From Amycolatopsis sp. 195334CR (lineage in GTDB: Bacteria; Actinomycetota; Actinomycetes; Mycobacteriales; Pseudonocardiaceae), in assembly GCF_017309385.1 (NCBI RefSeq), contig NZ_JAFJMJ010000003.1, forward strand, positions 372,001-436,000: a stretch of 64,000 nucleotides of DNA. The letters run 5' to 3'. The first letter of the stretch is position 1. Each line of letters opens with the position of its first letter. The translations under genes were made by a program, and so were the position numbers. Shown piece after piece: positions 1 through 64,000 of this stretch. The notes below the pieces were generated by a model that was given only the letters and a program-made list of their open reading frames with translations, was not told the origin of the DNA and made no database searches.

Positions 1-214
1 GGTGGTCACCGCTGGCGATCAGCTCGGCGCCGTTCTCCAGCACCACGCGGTACGCGCGCTTGACCGTCACCCAGTGCGCGAGCACGCGCGTGGGTGCGCC
101 GCGGCGGTGCCCCTGGTGCGACCGGGTGCCGAACACCTCGTCGCCGACCTCGATCTCCTCGAGCGGTTTGAGGTCGCCGTCGGCCATCAGCACTTCGGTG
201 TCGCCGGCCAGGCA
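1..214 (-). other. Intein N-terminal (Hint) segment inside the radical SAM protein
   Basis: The intein begins with the cysteine codon at 214-212. Visible blocks are the N-terminal nucleophile Cys with LAGDTEV, a KPLEEIEVGDEV stretch typical of block A, and IASGDH resembling block B. The homing-endonuclease part and the C-terminal splice junction lie beyond the window. If it splices normally, the C-extein should start with Cys, Ser or Thr; a Cys would restore the CX3CX2C motif. Confidence 0.85.
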
Positions 215-430
215 GTAGGTGCACGCGTGGGAGCACCCGCGGTACGGGTTGACCGTCCAGCTGAACGGCACCGCGGACGAGCCGGGCACCTTGTTCAGCA
301 CCGAGCGCGCGTGCACCTCGTGGAACGTCACACCGGCGAACTCGGGTGAAGTCACCGAGCGCACCAACCCGGCCAGCCCGGGAATCGCCTGTTCACCCTC
401 GCCACCGATCCGCTGCCTGTCCCACCGCAC
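1..430 (-). CDS. Intein-containing Rv2578c-type radical SAM protein (5' part)
   Basis: Only the first 143 codons are present; the gene runs off the left edge. From a GTG at 430 the protein begins VRWDRQRIGG and continues through FHEVHARSVLNKVP and NPYRGCSHACTYC, which matches the start of the mycobacterial Rv2578c family as I remember it. The radical SAM cysteines are C66, C70 and C73 (CX3CX2C), which should bind a 4Fe-4S cluster. Directly at C73 the reading becomes CLAGDTEVLMADG, a classical intein N-terminal splice block, followed by an intein block B-like ASGDH at the window edge. The host protein is therefore interrupted at its third cluster cysteine. A perfect LexA box lies 9 nt upstream. 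The radical reaction catalysed by the family is not known to me. Confidence 0.88.
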   Translation of the reverse strand, partial: MRWDRQRIGGEGEQAIPGLAGLVRSVTSPEFAGVTFHEVHARSVLNKVPGSSAVPFSWTVNPYRGCSHACTYCLAGDTEVLMADGDLKPLEEIEVGDEVFGTRSHQGHRRGAPTRVLAHWVTVKRAYRVVLENGAELIASGDH

Positions 431-438
431 ACCGAGAG

Positions 439-454
439 TCGAACACACGTTCGA
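439..454. promoter_or_regulatory. LexA/SOS box
   Basis: TCGAACACACGTTCGA is a perfect match to the actinobacterial SOS box TCGAAC-N4-GTTCGA. It is 9 nt before the GTG of the radical SAM gene and 73 nt before the divergent methyltransferase start. Mycobacterial Rv2578c is, as I recall, a LexA-controlled gene, so the radical SAM gene is the likely target. Confidence 0.88.
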
Positions 455-527
455 ACTCCTGTCAAACGTCGTGCCCAGCGGGAAAAGCCGATCGCCACGA
501 AGCGCCCGGTTGCCTAGGTTGAACCGC

Positions 528-1256
528 GTGCCGGACCCGATCTTCGCCCACCCCCGCCTCGCGCCGATCTACGACGCCTTCGACGGGGAGCGCGACGACC
601 TGACCACCTACCTCGACATCGCCGACGAGTTAGGCGCGTCGCACGTACTCGACCTCGGCTGCGGCACCGGATCGCTGGCGGTCCTGCTGGTTGAACGCGG
701 GTTCGCGGTCACCGGGGTCGATCCGGCCGAAGCCTCACTCGAAGTCGCGCGCGCCAAGGATCCCGACGGCAAGGTCACCTGGCTCCACGGCGACGCCGGC
801 GCGTTGCCCGCGCTCGACGCCGACCTGGCGGTGATGACCGCGAACGTGGCGCAGGTCTTCCTCACCGACGACGACTGGGCACGGACGTTGCGCGGCATCC
901 ACGCCGCGCTCCGCCCGGGCGGTCACCTCGCGTTCGAAACCAGGAGGCCCGCACGGAAGGCATGGCAGGACTGGGCCGCCGATCCGGCGCACGTCGTGCT
1001 CGACGTCGCCGGAGTGGGACCCGTGGAGCAATGGCGGGAGGTCACCTCGGTGGACCTTCCGCTCGTCTCCTTCCGCCACACCTACCGCTTCCACGCGGAC
1101 GGCACGGTGCTCACCTCCGACTCGACCCTCCGGTTCCGCGACCGCGACGAGGTGGAATCCACCTTGGCCGCCAACGGTTTCCGCGTGCTGGAGGTACGAG
1201 ACGCGCCCGACCGCCCCGGCCGCGAGTTCGTCTTCTTCGCCGAACGCACGACCTGA
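528..1256 (+). CDS. Class I SAM-dependent methyltransferase
   Basis: A 242-residue protein. Residues about 39-50 read VLDLGCGTGSLA, the glycine-rich SAM-binding motif I of class I methyltransferases; later LRPGGHLAFETRRP fits the usual region after strand 4. The GTG at 528 gives VPDPIFAHPRLAPIYDAF, a common N-terminus for small actinobacterial methyltransferases; longer in-frame openings upstream would cross the SOS box and the divergent gene. The substrate cannot be told. It is divergent from the radical SAM gene and shares its short promoter region, so it might also feel LexA. Confidence 0.85.
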   Translation: MPDPIFAHPRLAPIYDAFDGERDDLTTYLDIADELGASHVLDLGCGTGSLAVLLVERGFAVTGVDPAEASLEVARAKDPDGKVTWLHGDAGALPALDADLAVMTANVAQVFLTDDDWARTLRGIHAALRPGGHLAFETRRPARKAWQDWAADPAHVVLDVAGVGPVEQWREVTSVDLPLVSFRHTYRFHADGTVLTSDSTLRFRDRDEVESTLAANGFRVLEVRDAPDRPGREFVFFAERTT

Positions 1257-1259
1257 GCG

Positions 1260-2156
1260 TCAGAGGAGTTCGAAGCGCCAGTCGTTGCACTGCATCCAGT
1301 GCCCCGGCGGGTGTTCGAACTCGCACGGCGCGACGAAGGTGAAGCCCGCTTTCCGGCACAGCGCGTTGGATGGCGCGTTGTGCACCGACGGATAGGCGTG
1401 CACCTCGGCGAACCGCGCTTCTTCTCGCGCGCTCGCCAGTGCCAGCCGTACCGCCCGCACCGCGACGCCCTTGCCCCGGAACTCCGGAAACACTCCCCAG
1501 CCGGTTTCGTACACCTCCTTTCCCAGCCAGGTTCGCTTCCAGTAGCCCACGGTGCCCGCCAGTTCGCCGTCGAACCGGATCCGGAACATGCGGTCCACCG
1601 AATCGGGACGCGCGGTGTCCAGATAGCGCCGCTGCCGATCGAGCAGCTTCTCCTCCGTTTCCGGACCGCCCGTGTGCGCGGTCATTTCCGGCGTGTTGGC
1701 CCGCCGGAGCAGCCACAGATCATCGGCCGTCCACGGCTCGATACGCACTTTCGGCTCCGGGCGCAGCAAATCGCGCAACAGCGCCAGCTCCCGTCGCCAT
1801 GGTCCAGCGGCCTCGCCCTCCTCCCACAGTTCGGCCAGTTCGGACTCCGGTCCGCCCACCCGCGCGAGTGCGCGCGCGGCGATTTCCCGGTACTGCTCGC
1901 TCAGTGGTGGCACCGGAAGTTCCGGTCCGCCACGCATGTCCACGGCTGCTCCACCCGGCTGCCCGGCAGCGACCAACGCTGCCGCCGCGACCGCTCGTTG
2001 CCCGGTGCCCGAGTCCAGCCATCCGGTCGAATCCGCCGCGCTCGCCACCGCTCGACGGATCACCTCCGGCCGGAACTCCTCGTCCACTTCGTCCAGCTCG
2101 GCGGCGAATGTGCGCGCCGCGTCGCTGTCGAAGGGCCCGGTGTCCCAGGTACCCAT
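1260..2156 (-). CDS. DUF4259 - GNAT N-acetyltransferase fusion protein
   Basis: 298 residues. The first ~110 residues (MGTWDTGPFDSDAARTFAAEL, then two short helical repeats) look like a DUF4259 domain. Residues ~125-295 are a GNAT acetyltransferase: FDGELAGTVGYW, then a VFPEFRGKGVAVRAVR acetyl-CoA-binding loop and NALCRKAGF near the end. Such proteins transfer an acetyl group to an amine; the acceptor is unknown. The ATG at 2156 is chosen because it starts exactly at the conserved MGTWDTGPFDSD block. It is convergent with the methyltransferase, with 3 bases between the stops. Confidence 0.82.
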   Translation of the reverse strand: MGTWDTGPFDSDAARTFAAELDEVDEEFRPEVIRRAVASAADSTGWLDSGTGQRAVAAAALVAAGQPGGAAVDMRGGPELPVPPLSEQYREIAARALARVGGPESELAELWEEGEAAGPWRRELALLRDLLRPEPKVRIEPWTADDLWLLRRANTPEMTAHTGGPETEEKLLDRQRRYLDTARPDSVDRMFRIRFDGELAGTVGYWKRTWLGKEVYETGWGVFPEFRGKGVAVRAVRLALASAREEARFAEVHAYPSVHNAPSNALCRKAGFTFVAPCEFEHPPGHWMQCNDWRFELL

Positions 2157-2188
2157 GCCAGGCAGACTCGCACGCGGCACCGACAGTT

Positions 2189-2839
2189 TCAGCGCAGTGC
2201 CGAGCCGGCGGTCGGGTGCAGCACCAGCGTCCGGGGTTCCGCGGCCAGCGTGTCGCCGAAATCGACCCGTTCCCGCCAGGCCTGTTTCCTGGCCGATTCC
2301 TCGTCGGCGAAGCGGGAGATCCAGGCGAAGACCGACTCCCCCTCGCGCACCGGCAGCCGTGGGAAGTTGTTCTCCACGGCCAGGGTTTCGAGCTGCGCGA
2401 GCGGCGGCTGGTCCAACTGGCGCGACACGGATTCCGCGAAGAAAGAGCCGAAGCCGGGCGAGACCACCGCGCAGATCGTGGCGGTGTAGACCCCGGTCGA
2501 CGCGGTGGCGACCGGCGCGAATCCGGCGTCCGGTCCGGCCGGTCGCAGCAGCAGGACGTTGTCGGAGTCGAGCATGGTCGCGTTCGCGGCCGGGCCGTGC
2601 TCGGCCCAGACCGGGCCGCCATAGAAGGCCGCCAGCGAGGCGGCCCGCGTCGGCAGGTCCGCGAATCCCCGCAGCCAGACGAAGCGGTCCGGATCGTCCG
2701 CGTCGCGGAACTGGCCGAGCACCCGCATCCCGCACGCCTCCTGGCCGGTGACGAACTCGCGGTCGAACAGTTCGACCAGTTCGTCACGGCGACCGGGGCG
2801 CAGCGTGTACTGCCGCAGTTCGAGCACAGGAAGGTTCAT
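2189..2839 (-). CDS. NIPSNAP family protein
   Basis: 216 residues. The N-terminus VLELRQYTLRPGRRDELVELFDREF is the typical NIPSNAP ferredoxin-like strand and helix, and FVWLRGFADLPTRAASLAAFYGGPVW follows the family pattern. A second, weaker repeat occupies residues ~115-216. Molecular function is unknown; bacterial members are small dimeric alpha-beta barrel proteins. It starts 33 nt upstream of the GNAT fusion on the same strand, so the two may be co-transcribed. A strong hairpin separates it from the catabolic operon upstream. Confidence 0.82.
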   Translation of the reverse strand: MNLPVLELRQYTLRPGRRDELVELFDREFVTGQEACGMRVLGQFRDADDPDRFVWLRGFADLPTRAASLAAFYGGPVWAEHGPAANATMLDSDNVLLLRPAGPDAGFAPVATASTGVYTATICAVVSPGFGSFFAESVSRQLDQPPLAQLETLAVENNFPRLPVREGESVFAWISRFADEESARKQAWRERVDFGDTLAAEPRTLVLHPTAGSALR

Positions 2840-2855
2840 GGCGCGCAGGTTAGAA

Positions 2856-2888
2856 GCGGGTCACTGACACCCGCTGTCAGTGACCCGC
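2856..2888 (-). terminator. Hairpin terminator closing the catabolic operon
   Basis: A perfect 14-bp stem (GCGGGTCACTGACA with TGTCAGTGACCCGC) and a 5-nt loop start 3 nt after the stop of the DapA-like gene. There is no long U-run, as is common in high-GC actinobacteria. It should end the operon before the NIPSNAP gene. Confidence 0.8.
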
Positions 2889-2890
2889 GC

Positions 2891-3847
2891 TCAACCGAGC
2901 GGCGGCAGCAGGTCGGCGAACTCGGCCAGGAACCGGTCGACCATCCGGATCTCCTCCGCGTCCAGCACGTGCCCCGGTTCGCGGCAGTGCGCGCTGGCGA
3001 ACAGCCCCCGGCGCACCGAGATCAGCTTCTCCGCGGCCACGATCAGCTCGGTGTCGAGCATCCAGTAGGAGATGTAGGGCAGCAGCCGCCGGTACAGCTC
3101 CATGCCGCCGGCCTCGTCGCCCTCGCTGAACCGTCGCCACAGTTCGACGTAGACCTCGGTGAACGAGCACCCCGGCTGCGTGCCCACCGCACCCCGGCGG
3201 AACGCGTCCGGCAGCTGGACCCCCGCGTAGCCCTCGACGGCGGGCAGCGGCGGGTCGGCGGCGGCGAGTTCCGCGATCAGCGCGCCCGGTGGGCTCGACT
3301 CGACCTTCACCAGCGCCAGGTTCGGGTGCTCACGAGCGATTTCCGACAGCGTGGCGCCGTCGAGGCTGGTGCCGGTCTCGGTGGGCGCGTACTGCAGCAC
3401 CACCGGCGTCGGCGCGACCGCGGCGAGCACGGCCCGCACGTGCGACACGATCGACCGGCGCGACGGGGCCAGGAAGTGGGGCGGCAGCAGGTTGATCAGG
3501 TCGGCCCCGGCGGCGACCGCGGCGACCGCGCGCCGCACCGCCAGCCGCGTGGCGTGGTCCTGCACGGCGATGATCGCCGACACCTCGGGCCGGGTGGCGG
3601 TCTCCTCCAGCAGGATCCCGGTGAGCAGCTCGCGCTCCCACTCCCCCAGCTTGTGGAACTCCGAGGCGAACCCGGGGAACATCACGCTGCCCACCCCGGT
3701 CCCCAGCACGTACCGCACCACGCGCCGGAACCCCGGCACGTCCAGGTCGCCGTTGTCGGCGAACGGCACCTCCAGCACCGGCGACACCCCGCGCACCGGC
3801 GGCCGCAGCAAGTCGTCCTCCTCGGCCCGCACCTCCGCGATGGTCAT
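2891..3847 (-). CDS. Dihydrodipicolinate synthase/N-acetylneuraminate lyase family protein
   Basis: 318 residues, a TIM-barrel class I aldolase. Y153 (VVLQYAPTETG) and K181 (LALVKVESSP) sit where this family has its proton-relay tyrosine and Schiff-base lysine, so it probably cleaves or forms a pyruvate-type aldol bond or dehydrates a sugar acid. Lysine biosynthesis is unlikely: it is the last gene of a catabolic operon, 6 nt after an amidohydrolase gene, and no other lysine gene is near. It may carry out the final aldol cleavage of the pathway. The exact substrate is unknown. Confidence 0.85.
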   Translation of the reverse strand: MTIAEVRAEEDDLLRPPVRGVSPVLEVPFADNGDLDVPGFRRVVRYVLGTGVGSVMFPGFASEFHKLGEWERELLTGILLEETATRPEVSAIIAVQDHATRLAVRRAVAAVAAGADLINLLPPHFLAPSRRSIVSHVRAVLAAVAPTPVVLQYAPTETGTSLDGATLSEIAREHPNLALVKVESSPPGALIAELAAADPPLPAVEGYAGVQLPDAFRRGAVGTQPGCSFTEVYVELWRRFSEGDEAGGMELYRRLLPYISYWMLDTELIVAAEKLISVRRGLFASAHCREPGHVLDAEEIRMVDRFLAEFADLLPPLG

Positions 3848-3853
3848 CCGCGC

Positions 3854-4615
3854 TCACCCTCTCCCCGTCGACCCGGACCCGCCCAGCAAACCGCTCACCG
3901 TCCCGGAGAGCACGGCGGCGCGCTCCGGTTCCGCGATCGTCCAGTCCCGCACCCGGCGCAGCTCCGCGGCGGGCACGGTGTACGGCGCGTCGGTGCTGAA
4001 CACCACGCGCGAGGTGCCGATCTCCGGGTCCCGTGCGAACTCGCTGAGCACGGTGTCCCACGGCGCGTAGGCCGTGTCGGAGTACAGGTTCGGCGCCTGC
4101 CGCAGGGCGGGTGCCGCGTCGATCCAGAAGTCGGTCGCACCACTTCGACCCATCAGGAAGGCCACGCCGGGATGGCGCAGGGCCAGGAGCGCGAGCGGCA
4201 GCGGTACCGCGCTCGGCGGGGTGCCCGTCCGCACGTAGGCGAACCAGCCGCGGTCCGCGGCGAATTCGAGCAGCGGGTCCACGAGTCCGTCGAGCAGGTC
4301 GAACCCCTGCAACACGGAGTCGACCGCCAGCGCGACCGCGCCCTGCTCCGCCGCACGGGCCAGCTCGTCCAGTGCCGCGCGACCGCGCCACGGGTTCGCC
4401 ACCGCGTACGCGAGCAACCGGCCGCCGGAGGCCTCGGCCGCCGCGGCGGTCAGCTCGTTGCCCTCGCGGTTGTCGACCGCGATGCACCGCTCGCCCGGTG
4501 AGATCAGCGCCTTGTCGATACCGAGCCGGTCCATCGTGGCCAGCAGTTCCTCGGGCGCCAGCTCGACCTCGCGACCGTCGCCGATGCGCACGTGCGCGTC
4601 CACGACCGCGCTCAT
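3854..4615 (-). CDS. Amidohydrolase-fold protein with degenerate N-terminal metal motif
   Basis: 253 residues, TIM-barrel amidohydrolase (PF04909-like). The usual first-strand HxH metal motif is replaced by DAHVRIG, so the second histidine is missing, while the last-strand acid is kept (FSTDAP). The start at 4615 overlaps the stop of the upstream amidohydrolase by 4 nt (ATGA), which implies translational coupling. The lost metal ligand suggests a mononuclear or metal-free enzyme, or a non-catalytic partner of one of the other two amidohydrolases in the operon. Confidence 0.78.
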   Translation of the reverse strand: MSAVVDAHVRIGDGREVELAPEELLATMDRLGIDKALISPGERCIAVDNREGNELTAAAAEASGGRLLAYAVANPWRGRAALDELARAAEQGAVALAVDSVLQGFDLLDGLVDPLLEFAADRGWFAYVRTGTPPSAVPLPLALLALRHPGVAFLMGRSGATDFWIDAAPALRQAPNLYSDTAYAPWDTVLSEFARDPEIGTSRVVFSTDAPYTVPAAELRRVRDWTIAEPERAAVLSGTVSGLLGGSGSTGRG

Positions 4616-5481
4616 CGGTCCAGCCCCAGCGCGCCCAGTGCGTCGGCGTGGATGATCTCCTCGACCTTCTCCAGCGGTACGCGCGGCAACGCCGTTCCGT
4701 CCAGGATGTCGTTCACGCGGCGGATGCCCGCCATCGCCTCGGCTGTGCCCGCGATCGGGAAGTCGCTCCCCAGCAGCAACTTCCCCAGGCAGCCCCACTC
4801 GTGCGCGGCGAGCAGCGACTGGTAGCAGACCCACGGGCGCAGGTAGATCGACGACACGTCGGCGTACACGTGTGGGTGCTTGCGGATGGTCACCACCGTG
4901 TCGGTGCCCCACGGGTGGCCCATGTGCGCCAGCACCATCCGCAGCTCCGGGAACCGCAGCGCGACCTCGTCGAAGGCCAGCGGGTGCGTGTAGCGCAGCG
5001 GGGCGTGCCGCATCGGCGAGGCGCCGGCGTGGAACAGGATGGGCAGCTGCTCCTTCTCGCAGTAGGCGTAGAAGGCCAGCGCCCGCTCGCCCAGCGGGTC
5101 GAAGTCCTGGTAGTTCGGGCCGAGCTTGACCCCGCGCAGGCCCAGCTCGCGGCAGCGTTCGGTCTCGTCGAAGACGTGGTCCCACAGCGGGTTCACCGAG
5201 AGGAAGCCGATCCGCCGGGCGGGGTCGGCGGCGGCGAACTCGGCGGTGGCGTCGTTCGTGCGCTCCGGTGCGTACGGCAGGCCGGTCATCGGCTCGGGGT
5301 CGTCCACGGCGATGTTGAACACGATGGTCACGTCGGCGGCGGCCATCTCGCGGTCGTAGTCGGCCCAGGAGTTGGTCGTGCTCACGTCGCGGTCGGTGCG
5401 CCAGTTCGAGTACACGCGGCGCTCGTCCGGCGGCACGGGCTCGCGGTGCGTCGGCGTGTGCGAGTGCACGTCGACGATCAC
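4612..5481 (-). CDS. Amidohydrolase 2 family protein (ACMSD/lactonase-like)
   Basis: 289 residues. An intact metal site is visible: VDVHSHTP on strand 1, LFHAGASP and AHMGHPWGTD in mid barrel, and GSDFP on strand 8. This arrangement is that of PF04909 amidohydrolases, which include decarboxylases such as ACMSD and sugar-acid or pyrone lactonases. The GTG at 5481 overlaps the stop of the enolase-superfamily gene by 4 nt. A role in opening a lactone or decarboxylating an acid intermediate is plausible; substrate not identifiable. Confidence 0.83.
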   Translation of the reverse strand: MIVDVHSHTPTHREPVPPDERRVYSNWRTDRDVSTTNSWADYDREMAAADVTIVFNIAVDDPEPMTGLPYAPERTNDATAEFAAADPARRIGFLSVNPLWDHVFDETERCRELGLRGVKLGPNYQDFDPLGERALAFYAYCEKEQLPILFHAGASPMRHAPLRYTHPLAFDEVALRFPELRMVLAHMGHPWGTDTVVTIRKHPHVYADVSSIYLRPWVCYQSLLAAHEWGCLGKLLLGSDFPIAGTAEAMAGIRRVNDILDGTALPRVPLEKVEEIIHADALGALGLDR

Positions 5482-6593
5482 CGGAACCGCCGCCGCAGGT
5501 CGTCGCGGGGCACCACGCCGAGGCCGTGGCCGTCGGTGAGCCGCACCCGTTTGCCGTTGCTGTCCAGCGGGTCTTCCAGGATGTCCTCGGCGTAGTAGTG
5601 CGCGCCGATGATGTCCGAGGGCAGGAGCTCGCTGAGCGCGGGCAGCGCGCACGCCACGTGCAGCTGGGCCGCCGCGCCGATGCCGAGTTCGCCGTTGGAG
5701 CCGATCAGCGTGTCCAAGCCGAAGGTCTCCGCGACGCGACCCTGGACCACGGCCTTCGCCGGGCCGCCCGACTTGCCGAGGTAAATGCCGATCACGTCGG
5801 CCGCAGACGCGCGGATCACCCTGGCCAGGTCGTCCGCGCCGAACACGGACTCGTCGGCGACCACCGGCAGGCCCAGCGATCGCACCGCCGCCATGCCCTC
5901 CAGGTCCGACGGTTTCACCGGCTGCTCGACGAACGCGGGCCCGAAGGTGCTCAGCCGCCGGACCGCTTCACGGGCCTCGGCGCGGCTCCAGCCGCCGTTC
6001 GCGTCGACCCCGATGAACGCGCCGAGCCCGGCCAGCTCGCGCACGCGGGCCACCCTGGTCAGGTCGCCGTCGATGCCGAGGCCCACCTTGACCTTGAACG
6101 AGGTGAACCCGGCCGACACGGCCGCGTGGTACGCCTTCTCCAGCACCTCGCCGTCGCCCGAGAGCGACAGCTTGATCGGCACCTCGTCGCGGTACGGCCC
6201 GCCGAGCGCGGTGGCCAGCGGCATGCCGAGGGTGCGGGCGTAGGCGTCCCACAGCGCGGTCGACACCCCCGCCTTGGTGAACGGGTTCGCCGCGAGCACC
6301 CGGTCCATGATCGCTTCGAGCGCGCCGGGCGGGGCCAGCTTGCGGCCGAGCAGTGCGGTGGTCAGCACGTTGCGCACGAAGTGCTCGGCGCTGGCCGCGT
6401 CCTCCCCGCTCCACAACGGCGTCGCGCTGACCTCGCCGTAGCCCTCCACGCCCTCGGTGGTGACCACGCGGATCAGCAGGAAGTCCGAGCGGTCGTGGCT
6501 GCCCTTCGCGCCGTGCACCACCAGCGCGGGATGGGCGGGCAGGCTGACCGGCAGCGTGTGCACCGCCGCGATCCTCGCGGTGAGCACGCTCAT
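5478..6593 (-). CDS. Mandelate racemase/muconate lactonizing enzyme family protein
   Basis: 371 residues, enolase superfamily. The N-terminal capping domain (1-125) is followed by a barrel with the K167-x-K169 motif (FKVKVG), metal ligands D197 (GVDANGGW), E223 (FVEQPV) and D247/E248 (VADES), and K274 in GKSGG. A KxK motif paired with the strand-6 lysine is characteristic of the muconate-lactonizing/dipeptide epimerase subgroup, so the reaction should begin by abstracting a proton alpha to a carboxylate. It is coupled by 4-nt overlaps on both sides. Confidence 0.87.
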   Translation of the reverse strand: MSVLTARIAAVHTLPVSLPAHPALVVHGAKGSHDRSDFLLIRVVTTEGVEGYGEVSATPLWSGEDAASAEHFVRNVLTTALLGRKLAPPGALEAIMDRVLAANPFTKAGVSTALWDAYARTLGMPLATALGGPYRDEVPIKLSLSGDGEVLEKAYHAAVSAGFTSFKVKVGLGIDGDLTRVARVRELAGLGAFIGVDANGGWSRAEAREAVRRLSTFGPAFVEQPVKPSDLEGMAAVRSLGLPVVADESVFGADDLARVIRASAADVIGIYLGKSGGPAKAVVQGRVAETFGLDTLIGSNGELGIGAAAQLHVACALPALSELLPSDIIGAHYYAEDILEDPLDSNGKRVRLTDGHGLGVVPRDDLRRRFR

Positions 6594-7354
6594 CCGAGCC
6601 ACCCGCCGAGCAGCCGCCGGGGATTGGTCACCAGCATCTCCTCCCGCTGCTTCGCGGTGACGCCCCAGCCGTCGATCTCGGCGATCCTGGCCACCGCGTA
6701 GTCCTGGCTCGCCCGGTCGGACAGCCCGGCGTCGGTGCCGAAGAGCACCTTGCCCGCCGGCGCGTGGGCGAGGATGTGACGGGCCGCGTACGGCGGCGTC
6801 CCGCACAGGCAAAGGTAGAGGTTCGGGGTCACGATGGTGGCGGCGAGCGCCTCGCGCCAGCAATCGTGCAGGCCACCGTGCCCGAGCACCACCGGGATGC
6901 CGGGGTGGCGGCGGGCCAGCGCGGCGATCTGGCCGGGCATCGAGTACGGCGGGGAGCCGTCGTGCGAGAGCAGGATGCCGCCCGCCGACTCGACCTCCTC
7001 GCAGATCTCGTCGAGCGCGGTTTCGTGCATGCTGAAGCCCTGCAGCCAGGGGTGCAGCTTCAGGCCGCCGAAGCCCAGTTCGGTGAAGCAGCGGCGCACC
7101 TCGTCGGCGGCGCCGGCGTGACGCGGGTTGACCGTGCCGAACGCGATCATCCGCTCCGGGTCGGCCGCGGTGAACCGGGCCAGCTCGTCGTTCGCCTCCG
7201 GGGTGGCGTTGAACAGGCCGTCGTGGGCGAGCACGACGGCGGCCTCGATGCCGGAGCCGTTGAGGAAGTCGAGGAACTCGCCGGGGCCGAATTCGGCGCC
7301 GCCGAGCCAGGTCGCCGCGTGCCAGGCGGGCGGATGGGTGTGGAAGTCGATCAC
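6590..7354 (-). CDS. Amidohydrolase family protein
   Basis: 254 residues, the third amidohydrolase of the operon. It opens VIDFHTHPP (HxH metal motif) and keeps FGGLKLHPWLQGF, LLSHDGSPPYSMPG, VVLGHGGLHDCW and LFGTDAG, so the metal site looks complete. The GTG at 7354 overlaps the stop of the creatininase-family gene (GTGA). It differs clearly from the other two amidohydrolases, which suggests three separate roles, not a recent tandem duplication. Confidence 0.83.
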   Translation of the reverse strand: MIDFHTHPPAWHAATWLGGAEFGPGEFLDFLNGSGIEAAVVLAHDGLFNATPEANDELARFTAADPERMIAFGTVNPRHAGAADEVRRCFTELGFGGLKLHPWLQGFSMHETALDEICEEVESAGGILLSHDGSPPYSMPGQIAALARRHPGIPVVLGHGGLHDCWREALAATIVTPNLYLCLCGTPPYAARHILAHAPAGKVLFGTDAGLSDRASQDYAVARIAEIDGWGVTAKQREEMLVTNPRRLLGGWLG

Positions 7355-8082
7355 GGCAGTTCCGCCAGCGCGATCAGCCGGTCGGCCAGCGCGGCCACGA
7401 TCTCGTCCAGCCACTTGGCCCCGTTGTCGGCGTTGGCCAGTTCCGGGCGGTCGGTGTAGCCGTCGATGCGCAGCCAGTCGCCCTGGTTGTGCACGTCGAC
7501 GCCGGGCAGCGAGGGTGTCTCGGGCAGTGCGGTGCGTTCGACCGGGCGCCGCGCCAGGTCCGGGTCGACGGCCAGCACGAGCGAGGTCTCGAACTCGCCG
7601 GCGTGCCCCGGAACCGGGAGCGCGGACCGGCCGGCCACCAGGTTCCAGTAGTGCACGGTCGACACCGACAGCCCGTAGCGCGCGGACGCGGCGGCGGCCG
7701 CGGCGTGGCAGACACCCTGGTTGCCGCCGTGCCCGTTGACCACGACCAGGCGGCGCCCGCCGCAGGTGGCCACCGAGCGGGCGAGATCGGTCAGCACCGC
7801 GACGGCGACCTCGGTGCTCAGCGACAGCGTGCCGCCGAAGGGCAGGTGGTGGTCGGAAGCGCCGAACGGCAGGCAGGGGGCGAGCACCAGGTCGCGCGGG
7901 GACGACCGGTCCGCCTCCTCGACCGCGCGCCGGGCGATGGTGGCGGCCATCAGCGCGTCGGTGCCGGTGGCCAGGTGCGGGCCGTGCTGCTCGGTCGCGC
8001 CGAACGGCAGCACCACGAGTGCTTCGGGCAGCACCGCGCCGAGTTCGGCGCGGGTGCGGTCGTCCCAGTTGAACACGGTCAT
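7351..8082 (-). CDS. Creatininase family hydrolase
   Basis: 243 residues. Conserved metal-binding features of the creatininase fold are present: GATEQHGPHLATGTD (Glu, His, Asp), GHGGNQG, and HAGEFETS with a metal-binding Glu. Members hydrolyse cyclic or linear amides (creatinine amidohydrolase, MftE peptidase, FAPy deformylase). In this operon it is the obvious candidate for cleaving an amide bond in the imported compound. There is no mycofactocin cluster nearby, so an MftE role is unlikely. The ATG at 8082 overlaps the preceding stop by 4 nt. Confidence 0.86.
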   Translation of the reverse strand: MTVFNWDDRTRAELGAVLPEALVVLPFGATEQHGPHLATGTDALMAATIARRAVEEADRSSPRDLVLAPCLPFGASDHHLPFGGTLSLSTEVAVAVLTDLARSVATCGGRRLVVVNGHGGNQGVCHAAAAAASARYGLSVSTVHYWNLVAGRSALPVPGHAGEFETSLVLAVDPDLARRPVERTALPETPSLPGVDVHNQGDWLRIDGYTDRPELANADNGAKWLDEIVAALADRLIALAELP

Positions 8083-9083
8083 GCCAGGCTCCAAGCCGCG
8101 AGCACGGCGACCCGCTCGCTGATCTCCAGTGCGGCCAGCCCGTCGGCCAGGCCGGGGGACGGGACGGCCCGCGCGCCGGTGACCAGCTCGGTGAACCGGT
8201 CCAGCTGCAGGTCGAAGCACCGGGTGGTGCGGTCGTCGTCGAAGGCCACGCGTTCCACCCCGGCGGCGGTGGTCAGCCGCAGGTCGAAGGTGAAGCCGTC
8301 GAGTTCGGCGTGCCCGCGGTCGCCGATGAAGCTGATCTCGCAGCGCGGCTGCGCGTCGGTCAGCCAGCCGAACTCGGCGAGCACGGTGACGCCGCCGGGA
8401 TAGGTCAGGCGCGCCCCGCAGAGGTTCGCGGCGGGCAGGTCCGGGCGGGTGGACACCGCCCAGGAGTCCTCCAGGCGCTCGGGCGGACCGCCGAAGAGCG
8501 TGGCGAACCAGTCGAACACGTGCGCTCCCTCGTGGACCACGGGCATTCCGTGGGCCAGTGTGGCCTCGATCCGCCGCGCGTGCTCGGGCAAGGCCGGATC
8601 ACGCCGTTCGTCGTAGATGTGCGCCCGGACCAGGATGCCGTCGCCGAGCCGGCCGCCGTCGATCCATTCGCGCAGCACCGCCAGTGCGGGGTCGTGCCGG
8701 TAGGTCAACCCCACCTGGACGCGTTTGCGCTGGCCGGCCGGCAGTTTCGCGAGTGGCGCGGCGGCCGACGACGACACCGCGATCGGCTTCTCGGCGAGCA
8801 CGAACCGTCCGGTCGCGGCCACGCGACCGACCAGGCCGGGGGTGACCCAGGGCGGTGTCGCCAGCACGACCGCGTCGATCACCGGGTCGGCCAGCACGTC
8901 GGCGAGGGTTTCGAAGGCCGGTGCCGCGGTGTGCTCGGCGGCCAGCGCCCGGCGGGCGGGGTCCGGGTCGACCACGGCCGCCAGCCGGAGGCCCGGGTGG
9001 CGCAGCAACGCGGGCAGGTGGGCGCCGAGGCCGATCTCGCCGAGTCCAACCAGTGCGACCGACGGAACGTTCCGCGTGTTCAT
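8079..9083 (-). CDS. Gfo/Idh/MocA family NAD(P)-dependent oxidoreductase
   Basis: 334 residues. The Rossmann domain starts VALVGLGEIGLGAHLPALL and includes the family motif AEKPIA near residue 100; the C-terminal half holds a conserved H in VVHEGAHVFDW, as in sugar and inositol dehydrogenases of this group. It probably oxidises a hydroxyl of a sugar or cyclitol-like substrate. The start ATG at 9083 overlaps the ABC ATPase stop, so uptake and oxidation genes are directly coupled. Confidence 0.86.
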   Translation of the reverse strand: MNTRNVPSVALVGLGEIGLGAHLPALLRHPGLRLAAVVDPDPARRALAAEHTAAPAFETLADVLADPVIDAVVLATPPWVTPGLVGRVAATGRFVLAEKPIAVSSSAAAPLAKLPAGQRKRVQVGLTYRHDPALAVLREWIDGGRLGDGILVRAHIYDERRDPALPEHARRIEATLAHGMPVVHEGAHVFDWFATLFGGPPERLEDSWAVSTRPDLPAANLCGARLTYPGGVTVLAEFGWLTDAQPRCEISFIGDRGHAELDGFTFDLRLTTAAGVERVAFDDDRTTRCFDLQLDRFTELVTGARAVPSPGLADGLAALEISERVAVLAAWSLA

Positions 9084-10660
9084 CGGGACACCTCCCCGGT
9101 GGCGAGCTCGGGGACCGCGTCGATCAGCGCGCGCGTGTACTCGTGCTTCGGGTCGCCGAACAGCTCCGCCCTGCTGCCCGTCTCGACGATGCGCCCGTGC
9201 CGCATCACCGCGAGCCTCGGCGCGACCTGCCGCACCACGGCGAGGTCGTGCGAGACGAACAGGTAGGTCAGGCCGAGTTCGCGTTGCAGGTCGCGGAGCA
9301 GGCTCAGGATCTGTGCCCGGATCACCACGTCGACCGCGGAGACCGCCTCGTCGAGCACCACGAACGACGGTTCCAGCGCGATCGCGCGGGCGATGTTGAC
9401 CCGCTGGCACTGCCCGCCCGAGAGCTCACGCGGGTAGCGCCCGGCGAACGCGGCGGGCAGGCCGACGAGGTCGAGCAGCTCGGCCACCCGGCGATCGCAG
9501 TCCGCCTTCGACGCGCGCCGGTGCACCGCGAGCGGCAGCCCGACGATCTGCGCGACTGTCTTGCGGCGGTTCAGCGAACCGACCGGGTCCTGCGGCACGA
9601 GTTGCATGTCGCGGCGGCGCCGCCGCAGCTCGCCGCGCGAAAGCGAACCGAGCGCGACGCCCTCGTGCCGCACCTCGCCCGACGCCGGCCGGTCGAGCCC
9701 GAGCAACAGCCTCGTCAGTGTGGACTTGCCCGCGCCCGACTCCCCCACCAGCCCGAAGGTCTCCCCCCGGTGCACGGTCAGCGACACGTCGTCGACCGCG
9801 GGGGCGCCGGAACCGAAGCGCTGGACCAGGCGATCGGCCTCGACCAGGGGCGGTTCCGGCTTCGGTTCAGCCAGTTCGACCGGCGTCCGCAGAGTGACCA
9901 CCGACCGCAGGAGGTCGCGGGTGTACTGGTGCGCCGGTTCAGCCAGCACGACCGGCAGCGCGCCCGACTCGACCACCCGGCCCTCGCGCATGACCTGGAT
10001 GCGCGCGCAGAACTCCGAGGCGACCGCGAGGTCGTGCGTGATGAACAGGACGGCCATGCCGCGGCGCGTGGCCAGGTCGTCGAGCAGGGTCAGAATCCGG
10101 GCCTGGGTGGTGACGTCGAGCGCGGTGGTCGGCTCGTCGGCGATGAGCACCTCGGGTTCGCACGAGATCGCCATCGCGATCATCACCCGCTGCCGCATGC
10201 CGCCGGAGAATTCGTGCGGGTACTGGCGCACGCGCCGGGCGCCGTCGTCGATGCCGACCTCGCCGAGCAGGTCGATGGCGGCCACCCGCGCCTGGGCGGC
10301 GGTGACGTCGCGGTGCGCGCGGATCGCCTCGGCGATCTGGTCGCCGATCGTGCGCACCGGGTTCAAGCAGGACAACGGATCCTGGTAGATCATCGCGATG
10401 CCCCGGCCGCGGACCCGGTCCAGTTCGGGGTCGGTCGCGGTGACCAGGTCGCGCCCGTTGAACACGACCCGGCCGCCGGTGATCTCGGTCGGCGGCGGGT
10501 TCAACCGCAGCATCGACAGCGACGCGATCGTCTTCCCGCTCCCGGACTCGCCGACCAGCGCGAGCCGCTCCCCGGCGGCCAGTTCCAAGCTGAGGCCGTG
10601 CACCAGTGGCGGACCGTCCGGCAGGCCGATCGCCAGGTCCTCGACGGTGAGCACGCTCAT
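9080..10660 (-). CDS. Dipeptide/oligopeptide-type ABC transporter, fused ATPase (DppD-DppF)
   Basis: 526 residues with two complete ABC domains in one chain. Domain 1: Walker A GESGSGKT at 37-44, signature FSGGMRQRV at 151, Walker B VLIADEP. Domain 2: Walker A GESGAGKST at 307, signature LSGGQCQRV at ~413, Walker B VVLDEA. This equals the DppD plus DppF pair of peptide/nickel importers. It powers the two permeases encoded immediately upstream and overlaps the second permease gene by 4 nt. Confidence 0.92.
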   Translation of the reverse strand: MSVLTVEDLAIGLPDGPPLVHGLSLELAAGERLALVGESGSGKTIASLSMLRLNPPPTEITGGRVVFNGRDLVTATDPELDRVRGRGIAMIYQDPLSCLNPVRTIGDQIAEAIRAHRDVTAAQARVAAIDLLGEVGIDDGARRVRQYPHEFSGGMRQRVMIAMAISCEPEVLIADEPTTALDVTTQARILTLLDDLATRRGMAVLFITHDLAVASEFCARIQVMREGRVVESGALPVVLAEPAHQYTRDLLRSVVTLRTPVELAEPKPEPPLVEADRLVQRFGSGAPAVDDVSLTVHRGETFGLVGESGAGKSTLTRLLLGLDRPASGEVRHEGVALGSLSRGELRRRRRDMQLVPQDPVGSLNRRKTVAQIVGLPLAVHRRASKADCDRRVAELLDLVGLPAAFAGRYPRELSGGQCQRVNIARAIALEPSFVVLDEAVSAVDVVIRAQILSLLRDLQRELGLTYLFVSHDLAVVRQVAPRLAVMRHGRIVETGSRAELFGDPKHEYTRALIDAVPELATGEVSR

Positions 10661-11499
10661 CGCTCACCCCCGCCCGCCCGCAGCACCCGCTGCAACTGGT
10701 CGCCGAGCGCGTTGAGCGCGCCGATCGCCACGATGAGCACCAGCGCGGGCAGCAGCGGGTACCAGATCGACTCGAACAGCTTGTCGTACCCGGACTTCAG
10801 CAGCGTGCCCCACGACGCGTCCGGCGGCTGCACGCCGAGGCCGACGAAGCTCAGGGTGGCCTCCAGCATCAGCGCCGTGGCGAGGTTCAGCGACGCCTGC
10901 GCGAGCAGCGCGGGCCCCGCGTTCGGCAGCACCTCGGCGAACAGGGTGCGCGACCGCGGCACGCCGACCGCGTCGAGGCCGCGCACGTACTCCGACTCGA
11001 GTTCGGCGAGCACGGCCGAGCGCGCGATCCGCGCGGTCAGCGGGCTCATCAGCAACCCGGTCACGATGATCATGGACGGCGTCGCCGAGCCGAAGGCGGC
11101 GACGAAGACCAGCGCGAACAACACGATCGGGATGGCCAGCGCGGCCTCGGCCACGCGCATCAGGATCTCGTCCAACCAGTTCGACCCGGCCGCCGCGAGC
11201 AGGCCCCACGCCACCCCGATCACCATCGCCACCAGCGTCGCCCCGGCGGCGAAACCCAGCGACAGCTGTCCGGCGTGCGCGACTCGCGACAGCAGATCGC
11301 GCCCGAGTTCGTCGGTGCCGAACAGGTGCGGCCAGCCCGGCGCGGCGAAGCGGTTGCGCGCGTTGATCGCCGCCGGGTCCGGCAGCACCCACGGGGCGAG
11401 CAGCGACAGCAGCACGAACGCACCGAGTACAGCCAGCGCGACAACCGCGGCGGGCCGCGCGAGCAGGCGGCGCACCGGGGGCTTCGCGGGCGCGGTCAC
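10657..11499 (-). CDS. ABC transporter permease (DppC type)
   Basis: 280 residues, about six membrane helices. The N-terminal helix and HLFGTDELGRDLLSRVAHAGQLSL loop are the DppC/OppC signature, and the EAA-like loop is ARIARSAVLAELESEYVRG with VLPN. It forms the inner-membrane channel together with the DppB-type permease. The GTG at 11499 overlaps the DppB stop (GTGA). Confidence 0.92.
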   Translation of the reverse strand: MTAPAKPPVRRLLARPAAVVALAVLGAFVLLSLLAPWVLPDPAAINARNRFAAPGWPHLFGTDELGRDLLSRVAHAGQLSLGFAAGATLVAMVIGVAWGLLAAAGSNWLDEILMRVAEAALAIPIVLFALVFVAAFGSATPSMIIVTGLLMSPLTARIARSAVLAELESEYVRGLDAVGVPRSRTLFAEVLPNAGPALLAQASLNLATALMLEATLSFVGLGVQPPDASWGTLLKSGYDKLFESIWYPLLPALVLIVAIGALNALGDQLQRVLRAGGGER

Positions 11500-12458
11500 C
11501 GTCGCACCCGCCCGACGCGCAGGCGCGGATCGAGCACGCCATACAGCAGGTCGACCGCGAGGTTGACCACCACGAAGGCCGCGGCCAGCAGCAGCACCGT
11601 GCCCTGGATGACCGCGTAGTCCCGTTTGAACACCGAGTCCACGATCAGCGAGCCGAGGCCCGGCCAGCCGAACACGTACTCGACCACCACCGCGCCCGAG
11701 AGCACGCCCCCGACGGTCACGCCGAGCGAGGTCAGCGCGGGCAGCATCGCGTTGGGCAGCACGTGCCGCAGCACCACCGCCCGGCGGCCGATGCCCTTGC
11801 CGGTGGCGGTGCGCACGTGCGCCGTGCTCTCCACTTCGGACAGCGCGGCGCGCAGGTGCCGGATCAGCGGGGCGGACAGGCAGATCCCCAGGGTCAGCGC
11901 GGGCAGCACGAGCGTGCGCAGGTTGCCCGCCGGGTCCTCGGTCAGCGGCACGTACCCCTGCTGCGGCAGTACTCCCAGTTTGACGCTGAAGATCGCCAGC
12001 AGCACGATGCCGAACACGAACGGCGGCGCCGCCATGCCCGCCACGGTGTACGCGCCGACCAGCCTGCCGGGCCAGCGGCTGCGCACCACGGTCGGCAGCA
12101 CCGCGAGCACGACGGCCAGTAGCACGGCCAGCACCAGCCCCGCCGCCGACAGCTCCAGCGTCGGCCCCAGCCGCTGGCCGATGAGCACCGTGACGTCGAA
12201 CTGGCTGAAGTACGACCGGCCCAGCTCGCCGCCGAAGATGCCGGTGATCCACACCCAGTACTGGACCGGGATCGGGTCGTTCAGGCCGAGTTCCTCGCGC
12301 AGCGCGGCGAGCGCGGCCGGGTCGATGTTCTGCGCCGCGCCGACGCGCGCCACCGTCGGATCACCCGGGAGCAGCCGCAGCACCACGAAGATCAGCACCG
12401 AGACCCCGAGCAGCATCAGCGCGCTGACCGCGAGCCGCCGCAGCAGATAACCGGCCAT
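11496..12458 (-). CDS. ABC transporter permease (DppB type)
   Basis: 320 residues. MAGYLLRRLAVSALMLLGVSV is the typical first helix of DppB/OppB, followed by LLPGDPTV, the EAA loop with RTATGKGIGRRAVV and VLPNAM, and VEYVFGWPGLGSL near the end. It pairs with the downstream DppC-type permease. It begins 14 nt after the stop of the solute-binding protein gene. Confidence 0.92.
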   Translation of the reverse strand: MAGYLLRRLAVSALMLLGVSVLIFVVLRLLPGDPTVARVGAAQNIDPAALAALREELGLNDPIPVQYWVWITGIFGGELGRSYFSQFDVTVLIGQRLGPTLELSAAGLVLAVLLAVVLAVLPTVVRSRWPGRLVGAYTVAGMAAPPFVFGIVLLAIFSVKLGVLPQQGYVPLTEDPAGNLRTLVLPALTLGICLSAPLIRHLRAALSEVESTAHVRTATGKGIGRRAVVLRHVLPNAMLPALTSLGVTVGGVLSGAVVVEYVFGWPGLGSLIVDSVFKRDYAVIQGTVLLLAAAFVVVNLAVDLLYGVLDPRLRVGRVRR

Positions 12459-12472
12459 GCCCGGCCCCCGTT

Positions 12473-14047
12473 CTAGGCCGCGAACCCGGCTTCCTCCAGG
12501 TGCAGCGTCCCCTCGGCCTGCACCCACAGCCCGCGGAGCTCGGGCTGCGCCACCGACAGGAAGGCCGTCGAGCCGATGAAGATCACCGGGTTCTCGCGGT
12601 TCAGCACGCGCTGCGCGGTTTTGAACGCCGCGTCGCGCTCGGGGCCCTCGCCCGCCGACTCGATGGTGGCGATGGCGTCGTTGTACTCGGCGGGCGCCGC
12701 CCAGTTGCACTCGCAGGTGCCCTTGGTGCCCTCGAACCAGGCCAGCGGGTAGCTGTCCGGCGGCGGGGTGAACGACAGGTAGTTGGCGGCGAGCAGGTTC
12801 GGGTAGCTCTTGCCCTTCGGGTAGAACTTCGCCGACCAGGTGCTCACCTCGTTGGTCTGGATTTCCAGGGTGATGCCGATCTTCGCCAGGTCCTGCTGCA
12901 GGATCTGGCCGATCGTGGTCCATTCCTGGTAGTTGCCCGCGACCGCCCAGAAGGTCAGCGTCGCGCCCTCGGTGATGCCGGCCTCGGCGAACAGGCGCTT
13001 GGCACGTTCGAGGTCGAACCCGTGCGACGGCACCGTCGGGTCGTAGAACCGGTTCTTCGGGTTCACCGGGGCGTTCCTCGGTGTCGGCACGCCGTATCCG
13101 GCGTACGCGGCGGCCATCATCTCGGTGCGGTTCGCCGCGTACGACAGGGCTTCGCGCGCCTTGGGGTTGTTGAACGGCGCCGCGCTGGTGTCGAGTTCCC
13201 AGACCACGAACCCGGCGGGCTCGGCGGCGGTGAGCAGTTGCCTGCCGTCGGTGGCCAGCCCGGCCGCGCTGTCCGGGGCGACGCTCCACAGCACGTGGAC
13301 CTGGCCCGCCCGCAGCGCCGCGTTCGCCGCGGTCGCGTCGGCGTACCGCACGATCCGGATCGCGTCGAGGTTCGGGCGCGGGCCCCAGTAGCCGTCGTGT
13401 CGCACCAGTTCGACCGTCTGGTCCGGGACGAACGACTTGAGCTTGTACGGCCCGGTGCCGTTGGCCGAGCGGTCGATGTTGGCCAGGTCGTCCACGTCGG
13501 TCATCCGCACGTCGATCACGTCGACCGGCAGCTCCGGGTTCGGCGAGTCGAGCGTGAGCACGAGCGTGGTGTCGTCCACCGCGGTCACCGCGTCGATCAT
13601 GTCGATCTTCGCGGCGACCTGGGCAGGAACCGCGGGGTCGAGCACGCGGTCGAAGTTCTTCTTGGCCTCGGCGGCGGTGAACGCCTTGCCGTTGTGGTAC
13701 TTCACGCCCGGGCGCAGTTTGAAGGTCCACGTCCGGTAGTCCGGGGTGAACTGCCACGACTCGGCCAGGTCGGGTTTCGCGGTGTTTTCCGGGGTCCAGG
13801 TGGTCAGCCCGCTCCACAGCAGCGTCTGGAGCTGGGTCTGCGCGCCGCTGGCGATGGTGTTCGGGTCGAGCTGGGAGACCCCGGCGATCTGGCCGTAGAC
13901 CAGCGTGCCGCCCGGCGCGATCGGGCCCTTGCCGCTGTCGGCGGTGGGCTGCGGCTGGTCGGGCGCGCCTTCGCCCGCGTTGGAACAGGCCGAAGTCAGC
14001 AGGAGCAGCGCCAGCGCGGCGGCCCCCCAATTCTGCGCACGCCCCAC
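12473..14047 (-). CDS. Extracellular solute-binding lipoprotein, family 5
   Basis: 524 residues. The GTG at 14047 has a GGAGG five bases upstream and gives a short lipoprotein signal peptide with lipobox LTSAC (Cys21). The mature part follows SBP_bac_5: LDPNTIASGAQTQLQ, ESWQFTPDYRTWTFKLRPGVKYHNGKAFTAAE, NGTGPYKLKSF. It should capture the substrate outside the membrane for the DppB/C/DF importer. Family 5 proteins bind peptides but also opines, sugars, plant glycosides and metal chelates, so the family alone does not reveal the ligand. Confidence 0.92.
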   Translation of the reverse strand: MGRAQNWGAAALALLLLTSACSNAGEGAPDQPQPTADSGKGPIAPGGTLVYGQIAGVSQLDPNTIASGAQTQLQTLLWSGLTTWTPENTAKPDLAESWQFTPDYRTWTFKLRPGVKYHNGKAFTAAEAKKNFDRVLDPAVPAQVAAKIDMIDAVTAVDDTTLVLTLDSPNPELPVDVIDVRMTDVDDLANIDRSANGTGPYKLKSFVPDQTVELVRHDGYWGPRPNLDAIRIVRYADATAANAALRAGQVHVLWSVAPDSAAGLATDGRQLLTAAEPAGFVVWELDTSAAPFNNPKAREALSYAANRTEMMAAAYAGYGVPTPRNAPVNPKNRFYDPTVPSHGFDLERAKRLFAEAGITEGATLTFWAVAGNYQEWTTIGQILQQDLAKIGITLEIQTNEVSTWSAKFYPKGKSYPNLLAANYLSFTPPPDSYPLAWFEGTKGTCECNWAAPAEYNDAIATIESAGEGPERDAAFKTAQRVLNRENPVIFIGSTAFLSVAQPELRGLWVQAEGTLHLEEAGFAA

Positions 14048-14110
14048 GCCCGCCTCCAGTGTCCCTCGCCCCTGCCCACCGTTGGTCCCGCGAGGAAACC
14101 TCTGAAATTC

Positions 14111-14144
14111 GCTATTTCGAAGATAGCTTCCCCGATTCGAAGAT
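14111..14144. promoter_or_regulatory. Candidate IclR operator in front of the transport operon
   Basis: GCTATTTCGAAGATAGC (14111-14127) is an inverted repeat with 5-bp arms around a TTCGAA core, and TTCGAAGAT recurs at 14136-14144. The sites lie 64-97 nt upstream of the solute-binding gene in the only gap between it and the IclR gene. Short TTCGAA-like palindromes are typical of IclR targets, but the assignment is inference. Confidence 0.5.
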
Positions 14145-14181
14145 GCTAAGTCTCCGGTCATCCCCGGCGCAAGGACCTGAC

Positions 14182-14970
14182 CTAGAACCCGAGTTTCGCG
14201 GAAACCTCTTTCGCTTGCCGCACAACGAGTTCGATCGCGACGTCGAGTTTGGCGCCGATCAGGTCCCTGGCGAATCCGGTCACGCCGAGCGAACCGGCGA
14301 TTCGGCCATCCGAGTGGAACACCGGGGCGGCGATGCACGCGATGTCCGGTTCCTCCTCCTCGTCCTCCACCGCGAACCCGGCCTGGCGCACCGTGGCCAG
14401 TTGCGCCAGGAAGACCCGGGCGGACGGTTTCTTCGCCTTCGGGCCGCGCCCGGCGACCAGGTGTGACAGCAACGGGTCAAGCTGCTCGTCTGGCAGGTAG
14501 GCGGCGATGGCGCGGCCGAGCGCGGTGAGGTTGAACGGCGCGACCTTGCCGGGATAGGTGTCGAACTGGATGAACCCCGGGGTCGCGGCCTTGGCCACGT
14601 AGACCACCGACGCACCGTCGAGCACGCCGACGTGCGCGGGCATGCCCAGCTCGTCGGCCAGGTCGCGCAGTTCGGGCTGGGCGACCTCGGCCAGGTCGTC
14701 CTGCTTGATCAACGGGGCGGCGAGGTCGTAGAGGCGGAGCGTGACCCGCCAGAAGTGGCTGCGCCCGACCACCCGGCGCGCGGCGTACCCGCGCTGTTCG
14801 AGGGTGTAGACGATGGCCGCGCAGGTGGCCAGCGGGATGCCGGTCGCCCTGGCGAGCGCGGTGAGGGTGAGGCCGTCTTCGGCGGCGACCAGTGTCTCCA
14901 GCACGGTCAGCGTGCGGCTGACCGCGGGCGAGGCGGGCCGCGGTTCGGGTGACTTCTCCTCCGCCGCCAC
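14182..14970 (-). CDS. IclR family transcriptional regulator
   Basis: 262 residues. An N-terminal winged helix (residues ~17-75: AVSRTLTVLETLVAAEDGLTL, ALARATGIPLATCAAIVYTLEQRGYA) is followed by an IclR effector domain with AALGRAI-like NLTALGRAIAAYLP and IAAPVFHSDGRIAGSLGVTG. It lies 134 nt upstream of the transport/catabolic operon on the same strand and is its probable local regulator. A TATTAT element on the minus strand at 15015-15020 could be its own -10 region. Confidence 0.9.
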   Translation of the reverse strand: MAAEEKSPEPRPASPAVSRTLTVLETLVAAEDGLTLTALARATGIPLATCAAIVYTLEQRGYAARRVVGRSHFWRVTLRLYDLAAPLIKQDDLAEVAQPELRDLADELGMPAHVGVLDGASVVYVAKAATPGFIQFDTYPGKVAPFNLTALGRAIAAYLPDEQLDPLLSHLVAGRGPKAKKPSARVFLAQLATVRQAGFAVEDEEEEPDIACIAAPVFHSDGRIAGSLGVTGFARDLIGAKLDVAIELVVRQAKEVSAKLGF

Positions 14971-15076
14971 GACCTCCCCTTCTTCGGCCTTTCGGGCCTA
15001 TTTTCGGAATACGGATAATACCAGCGCGCGGGGGCCGTGCCTGCCGGCGTTACGCCGGTTGGGGCAGGATGTCGCC

Positions 15077-16702
15077 GTGCCCCGCGATTCGCCCCGCCGC
15101 CGGTTCGACGGTGACGACACCCCGACCGGCCCGATCCGCCGGATCACGAGCGACGACCTGGCCGGCTCAGCCACCTCTGACGGCCCGGCGCGCCCGACCC
15201 GGCGCGGTTCACTCGGTCGAACCGGTCAGTCCGAGCGGCGCGGTCAGACTGAGCGCACTGTGGCCCGGCGCCCACCGCACGACGCGGGGTCGCGGGGCGA
15301 GACCCGGCAAGCGCGGCGCGAACGCCTCGAAGCCGCCGAGCGGGAGCGAAGCCGAGACCAGGAACGAGGCCGAGGAGCCGACCGAGAACGAGAGGCCGAG
15401 CGGAGCGCCCCGCCGGCACGGCGGCGACGTGTCGAACCAGGTGAACCGGCCGAACGAGACGAGCCAGCGAAGGCACGAGCGGAAGAGCCGGTCGTACCGG
15501 TTGGACACGGACACGGCCATGGGCACGGACCCGCCACCCCCGCCTCCGCGCGGGTCAAGAAGCTGCTGATCATCCTGCTCGCCCCGCTCGCGCTGGCCAC
15601 CGTCGTCGGCGTGGCGCTGCTCTACCCGTGGGGCCAGCCCGACCCGCAACCCGCCATCCTGGTCGGCACGCCGGTGCACGGCGACGTCACCGCCACCGCG
15701 ACCGGGCCCTGCCTGTCCCCCGGTGATGTCCAAGTGGGTGCACCGGTCGAGGGCGCGCAGCAGTGCCTCACCGTGGACGTGGTGCTCAGCGACGGCGTCG
15801 CCGCCGGGCAGACCCTCCGCAAGATCGTGCCGCTCGAACCGAGCACGCCGCGGTTCGCCGCCGGGGACGCGGTGGTGCTGTCGTTCGCCGGGGACGACGC
15901 GCGCAACCCCGACTCGTACCAGCTCGTCGACTTCCAGCGCGGATTGCCGCTGGCCGCGCTGGCGGCGCTGTTCGCGATCGCGGTCGTCGTGCTCGGACGG
16001 TGGAGCGGGCTCGCCGCGCTCGGTGCGCTCGTGCTCAGCTTCGGGGTGCTGGTGCTGTTCGTACTGCCCGCCATCCTGGCCGGGGAGAACCCGCTGATGG
16101 TGGCGATCTGCGGCGCCGGGCTGATCATGTTCATCGCGTTGTACCTGACGCACGGGCTCTCCGCGAGAACCTCGGTCGCCGTGCTCGGCACGCTGGTCAG
16201 CCTCGCGCTGATCGGCGGCATCTCGGCAATGTTCTCCGCCGCGGCTTCACTGACCGGCCTCGACGACGACACGTCCTCCTTGATCGCCGCGCTCGGGCAC
16301 GGCATCGACGCGCGCGGGCTGCTGCTCGCCGGCGTGGTGATCGGCGCGCTCGGTGTGCTCGACGACGTCACGGTCACCCAGACGAGCGCGGTCTGGGAGC
16401 TGCGGCGTGCGAACCCCGGGCTCGGGTGGCGCGAGTTGTACGCGGCGGGCGTGCGGATCGGCCGCGACCACGTGGGGTCGGCGGTCAACACGCTGGTCAT
16501 GGCCTACGCGGGCGCGGCGCTGCCGGTGCTGCTGGTGTCGTCGCTGTCCGGGGTCGGGCTCGGGTCGATCCTCGGGTCGCAGGACATCGCGCAGGAGATC
16601 GTGCGGACGCTCGCGGGCAGCATCGGCATCGTGGCCGCCGTGCCGGTGACCACCGTGCTGGCCGCGTTGATCGCGAGCCGCGAACCCGTCAGTCCAGGCT
16701 AG
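15077..16702 (+). CDS. YibE/F family membrane protein with long disordered N-terminus
   Basis: 541 residues from the GTG at 15077. Residues 1-155 are charged and disordered, rich in Arg, Glu and Pro, and end in a Gly-His repeat (GHGHGHGHG). A membrane helix at 161-182 is followed by an extracytoplasmic domain and about seven further helices, with LDDVTVTQTSAVWELRRANP and SAVNTLVMAYAGAALP, both typical of YibE/F. The family is unknown in function, with transport suggested. The exact start is uncertain because the N-terminus is low complexity. It overlaps the convergent gene by 14 bp. Confidence 0.82.
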   Translation: MPRDSPRRRFDGDDTPTGPIRRITSDDLAGSATSDGPARPTRRGSLGRTGQSERRGQTERTVARRPPHDAGSRGETRQARRERLEAAERERSRDQERGRGADREREAERSAPPARRRRVEPGEPAERDEPAKARAEEPVVPVGHGHGHGHGPATPASARVKKLLIILLAPLALATVVGVALLYPWGQPDPQPAILVGTPVHGDVTATATGPCLSPGDVQVGAPVEGAQQCLTVDVVLSDGVAAGQTLRKIVPLEPSTPRFAAGDAVVLSFAGDDARNPDSYQLVDFQRGLPLAALAALFAIAVVVLGRWSGLAALGALVLSFGVLVLFVLPAILAGENPLMVAICGAGLIMFIALYLTHGLSARTSVAVLGTLVSLALIGGISAMFSAAASLTGLDDDTSSLIAALGHGIDARGLLLAGVVIGALGVLDDVTVTQTSAVWELRRANPGLGWRELYAAGVRIGRDHVGSAVNTLVMAYAGAALPVLLVSSLSGVGLGSILGSQDIAQEIVRTLAGSIGIVAAVPVTTVLAALIASREPVSPG

Positions 16703-17363
16703 CGACGAAGCGGCTGACCGCCTCCATGGTGAACCGTTGCGCCAGCTTGCCCGACGGCGCCGCGGAGGCGAGGCGGTAGAGCGGCCGGTCCGGTGCGGCG
16801 TCGCCGCGCGCCTCGGCCCGCAGCTGCGCGACGAGCAACTGGGAGAACACCATGCCGTTGGCCTCGAAGTTGTTGGCCAGCGCGTCGGCGAGCTTGCGCA
16901 GCGCGAGGATCTCCAGCTCGCGGCCACCGGTCCCGGCGTAGACGGCCAGATCGATCTTCACCGTCTTGCGCCGGTTGCCCGCGTTGACCAGCAGGCCGAC
17001 CGAGCGCGTGCCCCGCACGTCGGTGACCAGCAGGTCGAGCCGCTCGGCCTGGGTCAGGTCGATCTCGCGGACCCGCCAGGTGCGCACGTACAACTTGTTC
17101 GACTCGAGCCACACGCGGCGCCGCAGGTTGAACGCGACGAGGTAGAGCAGCGGCAGCGCGACCACCGCGGCGGCCACCAGGCCGGCGACCTGCCCGCCGA
17201 TCAGGCCCCCGATGCCGCCGAACGCCGCGGCGAAGATCGCCACCCCGACCAGGCCCGAGCAACCGCGGCGCCGCCGCAGCTTCGGGTCCTCGGAGGTGAG
17301 CATGATCCGGCCGACCGGCTTGGGCCGCGCCGGTTCCGGCTCGATCTGCTCCGGCTCAGCCAT
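16689..17363 (-). CDS. Membrane protein with PH-like domain, function unknown
   Basis: 224 residues. A proline-rich N-terminus is followed by two hydrophobic segments (~38-58 and ~60-80) and then a soluble part of PH-like character (RRRVWLESNKLYVRTWRVREIDLTQ). No catalytic motif is seen. Its ATG overlaps the stop of the metallo-hydrolase gene by 8 nt (ATGGCTGA), so the two are translationally coupled. The fold is inferred from the pattern of strands only. Confidence 0.75.
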   Translation of the reverse strand: MAEPEQIEPEPARPKPVGRIMLTSEDPKLRRRRGCSGLVGVAIFAAAFGGIGGLIGGQVAGLVAAAVVALPLLYLVAFNLRRRVWLESNKLYVRTWRVREIDLTQAERLDLLVTDVRGTRSVGLLVNAGNRRKTVKIDLAVYAGTGGRELEILALRKLADALANNFEANGMVFSQLLVAQLRAEARGDAAPDRPLYRLASAAPSGKLAQRFTMEAVSRFVASLD

Positions 17364-18012
17364 GCGTCACCTTCAGGGCGGTCAGGAACGGGTTGGCCTG
17401 GCGTTCCCTGCCGATCGTGCTGGTGCCGCCGTGGCCGGGCAGCACCACCGTCCGGTCGTCCAGGGTGAGCAGCCGGTCGGCCAGGGACTGCTCGAGCTGC
17501 GACACGCTGCCTCCCGGCAGGTCGGTCCGTCCGATGGAACCGGCGAACAGAGTGTCCCCGGTGAACGCCAGCTCGCCGAGGCGGAAGATCGCCGAACCCG
17601 GAGTATGCCCTGGGGTGTGCGCCACGGTGATCGTCAGCCCCGCGATCTCCAGGTCCCCGTCGGTGAGGTCGACGAGTTCAACCGGTTCGACCGGGCGGAC
17701 CGCGTCGCCGAGGGCGGCGAGCAGTTGCGGGCTCGCGCCGGAGGCCGGGTCGGTGAGCAGGCCGCGGTCCTCCGGGCGGAGGTGCACCGGGAGGCCGAAC
17801 GCGGCGGCGTCGGCCACGTGGTCGAAGTGACCGTGCGTGGCCAGTACGGCGACCGGGGTCAGCCGGTGCTCGTCGAGCGCGGCGGCGACCTTCGGCGCGG
17901 CTTCCTGCCCGGGGTCGATGATCACGCACTCGGTCCCCGCGTCGCGGGCGACCAGGTAACAGTTGGCGGCGAAGGCCCCGCTGGGGAACCCGACGACGAG
18001 CAAGAACCGCAC
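17356..18012 (-). CDS. Metallo-beta-lactamase-fold hydrolase (glyoxalase II-like, Rv2581c type)
   Basis: 218 residues. THGHFDHV carries the HxHxDH zinc site; further ligands are the His in HTPGHTPGS, the Asp in FTGDTLF and the His in LPGHGG. Proteins of this type hydrolyse thioesters such as S-lactoylglutathione analogues; actinobacteria use mycothiol instead. The GTG at 18012 is preferred because it places the conserved GFPSG...NCYLV block near the N-terminus; a second GTG at 18036 is possible. Its position beside ppiB matches the order in mycobacteria. Confidence 0.88.
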   Translation of the reverse strand: MRFLLVVGFPSGAFAANCYLVARDAGTECVIIDPGQEAAPKVAAALDEHRLTPVAVLATHGHFDHVADAAAFGLPVHLRPEDRGLLTDPASGASPQLLAALGDAVRPVEPVELVDLTDGDLEIAGLTITVAHTPGHTPGSAIFRLGELAFTGDTLFAGSIGRTDLPGGSVSQLEQSLADRLLTLDDRTVVLPGHGGTSTIGRERQANPFLTALKVTHG

Positions 18013-18164
18013 CTCCGAGCGCGCGAAACGACCCACTCCACCCGTCCGGATGAACCGGCCGCGCCAGCCTAGCGGCCCCTCTACAGGGTTCTCACAGGCT
18101 GTGCCAATAGACTGCCGCCACGCAGGACACCGACGTGTGACACCGATTGGAAGCGGGAGGGCAG

Positions 18165-19037
18165 GTGGCGACCAACCAGCAACGCCGCGAAGCCGCCAAG
18201 CGCAAGCTCGAGCGGCAGCTGACTCGACGGGCGGAGCGGGCGAAACGACGCAGGATCATCGGCGTCGGCGTGACGATCGTCGTGGTGGGGCTAGTCGCCG
18301 GGCTGGTCGTGTTCCTGGTGACCCGGGACCGCGAGGACGTCGCGTCGCCGGAGGCCTCGGACACCCCGCCGACCCCGGCCCCGATCCAGATCCCGACCGA
18401 GCGGGCGCCGGAGCCGAAGCGACCGCAGGCGCTGGCGGACCCGGTCTCCTGCGAGTACCCGGCCGAGGAGGGCAAGCCGTCGGCCAAGCCGGTGAACGCG
18501 CCCGCCGCCGGGCAGGTGCCGTCGAACGGCACGGTCAACGTGATGATGAAGTCCACCGCGGGCGACATCCCGCTCACGCTGAACAAGGCGCTCGCGCCGT
18601 GCACCGTGAACAGCTTCGTCAGCCTGATCAACCAGGGCTACTACGTCGACACCGAATGCCACCGGCTCGGCACCGAGGGCCTGCAGATGCTGCAGTGCGG
18701 TGACCCGCAGGCGACCGGCATGGGCGGCCCGGGCTACACCTTCGACGACGAGGTGTTCCCCGAGCTGAGCTACGGCCGCGGCATCCTGGCCATGGCGAAC
18801 GCGGGCAAGGACCCGGCCACCGGCAAGGGCACCAACGGGAGTCAGTTCTTCATGGTCTACGGCGACGCGCAGTTGCCGCCGAACTACACCGTGTTCGGCA
18901 CGATCGGCGACCCGGGCTTGGAGGTGCTGGACAAGGTGGCGCGCGACGGCATCGACCCCGAGTCGGCCGCGACCAGCCAGGACGGCACGGGCAAGCCGAA
19001 GACCCCGGTCAAGTTCACCGCCACGACGGTCGGCTGA
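18165..19037 (+). CDS. ppiB: Membrane-anchored peptidyl-prolyl cis-trans isomerase, cyclophilin type
   Basis: 290 residues. A basic cytoplasmic tail (1-30) and one membrane helix (31-52) anchor it, a proline-rich linker follows, and residues ~120-290 are a cyclophilin domain with NSFVSLINQGYY, GTNGSQFFMVYGD and YTVFGTI. It should catalyse proline isomerisation of exported proteins outside the membrane. The GTG at 18165 has a GGGAGGG ribosome site. It is divergent from the metallo-hydrolase gene and is followed by a strong hairpin. Confidence 0.9.
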   Translation: MATNQQRREAAKRKLERQLTRRAERAKRRRIIGVGVTIVVVGLVAGLVVFLVTRDREDVASPEASDTPPTPAPIQIPTERAPEPKRPQALADPVSCEYPAEEGKPSAKPVNAPAAGQVPSNGTVNVMMKSTAGDIPLTLNKALAPCTVNSFVSLINQGYYVDTECHRLGTEGLQMLQCGDPQATGMGGPGYTFDDEVFPELSYGRGILAMANAGKDPATGKGTNGSQFFMVYGDAQLPPNYTVFGTIGDPGLEVLDKVARDGIDPESAATSQDGTGKPKTPVKFTATTVG

Positions 19038-19058
19038 CGCACCGGTCGAACCAGCTGA

Positions 19059-19093
19059 ACGGGGCGCTACCCAGGTGGGGTGGCGCCCCGTTT
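19059..19093 (+). terminator. Rho-independent terminator of the isomerase gene
   Basis: ACGGGGCGCTACCC pairs with GGGTGGCGCCCCGT (one G-T pair) around a short loop and is followed by TTT. It begins 22 nt after the stop codon. Confidence 0.88.
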
Positions 19094-19364
19094 CGCGTGC
19101 TCAGGGCTTCATCGCGCGGCGGGGCCGCGTATCACGTGCGGCGGCGTCGCGCATCGCGTGCGGCGGGGCCGCACGTCGGCGGCCGGGATGCGGAGCGCGG
19201 GCGCACGGGCCGCGCGTCGCGGCAGCGGGCCGGGTGACGCATGGGCGGGGGTTGCGTGGTGCGACAGCGGGATTGAGTTGTGTCGCGTGGGTTGAACCGC
19301 GGTGGCCGCCTCGCGCGCGATCGCGGCGGGGGCTAGATAGCGCAGTCGCGAGTTGATTCGACAT

Positions 19365-19466
19365 CGCGCGGGCTGGGTCGCGGTCGCGCGGGTTGAACCG
19401 TGGTCGCCTGGGTGAACCGCGGTCGCGTTGGGTCGTGGTCGCGCGAGTTGAACCGTGGTCGCGGCG
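19365..19466. repeat. 20-bp tandem repeat (minisatellite)
   Basis: About five head-to-tail units of consensus GCGCGGGTTGAACCGTGGTC, starting at 19365, 19385, 19405, ~19424 and 19441; the third and fourth are shortened. A related copy, GGGTTGAACCGCGG, is at 19286. Confidence 0.8.
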
Positions 19467-19521
19467 AGGGTGGGCCGCGGCGGGGGTTTCGTGCGCGCGG
19501 CTCAGGCAGCGGGGCGGCACC

Positions 19522-19573
19522 GTGCCGTGAAAGTGGCGTTGGCGGCGGAATGTGCCGTGAAAGCCACATTCAC
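19522..19573. repeat. Intergenic GTGAAAGCCACATTC element (direct plus inverted repeats)
   Basis: GTGCCGTGAAAG occurs at 19522 and 19552. GAATGTG (19548-19554) and CACATTC (19565-19571) form an inverted repeat around 10 nt, so the region can fold as a hairpin 9 nt beyond the hydratase stop. The 13-mer GAAAGCCACATTC also occurs in the palindrome split by the IS30 element, again next to a stop codon. Confidence 0.75.
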
Positions 19574-19581
19574 CGCACCGC

Positions 19582-20361
19582 TCAGCGGGCGGTGAAGTTC
19601 GGCGGGCGCCGCGCGAGGAAGGCGGCGACGCCTTCCTGATAGTCCTCGCCGTGCAGGGCGTCCAGGCGGATGCGGTCGATTTCCGCGTCCGACTCCGACT
19701 GGCCGGTGAGGATCTTTTCGATGATCCGGTTCATCCCCCGGATCGAGGTCTGCGAGCGCGAGCACAGCGTCCTGGTGAACTCGGTGACCGCGTCCTCCAG
19801 GGCCGCCTCCTCGTACACCTCGTTCAGCAGGCCGATCTCCCGCGCCCGCGCCGCGTCGATCAGGGAGCCGCTGAGCAGGAAGTACCTCGCGTGCGCCGGG
19901 CCGATCAGGTCGACCAGCTGCCGGGTGGACTGGAAGTCGTAGACGATGCCGAGTTTCGCCGGGGTGATGCCGAACCGTGAACCCGCGGCGGCGAAGCGGA
20001 AGTCACACGCCACCGAGATCTGGCACCCGCCGCCGATGCAGTTGCCGCGGATCAGCGCGACGGTCGGCTTCCGCAACCCCGCCAGGGCGCCGACCGCGGT
20101 TTCGATCGCCTTGTCGTACGTGGCCGCGGCCTCGGCGGTCGACCGCAGCGCACCGAACTCGCTGATGTCCGCACCCGCCGAGAAGTCCGCGCCGGCCCCG
20201 CTCAGCACCAGCACCTTCACCGCCGGGTCGCGGTCGACCCGCGCGACCGCGTCGGCGATCCCCGACCACATGCCGTGCGTGATCGCGTTCTTCTTCTCCG
20301 GCCTGGCGAAGGTCAGCCGCGCGACCTCGTCGTGCACGCTGAACTGGAGCCCGTCAGTCAT
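19582..20361 (-). CDS. Enoyl-CoA hydratase/isomerase family protein
   Basis: 259 residues, crotonase fold. FSAGADISEFG and GNCIGGGCQISVACDFRFAA form the two halves of the acyl-CoA oxyanion hole; NAITHGMW is the usual first motif. It should hydrate or isomerise an enoyl-CoA, but the chain specificity is unknown. The ATG at 20361 is chosen over a GTG three codons earlier. As I recall the mycobacterial order, ppiB and relA are adjacent there, so this gene is an insertion into the conserved block. Confidence 0.88.
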   Translation of the reverse strand: MTDGLQFSVHDEVARLTFARPEKKNAITHGMWSGIADAVARVDRDPAVKVLVLSGAGADFSAGADISEFGALRSTAEAAATYDKAIETAVGALAGLRKPTVALIRGNCIGGGCQISVACDFRFAAAGSRFGITPAKLGIVYDFQSTRQLVDLIGPAHARYFLLSGSLIDAARAREIGLLNEVYEEAALEDAVTEFTRTLCSRSQTSIRGMNRIIEKILTGQSESDAEIDRIRLDALHGEDYQEGVAAFLARRPPNFTAR

Positions 20362-20391
20362 GAACCGCACCTTACGCAGCGCGCGAGCGCG

Positions 20392-22752
20392 TCAGGAGGC
20401 CGACGTGACCCGGTACACGTCGTAGACGCCCTCCACGCTGCGCACCACCTTCAGCACGTGCCCCAGGTGCTTCGGGTCGCCCATCTCGAACGAGAACCGG
20501 CTCACCGCCACCCGGTCGCGCGAGGTGGTCACCGAGGCCGACAGGATGTTGACCTTCTCGTCGGCGAGCACCTTGGTGATGTCGGAGAGCAACCGGTGCC
20601 GGTCCAGCGCCTCGACCTGGATGGCGACCAGGAACACCGACGACTCCGACGGCGCCCACTCCACCTCGACCAGCCGCTCCGGCTGCGCCCGCAGGTCCTC
20701 CGCGTTGGTGCAGTCCGTCCGGTGCACGCTCACGCCACCACCACGCGTGACGAACCCGAGGATCTCGTCGCCCGGCACCGGCGTGCAGCAGCGTGCCAGC
20801 TTCGCCCAGATGTCGCTCGCGCCCTTGACGATCACGCCGACGTCGTTCGACCCGCGGCGGCGCGTCACGGTGGACGGCGTCGCCCGCTCGGCGAGCTCCT
20901 CCTCCGCCTCCTCGACCCCGCCGATCAGCGCGACCAGCCGCGACACCACGTGCTTGGCGCTGGTGTGCCCCTCGCCGACCGCGGCGTAGAGCGAGCTGAT
21001 GTCGCCGTGGCGCAACTCGGTGGCCAGCGCGCCCATGGAGTCCGCCGAGACCAGCCGCTGCAACGGCAGCCCGACCTTGCGGACCTCCTTGGTGATCGCC
21101 TCCTTGCCCGCGTCGATCGCCTCGTCGCGGCGCTCCTTGGCGAACCACTGCCGGATCTTCGCCCGCGCCTTCGGCGAACCGGCGAAGCTCAGCCAGTCGC
21201 GGCTCGGCCCGGCGCCCTCGGCCTTCGAGGTGAAGATCTCGACGACCTCACCGTTCTCCAGCTTGCGCTCCAGCGCGACCAGCCTGCCGTTGACCCGCGC
21301 GCCGATGCAGCGGTGCCCGACCTCGGTGTGCACCGCGTAGGCGAAGTCCACCGGCGTCGAATCCACCGGCAGCGTGATCACGTCGCCCTTGGGCGTGAAC
21401 ACGAAGATCTCGCGCGCGGCCAGCTCGTAGCGCAGCGATTCGAGGAACTCGCCCGGGTCGGCGGCCTCCCGCTGCCAGTCGAGCAGCTGGCGCATCCACG
21501 CCATCTCGTCGACGTCGACCGCGTTGCCGCTGTGCGTGCCCTTGGTCTCCTTGTACCGCCAGTGCGCGGCGATGCCGTACTCGGCGGTCCGGTGCATCTC
21601 GTAGGTGCGGATCTGCACCTCGAGCGGTTTGCCGTCCGGCCCGATCACCGTGGTGTGCAGCGACTGGTACACGCCGAACCGCGGCTGCGCGATGTAGTCC
21701 TTGAACCGGCCGGGCATCGGCTGCCACAGCGCGTGCACCACGCCCATCGCGGCGTAGCAGTCGCGCACGTCCTCCACCAGGATCCGCACGCCGACCAGGT
21801 CGTGGATGTCGTCCAGGTCGCGGCCGCGGACGATCATCTTCTGGTGGATCGAGTAGTAGTGCTTCGGGCGGCCCTCGACCTTGGCGGTGATCCGCGACGC
21901 GTCCAGGTTCGTGGTCAGGTCGCCGATGACCCAGCGCAGGTAGGTGTCGCGCGAGGGCGCGCGATCGGCCACCAGGCGCACGATCTCGTCGTACTTCTTC
22001 GGCTGCAGGATGGCGAAGGCGAGGTCCTCCAGCTCCCACTTCACCGTGGCCATGCCCAGCCGGTGCGCCAGCGGGGCGAGCACCTCGAGGGTTTCCTTCG
22101 CCTTGCGGGCCTGCTTCTCCGGCGGCAGGAAGCGCATCGTGCGCATGTTGTGCAGCCGGTCGGCCAGCTTGATCACCAGCACGCGCGGGTCGCGGGCCAT
22201 CGCGATGACCATCTTGCGGATGGTCTCCGCCTCGGCCGCGGTGCCCAGTTTGACCTTGTCCAGCTTGGTCACACCGTCGACCAGTTGGGCCACCTTGTCA
22301 CCGAAGTCGGCAGAGAGCTGCTCCACCGGGTAGCCGGTGTCCTCGACCGTGTCGTGCAGCAGGCCGGCCACCAGCGTGGTGGTGTCCATGCCCAGCTCGG
22401 CCAGGATGGTGGCCACGGCCAGCGGGTGGGTGATGTACGGGTCGCCCGACTTGCGGCGCTGGTTGCGGTGCAGCTCCTCGGCCACGTCGTAGGCGCGCTG
22501 CAGCAGGGCCAGGTCGGCGCTCGGGTGCATCTCGCGGTGGACCGCGGCCAGCGGTTCGAGCACCTGCTTGACCGAGGCAGCCCGCTGGGCGGTGATGCGC
22601 CGGGCCAGGCGGGCGCGGACGCGGCGGGTGGCCGAGGGCGCCCGGCTGCTGCCGTTGCCGTTGCCGTTCGCCGGGGGGACGGGCGGGACCGGCACCGGAC
22701 GGGACTTGCCGCCGTCCTTGGCAGGCGCCGCGGACTCGAGCTCTTGGCTCAC
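20392..22752 (-). CDS. relA: Bifunctional (p)ppGpp synthetase/hydrolase Rel
   Basis: 786 residues. Order: HD hydrolase domain ([29 protein letters not shown]), synthetase domain ([46 protein letters not shown]), TGS domain (~410-470), helical and zinc-finger-like region ([13 protein letters not shown]) and a C-terminal ACT domain. The HDxxED motif is intact, and the RFKD motif is the basic RxKD form of bifunctional enzymes, so it should both make and degrade (p)ppGpp for the stringent response. The GTG at 22752 has GGGAGG five bases upstream; the earlier GTG at 22758 overlaps that ribosome site and is less likely. Confidence 0.96.
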
Positions 22753-22833
22753 CCGCACCTCCCGTCGTATCAGGTCATCCTCGTGCGTTCAGCGTAACGC
22801 GCGGAGGGGCGGCGGCGTTCCGTTGCCCCGCGG

Positions 22834-23352
22834 TCAGCAGGTGTGAAGAGTGTGCACCAGCCGCCCGGCCAGTGCGGCGCGACCGCCCAACCCGGCCAGC
22901 TCGGTCACCACGGAGACCCCGGTGACCACCGCGCCGACCTGCTCCAGCAGGCCGCACGCCGCCGCGACGGTGCCGCCGGTGGCGAGCACGTCGTCGATCA
23001 CCGCGACGTGTTGACCTGGTTGGACCACGCCCGCCGGCAGCTCGAGGGTGGCCGTGCCGTACTCCAGCTCGTAGTCCGCGGTGGCCGCGACCTGCGGCAG
23101 TTTGCCCGGTTTGCGCACCATGACCACGCCCAGCCCGCTGATCTGGCCGAGCGCGGCGGCCAGCAGGAAGCCGCGCGCCTCCACCGCCGCCAGCAGCTCC
23201 ACGTCCTGGTCGAGCGTGCCGGCCAGCGCGCTGGTCACCGTGGCGAACCCGTCCGCCGAGGCGAACAGCGGCGCGAAGTCCCGGAACAGGATCCCCGGCT
23301 TCGGGAAGTCCGGGACCTCGGCGATCAGCCCGAGCGCCTTGTCCAACTCCAT
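22834..23352 (-). CDS. apt: Adenine phosphoribosyltransferase
   Basis: 172 residues. DFPKPGILFRDFAPLF is the typical N-terminus and VAVIDDVLATGGT the PRPP-binding loop. It salvages adenine to AMP using PRPP in the cytoplasm. It lies between secF and rel in the conserved order secD-secF-apt-rel. Confidence 0.94.
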   Translation of the reverse strand: MELDKALGLIAEVPDFPKPGILFRDFAPLFASADGFATVTSALAGTLDQDVELLAAVEARGFLLAAALGQISGLGVVMVRKPGKLPQVAATADYELEYGTATLELPAGVVQPGQHVAVIDDVLATGGTVAAACGLLEQVGAVVTGVSVVTELAGLGGRAALAGRLVHTLHTC

Positions 23353-23372
23353 GCTCTGCCCCTTTTACCGAA

Positions 23373-23411
23373 GCAGGGCACCACCCGCGGTGACCGCGGA
23401 CGGTGCCCTGC
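23373..23411. terminator. Stem-loop between secF and apt
   Basis: GCAGGGCACC pairs with GGTGCCCTGC around a 19-nt loop that itself contains a CCGCGG pair. It lies 16 nt after the secF stop, so it may attenuate read-through into apt. No U-tract follows on the minus strand. Confidence 0.5.
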
Positions 23412-23426
23412 TGCTGTCGAGATGCC

Positions 23427-24674
23427 TCAGCGCTTGCGCTTGCCCGACGGCTGCTGCTTGCCGGACGGGCGGCCACGCCGCGGCGTGGCCTTCTGGTGCC
23501 GCGCGGGCACGCTGGCCGCGGCCGCGTACGCGCGCTCCTTGCGCAGCTCGGCGTTGAGCTGGTCGTCGTCGCTCGCGTCGAACTCGTCGTCGTCCGGCGC
23601 GGCCTCGCGCTCGGCGGCCTTGCGGGCCAGGTTCTCCCGCCGGGCCTTGACCCGCTGCGCCTGCTGCTTGAACTTCGGGTCGCGCATCTTGAAGTCGACC
23701 AGCAGCGGGGTGGCCAGCGCGACCGAGGACAGCACGCCGGCCAGCATGCCGGTCAGCTGCACCAGCGCCAGGTCCTGCAGCGTGCCGGAGCCGAGCAGGA
23801 TGTAGCCGATGATCAGCAGGCCGAGCACCGGCAGCAGGGCGATCACCGCGGTGTTGATCGAGCGCATCAGCGTCTGGTTCAGCGCCAGGTTGGCCGCCTC
23901 GCCGTAGGTGCGCCTGGTCAGCCCCAGCAGGCCGCGGGTGTTCTCCTTGACCTTGTCGAACACCACCACGGTGTCGTACAGGGAGAACCCGAGAATGGTC
24001 AGCAGGCCGATCACCGTGGCCGGGGTGACCTCGAAGCCGACCAGCGAGTAGATGCCCGCGGTCACCACGATGTCGTGGATCAGCGAGATCAGCGCCGCGA
24101 CCGCCATCCAGCGTTCGAAGTAGATCGCCAGGAAGATGGTCACCAGCACCAGGAAGACCGCGAGCGCGATGAGCGCCTTCTCCGAGATCTCCCCGCCCCA
24201 CGACGCGCTGACCGCGCTGTCGCTGATGGTCTGCTGGCTGGGCTGGCCGTTCGCGCCGAGCGGCTGGAAGGCGTTGAACAGCGCCTCCTTCACCTTGGCG
24301 ACCTGACCGGCGTCCAGCGTGTCGGACCGGATCTGCACGGTCTGCGCCGCGCCGGTGCCGACCTTCTGCGCTTCGGCGGCCGGCTCACCGGCGGCCTCGG
24401 CGAAGACCTCCTTGGCGCGGTCCTCGTTCACCTCGCCGGTGGCCCCGGCGGCGGGCATCTGGATCTGGGTGCCGCCCTCGAAGTCGATGCCGAGGTTGAA
24501 CCCCTTGATCCCGATGGAGCCCACGCAGACCAGCATCAGCAGGCCGAAGAACACGTACCAGTACTTGCGCGCGCCGACGATGTCGAACGCACCGGTGCCG
24601 ACGTAGAGCCGGTGGAACACCGAGCCCTTCTTCTGCTTGGCGCCGGTGGTGGTGCCCTGGTCCTCGACGCCCAC
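23427..24674 (-). CDS. secF: Protein translocase subunit SecF
   Basis: 415 residues. An N-terminal membrane helix (~40-60), the NLGIDFEGGTQIQMP motif at the start of the periplasmic loop, and five more helices with LIHDIVVTAGIYSLVG and SLYDTVVVFDKVKENTR are diagnostic. The C-terminal ~90 residues are a charged extension (acidic stretch, then a basic tail ending GKRKR), longer than in E. coli. It works with SecD to use the proton gradient for late protein export. The GTG start follows the secD stop by 1 nt. Confidence 0.96.
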   Translation of the reverse strand: MGVEDQGTTTGAKQKKGSVFHRLYVGTGAFDIVGARKYWYVFFGLLMLVCVGSIGIKGFNLGIDFEGGTQIQMPAAGATGEVNEDRAKEVFAEAAGEPAAEAQKVGTGAAQTVQIRSDTLDAGQVAKVKEALFNAFQPLGANGQPSQQTISDSAVSASWGGEISEKALIALAVFLVLVTIFLAIYFERWMAVAALISLIHDIVVTAGIYSLVGFEVTPATVIGLLTILGFSLYDTVVVFDKVKENTRGLLGLTRRTYGEAANLALNQTLMRSINTAVIALLPVLGLLIIGYILLGSGTLQDLALVQLTGMLAGVLSSVALATPLLVDFKMRDPKFKQQAQRVKARRENLARKAAEREAAPDDDEFDASDDDQLNAELRKERAYAAAASVPARHQKATPRRGRPSGKQQPSGKRKR

Positions 24675-24675
24675 G

Positions 24676-26397
24676 TCAGGCCTCCTTCACGGTCGCGCCG
24701 GCGACCTTGGCTGTGCGGCGTTGTGAGCCGACTCGCTGCACCCCGCCGAGCCCGGAGATCTTCGGGCTCGACAGCGCCTTGGACTTCGACACCAGCGCCA
24801 CCAGCGGGTGCGTCACCAGGAACACGACCACCAGGTCGAGCACGGTGGACATGCCCAGGGTGAAGGCGAACCCGCGCACCTCGCCGACGGCCAGCAGGTA
24901 GAGCACCGCGGCGGCGAGGAACATGACCGCGTCCGAGGCGAGGATCGTGCGCCGGCCGCGGACCCAGCCGCGCGGCACCGCCGAGCGGAACGAGCGGCCC
25001 TCGCGCATCTCGTCCTTCAACCGTTCGAAGAACACCACGAAGGAGTCCGCGGTGACACCGATGGCGATGATGAACCCGGCCACGCCCGCCAGGTCGAGGG
25101 TGAACCCGATCCACCGGCCGAGCAGGACCAGTACGCCGTAGACGATCACCGCGGACAACGCCAGCGACAGGATCGTCAGCACGCCGAGCAGGCGGTAGTA
25201 GAACAAGCAGTAGATGAACACCAGCGCCAGCCCGATGCCACCGGCGATCAGCCCGGCCTGCAGCGAGGCCAGCCCCAGCGTCGCGGACACCGTGGTGGCG
25301 TCGGAGGAGGCGAACGACAGCGGCAGCGAGCCGTACTTCAGCACGTCGGCCAGGTTCTTGGCCTCGGACTGGGTGAAGCCACCGGTGATCTGGGTGCGGC
25401 CGTCGAGGATCGGCACGGTGATGTTCGGCGCCGAGACCACCTGGGTGTCCAGCACGAACGCGGCCTGCTTGTTCACGTTGGCCGAGGTGAAGTCGCCCCA
25501 GACCTTGGTGCCGTCGGCCTTGAAGGTCAGGTCGACCACGTAGCCGCCGCGCTGGCTGTCGTACCCGGAGGCGGCGGTGTCGATCATCGTGCCGGGCAGG
25601 AACTCGGGCTCCAGCACGAACTTCTGGCTGCCGTCCTTGAGGCAGGCGACCAGCGGCAGGGTCGGGTCGTCGTTGCCGCGCAGCGGGTCGTTGGGCAGGC
25701 ACTGGAACTGGGCCAGCGTCTCCTGCTGCAGCTGCTGCGCCGCGGCGGCCGCGGCCTGGTCGGCCGGGTTGGCGGGGACCAGCGCGGGGTTCTGCCGCAC
25801 CGCCTTGGCGGCCTGGATCGCGGCGGCCTCGGCCTCCGGCGAACCGGGCGTGGGCGGCGCGGGCGGCTCCCCGCGAGGGCCGCGCCGGGCGCGGAACCGC
25901 CGGCGGGCGGCGCCGGGCTGACCGGCGGACGGGGTGCCGCTCGGCTGCTGGCCCTCGGCGGGCGGCTGCGAAGCCGGCGGCTGGGTCCCGGGCGGCGGCT
26001 GCTGCGGGGCCGGGGTGGCGGCCTGCACGTTGGCCACCTTGCGGAAGCCCAGCTTGGCCGTCTGACCCAGGTTCTTGGCCTGGTCGCCCTGCTCGCCCGG
26101 CACGGTGATGACGACGTTGTTGCCGTCGAGCACCACCTCGGTGCCGCTGACCCCGATCCCGTTGACGCGGGTCTCGATGATCGTCTTCGCCTGGTTGAGC
26201 GCTTCCTGCGACGGCTCGGCGCCGTCCAGCGTCCGGGCGGTCAGGGTCACCCGCGTGCCGCCCTGGAGATCGATGCCCAGCTTGGGGGTCGGCTTCCCGT
26301 CGCCGGTGAAGAACACCAGCGAGTACAGGCCGATGACGATCAGGACGAAGAACGCGAGATAGCGTCCCGGGCGGATCTGCCCGGCCGGTGGTGCCAC
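24676..26397 (-). CDS. secD: Protein translocase subunit SecD
   Basis: 573 residues. One N-terminal helix, LGIDLQGGTRVTL (D1 motif), a large extracytoplasmic P1 region, then helices 2-6 with YYRLLGVLTILSLALSAV, GFIIAIGVTADSFVVFFERLKDE and GFAFTLGMSTVLDLVVVF. Residues ~128-190 are a Pro/Gln-rich and Arg-rich insertion within P1, which lengthens the domain compared with short SecD proteins. It forms the SecDF pump with the next gene. Start is a GTG; a 177-nt hairpin-rich gap precedes it. Confidence 0.96.
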   Translation of the reverse strand: MAPPAGQIRPGRYLAFFVLIVIGLYSLVFFTGDGKPTPKLGIDLQGGTRVTLTARTLDGAEPSQEALNQAKTIIETRVNGIGVSGTEVVLDGNNVVITVPGEQGDQAKNLGQTAKLGFRKVANVQAATPAPQQPPPGTQPPASQPPAEGQQPSGTPSAGQPGAARRRFRARRGPRGEPPAPPTPGSPEAEAAAIQAAKAVRQNPALVPANPADQAAAAAAQQLQQETLAQFQCLPNDPLRGNDDPTLPLVACLKDGSQKFVLEPEFLPGTMIDTAASGYDSQRGGYVVDLTFKADGTKVWGDFTSANVNKQAAFVLDTQVVSAPNITVPILDGRTQITGGFTQSEAKNLADVLKYGSLPLSFASSDATTVSATLGLASLQAGLIAGGIGLALVFIYCLFYYRLLGVLTILSLALSAVIVYGVLVLLGRWIGFTLDLAGVAGFIIAIGVTADSFVVFFERLKDEMREGRSFRSAVPRGWVRGRRTILASDAVMFLAAAVLYLLAVGEVRGFAFTLGMSTVLDLVVVFLVTHPLVALVSKSKALSSPKISGLGGVQRVGSQRRTAKVAGATVKEA

Positions 26398-26473
26398 GGT
26401 GCGTCGGTCTCCTCGAACTGGGGCCTTCCCGAATGGAACAGGGCCTGCCTGGCTGGAAAGTTGTCCGGGTAAG

Positions 26474-26562
26474 CCCGCGCGGACGCGGGCATACGCAGCA
26501 CCGAGACACTACTCGGTGCTGCGTGAGCCCTGCGTTACCCCCTCATCGGCGCGTAGGCGCCG
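26474..26562 (-). promoter_or_regulatory. Three stem-loops between yajC and secD
   Basis: In transcript order: CGGCGC/GCGCCG with a 4-nt loop (26547-26562), a perfect 13-bp stem ACGCAGCACCGAG/CTCGGTGCTGCGT with a 6-nt loop (26493-26524), and GCCCGCG/CGCGGGC (26474-26490). They fill the gap between the yajC stop and secD, and could act as an attenuator, mRNA processing site or partial terminator that sets the YajC:SecD ratio. Confidence 0.65.
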
Positions 26563-26574
26563 GGTCGCAGGGTG

Positions 26575-27003
26575 CTACTTCTTCCCGTGCTCGAGCGGCG
26601 GGGCGATCTGCGGCCCGGCCTTCTCGGCTTCCTTCTTCTCGTCCTCATCCGACTTCGCGGACTCTTCGATCCCGGTGGTCGACTCGATGATGGTGGCATC
26701 GGTCGCCGAGTCGGCGTCGTCGTCGGTGTCGTCTTCGACAACCGGCTCGACCTTCTCCCGGACGGCCTGGCGCAGCCAGGTGGTCACCACGCCGGGCGCG
26801 ATCTCGAGATCGATCGTGGTGTCGCCGCTGGTGTCCGAGACCGTCGCGTAGAGACCGGAAGTGGTCATCACGCGGTCGCCCTCGGCCAGGTTGTTCTGCA
26901 GCTCCTGCTGACGCGCGACCGCTTGCTTCTGCTTGCGGCTCCCCAGGAACAGGGGGATCGCCACGACCAGCATGAGCAGCAGCGGCAGGAAAAGGCCTTC
27001 CAT
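26575..27003 (-). CDS. yajC: Preprotein translocase subunit YajC
   Basis: 142 residues. One N-terminal membrane helix (2-21) is followed by the conserved YajC core (SRKQKQAVARQQELQNNLAEGDRV, TTSGLYATV, DLEIAPGVVTTWLRQAV). The C-terminal ~50 residues form an acidic, disordered tail. It associates with SecDF in the membrane. The ATG at 27003 gives the standard start next to the membrane helix. Confidence 0.94.
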   Translation of the reverse strand: MEGLFLPLLLMLVVAIPLFLGSRKQKQAVARQQELQNNLAEGDRVMTTSGLYATVSDTSGDTTIDLEIAPGVVTTWLRQAVREKVEPVVEDDTDDDADSATDATIIESTTGIEESAKSDEDEKKEAEKAGPQIAPPLEHGKK

Positions 27004-27136
27004 GACTCTCCATTCAGCGGGTGCGACAGCGGCGGACCGCCTGCCGATACGCCCGATTTGTTCTGGGTCTGCTTGTTCGAGTGTGCCAGGTACCACCCGC
27101 GGTGCCGTCAGCGGGTTTTCGCGCTCGACCCGCCGG

Positions 27137-28225
27137 CTACCCGAACAGACCAGGGTTTCCCTGGTCGAACCGTCCGGAATCCCAAGGCACCTCGGTCGGT
27201 GGCCGTAACCCGAGGTGTTCCCACGCCGCCGGGGTAGCGACCCGGCCACGGGGGGTTCGGGCGAGCATACCCGCGCGGACCAGGTAGGGCTCGCACACCT
27301 CTTCCACCGTGGTCGACTCCTCACCGACCGCCACCGCCAGCGTGGCCACCCCGACCGGGCCGCCGTGGAAGGACTTGACCAGCGCGGTCAGCACCGCGCG
27401 GTCGAGCCGGTCGAGCCCGAGTTCGTCCACGTCGTAGACCTCGAGCGCGGCACGGGCCACGTCCAGCGTGACGCGGCCGTCCGAGCGGACCTCGGCGTAG
27501 TCGCGGACCCGGCGGAGCAGCCGGTTCGCGATTCGAGGCGTGCCACGGGACCGGCCGGCGATCTCGGCCTCGCCGTCGGCGTCCAGCGTGATGCCGAGAA
27601 TGGTGGCCGACCGCCGCAGCACCTGCGCGAGCTCGTCGGCGCTGTAGAACTCCATGTGCCCGGTGAAGCCGAAGCGGTCGCGCAGCGGCCCGGTCAGCGC
27701 GCCGGACCGGGTGGTGGCCCCGACCAGGGTGAACGGCGCGATCTCCAGCGGGATGCTGGTCGCGCCCGGCCCCTTGCCGACCACCACGTCCACCCGGAAG
27801 TCCTCCATCGCCAGGTAGAGCATCTCCTCCGCGGGCCGGGCGATGCGGTGGATCTCGTCGATGAACAGCACGTCGCCCTCGGTGAGGTTGGACAGCATCG
27901 CGGCCAGATCGCCGGCCCGCTCCAGCGCGGGACCCGAGGTGATCCGGATGGCGGCGTCCAGTTCGGCCGCGATGATCATCGACATGCTGGTCTTGCCGAG
28001 CCCGGGCGGGCCGGACAGCAGCACGTGGTCGGGCGGGACACCGCGTCGCCGGGCGCTCTCCAGCACCAGTTCCAGCTGCTCGCGCACCCGCGGCTGGCCG
28101 ACGAAATCGGCCAGTTTCCGGGGCCGCAGCGTGGTTTCCACGTCCCGGTCGCCGTTCTGGGCGAAGGCCGAGAGGGTGTCGGCCTCGGCGAAATCCGGTT
28201 GGTCGGTCACCGGGTCATCGTGCAC
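27137..28225 (-). CDS. ruvB: Holliday junction branch-migration helicase RuvB
   Basis: 362 residues. AAA+ ATPase with Walker [10 protein letters not shown], Walker B LFIDEIHR, sensor 1 GATTRSG and a C-terminal winged helix ([16 protein letters not shown]). It drives branch migration of Holliday junctions with RuvA. It starts 9 nt after the ruvA stop with a GTG; nearby in-frame GTG codons make the exact start slightly uncertain. Last gene of the LexA-controlled ruvCAB operon. Confidence 0.96.
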
Positions 28226-28234
28226 GGTGCCCGC

Positions 28235-28834
28235 CTACCGCTTGCGGCCCAGGGTGGTCAGCGCCGAGCGCAGCACCTGCGAAGTAGTCGCCCCGTCCTC
28301 ACCGGCTTCGCCGAGCACCCGGTTCACCGCCTGCTCGGCCTGTTTCGCCGCGAACCCGAGGCCCACCAGCGCCTCGACCACCTCGGCGCGCACCGCGCCA
28401 CCGGCCACCGGGACCGCGTCGGCGGTACTCGGTACCGCGACCACCTTGTCCCGCAGTTCCAGGCTGAGCCGTTCGGCGCCCTTCTTGCCGATGCCGGGCA
28501 CCTGGGTGAGCACGTTGATGTCGCCGTCGGCGAGCGCGGAGCGCAGCTTGTCCGGGTCGAGCACGGCGAGCGCGGCGAGCGCCAGGCGCGGCCCGATGCC
28601 GGACACCGTCTGCAGCAGGACGAAGAGTTCGCGCGCGTCGACGTCGGCGAAGCCGAACAGGGTCAGCGAGTCCTCACGGACCACGAGCGACGTGTGCAGC
28701 CGGATCCGTTCGCCGCGGCGCAGCGTGGCCAGCGTGCTCGGGGTGGCCTGCACGGCGAACCCGACGCCGCCCACCTCGACCACCGCGTGGTCCAGTCCGA
28801 CGGAGAGCACTTCCCCGTGCACCGAAGAGATCAT
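28235..28834 (-). CDS. ruvA: Holliday junction DNA-binding protein RuvA
   Basis: 199 residues. OB-fold N-terminus ([26 protein letters not shown]), two helix-hairpin-helix motifs ([33 protein letters not shown]) and a C-terminal RuvB-binding domain after an Ala/Val-rich linker. The tetramer holds the four-way junction for RuvB and RuvC. The ATG overlaps the ruvC stop by 4 nt. Confidence 0.96.
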
Positions 28835-29409
28835 CGTCCCGCCCTCGCATTCTTCTTCGCCGCCTCGGCCAGCCGGGCGCGGTGGGTCTTCGCCAGTTCG
28901 GCCGCCCTGGCCTCGGCCGCGGCGAGCCTGGCCCGCATCGGCTCCCGCCACAGGTGGCAGATGGCCAGCGCGAGCGCGTCCGCCGCGTCCGCGGGCTTGG
29001 GCGCCTGCGCCAGCCCGAGCAGTTTGGTCACCATGCCGGTGACCTGGGCCTTGTCCGCCCGTCCCGAGCCGGTGACCGCGGCCTTGACCTCGCTCGGGGT
29101 GTGGAAGTGGACCGGCAGCCCGCGCCGCGCGGCGCCGAGCGCCACCACTCCCCCGGCCTGCGCGGTGCCCATCGCGGTGCGCACGTTGTGCTGGCTGAAC
29201 ACGCGCTCGATGGCGACCGCCTCGGGCCGGTAGGTGTCGAACCAGGTCTCCACCGCGTCCGCCACCGCGAGCAGCCTGCTGGCCAGGTCCGCTTCGGGCG
29301 GGGTGCGCACCACGTCGACCGCGACGCAGCTGACCGTGCGGCCGGCACCCCCGTCCACCACGCCGAGACCGCAGCGGGTCAGTCCGGGGTCCACACCGAG
29401 CACGCGCAC
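28831..29409 (-). CDS. ruvC: Crossover junction endodeoxyribonuclease RuvC
   Basis: 192 residues. Catalytic acids are visible in [11 protein letters not shown] (Asp near residue 7), IERVF (Glu) and [13 protein letters not shown] (Asp pair). It resolves Holliday junctions by paired nicking. The GTG at 29409 is preferred to the GTG at 29418 because GAGGAG lies 8 nt upstream of it, while the earlier codon abuts the ribosome site. A near-perfect LexA box is 16 nt upstream of the start. The C-terminal ~25 residues are a basic/Ala-rich extension. Confidence 0.95.
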
Positions 29410-29424
29410 AGGTTCCACTCCTCG

Positions 29425-29440
29425 CCGAACAACCGTTCGA
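29425..29440. promoter_or_regulatory. LexA/SOS box of ruvCAB
   Basis: CCGAACAACCGTTCGA differs from TCGAAC-N4-GTTCGA at one outer base. It lies directly upstream of ruvC; ruvC is a known LexA target in mycobacteria. Confidence 0.8.
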
Positions 29441-29488
29441 GGAGCAGGCTACCGGCGCGGGGTCCCCGAGCCGCCGGGGACGCGCCGG

Positions 29489-30010
29489 TCAGGGTCCGTC
29501 GACCCCGGGAGTCCAGCTCTCCGGGTCACCGCTTTCGGTGAGCACGTGCTGCCAGAGCATGAACCCCTCCGGCGCGTCGGCCTGCCACGGCCACTTCCCG
29601 TCCGGGGTGGGCACGATGATCTGCACGGCCGGGAAGTCGCCCTCGGGGTAGATCAGGAACGCGCTGCCGAAGTACTCGGGGTAGTGCCCGAGCGCCACCT
29701 TCTCGAAGGTGACCGGGATGCCGTCGAAGAAATCGTGGTACAGCTTGCCGAACTCGAACTGTTCCCCGGCGGCCGCGCGGTCGACGTAGGCGTCGAGCAG
29801 CACGGGGCCGACGTGCTCGGGCAGTCCGATGACCACCGCCTCGGGCACCTCGTGCATCGCCCACGCGCAGACGGTGAAGCAGTAGCCGGCACCCTCGTCG
29901 TCGGCGGGAACCTGGATCACCGCGTTGCCGCGGCGTTCGCCCTCGGCGACGATCCAGTCCTGCAGAGCCTGTTCTTCGGGAGCGAGGGCCTCGGTCGTCA
30001 CGGCGGACAT
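29489..30010 (-). CDS. DUF4262 domain protein
   Basis: 173 residues. The pattern YCFTVCAWAMHEVPEAVVIGLPEHVGPVLLDAYVDRA matches the uncharacterised DUF4262 family (small soluble proteins that often begin Gly-Trp-x-Tyr-Thr-Val-Gly). Near the end, YFGSAFLIYPEGDFPAVQIIVPTPDGKWPW is also typical. No catalytic residues can be named. It sits between yebC and ruvC, which in mycobacteria are separated by other accessory genes. Confidence 0.78.
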   Translation of the reverse strand: MSAVTTEALAPEEQALQDWIVAEGERRGNAVIQVPADDEGAGYCFTVCAWAMHEVPEAVVIGLPEHVGPVLLDAYVDRAAAGEQFEFGKLYHDFFDGIPVTFEKVALGHYPEYFGSAFLIYPEGDFPAVQIIVPTPDGKWPWQADAPEGFMLWQHVLTESGDPESWTPGVDGP

Positions 30011-30057
30011 TCTGCCGCATGACCGAGGCCCCGCCCAAGGACCATCCGCGAAAGGAA

Positions 30058-30807
30058 CTAGCCGACTTCGGCGAGGACCTCGTCGGAGACGTCGAAGTTG
30101 GCCCACACGTTCTGCACGTCGTCGCAGTCTTCGAGGGCGTCGATCAGCCGGAAGACCTTGCGCGCGCCATCGGCTTCGAGCGGCACGTTGACCGACGGCA
30201 CGAAGCTCGCTTCCGCCGACTCGTAGTCGAAACCGGCTTCCTGCAACGCTTTCCGCACCGAGACCAGGTCGGTCGCCTCGGAGACGATCTCGAAGCTCTC
30301 GCCGAGGTCGTTGACCTCCTCGGCACCGGCGTCGAGCACCGCCATCAGCACGTCGTCCTCACCCGCGTCGGCCTTGGGCAGCAGCACCACGCCCTTGCGG
30401 TTGAACAGGTACGCCACCGAACCCGGGTCGGCCAGCGAGCCGTTGTTCCGGGTCAGCGCCGTGCGCACCTCGCTGGCGGCGCGGTTCTTGTTGTCGGTGA
30501 GGCACTCGATGAGCACGGCGACCCCGTTGGGCCCGTAACCCTCGTACATGATCGTCTGCCAGTCGGCGCCGCCCGCTTCCTCACCGGCGCCGCGCTTGCG
30601 CGCGCGCTCGATGTTGTCCTGCGGGACCGAGTTCTTCTTCGCCTTCTGGATCGCGTCGAACAGCGTCGGATTGCCGTCCGGGTCGCCCCCGCCGGTCCGC
30701 GCGGCGACCTCGATGTTCTTGATCAGCCTCGCGAACAGCTTGCCACGCTTCGCGTCGAGGGCGGCCTTCTTGTGCTTGGTGGTGGCCCACTTGGAGTGGC
30801 CGCTCAT
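30058..30807 (-). CDS. YebC/PmpR family protein
   Basis: 249 residues. [37 protein letters not shown] is the standard start, with NIERARKRG and [27 protein letters not shown] following. The family was annotated as a transcriptional regulator; YebC-type proteins have more recently been linked to translation of proline stretches. It keeps its conserved place between pdxT and the ruv operon. Confidence 0.94.
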
Positions 30808-30843
30808 CTTTCCTCCATCCGATCCGGCGGCGTGCCGCCGTTC

Positions 30844-31467
30844 TTATGCCTGCCCACGCACGATTCGCACGAACAGCCGGTGCACGCGCTCGTCACCCGT
30901 GAGTTCCGGGTGGAAGGCCGTGGCGAGCACCATCCCCTGCCTGACCGCGACGATCCTAGCGGCCGCGTCCGCCCGGCCGGGATCTTCCGGCACCCTGGCC
31001 AGCACTTCGACGTCCTGACCTGCCTTCTCCACCCACGGCGCGCGGATGAACACCGCGTGCAGTGCGGGCCCGTCGACCCCGGTGAACTCGAGGTCCTCCT
31101 CGAAGGAGTCGACCTGCCTGCCGAAGGCGTTGCGGCGCACCACGATGTCCAGCGCGTCGAGCTGGTGCTGGTCGGGGCGGCCGTCGAGGGCCTGGCGGGC
31201 GAGCAGGATCATCCCGGCGCACGAGCCGAACGCGGGCAGGCCCGCGCGCAGGCGCTCGCGCAACGGCTCGAGCAGCTCGAAGGTCTCCAGCAGCCTGGAC
31301 ATCGTGGTGGACTCGCCACCGGGCAGCACCAAACCGTCCACTTCGGACAGTTCGGTGGCGCGGCGCACCGGCACCGCGGTGGCACCGGCCCGCTCGGTCA
31401 TCGCCAGGTGCTCGGCCACGTCGCCCTGCAGGGCGAGCACGCCGACCACCGGCCGCGCCTTCGACAC
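30844..31467 (-). CDS. pdxT: Pyridoxal 5'-phosphate synthase glutaminase subunit PdxT
   Basis: 207 residues. Class I glutamine amidotransferase triad: C83 (GSCAGMI), H186 and E188 (FHPELTGD); [12 protein letters not shown] is the PdxT signature. It releases ammonia from glutamine for PdxS in vitamin B6 synthesis. The GTG start has GGGAGGA 6 nt upstream. pdxS lies 5 kb away, so the two subunits are not co-transcribed here. Confidence 0.95.
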
Positions 31468-31543
31468 GTCAAGTCCTCCCGACTGGAATTCCGCTGGTCA
31501 AGCCTAGGGCCTCGACCGGACGGCGGCAGCCGGGGGTGACCTG

Positions 31544-31870
31544 TCAGGGCACGCCGAGCAGGCGCAGCCCGGCCGCGGTGGCGGCCGCGGCGAGCACCAC
31601 GACCACGAACGGGGCCTTCCGCCACGCCAGCACCCCGCCCACCAGCACTCCGGCTGGCCGGGCGTAGCCGGCGAACTCGGCACCCTCGATCAGGGCGGAG
31701 GTGGCCACCAGTGCGGCCAGCAGGACCACCGCGGCGGTGGCCATCAGCTTCTCGGCCCGGGCGTTCAGCTCCACCTTCGCCCGCAGCGCCGGACCGGCGA
31801 ACCGGAAGGCGAAGGTGCCCGCGCCCAGCACGACGGCGCAGACGATCAGCAGCACCGGCGAGATGATCAC
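31544..31870 (-). CDS. AzlD-type branched-chain amino acid transporter subunit
   Basis: 108 residues with four hydrophobic segments; GTFAFRFAGPALRAKVELNARAEKLM is the AzlD pattern. It is the small partner of AzlC in an amino acid exporter. The GTG at 31870 overlaps the azlC stop (GTGA). Confidence 0.86.
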   Translation of the reverse strand: MIISPVLLIVCAVVLGAGTFAFRFAGPALRAKVELNARAEKLMATAAVVLLAALVATSALIEGAEFAGYARPAGVLVGGVLAWRKAPFVVVVLAAAATAAGLRLLGVP

Positions 31871-32571
31871 GCGGCCACCTTCTTGTCGTTGTCCTGACCC
31901 GAGCGCACCAGCAGCACCAGCGGCACACCGAGCAGAGCCAGCAGCACCGGCAGCCCGGCAGGCAGGAACGGGGCCGCGGCCACCGCCAGCACCGCTCCGG
32001 TCAGCGCCGCGGCACGCACACCCCGGTCCTTCAGCGACGGCAGCACCAGCGCGAGCAGCACCGCCGGGAACGCGGCGTCCAGGCCGAACACGCCGGTGTC
32101 GGTGATCGCGGTACCGGCGAAGGCGCCGATCACCACGCTCACGTTCCACACCACGAACAGGCTGATCCCGCAGGCCCAGTAGGCCGCCCGGCGGCGGTGC
32201 CGGTCGTCCTGGGCGAGCGCGAACGCGACCGTCTCGTCGATCATCAGGTGGCTTCCGGCCAGGCGGCGCACCCAGCTCTTGCCGAACACGTCCCCGACCG
32301 CGAAGCCGAACGGCACGTGCCGCGCGTTCACCAGCAGCGCGGCCACCACCGCCGCGATCGGGTTACCACCCGAGGCGACCAGGCCGATGAACAGGAACTG
32401 CGACGCCCCCGCGAACACGACCACCGAAAGCAGCATCGGCACCCAGAGCTCGAAGCCGGAGCTCACCGCGATGGCTCCGTACGAGATGCCGACGATGCCG
32501 TCGGCGAGGCAGACCAGCGCGATGTCGCGCATCAGTTCCCGGCCCAGGGTTCGCTGTATCGAACGCATCAC
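31867..32571 (-). CDS. AzlC family branched-chain amino acid exporter
   Basis: 234 residues with about seven hydrophobic segments. Family motifs: ADGIVGISYGAIAVSSGFELWVPMLLS, FAGASQFLFIGL, NARHVPFGFAV and DETVAFALAQ. With AzlD it should export leucine, isoleucine or related compounds. The start is GTG 32571 or ATG 32568. A regulator gene with an XRE and cupin domain is divergent and a palindromic operator lies in the shared gap. Confidence 0.9.
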   Translation of the reverse strand: MMRSIQRTLGRELMRDIALVCLADGIVGISYGAIAVSSGFELWVPMLLSVVVFAGASQFLFIGLVASGGNPIAAVVAALLVNARHVPFGFAVGDVFGKSWVRRLAGSHLMIDETVAFALAQDDRHRRRAAYWACGISLFVVWNVSVVIGAFAGTAITDTGVFGLDAAFPAVLLALVLPSLKDRGVRAAALTGAVLAVAAAPFLPAGLPVLLALLGVPLVLLVRSGQDNDKKVAA

Positions 32572-32580
32572 CGCTTAAGA

Positions 32581-32637
32581 TGAACAGAACCACCGACTGT
32601 TCGTCAAGCCGAACAGAACGACTGACGGAGCGAACAC
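32581..32637. promoter_or_regulatory. Operator cluster between azlC and the XRE regulator
   Basis: CTGTTCG-N6-CGAACAG (32597-32616) is a perfect inverted repeat. Two further half-sites flank it: TGAACAG at 32581 and CGAACAC at 32631. The spread over the whole 68-nt divergent gap fits autoregulation plus control of azlCD. Confidence 0.7.
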
Positions 32638-32639
32638 AG

Positions 32640-33197
32640 ATGGCTACCGAAGGCGCCCCACTCGCCGTGATTGCCGCGTCACTGAAACGTGAGCGCGAGC
32701 GCGCCGGGCTGACCCTGACCGAGCTCGCCCGGCTCGCCGGCATCGCCAAGTCCACGCTGTCGCAGCTGGAGTCGGCCACCGGCAACCCGAGCGTGGAAAC
32801 GCTCTGGGCCCTGGGCAAGGCGCTCGACGTGCCGTTCTCGCGGCTGGTCGAACCGCCGGTGCCGTGGGTCCACGTGCTCCGCGCCGGCGAGGGCATCACG
32901 GTGGCCTCCGAGGAGGCCGACTACCTGGCCACCCTGCTCGCGTCGTGCCCGCCGCACGCGCGCCGCGACATCTACCTGATCCGCGCCGAACCGGGCAGCG
33001 TGCGCCGCTCGGACGCACACCGCGCCGGGATCATCGAGCACGTGGTGGTGTGCCACGGCCGCGCGCTGGTCGGCATGGCCGACGACCCGATCGAGGTGGG
33101 CCCGGGTGACTACGTCGCCTACCCCGGCGACGAGGCCCACGTGTTCGAGGCGTTGGACCCGGGCACCACCGTCGTCATGCTCTCCGAGCACACGTGA
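32640..33197 (+). CDS. XRE family regulator with C-terminal cupin domain
   Basis: 185 residues. Residues ~10-65 are a helix-turn-helix of the XRE type (LKRERERAGLTLTELARLAGIAKSTLSQLESATGNPSVETLWALGKAL). Residues ~95-180 form a small cupin (PGSVRRSDAH, IEHVVVCHGRALVG, VGPGDYVAYPGDEAHVF). It is divergent from azlCD, so it probably senses an amino acid or a related ligand and controls the exporter. ATG at 32640. Confidence 0.88.
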   Translation: MATEGAPLAVIAASLKRERERAGLTLTELARLAGIAKSTLSQLESATGNPSVETLWALGKALDVPFSRLVEPPVPWVHVLRAGEGITVASEEADYLATLLASCPPHARRDIYLIRAEPGSVRRSDAHRAGIIEHVVVCHGRALVGMADDPIEVGPGDYVAYPGDEAHVFEALDPGTTVVMLSEHT

Positions 33198-33200
33198 GGC

Positions 33201-33617
33201 TCAGAGCCAGTCGGCCTCGATGCCGCGGGCGCGCAGCGCCTCCAGTGCCGCGTCGTCGCCCGTGTAGAACAGGGTCATCGACTTGAGGTTCGGGAAGTGC
33301 CGCACGTCGGCGAACTCGACGACGTCGAACAGGCCGTCCTCGCCGTCCCAGTTCGGCGCGATCTCGAGGTAGATCTCGTTGCCGCCGTCCATGTCGAGCT
33401 CGGTGATCTTCTCCGCGAGTTCGGCCGGGACCGCGAGCGCCTCGAAGTAGGCCAGCGCCTCGGGGATCGCCTCGACGCTGCCGCTGTCGTAGGTGAACCC
33501 CTGCTCGGCGGCGTACTCGCTCAGGTCGAACCTCGGCAGGAGGTCCTGGTTGTACATCAGCTCCTGGACCACGGCGAGCTTGAAGTTGCGGTCGGAGAAC
33601 GGGATCGGCTGGCTCAT
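33201..33617 (-). CDS. DUF6892-like small protein
   Basis: 138 residues. FSDRNFKLAVVQELMYNQDLLPRFD, IPEALAYFEALAVPAELAEKITELDMDGGNEIYLEIAPNWDGEDGLFDV and FPNLKSMTLFYT match, from memory, an uncharacterised family named DUF6892, which in other bacteria is found near immunity-type small proteins. No function can be given. It ends 3 bases from the stop of the XRE regulator, convergent. Confidence 0.7.
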   Translation of the reverse strand: MSQPIPFSDRNFKLAVVQELMYNQDLLPRFDLSEYAAEQGFTYDSGSVEAIPEALAYFEALAVPAELAEKITELDMDGGNEIYLEIAPNWDGEDGLFDVVEFADVRHFPNLKSMTLFYTGDDAALEALRARGIEADWL

Positions 33618-33675
33618 GCCACGAACCCTATAAGCAGCTGCTCGACTGAGTACGCGGATCGCTAGGCTCGCGTCC

Positions 33676-34797
33676 ATGTCAGGCCCCAAGAGCCGCTGGG
33701 CCGGAGTCGGCGCCGAGTGGCGGGACCGCTGGCTCGCCGTGGTGCTCACCGCCGCGGCGTTCGTACCCGGGCTCGCCGTGCTCGGAGCCCAGTTCGGCGA
33801 CCTTCCCCGGCGTGGGGGTGACGTCCTCGCGGTGTTGCTGGTGGTCGGCCAGACGTTGCCGCTGGCGGTGCGCACCCGGTGGCCCGCCGCGGCGTTCGCG
33901 GTCATCGGCATCTGCTTCGCCGCGCACGAGGTGCTGGCGTACCCCACGACCATCGGCAGCCTCGCGCTGTACTTCGCGCTGTATTCGGCCGGGGCGCACG
34001 AGAAGCGGTTCCGCCGGGTGCTGGCGGCGGTCGCCTCTGCCGGGTACGTGGTGTTCGCGGTCTTGCTGGCACTACGCGGCTCCCCCGCCGGGCTGCATGA
34101 TTACGCCGTCTACTTCGGCGTGCTGGTCGCGTTCTGGCTGCTGGGCGCGATGGTGCGGCAGCGACGGCACCAGGAGGCCGAGCGGCGCCGGCTCGTCGCC
34201 GAAGCCGCGGTGGCCGGTGAGCGCGCGCGGATCGCCCGCGAACTGCACGACGTGGTGACCCACCACGTGACGGCCATGGTGGTCCAGGCCGACGCCGCCC
34301 AGTACCTGGCACCCGAACGCGTTCCCGAAGCGCTCACCGCGATCACCGGCTCGGGCCGCGACGCCCTCACCGAACTCCGGTTCCTGCTGGGCGTGCTCGA
34401 AGCGACCGGCGCGCGCACGCCGGGCCTGGCCGCGCTGCGCGACCTCGTCGACCGGCCCGGCCGGGTCGTCGACCTGGTCGAGGAGGGCGTACGCCCGGAA
34501 CTGCCCGCGGAAACCGAGCTGACCGCCTACCGCATCGTGCAGGAAGCGCTGACCAACGCCGCGAAGTACGCCGCCGGTTCCCCCGCGGCGGTGCGCGTCT
34601 CCTACGGCGCGGACTTCCTCGAAATCGAGGTGACCACCGAAGGCACGGCGACCGAACCCGGCGCGCTCGGTTCCGGCGGCCGCGGCCTGCGCGGCCTGGG
34701 TGACCGGGTACAAGCGCTCGGCGGGCGGTTCACCGCGGGACCGTCAACGGACGGTTTCCGGGTCAGCGCCACGATTCCGGCGAGGAGTGCCGCATGA
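33676..34797 (+). CDS. Two-component sensor histidine kinase, NarL-associated (HisKA_3)
   Basis: 373 residues. Five or so N-terminal membrane helices (20-155) form the sensor; H191 in ARIARELHDVVTHHV is the phosphorylated histidine of the HisKA_3 type; the ATPase domain follows with EALTNAAKYA and GRGLRGLGDRVQALGG. The signal is unknown. Its stop overlaps the response regulator start (ATGA), so the two are co-expressed. Confidence 0.92.
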   Translation: MSGPKSRWAGVGAEWRDRWLAVVLTAAAFVPGLAVLGAQFGDLPRRGGDVLAVLLVVGQTLPLAVRTRWPAAAFAVIGICFAAHEVLAYPTTIGSLALYFALYSAGAHEKRFRRVLAAVASAGYVVFAVLLALRGSPAGLHDYAVYFGVLVAFWLLGAMVRQRRHQEAERRRLVAEAAVAGERARIARELHDVVTHHVTAMVVQADAAQYLAPERVPEALTAITGSGRDALTELRFLLGVLEATGARTPGLAALRDLVDRPGRVVDLVEEGVRPELPAETELTAYRIVQEALTNAAKYAAGSPAAVRVSYGADFLEIEVTTEGTATEPGALGSGGRGLRGLGDRVQALGGRFTAGPSTDGFRVSATIPARSAA

Positions 34798-35459
34798 CCG
34801 ACCGGCCGATCCGGGTCCTGCTCTGCGAGGACCAGGAACTCGTCCGCGCGGGTTACGCGACCGTGCTCGGTGCCCAGCCGGATCTCGAGGTGGCCGGCGA
34901 GGCCGCCAACGGCCACGAAGCGCTCACCCAGGTCGAGCGGCTGCAACCCGACGTCGTCGTGATGGACATCGAAATGCCGCTGCTGAACGGGATCGAGGCG
35001 ACCCGCCGCATCGCCGGCCCCGAAGCCGCGAGCCCGGCGAAGGTCCTGGTCGTCACGACCTTCAACGTCGACCGGTACGTCTACGACGCGTTGCGGGCGG
35101 GCGCGAGCGGGTTCCTGCTCAAGGACGCGCCGCTGACCGAACTGATCGAGGGCGTGCGCACGGTTGCCCGCGGCGACTCGCTGCTCGCCCCCGCGGTGAC
35201 CCGGACCCTGATCGGCCGCTACGCCGACCGGATCCGCCCGGCCGGGACTCCCGCCCCACTGGAAGGCCTCGCGAGGCGGGAACTGGAGGTGCTGCGGCTG
35301 ATCGCCACCGGCCTGTCGAACGCGGAGATCGCGGCCGAACTGGTGCTCAGCGTGGAGACGGTGAAGACCTACGTCTCGCGGATCCTGACCAAACTGGACC
35401 TGCGTGATCGGGTGCAGGCCGTGGTGCTGGCGTACCGGTCCGGGCTGGTCACCGCCTGA
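34794..35459 (+). CDS. LuxR/NarL-type response regulator
   Basis: 221 residues. Receiver domain with phosphoacceptor D58 (VVVMDIEMP), T/S switch VVTTF and K110 (FLLKDAP); C-terminal LuxR helix-turn-helix at ~155-212 (LARRELEVLRLIATGLSNAEIAAELVLSVETVKTYVSRIL). It is the partner of the preceding kinase. It may act on the adjacent convergent CPBP protease gene, but no operator is evident. Confidence 0.93.
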   Translation: MTDRPIRVLLCEDQELVRAGYATVLGAQPDLEVAGEAANGHEALTQVERLQPDVVVMDIEMPLLNGIEATRRIAGPEAASPAKVLVVTTFNVDRYVYDALRAGASGFLLKDAPLTELIEGVRTVARGDSLLAPAVTRTLIGRYADRIRPAGTPAPLEGLARRELEVLRLIATGLSNAEIAAELVLSVETVKTYVSRILTKLDLRDRVQAVVLAYRSGLVTA

Positions 35460-36267
35460 CGAGCTTCGCCCGGCGGACCAGCCACACCGCCGGTACCAGG
35501 CAGCACAGCAACGCGAAGAGGCTCGCTTCCGGGCCGAACGTGCCACCGGTCAGCACCTCCGGTCCGGAAAGGACGGTGCGCAGCAGGCCGGGTTCGCTGT
35601 CCGCGCCGGACACCGCGGTACCGAACACGCCGGACTCGGTGAAGTTCCAGGCGAAGTGCAGGCCGATCGGCAGCCACAGCGACCGCGTCGCGGTGTAGGC
35701 GATGGCCAGCAGCGCGCCGCCTTCGACCGCGATGGCCAGGGTGCCCCAGAGCGTGGCGTTGCCGTTGAGCAGGTGCGTCAGGCCGAAGATCAGCGACGAG
35801 ACGGCGATCGCGATGACGCTGCCGATCCGTTGCTCCAGGAAGCGGTGCACCACGCCGCGGAAAAGCAGTTCCTCGGTGACGGCGACCGAAGCCATCGAGC
35901 CGGCCACGCCGAGGCACGCCCAGAACGAGCCACTGGCGACGTCGGCGTCGGTGAAGAGGAACGCGAGCAGCATCGTCGCGAGGAACGTCGCGACGCCGAT
36001 GAGCACGCCGCGCCCGAGCCCCCGCCACCGCCCGGCGGCGGGCAGTTCCGTGACCTCCGTCCGATCCTCGACGCGCCGGGAAAGCCACGTGTAGCCGGCG
36101 ATCGCCCCGACGGCGGCGCCGAGCCCGACGAGCAGGCGCAGCACCGGCACGCCCGACACGAGCGCGTCCAGCCCGCGGGCGGCGATCATCAGCACGGCGG
36201 TGCCGACGAGCAGAACCGGCACCCGGAACCGGTGCAGCGGTGTTTTCCGCTCAATGGGGGTGGTCAT
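35449..36267 (-). CDS. CPBP family intramembrane metalloprotease
   Basis: 272 residues and about eight hydrophobic segments. The family motifs are E132-E133-x3-R137 (EELLFRG), FGLTH near 165 and HFAWNF near 204. CPBP (Abi) proteins process membrane substrates or bacteriocin-type peptides; the target here is unknown. Its stop overlaps the convergent response regulator by 11 bp. Confidence 0.87.
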   Translation of the reverse strand: MTTPIERKTPLHRFRVPVLLVGTAVLMIAARGLDALVSGVPVLRLLVGLGAAVGAIAGYTWLSRRVEDRTEVTELPAAGRWRGLGRGVLIGVATFLATMLLAFLFTDADVASGSFWACLGVAGSMASVAVTEELLFRGVVHRFLEQRIGSVIAIAVSSLIFGLTHLLNGNATLWGTLAIAVEGGALLAIAYTATRSLWLPIGLHFAWNFTESGVFGTAVSGADSEPGLLRTVLSGPEVLTGGTFGPEASLFALLCCLVPAVWLVRRAKLVRR

Positions 36268-36381
36268 CAGAGGTCCTCTCGCCGTTTTCCCTTGGAGTAC
36301 GGCGAGATTACGAACGGACCGAGCCGCGCCACATCACTCCGTGACGGACAGCCGCGGTAGCTCTCAAGAGGGACACGACGA

Positions 36382-36422
36382 CCCGGGCTCACGCCGCCAC
36401 GTACCGGCGGCGTGAGCCCGGG
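36382..36422 (-). terminator. Long hairpin terminator downstream of pdxS
   Basis: A perfect 17-bp stem (CCCGGGCTCACGCCGCC with its complement) with a 7-nt loop starts 12 nt after the pdxS stop. It should isolate pdxS from the CPBP gene. Confidence 0.85.
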
Positions 36423-36433
36423 GTCGCCTCCGC

Positions 36434-37345
36434 TTACCAGCCGCGCTCGGCCAGGCGGTGCGGCTCCGGCACGTCGTCGACGTTGATGCCGACCATCGCC
36501 TCGCCGAGGCCGCGCGACACCTTCGCCAACATGTCCGGGTCGTCGTGGAAGGTGGTGGCCTTCACGATCGCCTCGGCCCGGCGCGCCGGGTTGCCCGACT
36601 TGAAGATGCCGGAGCCGACAAAAACGCCCTCGGCGCCGAGCTGCATCATCATCGCCGCGTCGGCCGGGGTGGCGATCCCGCCCGCGGTGAACAGCACCAC
36701 CGGCAGCTTGCCCTTCGCCGCGACCTCCTTGACCAGCTCGTAGGGCGCCTGCAGTTCCTTGGCCGCGACGAACAGCTCGTCCTCGGGCAGCGACGACAGC
36801 CGCCGCAGCTCACCGCGGATCTTGCGCATGTGCGTGGTCGCGTTGGACACGTCGCCGGTGCCCGCCTCGCCCTTGGAGCGGATCATCGCCGCGCCCTCGT
36901 TGATCCGGCGCAGCGCCTCGCCCAGGTTCGTCGCCCCGCACACGAACGGCACGGTGAACGCCCACTTGTCGATGTGGTTGGCGTAGTCGGCCGGGGTGAG
37001 CACCTCGGACTCGTCGATGTAGTCGACCCCGAGCGACTGCAGCACCTGTGCCTCGACGAAGTGGCCGATCCTGGCCTTGGCCATCACCGGGATGGAGACC
37101 GCTTCGACGATGCCGTCGATCAGGTCGGGGTCGCTCATCCTGGCCACGCCGCCCTGCGCGCGGATGTCGGCGGGGACGCGTTCGAGCGCCATCACCGCGA
37201 CCGCGCCGGCGTCCTCGGCGATCTTGGCCTGCTCGGCGGTGACCACGTCCATGATCACGCCGCCCTTGAGCATCTCGGCCATGCCGCGCTTGACGCGGGC
37301 GGTGCCGGTTTCGGGCGAGGGGGAACTGGTGGCGACGTCAGACAC
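36434..37345 (-). CDS. pdxS: Pyridoxal 5'-phosphate synthase lyase subunit PdxS
   Basis: 303 residues, TIM barrel. [62 protein letters not shown] and [33 protein letters not shown] are highly conserved. It makes PLP from ribose 5-phosphate, glyceraldehyde 3-phosphate and ammonia from PdxT. The GTG at 37345 has GAAAGG seven bases upstream. The gene is monocistronic, bounded by its own promoter region and a 17-bp terminator. Confidence 0.96.
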
Positions 37346-37425
37346 GGCAGGGCCTTTCACGAGAACTTTCCAGGGGAATCCGCCTTCGAAGATACGACCG
37401 ACGTGGCCCCTCTTCACAGGCCAGT

Positions 37426-37450
37426 GAGTGGCTATCTCAGCAGTCCACTT
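37426..37450. promoter_or_regulatory. Possible PdxR-type operator upstream of pdxS
   Basis: GAGTGGCTA (37426-37434) and, on the opposite strand, AAGTGGACT (37450-37442) form an inverted pair, and each resembles the AAAGTGGWCTA motif I recall for the MocR-type regulator PdxR in corynebacteria. They lie ~80-105 nt upstream of pdxS. No pdxR gene is in the window. Confidence 0.35.
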
Positions 37451-37600
37451 GGGCCGAATGGCCTGGTGATCGAGCAGGCCACTCGGGCGGCCCCGCGCCA
37501 CCCGGGTGCTTGTTGGGGTTGCGGGTTGTGGTCACTGTCCGTCCGGGTGTGTGATCGAGGCCACACATCCCGAGCCGAAGCCGACGCAAGGAGGCCACTG

Positions 37601-39712
37601 ATGGCCGAAAAGCACTCGAAGAACGGCGAAACCGGGGCCGCGGTCGCTGTGGACGACCCGGCCAACGTGCGCAACGTGGTGCTCGTCGGGCCATCGGGCT
37701 CGGGCAAGACCACGCTGACCGAGGCGCTGCTGGCCGCCTCCGGCACGGTGTCGCGGGCCGGTTCGGTGGTGGAGGGCACCACGGTGTGCGATCACGACCC
37801 CGCCGCGGTGCGGCAGCAGCGCTCGGTCGGGCTGTCGGTGGCCCCGCTGCTGCACGACGGGATCAAGATCAACCTGATCGATACCCCGGGGTACGCGGAC
37901 TTCGTCGGCGAGCTGCGCGCGGGGCTGCGTGCCGCGGACGCCGCGCTCTTCGTGGTCTGCGCGGCCGAGGGCGTGGACGCCGCGACCGCCGCGGTGTGGT
38001 CCGAATGCGCCGCGGTCGGCATGCCGCGCGCGGTGGTGATCGCCCGGCTGGACCACCAGCGCGCCGACGCCGACGCCGAGATCGCCGCCTGCCAGGCCGC
38101 CTTCGGCAGCGGGGTGCTGCCGCTGTACCTGCCCGCGGGCGACGGCCTGATCGGGTTGATCACCCAGCGGTACTTCGACTACTCCGGCGGTTTCCCGGCG
38201 AAGGTCACCGACCCGGACCCGGCCGACGTCGACCGGCTCACCGATGCCCGCAACGAGCTCATCGAGGGCATCATCGCGGAGAGCGAGGACGAGGGCCTGA
38301 TGGACCGGTACCTGTCCGGGGAGGAGATCGCCGAGGCCACGCTGATCGCCGACCTGGAGGCCGCGGTCGCCAAGGGCACGTTCTACCCGGTCATCCCGGT
38401 GTGCGCGCAGACCGGGCTCGGCCTCGGCGAGCTGCTCGACGGCATGGCGCGCGCGTTCCCGTCGCCCCTGGAGCACCCGCTGCCCGAGGTCACCTCACCC
38501 GACGGCATCCCGCGGCCCCGGCTCAGCGCCGACCCGGCGGGCCCGCTCGCGGCCGAGGTGGTGCGCACCGCGGTGGACTCCTACGTCGGCCGGGTCTCGC
38601 TGGTCCGGGTGTTCTCCGGGACGCTGCGGCCGGAGCGGCCGGTGCACGTCTCGGGGCACGGGCTCGCCGAACGCGGTCACGAGGACCACGACGCCGACGA
38701 GCGCGTCGCGCACCTCTACTCCCCGCTCGGCTCGAACCTGCGTGAGGTGCCGTACTGCGTGGCCGGGGATCTGTGCGCGCTGACCAAGGTCGGCTCGGCC
38801 GAGACCGGCGACACCGTGTCGTACCCGGACGACCCGCTGCTGATGAAACCGTGGCCGATGCCCGAGCCGCTGCTCCCGGTCGCCGTGGTGGCGAAGAAGC
38901 GCAGTGACGAGGACACCCTGGCGCGGAACCTGTCCCGGCTGGTCGCCGGTGACCCGACGCTGCGGCTGGAGCGCAACGCCGAAACCGCGCAGCTGGTGCT
39001 GTGGTGCATGGGCGAGGCGCACGCCGACGTGGTGTTGTCGCGGTTGCGCTCCGGTGGGGCCGAGATCGACACCGAGCCGGTGCGGATCAGCCTGCGCGAG
39101 ACCTTCGCCGGGAAGGCGACCGGGCACGGCAGGCACGTCAAGCAGTCCGGCGGGCACGGGCAGTACGCCGTGTGCGACATCGAGGTGGAGCCGATGCCGC
39201 GCGGGGGCGGGTTCCAGTTCGTCGACCGGGTGGTCGGCGGGGCGGTGCCGCACCAGTTCATCCCGAGTGTGGAGAAGGGAGTCCGCGCGCAGCTCGGCCG
39301 CGGTCTGGTCGAGGGGCACCCGGTGGTCGACATCAAGGTGACCCTGGTCGACGGCAAGGCGCACAGCGTGGATTCGTCGGACGCCGCGTTCCAGACGGCG
39401 GGGGCGCTGGCGCTGAAGGACGCGGCGGCGAAGGCGCGGATCTCGCTGCTCGAACCGCTCGACGAGGTGGCAGTGCACCTGCCGGACGAACACCTGGGCA
39501 CGGTGCTCGGCGACCTGTCGTCACGGCGGGGCCGGGTGCTCGGCACGGAGGCCGCGGACGGCGGCCGGACCGTCATCCGCGCCGAGGTCCCGGCCACCGA
39601 ACTCCTGCGCTACGCGATCGACCTGCGGGCGCTGACCTCGGGCACCGCCACCTTCACCCGGCGGCACGCCCGATTCGACCCGATGCCGGAAGGAGCAATG
39701 AAGAGCGGCTGA
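37601..39712 (+). CDS. Elongation factor G-like protein EF-G2
   Basis: 703 residues, full EF-G domain order. G1 is GPSGSGKTT (30-38) and G3 is DTPG (94-97), but the G4 motif NKxD is replaced by ARLD (148-151), so guanine recognition is probably altered. Domains II-V are present (VSLVRVFSGTLRP, GEAHADVVLSRL, KQSGGHGQYAVCDIEVEP). It resembles mycobacterial Rv0120c (FusA2), a paralogue of EF-G without an established role in elongation. AGGAGG six bases before the ATG supports this start. No ribosomal protein genes are near. Confidence 0.9.
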   Translation: MAEKHSKNGETGAAVAVDDPANVRNVVLVGPSGSGKTTLTEALLAASGTVSRAGSVVEGTTVCDHDPAAVRQQRSVGLSVAPLLHDGIKINLIDTPGYADFVGELRAGLRAADAALFVVCAAEGVDAATAAVWSECAAVGMPRAVVIARLDHQRADADAEIAACQAAFGSGVLPLYLPAGDGLIGLITQRYFDYSGGFPAKVTDPDPADVDRLTDARNELIEGIIAESEDEGLMDRYLSGEEIAEATLIADLEAAVAKGTFYPVIPVCAQTGLGLGELLDGMARAFPSPLEHPLPEVTSPDGIPRPRLSADPAGPLAAEVVRTAVDSYVGRVSLVRVFSGTLRPERPVHVSGHGLAERGHEDHDADERVAHLYSPLGSNLREVPYCVAGDLCALTKVGSAETGDTVSYPDDPLLMKPWPMPEPLLPVAVVAKKRSDEDTLARNLSRLVAGDPTLRLERNAETAQLVLWCMGEAHADVVLSRLRSGGAEIDTEPVRISLRETFAGKATGHGRHVKQSGGHGQYAVCDIEVEPMPRGGGFQFVDRVVGGAVPHQFIPSVEKGVRAQLGRGLVEGHPVVDIKVTLVDGKAHSVDSSDAAFQTAGALALKDAAAKARISLLEPLDEVAVHLPDEHLGTVLGDLSSRRGRVLGTEAADGGRTVIRAEVPATELLRYAIDLRALTSGTATFTRRHARFDPMPEGAMKSG

Positions 39713-39758
39713 CTGGCCGCTCGGGCCGGAGCGCTACCGGCGCGCGCCCAGGGCTGCG

Positions 39759-39893
39759 GTCGACCCCAGACGACACCGCCGCCCTCCGGCACGCACGTCG
39801 AGCCCGGACGACACCGAAAGGCTCCAAGCTGCAAGTCGGGTCCAGGCGACACCGAAGGGCCCCATGCCTGCCAGTCGAGCCCGGGCGACACCG
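39759..39893. repeat. 38-bp degenerate tandem repeat in a convergent gap
   Basis: Units start at 39759, 39797, 39835 and 39874 (periods 38, 38, 39). Each begins with a version of GTCGAGCCCGGACGACACCG and diverges in its second half. The repeat fills most of the gap between the EF-G2 stop and the next convergent stop. Confidence 0.8.
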
Positions 39894-39899
39894 GAGTGC

Positions 39900-40403
39900 T
39901 CAGGCCTCCAGATCAGGTTCGGCGATCTCGAAGTACTCCGGCTGCGGCGCGGTTCCGGCGAGCTTGAAGTACCGGACCTTGCGCCGCCGCCGGAGGGCGA
40001 GGGTGTCGCGCACGGCATCGTTGTGCACCCGCCGCGCGATCACCACGCGGTGCCCGGCGTCGTCGAGTTCGCCCGCCAGTCCAACCGGCAGCACCGACCG
40101 GTCCACTTCGGCCAGCAGCCGGGTCAGCTCGTTCTCCTCGGCCTCGCGTTCCGACCGCGGCGCGGCCTCGGCGCGTTCGGCGGCTTCGCGCAGGCGTTCC
40201 GCGCGTTCACCGGACTGGTCACCGGCCGCGGCCACCGCCCGCGCCACCACCGCCCGCCGCGCCAGCGCCGCGTCCAGCGCGGCCCACCCGGCGTCGGTGC
40301 GCACGTGCAGCCGGTCCAACCGGTTGGCCGTGGCGACCAGGAACAACCCGACCAGCACGATGGCCACCGCCGCCACCGACAGCAACACGATCAACGTGGT
40401 CAC
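39900..40403 (-). CDS. LemA-like membrane-anchored protein
   Basis: 167 residues. One N-terminal membrane helix (3-24) is followed by NRLDRLHVRTDAGWAALDAALARRAVVARAV, a helical pattern much like LemA proteins, and ends in a basic patch (ALRRRRKVRYFKLAG). Function unknown. Its ATG overlaps the pimA stop (ATGA), so it is the last gene of the phosphatidylinositol mannoside operon in this organism. Confidence 0.7.
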   Translation of the reverse strand: MTTLIVLLSVAAVAIVLVGLFLVATANRLDRLHVRTDAGWAALDAALARRAVVARAVAAAGDQSGERAERLREAAERAEAAPRSEREAEENELTRLLAEVDRSVLPVGLAGELDDAGHRVVIARRVHNDAVRDTLALRRRRKVRYFKLAGTAPQPEYFEIAEPDLEA

Positions 40404-41542
40404 GACGCGGGCTCCACATCCGGGCTGACGCGACGCGGGTCCGCCGCGATCGCCGCCTCGTACACCCGCAGCACCTGGGTCGTCACCACGGACCAGTCGT
40501 AGATCACCACGCGCTCCCCCGCCGCCGCGGCCAGCGACGCCCGCTGGGCCGGGTCACCGAGCAGTTCGCGCAGGGCCGCCGTCCACGACGCCGGGTCACC
40601 GGTGGTGGCGAGCATGCCCGCGCGACCGTCGTCGAGCACGCGGCGGAACGAGTCGAGGTCGCTGGCCAGCACGCACGTCCCAGCCGCCATCGCCTCGGTC
40701 AGGATCATGCCGAAGCTCTCGCCGCCGGTGTTGGGCGCGCAGTACACGTCCACGCTGCGCAACGCGCGCGCCTTGGTCTCGTCGTCGACCTGGCCGAGCA
40801 GTTCCAGGTGCGGCGCCAGCTCCGGACCGGCTTCGCGCAGCAGCGCCTTCTCGTCACCACGCCCGGCCACCAGCACACGCAGCTCGGGGAAGTCCGGCAG
40901 CAACGCGCGCAGCGCTTCGAGCAGCACCCCCATGCCCTTGCGCGGTTCGCTGTACCGGCCGACGAAGCCGACCGTGCCGCCGCTGCGCGGGTACCCGTCG
41001 AGCGGGCTCGCCGCGGCGAAGAAACCGGCGTCCACCCCGTTCGGGATCTCCACCGCGTCCCCGCCGGAGTGCTCGACCTGCACCCGGCGGGCCAGCGCCG
41101 AGACCGCGATGCGCGCGGTGATCTTCTCCAGCAGCGGCCGCAGCACCGGCTGGAACGCCGCGAGCGTGCGCGAGCGCGGCGTGGCCGTGTGGAAGGTCGC
41201 CACGATCGGGCCGTCAGCGATCTTCAACGCCAGCAGCGACAGGCTCGGCACCGCGGGTTCGTGCAGGTGCAGCACGTCGAAGTCGTTGTCGCGCAACCAG
41301 CGCCGGACCCGCGCGTAGGACACCGGGCCGAACTGCAGGCGCGCCACCGAGCCGTTGTACGGGATGCCGAGCGCCTTGCCCGCCGGGTGCACGAAGGCGG
41401 GAACGTCCGCGTCCTCGTCGGCGGGGGCGAGCACGGAAACCTCGTGACCGCGTTCGAGCAACGCCTCGGCCAGGTCGACCACGTGCCCCTGGACCCCACC
41501 GGGCACGTCGAAGGAATACGGGCAGACGATGCCGACCCTCAT
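40400..41542 (-). CDS. pimA: Phosphatidylinositol mannosyltransferase PimA
   Basis: 380 residues, GT4 glycosyltransferase with two Rossmann domains. MRVGIVCPYSFDVPGGVQGHVVDLAEAL is the PimA start; the donor domain has VGFVGRYSEPRKGMGVLLEA and PNTGGESFGMILTEAMAAGT with the nucleotide-binding glutamate. It adds the first mannose from GDP-mannose to phosphatidylinositol on the inner membrane face. Its start overlaps the acyltransferase stop by 4 nt. Confidence 0.95.
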   Translation of the reverse strand: MRVGIVCPYSFDVPGGVQGHVVDLAEALLERGHEVSVLAPADEDADVPAFVHPAGKALGIPYNGSVARLQFGPVSYARVRRWLRDNDFDVLHLHEPAVPSLSLLALKIADGPIVATFHTATPRSRTLAAFQPVLRPLLEKITARIAVSALARRVQVEHSGGDAVEIPNGVDAGFFAAASPLDGYPRSGGTVGFVGRYSEPRKGMGVLLEALRALLPDFPELRVLVAGRGDEKALLREAGPELAPHLELLGQVDDETKARALRSVDVYCAPNTGGESFGMILTEAMAAGTCVLASDLDSFRRVLDDGRAGMLATTGDPASWTAALRELLGDPAQRASLAAAAGERVVIYDWSVVTTQVLRVYEAAIAADPRRVSPDVEPAS

Positions 41543-42453
41543 GCCTGCGCCTCGACCTCTTCCGGCAGGCCGCCCGGGAAGTCGGCGGTCCAGAACGGCT
41601 GCAGCATGTGCCAGTCGGTCGGGTGGGCGGCGATGTCGCCGGCGAAGATGTCGGCCAGTGCCTGGGTGGCGGCGGGCACCTCGGCCCGCGCGGTCACGCG
41701 GATCCGCGGGTGCATCCGGATCTGCCAGCCGCCCTCGGTGAACCAGCAGCCGACCGGGATCAGCGCGGCGCCGGTGGTCGCGGCGAGGCGGGCCGGGCCG
41801 GGCGGCATCCTGGTCTGCTCGCCGAAGAAGGTCACGTCGATGCCGGAGCCGGTCAGGTCGCGGTCGCCGACCAGGCAGATGGCCTTGTTCTCGCGCAGGC
41901 GCTTGAGCAGCACGCGGAAGGCGGCGCTGTCGCCGGTCAGCGGCACGACCTCGAAGCCGAGCGACTCGCGGAAGGCGACGAACCGGCGGAAGACCGACTC
42001 CGGTTCAAGCCGTTCGACCACGGTGGTGAAGCCACCGAGGTAGCCGGTCAGCCAGACGCCGGCCGCGTCCCAGTTGCCGGTGTGCGGCAGGGCGAACACC
42101 ACGCCGTTGCCCTCGGCGAGCGCGGCGTCGAGGTTCTCCACGCCGGTGATCGCCGCGGCCACCTTCGCGCGGACCTGCTCGTGGTCCATCGCCGGCAGGC
42201 GGAAGCTCTCCTGCCAGTAGCGCGCGTACGACCGCATCGCGCGCTTGGTCAGCTCGTCCAGCTCGGCGGCGTCGGCCTGGGGCACCACGCGGGCGAGGTT
42301 GCGGCGCAGCTGCTGGACGCTGGGGCCGCCGCGCCAGGTGGCGAGGTCGGCGCCGAGGGAGAAGATCGCGTTCGCGGCCGGTTCGGACAGCATGCGCGCC
42401 AGGCGCCAGCCCGCCGCGTAGGCGAGGTCCGTGGTCCGGCCGGCGAGGCTCAC
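41539..42453 (-). CDS. patA: Phosphatidylinositol mannoside acyltransferase
   Basis: 304 residues, HtrB/LpxL-type acyltransferase. The H124-x4-D129 motif (PHTGNWDAAG) is the catalytic centre, and LVGDRDLTGSGIDVTFFGEQTRMPPGPARLA is typical of PatA. It transfers an acyl chain from acyl-CoA to the mannose of PIM. It overlaps pgsA and pimA by 4 nt on each side, the usual pgsA-patA-pimA order of actinobacteria that make PIMs. Confidence 0.93.
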   Translation of the reverse strand: MSLAGRTTDLAYAAGWRLARMLSEPAANAIFSLGADLATWRGGPSVQQLRRNLARVVPQADAAELDELTKRAMRSYARYWQESFRLPAMDHEQVRAKVAAAITGVENLDAALAEGNGVVFALPHTGNWDAAGVWLTGYLGGFTTVVERLEPESVFRRFVAFRESLGFEVVPLTGDSAAFRVLLKRLRENKAICLVGDRDLTGSGIDVTFFGEQTRMPPGPARLAATTGAALIPVGCWFTEGGWQIRMHPRIRVTARAEVPAATQALADIFAGDIAAHPTDWHMLQPFWTADFPGGLPEEVEAQA

Positions 42454-43403
42454 GCGTCCTCCCGGGCCGGTTTGGCCGGTTCCGCTGGTTCAACCGTCGC
42501 CGCCCTGGCCGAGGCCGCTGATTCGACCGCCGCGTTGGCCGGGCCCGCCGGTTCAACCGGTTCGACCGCCGCCTTGGCCGAGCCAGCCGGTTCGACCGGT
42601 TCGACCGCCGCGTTGGCTGAGGCCGCTCGTTCCGCCGGTTCAACCGCCGCGTTCGCCGAGGCCGCAGGTTCAACTGATTCGACCGCCGCGTTCGCCGAGC
42701 CCGCTGGCTCCGCCGGTTCGACCGCCGCCTTGGCTGAGGCTGCGCGTTCCGCCGGTTCCGTGTTGGCTGGTCCAACTGGTTCAACCGGCGCGGCGTTGGC
42801 CGCGGCTCGGGCGGCCCGAGCCACCGCGCCCAGCCGCTGCAACAGCGTGATCAGCGAAAGCACGGCGAGCAACCACAGCGACACCTCGACCGCGTGCGGC
42901 ACGCCCAGGCCCATCAGCCCGGTGCCGACCAGCGCGATGATGAGCCGCTCGGCGCGTTCGATCAGGCCGCCGTCGGCTTCCAGGCCCGAAGCGTCGGCCC
43001 GCGCCTTCACGTACGAGATGACCTGCGCCAGCACCAGGCAGACCAGCGCGGCCGCGGCGGCGCGGTTGTTGTGCGCGCTGGTGAAGCACCACCACGCGAT
43101 GGCGGCGAACAGCGCACCGTCGACCAGCCGGTCGCAGGTGGCGTCGAGCACCGCGCCGAACGGGGTGCCGTGGCCGCGGGCCCTGGCCATCGCGCCGTCG
43201 AGCAGGTCGAGCATGGCGAAGCCCCACACGGTGAACGTGCCGGTGAGCAGCCAGCCGTTCGGGAAGAAGACCAGCGCGCACGCCATCGCGCCCAGGGTGC
43301 CCGCCACGGTCATCACGTTCGGGGTCAGCCCGGCGCGGACCAGCACCGCGCCGATGGGATCGGTGACGCGGGAAACCGAGGCACGCGCGAAGATGTTGAG
43401 CAT
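42450..43403 (-). CDS. pgsA: Phosphatidylinositol phosphate synthase PgsA with repetitive C-terminal tail
   Basis: 317 residues, much longer than the usual ~200-230. Residues 1-200 are the CDP-alcohol phosphotransferase domain with the full D69-G-x2-A-R-x8-G-x3-D87-x3-D91 motif and about six membrane helices; it joins CDP-diacylglycerol with inositol phosphate. Residues ~205-317 are a tail built of 13-residue repeats. MLNIFARASVSRVTDPIG is the normal start. It is the first gene of the four-gene PIM operon. Confidence 0.94.
   Translation of the reverse strand: MLNIFARASVSRVTDPIGAVLVRAGLTPNVMTVAGTLGAMACALVFFPNGWLLTGTFTVWGFAMLDLLDGAMARARGHGTPFGAVLDATCDRLVDGALFAAIAWWCFTSAHNNRAAAAALVCLVLAQVISYVKARADASGLEADGGLIERAERLIIALVGTGLMGLGVPHAVEVSLWLLAVLSLITLLQRLGAVARAARAAANAAPVEPVGPANTEPAERAASAKAAVEPAEPAGSANAAVESVEPAASANAAVEPAERAASANAAVEPVEPAGSAKAAVEPVEPAGPANAAVESAASARAATVEPAEPAKPAREDA
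42480..42760 (-). repeat. 39-bp in-frame tandem repeat in the pgsA tail
   Basis: About six units of 39 nt (GGTTCGACCGCCGCGTTGGC on the plus strand starts a typical unit) encode 13-residue repeats such as ASANAAVEPAERA and GSAKAAVEPVEPA. The reading frame is kept through all units, and the product is an Ala/Glu/Pro/Val-rich, probably disordered tail. Confidence 0.88.
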
Positions 43404-43451
43404 GAGTGTGGTGGCCGGACCTAGCTCCGAAGGTGTGGGGTCCCCCGCAGC

Positions 43452-44027
43452 CTATCCAGAGACACCTGAGGCCCCGGCCTTCGGCTCGCCGGAAAGCACC
43501 GGCGGCTCCTCGGCACAGGCCTCGGCGACGCACGGATCTTCGGCCAGTTCCCTCGCCTTGGCCGCGGCGCAGGGGGCGGCCAGCTTGCCGACGATGGCAT
43601 CGCTGATTTCCCCGAGCGCCCGCACCTGATCCGGGGTCAACGGGTCGAACAGGCTCTGTCGCACCGCTTCGACGTGCCCGGGCGCGGCCGCCTCGAGCGC
43701 GGCGAACCCGGCGGGCGTGAGCGTGGCCCACGCGCCGCGCTTGTCGGTGGCGCACGAGTAGCGCCTGACCCAGCCGTTGGCCTCCAGCCGCGACACCGCG
43801 TGCGACAGGCGGCTGCGCGACGAACGGGAAACGTCAGCTAGATCACTCATGCGCAGCGTGCGCTCGGGCGCCTCGGACAGCGCGACGAGCACCTCGTAGT
43901 ACGTGTGCGGCATGCCGCTCTCCTGCTGGAGCTGCGTTTCCACGTGTCCACGGAGCATCGAGACGGCGGCCGAGAACGAGCGCCAGACCCGCTGCTCCTC
44001 ATCGGTGAGCCACCTCGGTTCGGTCAT
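43452..44027 (-). CDS. MarR family transcriptional regulator
   Basis: 191 residues. Winged helix with TYYEVLVALSEAPERTLRMSDLADVSRSSRSRLSHAVSRLEANGWVRR and the wing ATDKRGAWATLTPAG. The C-terminal ~40 residues are an extension with several Cys residues (PCAAAK, DPCVAEACAEEPP). Start is ATG 44027, or ATG 44036 three codons earlier. It is divergent from the YceI gene, and two palindromes fill the shared gap, so it likely represses both itself and yceI. Confidence 0.9.
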   Translation of the reverse strand: MTEPRWLTDEEQRVWRSFSAAVSMLRGHVETQLQQESGMPHTYYEVLVALSEAPERTLRMSDLADVSRSSRSRLSHAVSRLEANGWVRRYSCATDKRGAWATLTPAGFAALEAAAPGHVEAVRQSLFDPLTPDQVRALGEISDAIVGKLAAPCAAAKARELAEDPCVAEACAEEPPVLSGEPKAGASGVSG

Positions 44028-44042
44028 ACCGCCCATGATACC

Positions 44043-44060
44043 TGGTTGAACGCTCAACCA
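44043..44060. promoter_or_regulatory. MarR operator 1
   Basis: TGGTTGAACGCTCAACCA is a perfect inverted repeat with 7-bp arms and a 4-nt spacer, located just upstream of the marR start. Confidence 0.85.
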
Positions 44061-44075
44061 AAATTCGCTACGGTG

Positions 44076-44096
44076 TGGTTGAGGGTTCAACTACCA
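44076..44096. promoter_or_regulatory. MarR operator 2
   Basis: TGGTTGA-GGGT-TCAAC is a second copy of the same motif, 33 bp (about three helical turns) from operator 1 and 20 nt upstream of yceI. Confidence 0.8.
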
Positions 44097-44115
44097 CTGC
44101 TTCAGAGGAGTTTCC

Positions 44116-44664
44116 ATGAGCGCACCCACCACCGAGATCCCCGGCTACGTGACCGGGACCTGGAACATCGACGCGGCGCACTCCGCGGTGACCTACAGCG
44201 TCAAGCACCTCGGCCTGGCCAAGTCGCGTGGCACCTTCCAGCAGTTCGGTGGCCAGATCGTGACCGGGGAGAACATCCTCGACTCCACCGTGACCGCCGA
44301 GATCGAGGTCGCCTCGATCAGCACCGGGGTCGGCCCGCGCGACGAGCACCTCAAGACCGAGGAGTACTTCGACGCGGCGAACCACCCGAAGATCATCTTC
44401 CGCTCCACCGGCATCCGCCAGGACGACGACGAGTTCCTCATCGACGGCGAGCTGACCTGGCGGGGCGCGACCGTGCCGGTCACCCTGGAGGCCGAGTTCA
44501 ACGGCATCGGCCCGAACCCGGCGAACAACAACGCCACCACCATCGGCGTCTCCGCCGAGGCCACCGTCGCCCGCCGCGACTTCGGCATCGGCCCGGAGGG
44601 CAACGCCTTCCTCGGCGAGAAGGTGAAGATCACCCTCGAGATCGAGGCCGCGCTGCAGGACTGA
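44116..44664 (+). CDS. YceI family protein
   Basis: 182 residues. Lipocalin-like YceI pattern: GTWNIDAAHSAVTYSVKHLGLAKSRGTFQQFGG, DEHLKTEEYFDAANHPKIIFRSTGI and a final charged strand. Members bind isoprenoids or amphiphilic molecules. No signal peptide is present, so this one is cytoplasmic, unlike E. coli YceI. AGAGGAG precedes the ATG. Regulated by the divergent MarR protein through two operators. Confidence 0.92.
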   Translation: MSAPTTEIPGYVTGTWNIDAAHSAVTYSVKHLGLAKSRGTFQQFGGQIVTGENILDSTVTAEIEVASISTGVGPRDEHLKTEEYFDAANHPKIIFRSTGIRQDDDEFLIDGELTWRGATVPVTLEAEFNGIGPNPANNNATTIGVSAEATVARRDFGIGPEGNAFLGEKVKITLEIEAALQD

Positions 44665-44684
44665 GCGGTGGCCGCCACCGCGTT

Positions 44685-44730
44685 GTGAGGGTGACCGTTC
44701 ACCAGGACGGTCACCCTCACCGCCGCTTTT
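44685..44730. terminator. Bidirectional terminator between yceI and the GlxA-type regulator
   Basis: A perfect 14-bp stem (GTGAGGGTGACCGT with its complement at 44707-44720), an 8-nt loop, and TTTT at 44727-44730. It lies between two convergent stop codons. Confidence 0.88.
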
Positions 44731-45706
44731 ATGGGACGGCGGCAGCACGCCGGAAGGCTGCGCGGTAGTCGCGCGGGCGTTGTCCCGTGTGCTTGGCGAA
44801 GAGGGCGGCGAAGGTTCCGGCGTCCCGATAGCCGACTGCCGTGGCGATGCTGGCGACGGTGCGGTCCGTCGTTTCGAGAAGGTGACGGGCGCGACGGACG
44901 CGCGACGACTGCAGGTGGCTGAGCGGGGTCTGGCCGGTCTCGTCGGCGAAGCGCCGCAGCAACGTCCGCGTGCTGACCTTGAACGTGTCGGCTAGCGCGC
45001 CGAGGTCGTATGGGGCGGCGAGGTTCTGGTCGAGCTGGCGCATGACGCGGCGGGAGAACTCGTTGCCGGGCTGCGGAAGAAGCCGCGCGTCGACGTAGGG
45101 AGTTTGCGACGACCGCGCGTCGTCGACGAGTGCCATCCGCGCGGTCGTCCTGGCGACACCGGCGCCGCTGTGTTCGCGGATCAGTTCCAGCGCGAAGTCG
45201 TACATGGCGCTGAAGGCCGCGGTCGTCGTCACCCCGGTGTCGGTGACGACGAGGTGCTCGGGCCGGACCTCAGCGCCGGGACACCGATGAGCCAATTCCT
45301 CCGCGAAGAGCCATGACGTCGTGACCCGGCGTCCCTGGAGAAGCCCGGCCTCGGCGAGCAGGAACGCACCGACACAGATCGAAACGACGGCGTTTCCCGC
45401 GGCAGCGTGCGAGCGGATCGCCGCGACTTCCGGGGCGAGGGATGCGAGCTTCGCGTCCACGTCGAGGCCCGGCACGAGCTCGAACCCCGGCACGACAAGC
45501 ACATCGACCTCGCGCAGTGCGGAGACGGCCAACGCCACACCACCCGACGCAGTGACGCGACGACGAGGCGAAACGACCGACACCTCGTACCCGGCGCGGC
45601 CCGGGCCGGCCACGTGCGTGGCCATCGTCAGGAGGTCGGGGACGCCGAACACCTCGGACGCGAAGCAGCCCGGATAGGCCAGGATGCCAACCCGCAGCAC
45701 GCTCAC
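44729..45706 (-). CDS. GlxA-type AraC family regulator (DJ-1/PfpI domain)
   Basis: 325 residues. Residues 1-180 are a DJ-1/PfpI amidotransferase-like domain with C111 (VVSICVGAFLLAEAGLL) at the nucleophile-elbow position; residues ~220-320 carry two AraC helix-turn-helix motifs (DLGALADTFKVSTRTLLRRFADETG, VASIATAVGYRDAGTFAALFAKHTG). It is divergent from the dienelactone hydrolase gene and probably regulates it through an inverted repeat in the gap. Confidence 0.92.
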   Translation of the reverse strand: MSVLRVGILAYPGCFASEVFGVPDLLTMATHVAGPGRAGYEVSVVSPRRRVTASGGVALAVSALREVDVLVVPGFELVPGLDVDAKLASLAPEVAAIRSHAAAGNAVVSICVGAFLLAEAGLLQGRRVTTSWLFAEELAHRCPGAEVRPEHLVVTDTGVTTTAAFSAMYDFALELIREHSGAGVARTTARMALVDDARSSQTPYVDARLLPQPGNEFSRRVMRQLDQNLAAPYDLGALADTFKVSTRTLLRRFADETGQTPLSHLQSSRVRRARHLLETTDRTVASIATAVGYRDAGTFAALFAKHTGQRPRDYRAAFRRAAAVP

Positions 45707-45756
45707 GCCGGCCTCCTCACCGCCTGCACCTCAATGGCGAGATTACCCCGATACAT

Positions 45757-45775
45757 GGCGATCTGGCCTATCGCC
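45757..45775. promoter_or_regulatory. Candidate operator for the GlxA-type regulator
   Basis: GGCGAT-N7-ATCGCC is a perfect inverted repeat, and TGGCG half-sites recur at 45735 and 45780. It lies in the 99-bp divergent gap, 31 nt before the hydrolase start. Confidence 0.5.
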
Positions 45776-45805
45776 TTGGATGGCGTATCCGGCCACGCTG
45801 TCCGC

Positions 45806-46612
45806 ATGAACGACGCGATCAGAGACTTTGCCCGCCGGGAAGTGGACGTGGACGGGGTGGTGAAGACGGTCTATGTCGCGGGTTCCGGAACGGCCGTGGT
45901 GTTGATGCCGGAGATGCCGGGCATCAGCCCGGACGTCCTTCGGTTTGCGCGGTGGGTACGGGATGCGGGCTTCACCGTCTACGTGCCTTCACTGTTCGGG
46001 GTCGACGACGCCTATCCCACGGCTGAGGACGGTGCGGAAGTTGTGCGTCGCGCGTGCGTCAGTGCCGAGTTCCGCGCGTTCGCTGGCGGCGGCACGAGTC
46101 CCGTCACGGCGTGGCTGCGTGGGCTCGCGCGGCAAGCTCATGCCGATTGCGGAGGTCCGGGAGTCGGGGTGATCGGCATGTGTTTCACCGGCAACTTCGC
46201 TCTCACCATGGCGCTCGAGCCAGCCGTGGTCGCGCCCGTGGTGAACCACCCGTCGTTGCCGCTGGACGACCCGGCCGGCTTGGAAATCAGCGACGAGGAC
46301 GCGCGGGCGGTCCGGGAGCGTGTCGTGCGGGATGGACTGAAGGTTCTCGCGTACCGCTTCGACGACGACCGCTGGTGCACCGGGCAACGCTTCGCCGCCT
46401 ACCGCGCGCTTCTCGGCGACGCCTTCGACGGGCGCGTGCTTCCGGGCAGTTCCGCGAACACGAACCCGCCGCCGTTCTTCCGCGAGATGGTCGGTTCGCC
46501 GCACAGCGTCGTCACCGCCCACTTCGTCGACGAGGACGGACACCCGACGCGGAAGGCCAGGGACGAAATCCTCGCGTTCCTGACCGACCGTCTCAACGGG
46601 ACCCACGACTGA
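45806..46612 (+). CDS. Dienelactone hydrolase family protein
   Basis: 268 residues, alpha/beta hydrolase. C126 in GMCFTGNF is the cysteine nucleophile at the elbow, E36 (MPEMPG) matches the activating glutamate, and the His lies near 245 (HFVDEDGHP). Dienelactone hydrolases open lactones in chloroaromatic breakdown, but many members act on other esters; no aromatic-degradation genes are next to it. Start ATG 45806, chosen because upstream codons run into the divergent promoter. Confidence 0.88.
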   Translation: MNDAIRDFARREVDVDGVVKTVYVAGSGTAVVLMPEMPGISPDVLRFARWVRDAGFTVYVPSLFGVDDAYPTAEDGAEVVRRACVSAEFRAFAGGGTSPVTAWLRGLARQAHADCGGPGVGVIGMCFTGNFALTMALEPAVVAPVVNHPSLPLDDPAGLEISDEDARAVRERVVRDGLKVLAYRFDDDRWCTGQRFAAYRALLGDAFDGRVLPGSSANTNPPPFFREMVGSPHSVVTAHFVDEDGHPTRKARDEILAFLTDRLNGTHD

Positions 46613-47131
46613 TCGGTGTTTGCTTCCCGATGCGCGGGCGGCTGAGGTGCCGCCGCGATCACGGGTTCGTCTCGACGGTTGTTTGGTCGGTCCGGTGCGG
46701 GGGTGCATGTATCCGGTGGTGGGGCAGCCGGTGGAGCTGCTGAGCGACCGCGTTTTGGCGGGTGCGGGCCCTGCTGACCGGGATCGGCTGTCTTTCGGTT
46801 GAGGTGGTGCCGGGTCAGCTGGCGTGGGCCGCAGTCGGCAGGAGTGGGCTGCGGTCGCTGGCGTGGGCCGCAGTCGGCAGGCGTGGGGCGCAGTCGGCAG
46901 GAGTGGGCCGCGGTCGCTGGCGTGGGCCGCGGTCGGCAGGCGTGGGCCGCGGTGGCTGGGGTGGGCGCTGGCTGGGGTGGGGCTCGGTCGGCAGGCGTGG
47001 GGCGGGGCGGCTGGCGTGGGCCGCGGTCGGCTGAGGCGGGGCTGCGATCGGCTGGGTGGCGCCGCGGTCGGCTGGGGTGGGGGCTCGGTCGGCTGGATTG
47101 AGGTGGGGACGGTTGGAAGCCAGGTGTGCTG
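46613..47131. other. Intergenic region upstream of the IS30 element
   Basis: About 520 bp without a supported gene. The first ~190 bp have a 60-codon opening (46620-46802) of doubtful coding character; the rest is a GC-rich minisatellite (46821-47100) leading up to the palindrome that the IS interrupts. Confidence 0.65.
46821..47100. repeat. 19-20 bp minisatellite next to the IS30 element
   Basis: About 14-15 head-to-tail units of consensus GGCGTGGGCCGCGGTCGGCA with variants ending GGTCGCT. Divergence increases towards the right end. Confidence 0.88.
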
Positions 47132-47174
47132 CCACGAATGTGGCTTTCGAGGCATCGGCGGGGCTCGAAAGCCA

Positions 47175-48261
47175 GGTTGTCTCAATCGGTTGTTGCAAGT
47201 GGCGGCAGCTGATAGGAGATCTCTCATGCCAGGACCCCGGTTGACGTGCGAGGAACGAGTGATGATCCAGAACGGTCTGGATCAAGGACTTACCCAGGAC
47301 GCGATCGCGAAAGTCCTGGGTAAGTCACCCTCGACGATTTCCCGTGAGGTACGCCGCGGCGGTGGACCGCGGTGTTCCAGGCCCGGCACCACGATCACTG
47401 GCCGGCCTCGCCGCTACCGGGCCGACCGAGCCCAGCGTCTGGCCATCGAACGCGGCCGGCGCCCGAAACCCCACCTGCTGGCAGGTGAGCTGGCGGCGGT
47501 GGTGACCGGTCTGCTGGAAGCGGACTGGTCACCCCAGCAGATCTCGCAGATGCTGCCGACGTTGTTCCCCGATGATGAGGCTATGCGGGTGAGTCACGAG
47601 ACGATCTATCAGTCGTTGTTCGTCCAAGGCCGTGGTGAGCTGCGGCGGGAACTGGCCGCTCACCTGCGCAGCGGCCGCACCGGCCGCCGATCCCGCGCGG
47701 CCACCGGGGCGCGCCGCGCGGGCCGTATCGCCGGCATGGTCCCGATCAGCCAGCGTCCCGCCACCGCCACCGACCGGGCCGTTCCCGGGCACTGGGAAGG
47801 CGACCTGCTCCTGGGCGGTACCGGCAAGGGCGCGGTGATCACCCTGGTCGAGCGGACCTCGAGGTTCGTGCTGCTGGCACCACTACCGGACAGTCACAAA
47901 GCCCTCGACGTCCGCACACTGCTCACCGGCATGATCACCGCCCTGCCCGACACGCTCACCCAATCGCTGACCTGGGACCAGGGCAACGAGATGGCCCAGC
48001 ACGCCCAGTTCACCCTCGACACCGGCCTGCAGGTCTACTTCTGCGACCCACACAGCCCCTGGCAACGCGGCAGCAACGAAAACACCAACGGCCTGCTCCG
48101 CCAGTACTGGCCCAAAGGCTCAGACCTACGCCACCTCACCCAAACCCACTGCGACACCATCGCCCAGCGCCTGAACACCCGCCCACGCAAAACCCTCAAC
48201 TGGCACACTCCAGCACAAACACTCGACAAAGCCCTACTTGCAACAACCAGTTGAGACCGCC
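47175..48261 (+). mobile_element. IS30 family insertion sequence, complete
   Basis: 1,087 bp. The ends share an imperfect inverted repeat: GTCTCAATCGGTTGTTGCAAGT (47179-47200) against the complement of 48236-48257 with two mismatches, and GG outer ends. The flanks carry a 3-bp duplication CCA (47172-47174 and 48262-48264), which fits IS30 elements. The single transposase gene is intact, so the insertion looks recent. Confidence 0.9.
47226..48254 (+). CDS. IS30 family transposase
   Basis: 342 residues. N-terminal helix-turn-helix (LTQDAIAKVLGKSPSTISREVRRGG), then the rve-type catalytic core with Asp in PGHWEGDLLLG, Asp in LTWDQGNEMAQH and Glu in SPWQRGSNENTNGLLRQYWPKG, the IS30 DDE triad and its conserved tail. 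The ATG at 47226 is preferred; the frame stays open far upstream only because it crosses the minisatellite. No frameshift or stop is seen. Confidence 0.94.
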   Translation: MPGPRLTCEERVMIQNGLDQGLTQDAIAKVLGKSPSTISREVRRGGGPRCSRPGTTITGRPRRYRADRAQRLAIERGRRPKPHLLAGELAAVVTGLLEADWSPQQISQMLPTLFPDDEAMRVSHETIYQSLFVQGRGELRRELAAHLRSGRTGRRSRAATGARRAGRIAGMVPISQRPATATDRAVPGHWEGDLLLGGTGKGAVITLVERTSRFVLLAPLPDSHKALDVRTLLTGMITALPDTLTQSLTWDQGNEMAQHAQFTLDTGLQVYFCDPHSPWQRGSNENTNGLLRQYWPKGSDLRHLTQTHCDTIAQRLNTRPRKTLNWHTPAQTLDKALLATTS

Positions 48262-48277
48262 CCACATTCGTGGAGGG

Positions 48278-48823
48278 TCAGCTGGTGTGCCAGGCGGTGG
48301 CGAGCAGGTCCCGCGTCTGGTTCAGCAGTTGTGGCAGCACCTTCGTGTGGCCGATCACCGGCATGAAGTTCGCATCGCCGCCCCAGCGGGGGACCAGGTG
48401 CTGGTGCAGGTGCGCGGCGATCCCCGCGCCCGCGATGACGCCCTGGTTCATGCCCAGGTTGAACCCGTGCGCATCCGACACCTTCCGCACCACGCCCATC
48501 GCGTGCTGCGTGAAGCGCGCCAGCTCCACCGTCTCCTCATCGGTGAGATCGGTGTAGTCGGCCACGTGCCGGTAAGGCACCACCATCAGGTGCCCCGGGT
48601 TGTACGGGTACAGGTTCAGCACCGCGTACACCGTCTCGCCCCGGGCCAGGATCAGGGCCTCGGCATCATCCAGGTCGACCAGGCGGCAGAACGGGCAGCC
48701 CGTGGGCTGGTCCCCCTCCGGCTTGTTCTCGCCCTGGATGTAGGCCAGCCGGTGCGGGGTCCACAGCCGCTGCAGGGCGTCGGGCACGCCGACGCCGTCC
48801 TGCGCCTCGAATTCCGGCTTCAC
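48278..48823 (-). CDS. HIT family protein, AP4A phosphorylase type (Rv2613c-like)
   Basis: 181 residues. HIT motif [10 protein letters not shown], with GCPFCRLV near residue 35 and [17 protein letters not shown]. The Rv2613c type phosphorolyses diadenosine tetraphosphate; that activity is from literature memory. Its GTG overlaps the thrS stop (GTGA), so it is co-translated with thrS, as in mycobacteria. The remains of its terminator palindrome lie just beyond, broken by the IS30 element. Confidence 0.9.
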
Positions 48824-50880
48824 GCGAGAACCGCTCCGAAGCTCTCCGACGAGGGCGAGGTGTTCTCCCGGCGGCCGATCCAGGCGCTGATCGCCTCCAC
48901 CGCGGTGTCCACCGGGACCCCGTTGACCTGGGTGCCGTCGCGGAAGCGGAACGACACCGAACCGGACTCCACGTCCTTGCCGCCCGCCAGCAGCATGAAC
49001 GGCACCTTCTGCATGGTGTGCGTGCGGATCTTCTTCTGCATCCGGTCGTCGCCGAGGTCCAGCTCGACCCGGATCCCCTTGGTGCGCAACGCCTTCTCCA
49101 CCCCGCGCAGGTGCTCGGTGTGCTCGTCGGCGATCGGGATGCCGACCACCTGCACCGGCGACAGCCACGCCGGGAACGCGCCGGCGTAGTGCTCGGTGAG
49201 CACGCCGAAGAACCTCTCGATCGAGCCGAACAGCGCCCGGTGGATCATCACCGGCCGCTTCCGCTCCCCACCGGCCGCGGTGTACTCCAGCTCGAACAGC
49301 TCGGGCAGGTTGAAGTCCAGCTGGATGGTCGACATCTGCCAGGTGCGGCCGAGCGCGTCCTTGGCCTGCACCGAGATCTTCGGCCCGTAGAACGCCGCGC
49401 CACCGGGGTCCGGCACCAGGTCGAGGCCGGAGTCGGCGGCCGCCTCCCGCAGCACCTCGGTGGCCCGCTCCCACACCTCGTCCGAGCCGACGTACTTCTC
49501 GTCGTTCCGGGTGGACAGTTCGAGGTAGAAGTCGTCCAGCCCGTAGTCCCGCAGCAGGCCGAGCACGAAGCCCAGCAGGGACTTCAGCTCCTCCCCAACC
49601 TGTTCCTCGGTGCAGAAGATGTGCGCGTCGTCCTGCGTCATGCCGCGCACGCGGGTGAGGCCGTGCACCACGCCCGACTTCTCGTACCGGTACACCGAGC
49701 CGAACTCGAACATGCGCAGCGGCAGCTCGCGGTAGGACCTCCCGCGCGAGCGGAAAATCAGGTCGTGGAACGGGCAGTTCATCGGCTTGAGGTAGTAGTC
49801 CTGCCCCGGCCGCCGGACCGTGCCGTCCTCGTTGTACTCCGCGTCCAGGTGCATCGGCGGGTACATGCCGTCCTTATACCAGCCGAGGTGCCCGGAGATC
49901 TCGAACAGCGAGGCCTTGGTGATGTGCGGCGAGTTGACGAAGTCGTAGCCCGCTTCGACGTGCCGCTGCCGCGAGTAGTTCTCCAGCTCCTGCCGGATGA
50001 TCCCGCCCTTGGGGTGGAACACCGCCAGGCCCGAGCCGATCTCGTCGGGGAAGGAGAACAGGTCCAGCTCGGCGCCGAGCTTGCGGTGGTCGCGCCGCTC
50101 CGCCTCGGCCAGCATCTCCAGGTAGTGCTCCTGGGCCTCCGCCGACTCCCACGCGGTGCCGTAGATCCGCTGCAGCTGCGGGTTCTTCTCGTTGCCGCGC
50201 CAGTACGCCGCCGCGACGCGGGTCAGCTTGAAGGCCGGGATGTGCTTGGTGGTCGGGATGTGCGGGCCGCGGCACAGGTCGCCCCACACCCGTTCCTTGG
50301 TGCGCGGGTCGAGGTTGTCGTAGACGGTCAGCTCGCCGCCGCCGACCTCCATCACCTCGGAAGTGTCCACATCGGACTTGATGTCCACCAGCTCGAGCTT
50401 GAACGGCTCGGCCGCCAGCTCCGCCTTGGCCGCCTCGACCGATTCCAGTACGCGGCGGGAGAACTGCTGCGACCCCTTGATGATCTGCTTCATCCGCTTT
50501 TCCAGCGCCTGCAGGTCTTCCGGGGTGAACGGGGTGTCGACGGCGAAGTCGTAGTAAAAGCCGTCCTTGACCGGCGGGCCGATGCCCAACTTCGCCTCGG
50601 GGAACTGCTGCTGCACCGCCTGGGCGAGCACGTGCGCGCACGAGTGGCGGATCACCGAGCGGCCGTCCTCGGTGTTCGCCGCCACCGGCTCGACCTCGGT
50701 GTCGGATTCGGGCACCCAGGCCAGATCCCGGAGCTTGCCCTCGGCGTCGCGCACCACCACGATGGCGTCCGGGCCCTTGCCCGGGAGGCCGGCTTCGCGG
50801 ACCGCCGCACTCGCCGTAGTGCCCGCGGTGACCACCACGCGTTCGGACGGGGTGGCCGCGGTTGGCGAGAACTCTGACAC
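48820..50880 (-). CDS. thrS: Threonine-tRNA ligase
   Basis: 686 residues. TGS domain (1-65), editing-like domain ([15 protein letters not shown], HxxxH, and HSCAH), class II catalytic domain with motif 2 ([34 protein letters not shown]) and motif 3 ([15 protein letters not shown]), then an anticodon-binding domain. It charges tRNA-Thr. The GTG at 50880 has GAGGAG 6 nt upstream. No T-box leader was recognised in front of it. Confidence 0.96.
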
Positions 50881-51438
50881 GGTGGGCTCCTCAGCTGGGT
50901 GTTCCGATGACTCCCGTGATGCTAGCCGTCGTGGTCGGGGCTGCTCACACGTGTCGCGGGCCAACGGCGCTCGTCCGTGGAAAAACGGTGGGAACGGGCC
51001 GTGGGCGTGGTTCGGAACGGGACTGCGGAACCGTTGGCCAGTCGGCGGGTGCGGTCGCCAGTGAGCAGTCGCCAGTCGCGGTCAGCGGGGGTGGCGGGGA
51101 GTAGTTCGGTCGGTGCGAGGGCTGAGGTCGAGTCGCCCAGCGACTGCGCTGTCGCTGGGCTGGGGGCGGCCAGCGGGAAGTGCCCGGTCGGGGCGGCCAG
51201 TTGTGACGGCTGGGGCCGAGGTCGACAGCAGCGACGTCCCCGGATCGAGGTGGCAGGCCGCGACGGCCGGGACTGAGGTGACCAGCAGCGAGCCCCGGAT
51301 CGAGGCGGCAGGCCGCGACAGCTGGGGCGGAGGTCGACAGCAGCGATGTCCCAGGAAGCGGCGGGCCGGGTATACGGCCATCCAGGACGGCAGCGCCGTC
51401 GCGAGGGCGGCCTGGTGGCGGGGCAGCCTAGAGGCAGG
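50881..51438. other. Intergenic region between the nitroreductase and thrS genes
   Basis: 558 bp without a supported gene. It must contain the thrS promoter and leader (probably the first 150 bp, 50881-51030, which is less repetitive) and the nitroreductase 3' region; the middle is a ~56-bp tandem repeat. Confidence 0.6.
51205..51369. repeat. ~56-bp tandem repeat
   Basis: Three units start at 51205, 51262 and 51317 (periods 57 and 55). Each contains a GACAGCAGCGA or GACCAGCAGCGA block and a CCCCGGATCGAGG-type block followed by GGCAGGCCGCGAC; the third is degenerate at its end. Confidence 0.78.
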
Positions 51439-52053
51439 TCAGAGGGTGTCGACGACCTGGTCGAAGCCGAGGCGGGGCAGGCGGTCGTACCAGGGGCTCT
51501 CCCCCGGCTTGCCGACGTTCACCACGACCAGCGACTTCCACGGCCGGTCGTGGAAGAACTCCTTGTCCACGCCCTGGGCGTCGAAGCCGGTCAGGGGGCC
51601 GGCGGCCAGGCCCGCCGCGCGCACGCCGATGATGAAGTAGCCCACCTGCAGCAGAGCGTTCGACTTGGCCGTCTCGAAGCGGACGTCCTCTTCGGCGAAG
51701 TAGTCCTTGGCGCCCGGGTTGTGCGGGAACAACCGCGGGAGGTTCTGGTGGAACTCGGTGTCGGCGGCCAGGATGACGGTCAGCGGCGCGCTCTCGGTCT
51801 TGGCCCGGTTGCCCTCGGCCAGCAGCGGGACCAGGCGCTCCCGCGCCTCCTCGCTGCGCAGCACCAGCGCGCGCAGCGGCTGGATGTTCATCGACGTCGG
51901 CGCCCACTTGACCAGGTCGTAGATGGCCTTGACCTGGTCGTCGCCGACCGGCTCCGCGCTGAACGTGTTGGCCGTCCTCGCCTCGCGGAACAGCAGGTCG
52001 GCGACCTCGCCGTCCAGTGCGAGACCATCGGGGCGGATGTCGGTGGAGGTCAT
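51439..52053 (-). CDS. Nitroreductase family protein (malonic semialdehyde reductase RutE-like)
   Basis: 204 residues, FMN-dependent nitroreductase fold. LLFREARTANTFSAEPV, YDLVKWAPTSMNIQPLRALVL and PLTGFDAQGVDKEFF match the RutE/HadB subgroup. It reduces an aldehyde, nitro or quinone substrate with NAD(P)H; no pyrimidine (rut) genes are around, so the native substrate is unclear. An operator resembling that of the MarR protein lies 45 nt upstream. Confidence 0.89.
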   Translation of the reverse strand: MTSTDIRPDGLALDGEVADLLFREARTANTFSAEPVGDDQVKAIYDLVKWAPTSMNIQPLRALVLRSEEARERLVPLLAEGNRAKTESAPLTVILAADTEFHQNLPRLFPHNPGAKDYFAEEDVRFETAKSNALLQVGYFIIGVRAAGLAAGPLTGFDAQGVDKEFFHDRPWKSLVVVNVGKPGESPWYDRLPRLGFDQVVDTL

Positions 52054-52097
52054 GGTTCGATCCTTCCTGGTGAGTTCCTGACTACCTCCCGCCAACG

Positions 52098-52115
52098 TAG
52101 TTGAGCGCTTGACTA
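52098..52115. promoter_or_regulatory. MarR-like operator upstream of the nitroreductase gene
   Basis: TAGTTGA-GCGC-TTGACTA has the same half-site and 4-nt spacing as the operators of the MarR/YceI pair, with mismatches in the second arm; a TCAACTA half-site follows at 52124. Confidence 0.5.
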
Positions 52116-52152
52116 TTTCGGTTTCAACTAGATTCAGGTCACACCCGGAACC

Positions 52153-53721
52153 TCAGTAAGCCCCGTCACCCATCAGCACCGCGCGCACCGTCTTCCACAG
52201 AATCACCAGATCGAGTGCCAGCGACCAGTCCTCCACGTAGCGCAGGTCGAGCCGGATGCTCTCCGCCCAGCTCAGATCGCTGCGACCGCTGACCTGCCAC
52301 AGCCCGGTCAGCCCCGGCTTGACCAGCAGGCGGCGGCGCGCGTCGGCGGCGTAGGCCTTCGTCTCCTCCGGCAGCGGCGGGCGCGGGCCGACCAGCGACA
52401 TCCGCCCGGTCAGCACGTTGAACAGCTGGGGCAGCTCGTCGAGCGAGTACCGGCGCAGCAGGCCGCCCACCCGGGTGACCCGCGGGTCGCGGCGCATCTT
52501 GAACAGCGGACCGGCGCCTTCGTTGTCCTGGAGCAGCTGCTGGCGCACGGCGTCGGCGTTGACCACCATGGTGCGGAACTTGAGCATGGTGAACGGGTGC
52601 CCGTTGCGGCCGACGCGGCGCTGGCGGTAGATCACCGGCCCGCGGCTGCCCAGCTTGATCGCCACCGCGATGCCCAGCAGCAGCGGCGAGATCATCAGCA
52701 GCAACAGGGCCGACGCGACCCGGTCGACGATCTCCTTGACCAGGCGGCGGCCACCGGTGAAGGTCGGCGCGGTCACCCGCAGCAGGGGCATGCCGAGCAC
52801 CCCGGAGACATTCAGCCGCGGCCCGGCCACCTCCATCAGCACCGGCGCGACCACCATCTCGGCGGCGGTGCCTTCGAGGTCCCAGGCGACCTGCTGCAGC
52901 CGCCGCGGGCTCCAGTACTGGTCCGCGGTGACCGCGACCACGCGGTACCCACCGCGGCGGACGTGGTCGGCGAGTTCGTCGAGCCTGCCGACCACCGGCA
53001 CCCCGTCGAGGTCACCGCTCCCGGGATCGCCCTCACCGGTGAAGGTGCACACCGCTTCGACGCGCCAGCCGACGTGGGATTCGGCGCGGGTGCGCGCGAT
53101 CAGGTCGCGCACGGTTTCCGGACTGCCCGCGGCGAGCACCGGCAGCAGGCAGCCGCCACGGCGGCGCGTGCGGTGGAGCCAGCGGCGGAGCACGTAACGT
53201 TGCGGGAACGAGACCAGTGCGACGGCGGGAATGACGGCGAACACCCACGGCTGCACGGCGAGCGCGCCGAAGAGCAGACCGCCGAGTGCGACCATCACCG
53301 CCGCGGCGAACAGGCCCCGCCCGAGTCTTCGGAACTCCTCGGCGCCCTCACCGAGCACTCTCGGGTTCCACGCCCGGCTGGCCGGAAGCGCGCACACGAC
53401 GGCGAGCACGGTGCCGAGCGCGAGCCACTGCGTGGCCGGCCACTCGGCCCCGAAACCGTGCAGCACGAAGGCTCCCGCGGCGACCACGGCGGTGGTGGCG
53501 ACCAGGTCACCGAGCACCACCATGCTGCGGTAACCGGATTCCCAGTCCGGCGAAGGCCGGTGCGACGCGCGGGAAGCGGGCGCGGGCGGGCGCGGATCGG
53601 CGGGCGCGCTGGGCGCGGCGCGCTGCGGTTGACGGGAAATCGCGGGAAGACCGATGTGGGGCCGCGCATCGTTGACCGGCAACGAATTGACCGGCAATGA
53701 CCGCCGCACCGACTCTTCCAT
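52153..53721 (-). CDS. Polyprenyl-phosphate sugar transferase (exopolysaccharide initiating enzyme)
   Basis: 522 residues. A proline-rich cytoplasmic tail (1-60), four to five membrane helices (~65-180), a Rossmann-like central domain (~190-300), one more helix (~325-345), then the bacterial sugar transferase domain with KLGSRGPVIYRQRRVGRNG, KFRTM, GPLFKMRRDPRVTRVGGLLRRYSLDELPQLFNVL and GLTGLWQVSGRSDLSW. It should load the first sugar phosphate onto undecaprenyl phosphate for a surface polysaccharide. No other polysaccharide genes are adjacent, so it appears alone. Confidence 0.93.
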   Translation of the reverse strand: MEESVRRSLPVNSLPVNDARPHIGLPAISRQPQRAAPSAPADPRPPAPASRASHRPSPDWESGYRSMVVLGDLVATTAVVAAGAFVLHGFGAEWPATQWLALGTVLAVVCALPASRAWNPRVLGEGAEEFRRLGRGLFAAAVMVALGGLLFGALAVQPWVFAVIPAVALVSFPQRYVLRRWLHRTRRRGGCLLPVLAAGSPETVRDLIARTRAESHVGWRVEAVCTFTGEGDPGSGDLDGVPVVGRLDELADHVRRGGYRVVAVTADQYWSPRRLQQVAWDLEGTAAEMVVAPVLMEVAGPRLNVSGVLGMPLLRVTAPTFTGGRRLVKEIVDRVASALLLLMISPLLLGIAVAIKLGSRGPVIYRQRRVGRNGHPFTMLKFRTMVVNADAVRQQLLQDNEGAGPLFKMRRDPRVTRVGGLLRRYSLDELPQLFNVLTGRMSLVGPRPPLPEETKAYAADARRRLLVKPGLTGLWQVSGRSDLSWAESIRLDLRYVEDWSLALDLVILWKTVRAVLMGDGAY

Positions 53722-54132
53722 CGGACCTCCCACACTCGACAAGTGGCGCAGTTCGGGACAGCGAGCCACCCGCAATTGTGATAACTGTGGGTGACCATGG
53801 GTGGTATACGCTCAGTAGGGGCGCGAGCGATACACGCGGTGGTATCGGTCACTCTGAATGCAGCGTTACAAGGTCACAGCGGCGATTCAACTCACTGAGA
53901 CGGCTGACTGAGCCGCGAGAAAATAACAAAAAGATGACGAAGGGTGATCATTGGTCTCGGGGAAACCCCTACGCTAAGTAGTCGGAAAATTCTCACCTCA
54001 CCCGAGCGGCCGGTGCCGTTAGGCCGCGAGTGGCAAGGGTCGCCCGGTAACGCCCCGCACACCGTCCTTTCGGGACGGTGCGGTGCCGCGCTCGCCTAAA
54101 CTGGGGGATTCCCGGGCTCTGGGGAGGGACGC
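53722..54132. promoter_or_regulatory. Long divergent regulatory region (sugar transferase / P450)
   Basis: 411 bp, locally AT-richer than anything around it (53930-53945). It contains an inverted repeat CGATAC-N8-GTATCG (53828-53847), a direct repeat GGTGGTAT (53810 and 53838), a hairpin GCGGCC/GGCCGC (54006-54027) and a hairpin CACCGTCC/GGACGGTG (54060-54080). The sugar transferase mRNA probably has a long leader. No known riboswitch class was recognised. Confidence 0.55.
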
Positions 54133-55299
54133 GTGGCCGCATCACCGGAAGAAGCGCTGGCCGGACTCGATCTCTACGCCGAAGACCAGGCCGAGCACCT
54201 GCTGGCCGCCGCGACGCTGGCCAGGACGCGGTGCCCGGTCCCGCATTCGGCCGCCGACGGCGGATATCACGTGCTCACGCGGTATGAGGACGTGCGGGCC
54301 GTGTGCGCCGACCCGGAATCGTTCAGTTCCCGCGCGCCGAGCATTCGCGGAGTGCCCGTTCGGGTGATCCCGGTCGACACCGACCCACCGGACCACCGTT
54401 ATTACCGGCGAATTCTCAACCCCTATTTCTCCCACGCCTTCCTCCAGCGCTACCAAGGCCAGTTGCGCCGATTGGCCGACGAAACCGTCGGCTCCTTCGC
54501 GGAACGCGGTTCGTGTGACGTGGTGCAGGATTTCGCCATCCCGTTCAGCGCCGGTTCACTGGCGCGCGTGGTGTTCGCCACCGACAACGAGGACCTGGTC
54601 TCGCGCGGGATCGCGGCGGCCAAGGAGGTCGCGGTGACGAGCAGCCCCGAAGCCTTCCAGGCGCTGGCTGCCCTTTCGGCCGAGGCGCTCGCCGAAGCGG
54701 CGGCCGAGGAGCGCGACGGCGTGTTGCGCGCGCTCGCCACCGAGACCATCGACGGCAGGCCGTTGACCATGGAGGAGAAGCTGGGCATGGTGACCACGCT
54801 GTTCCTCGGCGGGCTGGACACCACGCGCGGCGTCATCGCGAACATCGCCTACCACCTGGCCACCCGCGACGACGTCGAGGCGCTCCTGCGGCGTCCCGGA
54901 GGCTGGCAGCGCGAACTCGAGGAGTTCCTCCGCTACGAGACCACCGTCGCGTTCATGGCGCGCACCGCCGTGCGGGACACCGAAATCGGCGGGATGCCGA
55001 TCCCGGCCGGCGGCCGCGTCGCGGTGTTCTTCGCCGCCGCCAACCGTGATCCCGCGCGGTTCGAGAACCCCGACGAGCTGGTGTTCGACCGGCCGTCCAT
55101 TCCGCACCTGTCGTTCGGCTTCGGCATCCACCACTGCCTCGGCCTGCACTTCGCCCGGCTGCAGCTGAAGACCGCCTTCGCCGCGCTGCTCGCCCGCGGC
55201 ACGAACTTCCGGCTCAGCCCTGGCGCGGAGATCCCGCGTCAGCCGGGGGTTTCGCTGAACAGCCCGTACCGGCTGGACCTGGAGTTCCATCCGCGTTAG
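54133..55299 (+). CDS. Cytochrome P450
   Basis: 388 residues, bacterial class I type. The I-helix oxygen-binding motif is GGLDTTR (226-232), the K-helix ExxR is E264-R267, and the heme loop is FGFGIHHCLG with C335. It should hydroxylate a small molecule with help from a ferredoxin, which is not encoded nearby. The GTG at 54133 has GGGGAGGG upstream. Its stop overlaps the convergent winged-helix gene by 4 bp. Confidence 0.93.
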   Translation: MAASPEEALAGLDLYAEDQAEHLLAAATLARTRCPVPHSAADGGYHVLTRYEDVRAVCADPESFSSRAPSIRGVPVRVIPVDTDPPDHRYYRRILNPYFSHAFLQRYQGQLRRLADETVGSFAERGSCDVVQDFAIPFSAGSLARVVFATDNEDLVSRGIAAAKEVAVTSSPEAFQALAALSAEALAEAAAEERDGVLRALATETIDGRPLTMEEKLGMVTTLFLGGLDTTRGVIANIAYHLATRDDVEALLRRPGGWQRELEEFLRYETTVAFMARTAVRDTEIGGMPIPAGGRVAVFFAAANRDPARFENPDELVFDRPSIPHLSFGFGIHHCLGLHFARLQLKTAFAALLARGTNFRLSPGAEIPRQPGVSLNSPYRLDLEFHPR

Positions 55300-55745
55300 A
55301 CGATGGCCACGCGCGGAGTGCCGTCGAACCGGTAGCCCACCCCGCGCACGGTGCTGATCGGGGCGGGTTCGGGGGCGAACTTGGCGCGCAGCTTGCGGAT
55401 GTGCACGTCGACCGTGCGCACCCCGTCACGCCGCGAGCCCCACACCTCGGTCAGCAGGGTCGCCCGATCGTGCACCACGTCGGGATGCGTGCCGAGGTAG
55501 AGCAGCAGGTCGAACTCCAGCCTGGTCAGGCTCAGCGGTCTGCCGCCGACCAGCACCCGCCGCGCGCTCGCGTCGATCCGCACCGCCGGTCCGGCCGACG
55601 GCACGACGGAGGGCACGACGCGGCCGGCCGCCTCCACCCCCAGTGCGTCCTCGACGGACTCCAGCAGGCGGGCGGCGATCTCGGCCGCGTTGTCCTCGTC
55701 GGTGCGCAGGCGGATCGACAGGGTCAGCTCGACGACGGCGGTCAT
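55296..55745 (-). CDS. Winged-helix (OmpR C-terminal type) regulator without receiver domain
   Basis: 149 residues. The C-terminal ~95 residues are a Trans_reg_C winged helix (LSLTRLEFDLLLYLGTHPDVVHDRATLLTEVWG, RTVDVHIRKLRAKF, RGVGYRFDG). The first ~50 residues (VVELTLSIRLRTDEDNAAEIAARLLESVEDAL) are not a receiver domain; they look like a small alpha-beta module. There is no phosphoacceptor, so it is not a normal response regulator. Convergent with the P450 gene. Confidence 0.85.
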   Translation of the reverse strand: MTAVVELTLSIRLRTDEDNAAEIAARLLESVEDALGVEAAGRVVPSVVPSAGPAVRIDASARRVLVGGRPLSLTRLEFDLLLYLGTHPDVVHDRATLLTEVWGSRRDGVRTVDVHIRKLRAKFAPEPAPISTVRGVGYRFDGTPRVAIV

Positions 55746-55805
55746 GGCGCCATCTTCGGGCCGAGCCCGGCGATCCGGCCAGCCCGTCCACGCTGCGGAA
55801 CGTGC

Positions 55806-56120
55806 TCAGTGGACCAGCTTGAGCCCGATCACGCCGCCGACGATCATTGCCAGGAAGAGGACCTTCAGCACGGACAACGGTTCCTGCCCGGTGACCATCG
55901 CGTAGACCACGGTGAGCACCGCGCCGATGCCCACCCAGACGGCGTAGGAGGTGCCGACGGGCAGTTCACGCATCGCGTAGGCGAGCCCGGCCATGCTCGC
56001 GGCGAGCGCGGCGAAGAACACCGCGGCCGGGCCGAAGCGGGTGAGTCCCTCGGACTTGCCGAGTGCGGTGGCCCACACGGCTTCCAGCACACCCGAGAGA
56101 ACGAGGATGATCCACGACAT
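55806..56120 (-). CDS. Small multidrug resistance family guanidinium exporter
   Basis: 104 residues with four membrane helices. MSWIILVLSGVLEAVWATALGKSEGLTR contains the conserved Glu13 of SMR transporters, and the sequence follows the SugE/Gdx branch. A guanidine-III riboswitch directly precedes it, which marks it as a guanidinium/proton antiporter and not a broad multidrug pump. The ATG at 56120 has GGAGG five bases upstream, held in the riboswitch expression platform. Confidence 0.93.
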   Translation of the reverse strand: MSWIILVLSGVLEAVWATALGKSEGLTRFGPAAVFFAALAASMAGLAYAMRELPVGTSYAVWVGIGAVLTVVYAMVTGQEPLSVLKVLFLAMIVGGVIGLKLVH

Positions 56121-56177
56121 GACGGCCTCCAGCGGGCCGTCTTGTCGCACACCGGGTACGGCACCCCTCGTCCGGAA
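56121..56177 (-). ncRNA. Guanidine-III (ykkC-III) riboswitch with RBS-masking hairpin
   Basis: On the minus strand the RNA reads CCGGACGAGGGGTGCCGTAC, then CCGGTGTGCGACAAGACGGC, close to the ykkC-III consensus; CCGT and ACGG can form the pseudoknot. The ACGGCC of the aptamer end (56141-56135) is also complementary to GGCCGTC just before the ATG (56127-56121), forming a 7-bp hairpin over the GGAGG ribosome site. Guanidine binding should free the site and turn translation on. Confidence 0.92.
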
Positions 56178-56198
56178 GCCCCATCACCGGGCTCCCCC

Positions 56199-57095
56199 TC
56201 AAGATCTCACATCCCGTGCGCCGGCGGCAAACCGGCGGTACCGGCCGGGCGCGAGCTCGTACTGCCGCTTGAACGCGGTGGCGAAGGCGAACTCCGAGCG
56301 GTAGCCCACTTTCTCCGCGACCACCGCCAGCGGCACGTCCGACTCGCGCAGCAGGCGCGCCGCCGTGGTCATCCGCCACCAGGTCAGGTAGCGCCCCGGC
56401 GAGCGGCCGGTCAACTCGGTGAACCGCCGGGCGAACGGCGCGCGGGACAACCCGCCGCGCTCGGCCAGCGAAGCGACCGTCCACGGCCGGGCGGGTTCGG
56501 TGTGGATGGCCTCCAGCGCCCGGCTGACCACCGGATCACGCAGCGCCGCGCCCCAGCCGGGCCGCCGCTCGGCGAACCAGGTGCGCAGCGCGTAGAGCAG
56601 CACCAGATCCAGCAGCGCCGGGACCACCCCGTCGGTACCGAGGCCGGGCCGCAGGAGCTCGGCCGCCAGCAGGTCCACTGTGGACCGCAACTCGGGGCCA
56701 CCGCTCAGGTGCACCACCTCCGGCAGGTCGCGCAGCAGCGGGTGACCACCGGCGGGCGCGAGTTCGTAGGCACCGCACAGGGTCATCGTGTCCCCGTGGA
56801 CGGGCGGGGGTTCGGCGAGATCCGGATCGCAGACCTCGGTGGCCGGCGGGGTGTCCGCGTGGTCGGCGAGCACGTGCGTACCGCCGTGCGGCAGCAACAC
56901 CACATCGCCGGTGCCCAGGCGCACCGGCACCCCGTCCGACGGGATCAGCACGCACTCGCCCCGCAGCACCACGCGGAAGCCGACCGCACCGGGCACCGGC
57001 GGGAACCGCTGCGCCCACGGCGCGTCCCAGCCCACCAGTGCCGAGCGCGGCCGTCCCGCGCGCACCACGGCGAGCACGTCGCTGAGGATGTCCAC
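56199..57095 (-). CDS. AraC family transcriptional regulator with cupin sensor
   Basis: 298 residues. The N-terminal cupin (~25-110: RFPPVPGAVGFRVVLRGECVL, GDVVLLPHGGTHVL) is followed by an AraC DNA-binding domain (~195-295: PWTVASLAERGGLSRAPFARRFTELTG, LAVVAEKVGYRSEFAFATAFKRQYELAPGRYRR). The start is GTG 57095 or GTG 57104. It is divergent from the quinone oxidoreductase gene, a common pairing in which the regulator controls the reductase. Confidence 0.9.
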   Translation of the reverse strand: MDILSDVLAVVRAGRPRSALVGWDAPWAQRFPPVPGAVGFRVVLRGECVLIPSDGVPVRLGTGDVVLLPHGGTHVLADHADTPPATEVCDPDLAEPPPVHGDTMTLCGAYELAPAGGHPLLRDLPEVVHLSGGPELRSTVDLLAAELLRPGLGTDGVVPALLDLVLLYALRTWFAERRPGWGAALRDPVVSRALEAIHTEPARPWTVASLAERGGLSRAPFARRFTELTGRSPGRYLTWWRMTTAARLLRESDVPLAVVAEKVGYRSEFAFATAFKRQYELAPGRYRRFAAGARDVRS

Positions 57096-57181
57096 GGGTG
57101 GCACTCTAGCGAGACGATCGCGTATGAATGCGGGTCAGCTAACCATGGTCCGTCTCGATGAGGCTTTCTACGGTCGACGTC

Positions 57182-58054
57182 ATGAGAGCCGCACGCATCC
57201 ACGAACACGGCGACCCGGACGTCATCCGCATCGACGAGATCCCGCGACCGGCACCAGGACCGGGCCAGGTGCTCGTCGAGGTCGCCGCGACCTCGTTCAA
57301 CCCGACCGAAGTGGCGTTGCGCTCCGGCGTCCTGCGTGAACTGGTTCCGGTGACGTTGCCGTTGACGCTGGGCTGGGACGTCGCGGGCACCGTCGTCGAA
57401 CTCGGCGCGGGGGTGGACGCGCACGCGATCGGCGACCGGGTGATCGGCTGGATCGACGGCGCCGCCGCGGAATTCGCCGTGGCCGACGCCGATGCGCTCG
57501 TCGCCGCGCCCCGCAGCATCGCCTTGGCTGATGCGGCTGCCTTGCCACTCGCGGGATTGACCGCGTGGCAAGCGATCGAGCAGGCCGGGATCACCGCGGG
57601 CGAGCGCGTCCTGGTCAACGGCGCGGGTGGCGGGATCGGCGGATTCACCGTTCAGCTGGCCAGGAAGGCCGGAGCGCGGGTGATCGCCACGGCCGGTCCG
57701 CGCAGCGCGGCCAAGGTTCGCGAGCTGGGCGCCGAGCAGCTCATCGACTACACCGCCACCACGCTGGACGAAGCGCTCGACGGCCCGGTCGACCTCGTGC
57801 TGCACCTGGTCGGGTTGCCCGACGCGGCCGGGATCGCGCGACTGGGCGGGCGCATCGTGTCGGTGACCAACAAGATCGGTCACCATGTGTTGGTGCGCAA
57901 CGATTCCCGCGATCTGGCCGCGCTCGTGGCACTGGTGGACGACGGCTCGCTGGCCCTCGACATCACCGAGCGCCACGCACTCGCCGACCTTCCCGAGATC
58001 CACCGCCGGAGCGAGCGGGGCGACCTTCGCGGGAAGGTGCTCGTGCTCACGTGA
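57182..58054 (+). CDS. NADPH:quinone oxidoreductase, zinc-independent MDR type
   Basis: 290 residues. MDR fold without zinc-ligand cysteines: N-terminal GroES-like part (GQVLVEVAATSFNPTEVALRSG, LPLTLGWDVAGTVVELG), then an NADPH-binding domain with VLVNGAGGGIGGFTVQLARKAGARVIAT. It likely reduces quinones or enones. ATG 57182 is preferred since it gives MRAARIHEHGDPDVI, the standard start. It overlaps the convergent TetR gene by 8 bp. Confidence 0.9.
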   Translation: MRAARIHEHGDPDVIRIDEIPRPAPGPGQVLVEVAATSFNPTEVALRSGVLRELVPVTLPLTLGWDVAGTVVELGAGVDAHAIGDRVIGWIDGAAAEFAVADADALVAAPRSIALADAAALPLAGLTAWQAIEQAGITAGERVLVNGAGGGIGGFTVQLARKAGARVIATAGPRSAAKVRELGAEQLIDYTATTLDEALDGPVDLVLHLVGLPDAAGIARLGGRIVSVTNKIGHHVLVRNDSRDLAALVALVDDGSLALDITERHALADLPEIHRRSERGDLRGKVLVLT

Positions 58055-58646
58055 GCAGGCCGTGCGCGACCAGGTCGGTGGCCGTGGTGAGCAACGCGCG
58101 CAACTCGTCTTCGTTGCGGCGCAAGGCATCCGGGCGCCAGCCGAGGCTGATCACGCCGTTCCACGCCGACCAGAGCACGGTGGCCACCGCCGCCGGGTCG
58201 ACCTCGCGGAACACCCCGGCCTCGACGCCCTTCCGCAGCACGGTGACCAGGCGCTGGTTCTGCTCGTCGACCGACTTCGCCAGCCGGTCGGCGAGTTCCT
58301 GCCCCGCCGCGTACTGCCCGGGTTCGGGCGGGAACGCCAGCATCCGGAAGTAGCCGGGGTAGGCGAGGTAGAAGGCCAGGTACTCGTCGGCGGCGGCGTA
58401 GATCTGCTCGATCGGCGGCCGGCCGGGCCGGTAGGCCTGGTCCATGTGACCGCGGTCGGCGCGCAGCGCGCGTTCCACCACCGCCGCGTGCAGTCCGGCC
58501 TTGGACCCGAAGTGGTTGTAGATGGAGCCGGGGGCGACCCCGGCGCGCTCGGCGATCTCCTCGACCGTCACCTCCGCGCGGTCGCGGAAGACCTCCTCGG
58601 CGGCGCGGAGCAACGCGCTGATGGTGCGCTCTTTGCGGGGGTCCAT
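58047..58646 (-). CDS. TetR/AcrR family transcriptional regulator
   Basis: 199 residues. The N-terminal helix-turn-helix (TVEEIAERAGVAPGSIYNHFGSKAGLHAAVVERAL) is followed by a ligand-binding domain rich in helices. It is divergent from the alpha/beta hydrolase gene; two similar palindromes in the 87-bp gap are its probable operators, so it should repress itself and the hydrolase. Confidence 0.92.
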   Translation of the reverse strand: MDPRKERTISALLRAAEEVFRDRAEVTVEEIAERAGVAPGSIYNHFGSKAGLHAAVVERALRADRGHMDQAYRPGRPPIEQIYAAADEYLAFYLAYPGYFRMLAFPPEPGQYAAGQELADRLAKSVDEQNQRLVTVLRKGVEAGVFREVDPAAVATVLWSAWNGVISLGWRPDALRRNEDELRALLTTATDLVAHGLLT

Positions 58647-58655
58647 GAGCCCTCT

Positions 58656-58672
58656 CTTGCAACCGTTGCACG
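58656..58672. promoter_or_regulatory. TetR operator 1
   Basis: CTTGCAACCGTTGCACG has the symmetrical core TGCAAC-C-GTTGCA and lies 10 nt before the tetR start. Confidence 0.8.
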
Positions 58673-58698
58673 AACGCTGCTAGCTTAGCCGCCAGGAT

Positions 58699-58715
58699 CT
58701 TGCAACGGTTGCAAG
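58699..58715. promoter_or_regulatory. TetR operator 2
   Basis: CTTGCAACGGTTGCAAG is a perfect 17-bp palindrome, 43 bp from operator 1 and 18 nt before the hydrolase ATG. Confidence 0.88.
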
Positions 58716-58733
58716 AAGTCGTCAGGAGCAGCG

Positions 58734-59612
58734 ATGGAACGCTGGCGCGATCCCCGGCTCGGGGAACCGCACGAGGTGACCCTGCCGTCCGGGACCCTGC
58801 GCTACCACGACGCCGGCCGCGGTCCGGTGCTCGCCTTCGTGCACGGTTACCTGGTCAACGCCAACCTCTGGCGCAAGCTGGTACCGCTGCTGTCGAGCCG
58901 GTTCCGCTGCATCACGCCGGACTGGCCGCTGGGCTCGCACCTGACCCCGTTGCGCCGCGACGCCGACCTCTCCCCGCCCGGGATGGCGGGCCTGATCGGC
59001 GACCTGCTCGACGCACTGGACCTGCGCGAGGTCACCTTGGTGGGCAACGACTCCGGCGGCGCGTACAGCCAGCTCGCGGCCACCCTCCGTCCACAAAGGA
59101 TTGCGCGGCTGGTGCTGAACTCGTGCGAGACCCCGTGGTGCACCTGGCCGCCGGCGCACGGCGCCTTCGGGGTGCTCAAGGCCGCCGCCCGCCACCCCGG
59201 CACGCACCGGGCGCTGTACCAGCCGTTGCGCCTGCGGGCCACGTGGCGGCTGCCGAACACCTACGGCTGGCTGGCCAGGTTCCCCATCGACACCACCGTG
59301 ATGCGCGGGTACGTCGGCCCCACGCTGTCCACGCCGGAGATCCGGTTCGACGGGCGCAAGGCCATCGGCGCGGTGGACATCGGCTTCGTGAAGAGCGCTG
59401 CCGAAAAGCTGCGCGGTTCCGGCCTGCCGATCCTGTGCGCGTGGGCCGCCGGCGACCGCGTGTTCCCGGCCGGGCGCGGGCGCGCCTACGCGGACCTGCT
59501 CGGCGCGGACTTCCGCACGATCGCCGATTCCTACACCTACACCGCCGAGGACCAGCCCGCGCGCACGGCGGAGGTGCTGCGGGACTGGTTCGACGACCAG
59601 CACCTCCCCTAG
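58734..59612 (+). CDS. Alpha/beta hydrolase with Asp nucleophile motif
   Basis: 292 residues. FVHGYLVNANLWRKLV contains the oxyanion HG motif, and the nucleophile elbow is G-N-D106-S-G-G, so the usual serine position holds Asp as in dehalogenases; catalytic acid and His lie further on (AWAAGDRVFPAGRG and the last 30 residues). The substrate is unknown; it need not be halogenated. Regulated by the divergent TetR protein. Confidence 0.85.
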   Translation: MERWRDPRLGEPHEVTLPSGTLRYHDAGRGPVLAFVHGYLVNANLWRKLVPLLSSRFRCITPDWPLGSHLTPLRRDADLSPPGMAGLIGDLLDALDLREVTLVGNDSGGAYSQLAATLRPQRIARLVLNSCETPWCTWPPAHGAFGVLKAAARHPGTHRALYQPLRLRATWRLPNTYGWLARFPIDTTVMRGYVGPTLSTPEIRFDGRKAIGAVDIGFVKSAAEKLRGSGLPILCAWAAGDRVFPAGRGRAYADLLGADFRTIADSYTYTAEDQPARTAEVLRDWFDDQHLP

Positions 59613-59621
59613 GCTTGGCCC

Positions 59622-61415
59622 GTGGGCAGGAAACTCGCGTGGTGGCGCGGGCGATCGCCGCTCGTGATCACCGTGGTGGCGGTGACGACCGCGGTCGGCC
59701 TCGCGGTGTCCGGGGCGGCCAAGCCCGACGGCGGGATCGACTTCTTCCAGTCCGGGCACTGGGTGTTCAACTCGGTGCTGGGCACCGTCTTCCACATCGA
59801 CGGCGCCAGCCGGAACATCGACGCGCGGCTCGGGCTCCCGGCCGATCCGGGCAGTCAGGTGGTCCAGGGCGAGACCGGCGGGTACGTGGTCGGTGGCAAC
59901 CGGATCATCGAGTTCGGCAAGTCCGACCTGTCCGTGGGCAAGGTGACCGCACCGGCGGCCCGGGAGCGGCCGGTGGCGCTGGAGGTCGCGGGCGGGCCTT
60001 ACCTGGTGTACCGCGAAGCCGGGCAGATCGTCCGACTGGGTGATGAGCACACCACGATCGCGGCGGGCGGCGGTCTCGGCGATCCGGTGACCACCAGCGC
60101 GGGTTCGGTGTGGGTCCACCACCTGGGCACCAACGCGCTCTGCGAACTGACCCGAGACGCCGACCGGCTCGAATGCCCGGCGAACGCACCCAGCGGGCAC
60201 ACCGGCGGCCTGACCGTCGTCGCCGACCGCCCGATGTTCGTGGACACCTCCACCGACACCGTGCACACGATCGACGGCAAGAACCTCGGCCCCGGCACCG
60301 CGCTCGGCGTCGACGCGCCGCCGAACGCGCGCCTCGCCTCGACCGACGTCGGCGGCCGGATCGCCGTGCTCGACGGGCCGGGCAAACGCATGCACCTGGT
60401 CGACACCACGCCCGCGAAGGCCGCGCCGGTCACCGTCGACCTGCCCGAGGGCGACTACAGCGCGGTCGCGTCGTCGGGGCAGGCGGTGGTCCTGCTCGAC
60501 CGCGCCAAGAACGCCGTGCTCACCTACGACCGCGACGGCAAGCAGCACAAGAGCACGCCGGTCCCGCCCGGTGAACCCCGGCTGTCGAGGGGCGAGGACT
60601 CGCGGGTGTACGTCGACAGCGCGGACGGCGGTCACGTGCTGGTGGTCGACAACGACGGGGCGGTCAACCCGGTGCAGGTGACCGGCACCGAGCGGCCAGC
60701 CCCGTCCGCTCCCCCGCCGGTCGCGCCGGCGCCACAGCCACCGCCGGCCGCGCCTCCCGCGCAGGAGCAGCAACAGCAGGCACCTCCGCCCGCGCAGCCC
60801 AAGCCACCGCCGAAGACGAACCCCCCGCCCCCGGCGAATCCGGCCAGCCCGCCGGGTGCGCCGCCCGGGGTCAAGGCCACCGCCGGGAACGCGGCGATCA
60901 CGGTCAACTGGGGTGCCGCGTCCCCGAACGGCGGCGCGGTGTCGAACTACCACGTCTCGTGGACCTCCAGCGCGGGCAGCGGCGAGAAGACCGTCGGCGG
61001 TGGCGTCCGGTCGACCGCGCTCAGCGGCCTGACCAACGGGACCACCTACGTGATCACGGTGACCGCGCAGAACTCCGCCGGACGCGGTCCCGGCGCCAGT
61101 TCCGCCGGGGTGACGCCGAAATCACCGAGGTCGATCACCGTGTCGCGCGGCGAGCAGGAGTCGTACGGTTCCGGGTGCTCGGAGCCGGACTGCGCGAAGA
61201 TGCACGTCGTCGCGACGGGCTTCGACCCCAACACCGAGTACGACTTCAACCCGTTCTCCACCGCCGAGGGCTACAGCAACCCCGGTTCCGGGCAGACCAC
61301 CGATTCGGACGGATCGGTCACCTTCGAGGCGTTCCACTTCGACACCGTCGGCGAATCGGTCTGGGTGATCGCGGACGGTGTCGAATCCAACCGCTTCACC
61401 TGGCCCCCGGGATAG
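59622..61415 (+). CDS. Secreted or anchored protein with beta-propeller-like repeats, proline-rich linker and FN3 domain
   Basis: 597 residues. A membrane/signal segment (~13-33) is followed by ~310 residues of short beta repeats (VHHLGTNALCEL, RPMFVDTSTDTVHTIDGKN, GGRIAVLDGPGKRMHLVD) like a propeller. Residues ~350-415 are a Pro/Gln linker, 416-500 a fibronectin III domain (VSNYHVSWTSSAGSGEKTVGGG, LTNGTTYVITVTAQNSAGRG), and the rest a beta-rich C-terminal module with two cysteines (GCSEPDC). No enzyme motif is seen; an extracellular binding role is likely. GTG start, 9 nt after the hydrolase stop. Confidence 0.8.
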   Translation: MGRKLAWWRGRSPLVITVVAVTTAVGLAVSGAAKPDGGIDFFQSGHWVFNSVLGTVFHIDGASRNIDARLGLPADPGSQVVQGETGGYVVGGNRIIEFGKSDLSVGKVTAPAARERPVALEVAGGPYLVYREAGQIVRLGDEHTTIAAGGGLGDPVTTSAGSVWVHHLGTNALCELTRDADRLECPANAPSGHTGGLTVVADRPMFVDTSTDTVHTIDGKNLGPGTALGVDAPPNARLASTDVGGRIAVLDGPGKRMHLVDTTPAKAAPVTVDLPEGDYSAVASSGQAVVLLDRAKNAVLTYDRDGKQHKSTPVPPGEPRLSRGEDSRVYVDSADGGHVLVVDNDGAVNPVQVTGTERPAPSAPPPVAPAPQPPPAAPPAQEQQQQAPPPAQPKPPPKTNPPPPANPASPPGAPPGVKATAGNAAITVNWGAASPNGGAVSNYHVSWTSSAGSGEKTVGGGVRSTALSGLTNGTTYVITVTAQNSAGRGPGASSAGVTPKSPRSITVSRGEQESYGSGCSEPDCAKMHVVATGFDPNTEYDFNPFSTAEGYSNPGSGQTTDSDGSVTFEAFHFDTVGESVWVIADGVESNRFTWPPG

Positions 61416-61439
61416 GCCACATCAGGCAAGATCTGCGCC

Positions 61440-62903
61440 ATGGATGAGTACCCGGAGTACGACGCGGTCGGGTTGGCGGAACTGGTGCGCGACGGCCAGG
61501 CGAGCCCGGCGGACCTGCTGGCGGCGGCGCGCGCCCGGCTGGCGGCGGTCAACCCGCGGCTCAACGCGGTCGTGCGCGAGGTGGACCCGCCGGACGCGCC
61601 CGCGGCCGGGCCGTTCGCCGGGGTGCCGTTCCTGCTCAAGGACCTGCACCAGGACCTGGCCGGGCAGCCGACCAGCGGCGGGTCCCGGTCGATGGCCTCG
61701 ATCCCGGCGAAGGAGACCACCACGGTGGTCCAGCGCTGGCTCGACGCCGGGCTGGTGGTCTTCGGCAAGACGAACACCCCCGAGTTCGGCGCCAAGGGCA
61801 TCACCGAGCCGGACCTGTTCGGGCCCGCGCGCAACCCGTGGAACCCCGGGCACACGCCGGGCGGGTCCTCCGGGGGCGCGGCGGCGGCCGTCGCGGCGGG
61901 CATCGTGCCGTGTGCGGGGGCCAGCGACGGTGGCGGCTCCATCCGCATCCCGGCGTCGGCCTGCGGGTTGTTCGGGCTCAAGCCGTCGCGCGGGCTCATC
62001 CCGGCCGGTCCGGCGCGGGCCGAAGGACTCGGCGGCACCGCCACCGACGGCGTGATCTCGCGTTCGGTGCGGGACACCGCCGCCATGCTCGACGTGCTGG
62101 CCGGCCCGACCTCGCTCTCGCCGTTCCTCGCCGCCGGTCCGGCGACGCCGTTCGCGGACGAGGTCGGCCGTGAACCGGGCCGGTTGCGCGTCGCGTTGTG
62201 CACCGCCAGCTCGATCAACCCGGATCCGCACCCCGAAGCGGTGGCCGCCGCCCGCGCGGCCGGGGACCTGCTCGAAGAACTGGGCCACGAGGTGGTCGAA
62301 CTGGAGTCGCAGCCGTTCGACGACGCCGCTCTGGCCAAGGACTTCCTGACCAGCTGGTTCGTCAGCTGCGCGCACGCGATGGCCGAGTGCAAGGCGGCCA
62401 GCGGCGCCGGGGACGCGGCCTTCGAACTCGACACCCGCACGATGGCCGCGCTGGGCCGGGCGACCAACCCGGTCGACCTGGTGCGTGCCATCGAACGACG
62501 GCACGAGCACACCCGGCGGCTCGCCGAGTTCCACGAGTCGTACGACTTCCTGCTCACCCCGTCCACCGCGACCCCGCCGCCGCGGATCGGCGCCTTCGAC
62601 ACGCCGGAGCCGGTGCGCAAGCTGCAACGCGGCCTGCTCACCGCCGGGGCCGCGGGCCTGCTGCGGTTCACCCCGATCGTCGACCGGCTGATCCACGAGA
62701 ACCTGAGCTGGGTGCCGTACACGCAGCTGGCGAACCTGACCGGCAGGCCGGCGATGAGCGTGCCGCTGCACTGGACCGCCGACGGCCTGCCGATCGGGGC
62801 CCAGTTCGTCGGACGGCTCGGCGCCGACGGCGCGCTGCTGCGGCTGGCCGGGCAGCTGGAAAAGGCGCGGCCGTGGGTTGAACGACGTCCTACTCCGGTT
62901 TAG
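61440..62903 (+). CDS. Amidase (amidase signature family)
   Basis: 487 residues. The Ser-cisSer-Lys triad is complete: K67 (PFLLKDLH), the cis-Ser in GGSSGG (about 143-144) and S167 in SDGGGSIRIPASACG. It hydrolyses an amide of unknown nature; the GatA subunit role is excluded because no gatB or gatC gene is adjacent and the flanks differ. It begins 24 nt after the FN3 protein gene, so the two may be co-transcribed. Confidence 0.91.
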   Translation: MDEYPEYDAVGLAELVRDGQASPADLLAAARARLAAVNPRLNAVVREVDPPDAPAAGPFAGVPFLLKDLHQDLAGQPTSGGSRSMASIPAKETTTVVQRWLDAGLVVFGKTNTPEFGAKGITEPDLFGPARNPWNPGHTPGGSSGGAAAAVAAGIVPCAGASDGGGSIRIPASACGLFGLKPSRGLIPAGPARAEGLGGTATDGVISRSVRDTAAMLDVLAGPTSLSPFLAAGPATPFADEVGREPGRLRVALCTASSINPDPHPEAVAAARAAGDLLEELGHEVVELESQPFDDAALAKDFLTSWFVSCAHAMAECKAASGAGDAAFELDTRTMAALGRATNPVDLVRAIERRHEHTRRLAEFHESYDFLLTPSTATPPPRIGAFDTPEPVRKLQRGLLTAGAAGLLRFTPIVDRLIHENLSWVPYTQLANLTGRPAMSVPLHWTADGLPIGAQFVGRLGADGALLRLAGQLEKARPWVERRPTPV

Positions 62904-63016
62904 CTAGAGAATTCTCTAGTCTTCCGCACTCGGCGACGATCGGCCCTTGTGGCGAATCGGGCGCCAACAATACTGGCGACCACCGGTATTGGCGAGTCGG
63001 AAACGGAGCGCGGGAG

Positions 63017-63943
63017 ATGGCGGGCATTTTCGAAGTGCGCCGGCGGCGGCTGGCCACCGTGCTCGCCGCGATGGCGGCCGCGGTGACCGCTTGCGATCGC
63101 CCGGACACCGCAGGTCAAGCCGCTCCCCCACACCCGTTGACGTTGCTGGACCGGGCTCCGGTGGCCACTGACGCCGAGGTGGCCGCGTCGCCGACCGCGG
63201 CCACCATTCGCCGGCGCGGACAATTGATCGTCGGCGGCCAGCTCGATCTCCCGCTGCTTTCCGAGCGCAATTCGATCACCGGCGAAACCGAGGGTTTCGA
63301 CGCCACACTGGGAAAGTTGCTGGCGAAATACCTGCTCGGCGAATCGACGGTGAAAATCGTGACCGCGACGCCGGAAACCAAGGAAACCCTGCTGCAGGTC
63401 GGCACCGTGGACGCGGTCATCCGGATCTACACGATCACCCCGGAACGGGCGCAGAAGGTCGCCTTCGCCGGGCCGTACCTGCGCTCGGGACAGGCCATCG
63501 CCACGCTGGACCAGGAGCGGTCGATCGCCAAGCCCGCCGATCTCAACCACCGCCCGGTGGTCGCCGTGGCGGGCACCACCAGCGTGGACGCGCTGCGGGA
63601 GGTCGCGCCGAAGGCCAAGCTGGAAACCTTCGGCAGCACCAACGAATGCGTGCAGGCGCTGGAATCCGGGCGGGCCGTGGCCTACGTGCACGACCTGACC
63701 GCGCTGGCCGGGGCGGCCCGGCTCAACGACCGGATCCAGATCGTCGGCGAGCCGTTCACCAGCGAGCCCTACGGCATCGGCCTGCCGCGCGGGGACGCCG
63801 CGTTCAAGGAGTTCGTCAACGGCTGGCTGGACAAGATCGTCCGCTCCGGGCTGTGGGCCGAGCTGTGGCAGTCCACGCTCGGCACGGTGGTCACCGGTCC
63901 GCCGCCGGAACCACCGCAGCTCGGTTCGGTGCCGGGTTCCTAG
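63017..63943 (+). CDS. Extracellular solute-binding lipoprotein, family 3 (amino acid type)
   Basis: 308 residues. A twin-Arg-like basic start (RRRRLATVLAAMAAAVTAC) ends in a lipobox with Cys26. The mature part has the SBP_bac_3 pattern: RGQLIVGGQLDLPLLSERNSITGETEGFDATLGKLLAKYLLG, KETLLQVGTVDAVIRIYTITPERAQKVAFAGPYLRSGQAI and VVAVAGTTSVDALREVAP. It resembles glutamate-binding GluB proteins, but no permease or ATPase follows in the window, so it may be a sensor partner. Confidence 0.9.
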   Translation: MAGIFEVRRRRLATVLAAMAAAVTACDRPDTAGQAAPPHPLTLLDRAPVATDAEVAASPTAATIRRRGQLIVGGQLDLPLLSERNSITGETEGFDATLGKLLAKYLLGESTVKIVTATPETKETLLQVGTVDAVIRIYTITPERAQKVAFAGPYLRSGQAIATLDQERSIAKPADLNHRPVVAVAGTTSVDALREVAPKAKLETFGSTNECVQALESGRAVAYVHDLTALAGAARLNDRIQIVGEPFTSEPYGIGLPRGDAAFKEFVNGWLDKIVRSGLWAELWQSTLGTVVTGPPPEPPQLGSVPGS

Positions 63944-64000
63944 GCGCCCCAGAGGTCCACGGCGATGTCACCGGTCTGCTCGCTGAACAGGCCGCTCGGG
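63940..64000 (-). CDS. 3' end of a minus-strand gene (unidentified)
   Basis: Only the last 19 codons and TAG are present, ending GLFSEQTGDIAVDLWGA. The codon bias fits coding and the stop overlaps the convergent lipoprotein stop by 3 bp. Too short to assign a family. Confidence 0.4.
   Translation of the reverse strand, partial: PSGLFSEQTGDIAVDLWGA

Follow-up and report, generated by a model that had tools for sequence, protein, structure and literature searches.

A predicted IclR-controlled operon for importing and oxidatively degrading a sugar or sugar acid in Amycolatopsis sp. 195334CR

The window analysed here, a 64,000-nucleotide stretch of the genome of the soil actinobacterium Amycolatopsis sp. 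195334CR, carries twelve minus-strand genes (iclR and eleven others, 14970 to 2891) that, with a probability of roughly two in three, constitute an IclR-controlled operon that imports a sugar or sugar acid, probably derived from a plant polysaccharide, and degrades it by an oxidative, non-phosphorylative route. The gene order, its conservation, a DNA box, the dehydratase signature of a DapA-type protein and the loss of metal ligands in one amidohydrolase-family protein are read directly from the sequence.

Results

Seven of the twelve genes encode enzymes, and 4-nt overlaps occur at 8 of the 10 junctions counted from the binding-protein gene onward; the gaps between iclR and the binding-protein gene, between the latter and dppB, and between AH3 and dapA measure 134, 14 and 6 bp, respectively. 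The overlaps suggest that the twelve-gene set is co-transcribed. The final stop codon ends at position 2891, rather than the operon edge lying at 2856 as proposed in the initial annotation, and a simple scan of positions 2600-3000 found no promoter-like or terminator-like site. That annotation had described an IclR-headed run of consecutive minus-strand genes, mostly with 4-nt overlaps, which joins an importer and catabolic genes in one operon, and this description is upheld; its count of eleven genes holds for those besides iclR and rises to twelve with it, and its eight enzyme genes are reduced to seven.

Pfam gave named families for 9 of the 12 proteins (IclR, SBP_bac_5, GFO_IDH_MocA, Creatininase, Amidohydro_2 three times, the N- and C-terminal MR_MLE domains, and DHDPS), bearing out the families assigned earlier; DppB, DppC and the fused DppDF were assigned from their own sequences and from matches in relatives, the Pfam run having covered the other nine. 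None of the nine window proteins scanned reached an NCBIfam cut-off, and the literature searched yielded no pathway with a matching gene set, in agreement with the earlier remark that none had been described. A search for the same gene set in other Actinobacteria, as proposed at that time, found the enzyme block in 25 named loci, other genera included. The pairwise distances of eight conserved proteins are correlated between families (r 0.70-0.90, in a comparison without an unrelated gene as control).

The regulator gene (14182..14970, minus strand) encodes an IclR-family protein (Pfam IclR_C 1.5e-28, HTH_IclR 8.1e-11), with BhcR and PcaR/PcaU as best NCBIfam matches, below cut-off. The 13-bp sequence TATYTTCGAWATA is the probable IclR box. 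One probable operator, with one mismatch, lies upstream of iclR (14999..15011, plus strand), and the other, an exact TATCTTCGAAATA, lies in the gap between iclR and the binding-protein gene (14113..14125, minus strand), where it forms a conserved block in an alignment of 11 Amycolatopsis gaps. Allowing at most one mismatch, TATYTTCGAWATA has only two sites in the organism's own 9.9-Mb genome, both at the operon; at up to two mismatches, the window holds 2 sites against 0.04 expected. At exactly two mismatches, the own genome has 11 further sites, compared with 2 for the reversed control.

The box extends beyond the genus: 22 non-Amycolatopsis loci contain 51 sites, every one of them intergenic (51/51), compared with 0.85 sites per dinucleotide shuffle (at most 3 in any of 20 shuffles) and 3 with the pattern reversed. 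Across 15 genomes, 44 sites were found, with at least one in 14 genomes, versus a single site for the reversed control. In relatives, the box also stands upstream of GH43, aldose-epimerase, aldolase-kinase and sugar-importer genes, and at the GH43 genes of regions L122, L130 and L136 it lies about 25-130 bp before the called starts. Nine of the 20 regions fetched around boxes contain operon, importer or secreted-type genes; five of these are on the operon's own contig and close to it (L126, L129, L130, L132, L141), and four are distant (L122, L136, L139 and, on weak FG-GAP and laminin-G evidence, L123). The other 11 (L124, L125, L127, L128, L131, L133, L134, L135, L137, L138, L140) have no visible link as judged by matches to operon genes, most of their proteins lying outside the Pfam run.

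Two protein families beside boxes in relatives, u4 (alignment A3) and u6 (A4), have no Pfam match above cut-off in a permissive search and gave chance-level matches only in PDB profile searches; neither was found in the own genome by searches that did detect them in other genomes. These two families may be polysaccharide enzymes. A further family, u14 (A5), was also aligned.

The importer comprises a family 5 lipoprotein solute-binding protein (12473..14047, minus strand; SBP_bac_5 1.3e-80) with an LTSAC lipobox, whose nearest NCBIfam models, NikA and GsiB, are both below cut-off, the DppB-type (11496..12458, minus strand) and DppC-type (10657..11499, minus strand) permeases, and a fused DppD-DppF ATPase (9080..10660, minus strand), whose single reading frame holds both ABC ATPase halves. 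Both permeases have matches in the loci with a Dpp-type importer, at 58-97% for DppB, and the fused ATPase is matched by two separate genes in L013, L016 and L021.

Next in the operon are the Gfo/Idh/MocA dehydrogenase (8079..9083, minus strand; Pfam 8.3e-17), in which E98-K99-P100 and H178 are kept in 31 of 31 aligned rows, and the creatininase-family hydrolase (7351..8082, minus strand; 6.8e-55), with conserved EQHG, NGHGGN and HAG stretches (34 rows) and scores below the NCBIfam cut-offs for creatininase (76 of 235 bits), MftE (116 of 172) and IolN (41.3 of 245).

Three proteins belong to the amidohydrolase family PF04909. AH1 (6590..7354, minus strand; 4.2e-29) conserves HxH, K-x-HPW, HDG, LGH and FG-x-DAG (35 rows), and AH2 (4612..5481, minus strand; 4.2e-30) conserves HxH, FH, AH and GSD (34 rows); a 38% relative of AH2 adjoins an IlvD/Edd gene, and SDR and ALDH genes lie no more than about 8 kb away. 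AH3 (3854..4615, minus strand; 2.1e-15) aligns to AH1 over 223 columns (hhalign) and is a conserved paralogue of AH1 that has lost the metal-ligand residues. Its site residues are H8, R10, R129, R/K157 and D209: Arg replaces the second His of HxH in all 35 rows, and the later His positions, taken from the alignment with AH1, are Arg in 35 of 35 rows and, at position 157, Arg in 32 and Lys in 3. AH3 keeps the PF04909 fold family according to Pfam and lacks the HxH and later His of the metal site. The initial annotation had three different amidohydrolases; three Amidohydro_2 proteins are indeed present, but three working enzymes have become less probable because AH3 is without metal ligands in all 35 rows.

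The enolase-superfamily protein (5478..6593, minus strand; MR_MLE_C 4.7e-50) is of the muconate-lactonising type. The motif of this subgroup (KxK, then D, E, D/E and one more Lys) is present in 34 of 34 rows, and K167/K169, D197, E223, D247/E248 and K274 are all seven kept throughout. It falls below the NCBIfam cut-offs for muconate cycloisomerase (TIGR02534, 168 of 335 bits), L-Ala-D/L-Glu epimerase (114 of 500) and cis-3-hydroxy-L-proline dehydratase (112 of 500), and automatic annotation labels some of its relatives dipeptide epimerase or muconate cycloisomerase.

The last gene (2891..3847, minus strand; DHDPS family, 5.7e-18) encodes a protein with Q152/K181/E183 in 30 of 30 rows. Its best PDB sequence match is 3fkk, an L-2-keto-3-deoxyarabonate dehydratase, at low overall similarity (77 bits), and the three residues align with Q143, K171 and E173 of 3fkk and with Gln143, Lys171 and Glu173 of the Azospirillum brasilense dehydratase. 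According to the review PMC9795676, Gln143 replaces a Tyr, the enzyme cannot do without the Lys, and other members of the family do not conserve Glu173. The DapA-type protein thus carries the signature of the L-KDA dehydratase branch (Schiff-base Lys, Tyr replaced by Gln, and Glu two residues after the Lys); it remains below the cut-offs for dapA (39 of 206 bits), nanA (30 of 382) and KdgD (43 of 374). A retro-aldol role is disfavoured by this signature, and the final retro-aldol split envisaged in the initial annotation has lost ground because Gln, Lys and Glu, as in a DHDPS-family dehydratase, occupy the aldolase Tyr position and those of its partners.

Thirteen relatives of the DapA-type protein outside the operon type were inspected (10 of 44 plasmid records and 3 matches from outside the own genome). 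Q-x-A-P and K-x-E are kept in all 13; 12, with the exception of L081, directly adjoin an IlvD/Edd-like or mandelate-racemase-type (non-MLE enolase-type) gene, and 9 have a match to a 2-keto-3-deoxy-sugar kinase query. This gene replacement suggests that the muconate-lactonising-type protein may act as the dehydratase.

Discussion

In the proposed pathway, a sugar or short oligosaccharide would be imported by the binding protein and the Dpp permeases and oxidised by the Gfo/Idh enzyme, possibly to a lactone, a step for which an SDR perhaps substitutes in four relatives. The lactone or a related ring would be opened by AH1, AH2 and/or the creatininase-family enzyme, with AH3 as a putative non-metal partner of AH1. 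The enolase-superfamily enzyme would then convert the acid (or lactone) into a 2-keto-3-deoxy acid, and the DapA-type enzyme would form a Schiff base and remove water rather than cleave a C-C bond. With a pentose as substrate, the product would be a 2,5-dioxo acid en route to 2-oxoglutarate; for the lower part, four relatives may use a PfkB kinase and a KDPG-type aldolase.

Among the families expected of such a route, the operon holds the dehydrogenase, the DHDPS-type protein and hydrolase families that may supply the lactone hydrolase, with the enolase-superfamily protein as a candidate sugar-acid dehydratase. The 12 genes include no SMP-30 lactonase and no aldehyde dehydrogenase (the KGSA dehydrogenase of a Weimberg-type route) for the 2,5-dioxo product. 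An IlvD query found no match in 35 operon loci; an SMP-30 query against the same loci gave one plausible match, downstream of the operon in L004 (38% over 222 aa), and its other matches are to iclR genes, seemingly owing to an IclR-like part within the query.

An arabinan-type pentose is our lead substrate, a tentative choice, and a hexonate or uronate is about as likely. In this latter variant of the sugar-oxidation reading, the lower part would run mainly through the kinase and the KDPG-type aldolase, with a 2-keto-3-deoxy acid that is either C6 or branched as the substrate of the DapA-type enzyme. Kinase-aldolase pairs in four operon loci suggest a C6 acid, and such a pair directly follows the DapA-type gene on Streptomyces and Embleya megaplasmids; DapA-type genes are also found near annotated 2-dehydro-3-deoxygalactonokinase genes on an E. 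coli plasmid and in Agrobacterium, Chelatococcus and Ensifer. However, the kinase and aldolase queries were unmatched in 18 kb from each of 10 loci of the genus, and no uronate-specific enzyme was seen.

The initial proposal was a compound with amide and carboxylate groups, such as an opine, which amidohydrolases would hydrolyse after its import and oxidation and which a retro-aldol step would then split; this is now improbable. The proposal has been weakened because a CUT1-type (carbohydrate) importer stands in place of Dpp in 13 of the 25 named loci and because sugar genes share the box, and the dehydratase signature and the missing AH3 ligands also speak against it. Nevertheless, the window has a peptide-type importer and a creatininase-family protein, which could be an amidase and is the only obvious candidate for one. 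Among 351 plasmid records with a creatininase match, five contexts were examined: four are near genes for amino-acid or peptide importers, amidohydrolases, RidA, hydantoinase or M55 peptidase (in one of these, L080, the neighbours further include kdgD and a Dpp-type importer), and the fifth, L079, has no theme in its neighbourhood. The operon context points to sugars and the creatininase relatives to nitrogen compounds; these relatives, together with RidA-type genes in 9 of the 25 loci, leave room for a nitrogen-bearing substrate.

A cyclitol route of the IolG/IolN type, which would start with oxidation of an inositol-like ring by the Gfo/Idh enzyme, continue with cleavage of a cyclic diketone by the creatininase-family enzyme and end in a 2-keto-3-deoxy acid, is slightly less improbable than the opine but still unlikely. 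Inositol 2-dehydrogenase is the dehydrogenase's top NCBIfam match, yet IolG reaches 84.5 bits against a cut-off of 355, and the weak IolN match is likewise far short of its own. The PfkB kinase next to the operon in L007 matches IolC best (169 bits, cut-off 300), with KDG/KDGal kinase second (163, cut-off 400). The window, however, has a single dehydrogenase gene, and the boxed sets of relatives hold GH43 and aldose-epimerase genes.

Four known systems come closest to the operon. The non-phosphorylative L-arabinose pathway of A. brasilense, described in part in PMC9795676, likewise comprises a dehydrogenase of the Gfo/Idh family and a DHDPS-family member bearing the Gln/Lys/Glu dehydratase signature; the window operon differs in filling the dehydratase slot with a muconate-lactonising-type protein, in encoding a creatininase-family protein besides three of family PF04909, and in having neither SMP-30 lactonase nor KGSA dehydrogenase. 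In plasmid clusters of Agrobacterium fabrum C58 pAt (L084), Ensifer canadensis (L087) and Chelatococcus sp. CO-6 (L085), with DapA, mandelate racemase, CUT1, oxidoreductase and SMP-30 genes, the likeness to the window lies in a DapA-type gene that overlaps an enolase-superfamily gene, together with a sugar ABC importer, an oxidoreductase and a 2-keto-3-deoxygalactonokinase. Their enolase protein, however, lacks a lysine at the position of K274, their lactonase is SMP-30, and no amidohydrolase or creatininase is annotated in those stretches. The megaplasmid clusters of Streptomyces and Embleya (L067, L068; IlvD/Edd-like, DapA, PfkB kinase, KDPG-type aldolase) encode DapA-type proteins 63.5% and 61.0% identical to that of the window, but the gene follows a dehydratase related to annotated ilvD, of another superfamily, and the window hydrolases are unmatched there. 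SCO3480 of Streptomyces coelicolor, a 3,6-anhydro-L-galactonate cycloisomerase according to PMC9706016, is, like the window protein in its proposed role, an actinobacterial enolase-superfamily sugar-acid enzyme giving a 2-keto-3-deoxy acid; its pocket residues include Asp270 and His297, as opposed to Lys274 in the window, by residue pattern rather than alignment.

It is conceivable, although we hold this more loosely than the general reading, that the operon encodes an oxidative sugar route of a new kind, where a hydrolase set (the creatininase-family enzyme, AH2, and AH1 paired with the conserved pseudo-enzyme AH3, which would lend arginines to the active unit) and a muconate-lactonising-type dehydratase replace the usual lactonase and the IlvD/Edd or mandelate-racemase steps, and in which the IclR box of relatives also controls polysaccharide-degrading enzymes and Pfam-less protein families.

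For an uncharacterised clade within the muconate-lactonising group, the gene replacement suggests a function; AH3 is a conserved case in which the amidohydrolase family and the gene neighbourhood are kept and the metal ligands are lost. An operon of unclear purpose has become a testable regulon that consists of a single 13-bp box with an importer and seven enzymes, and for which few candidate sugars come into question.

Layout and conservation of the operon

The operon occupies the minus strand from 14970 (iclR) to 2891 (the DapA-type gene) and comprises twelve genes. The tight gene packing described in the initial annotation was borne out: eight of the ten junctions from the binding-protein gene onward are 4-nt overlaps, at the remaining two the genes lie 14 and 6 bp apart, and 134 bp separate iclR from the binding-protein gene. 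Pfam confirmed the named families for nine of the twelve proteins, and the Dpp importer subunits were assigned from their sequences and from matches in relatives; the enzyme genes number seven, not eight. None of nine window proteins scanned with NCBIfam came up to a cut-off, the closest models below it being NikA and GsiB for the binding protein and BhcR and PcaR-type for the IclR protein. The enolase protein, of the muconate-lactonising type, and AH3, one of three PF04909 amidohydrolase-family proteins (AH1, AH2, AH3), have their nearest named relatives in Amycolatopsis. On the plus strand, a frame at 14813-16702 overlaps the 5' part of iclR, and its long membrane-protein part probably begins downstream of that overlap.

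AH3 is the most unusual protein of the operon and was therefore used as the query in a pattern-limited scan of 84,980 species genomes, by which the gene set was indeed found elsewhere, in 25 named loci, some of them cut by contig or flank ends. AH1 and the enolase gene are present in 24 of these each, AH2 and the creatininase-type gene in 23 each, the DapA-type gene in 21, Gfo/Idh in 20 and iclR in 19; the DapA-type gene at first missing from locus L016 sits just beyond the first stretch and was found in L126. Within the genus, AH3 occurs in 11 of 80 genomes, and the operon has a Dpp importer in all ten other loci and the DapA-type gene in eight of them. In searches that scored some of the first-look candidates, AH3 was found in one of 396 phylum genomes and one of 200 family genomes, each time that of the strain itself. 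The pairwise distances of the eight conserved proteins correlate from one protein family to another (r 0.70-0.90), as would be expected of a jointly inherited set.

The importer is variable: a carbohydrate-type (CUT1) system, assigned from Pfam SBP_bac_1 plus a permease, is present in 13 of the 25 loci, a DppB close to that of the window in six, and neither, within the stretch and at the thresholds used, in six. Gfo/Idh is missing in L003, L007, L015 and L019, and also in the cut locus L006; an SDR, a PfkB kinase and a KDPG-type aldolase occur together in exactly the first four. With 164 bits, the aldolase passes the eda subfamily cut-off of 156; the kinase reaches no model cut-off and its top matches are IolC and KDG/KDGal (2-keto-3-deoxy sugar acid) kinase, so that "KDG kinase" is a working name only. 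Genes nearby encode RidA-type proteins (nine loci), u6, an uncharacterised secreted-type protein (seven), aldose epimerase (five) and HisD-like proteins (four).

A probable IclR operator and its wider distribution

The block TATYTTCGAWATA (the box) is conserved in the aligned gaps between iclR and the binding-protein gene of 11 Amycolatopsis sequences. At up to one mismatch, its only sites in the strain's 9.9-Mb genome are window 14113-14125 and 14999-15011, and the reversed control pattern has no match there. At up to two mismatches, 22 loci of other genera, none of them used for its definition, contain 51 sites, all intergenic, although our own gene calls leave only 64.8 of 430 kb between genes; the mean of 20 dinucleotide shuffles was 0.85, none exceeding 3 sites, and the reversed pattern had 3. 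The box lies upstream of the DapA-type gene and Gfo/Idh (eight loci each), iclR (six), u6 (five), the creatininase-type gene, the CUT1 binding protein and the family u4 (three each), and the aldolase-kinase pair, aldose epimerase, RidA and a permease (two each). From this pairing of genes and boxes, the IclR protein would be the one that binds the putative box.

Fifteen genomes reached through operon loci contain 44 box sites, in 14 of the 15 (reversed control 1); 20 regions around box sites were inspected, and 11 had no visible link. In Jiangella, Nonomuraea and Kribbella (L122, L130, L136), the box is located about 25-130 bp upstream of a called GH43 start. The boxed Kribbella gene, whose GH43 part has arabinan endo-arabinosidases as closest models, far below cut-off, precedes u6 and the gene for an FG-GAP protein, and an iclR gene diverges from it. 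In Nakamurella (L011), the enolase gene likewise has a GH43 gene next to it, with no box there within two mismatches.

Further observations concern the neighbourhoods. In Actinocatenispora (L126, 6300-14813), a cluster with a DapA-type gene adjoins the operon, with genes for RidA, 3HCDH-type, SDR and HisD-like dehydrogenases, a DMFA2_C protein and an MFS transporter, and boxes close to both ends. The putative TIM-barrel protein u4 (L016 7513-9030; L020 2217-3626; upstream of iclR in L040-L043 and L046), with a conserved IDDF motif and C-terminal domains, is repeatedly linked to the operon and has no Pfam or PDB match above chance. The u6 protein (L009 1465-3972; L130 5689-8034; L136 11559-14012), of about 800 residues, is often boxed and beside an FG-GAP or GH43 neighbour, and has no Pfam match above cut-off. 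Neither u4 nor u6 was found in the strain's own genome. The family u14 (L021 7702-9051; L017 2960-4105 and 16980-18068), without a Pfam match, separates the enolase gene from the AH2 gene in Conexibacter.

A dehydratase signature and an enolase in the dehydratase slot

The best solved-structure match of the DapA-type protein is L-2-keto-3-deoxyarabonate (L-KDA) dehydratase (3fkk, 77 bits). According to a review (PMC9795676), this enzyme has Gln143 in place of the aldolase tyrosine, its conserved lysine is essential, and the other members of the family do not conserve its Glu173. Residues Q152, K181 and E183 of the window protein align with Gln143, Lys171 and Glu173 of 3fkk and are invariant in 30 of 30 rows. 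Q-x-A-P and K-x-E are kept in all 13 relatives outside the operon type (10 of 44 plasmid records, most of the other 34 being further Agrobacterium and Sinorhizobium records, plus three non-own matches of another search), and an ordinary DapA from a Chelatococcus plasmid lacks both.

In 12 of these 13, the DapA-type gene has as its direct neighbour either an IlvD/Edd-like gene (L067, L068, L069, L082, L088) or a gene of the enolase superfamily whose product lacks the beta-6-type lysine of the window protein (L070, L083-L087, L089); L081 has neither adjacent, with a partial enolase match at the contig edge. A 2-keto-3-deoxy-sugar kinase query matched in nine of the 13. Because it occupies the same slot, the window enolase protein (K274) may be a sugar-acid dehydratase or lactone cycloisomerase; among the names given automatically to its relatives are dipeptide epimerase and muconate cycloisomerase. 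On an E. coli plasmid (L069 5143-11505), a sugar-acid operon (KDGal kinase, KDPGal aldolase, MFS, IlvD and a DapA-type protein sharing the window's dehydratase signature) adjoins a dgo operon, and on a Halocatena marina plasmid (L070 1372-15354) DapA-type and enolase genes lie near alpha-L-rhamnosidase, sulfatase-like genes and a sugar ABC importer.

The hydrolases

The metal motifs of AH1 and AH2 are kept in all rows. AH3 aligns with AH1 across 223 columns (hhalign probability 98.9) and retains Asp209, but in all 35 rows the HxH motif has arginine for its second histidine; of the later histidine positions, one carries Arg in all 35 rows and the other Arg (32) or Lys (3). The altered residues are kept so strictly as to suggest that AH3 serves some purpose other than the usual metal-dependent hydrolysis; it might, for instance, be a partner of AH1. 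In amidohydrolases of the ACMSD group, arginines of the neighbouring subunit help to bind the substrate.

In Chelatococcus, a 38% identical AH2 relative has an IlvD/Edd gene as its neighbour, and genes for SDR and aldehyde dehydrogenase lie no more than about 8 kb away, a context that would fit a sugar-lactone role. In L086 (5206-6930), a protein of about 575 residues annotated as SMP-30/gluconolactonase seems, from its matches to iclR genes, to include an IclR-like part. Five plasmid relatives of the creatininase-type protein (34-38% identical, out of 351 records) were inspected; four lie near genes for amino-acid/peptide importers, amidohydrolase, RidA, hydantoinase or peptidase, and the neighbours of the fifth have no theme.

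Pathway and substrate

The GH43 genes and the L-KDA-type signature point to an arabinan-type pentose as the lead candidate for the substrate; the pairing of aldolase and kinase speaks for an acid derived from a hexose. Of the pathways described, the non-phosphorylative route for L-arabinose comes closest; it has its dehydrogenase family and dehydratase signature in common with the operon, which does not share its lactonase, its sugar-acid dehydratase family or an adjacent KGSA dehydrogenase. Full-text searches of the open literature yielded no description of this gene set, which is not proof of absence.

The initial annotation had suggested an amide- and carboxylate-bearing compound; the likely substrate class has now shifted away from amides and towards sugars, a change that is well, though not conclusively, supported. 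Oxidative, non-phosphorylative breakdown of a sugar or sugar acid is the best explanation, with a probability of about two-thirds. Of what still speaks for a substrate containing nitrogen, the creatininase contexts weigh most, and they and the kinase's match to IolC are the reason why this explanation was set slightly lower and both rivals slightly higher; a cyclitol pathway is unlikely, and a pathway for an amide quite improbable. The operon is a real, conserved and uncharacterised regulon, the most unusual parts of which are AH3 and the muconate-lactonising-type protein in the dehydratase slot.
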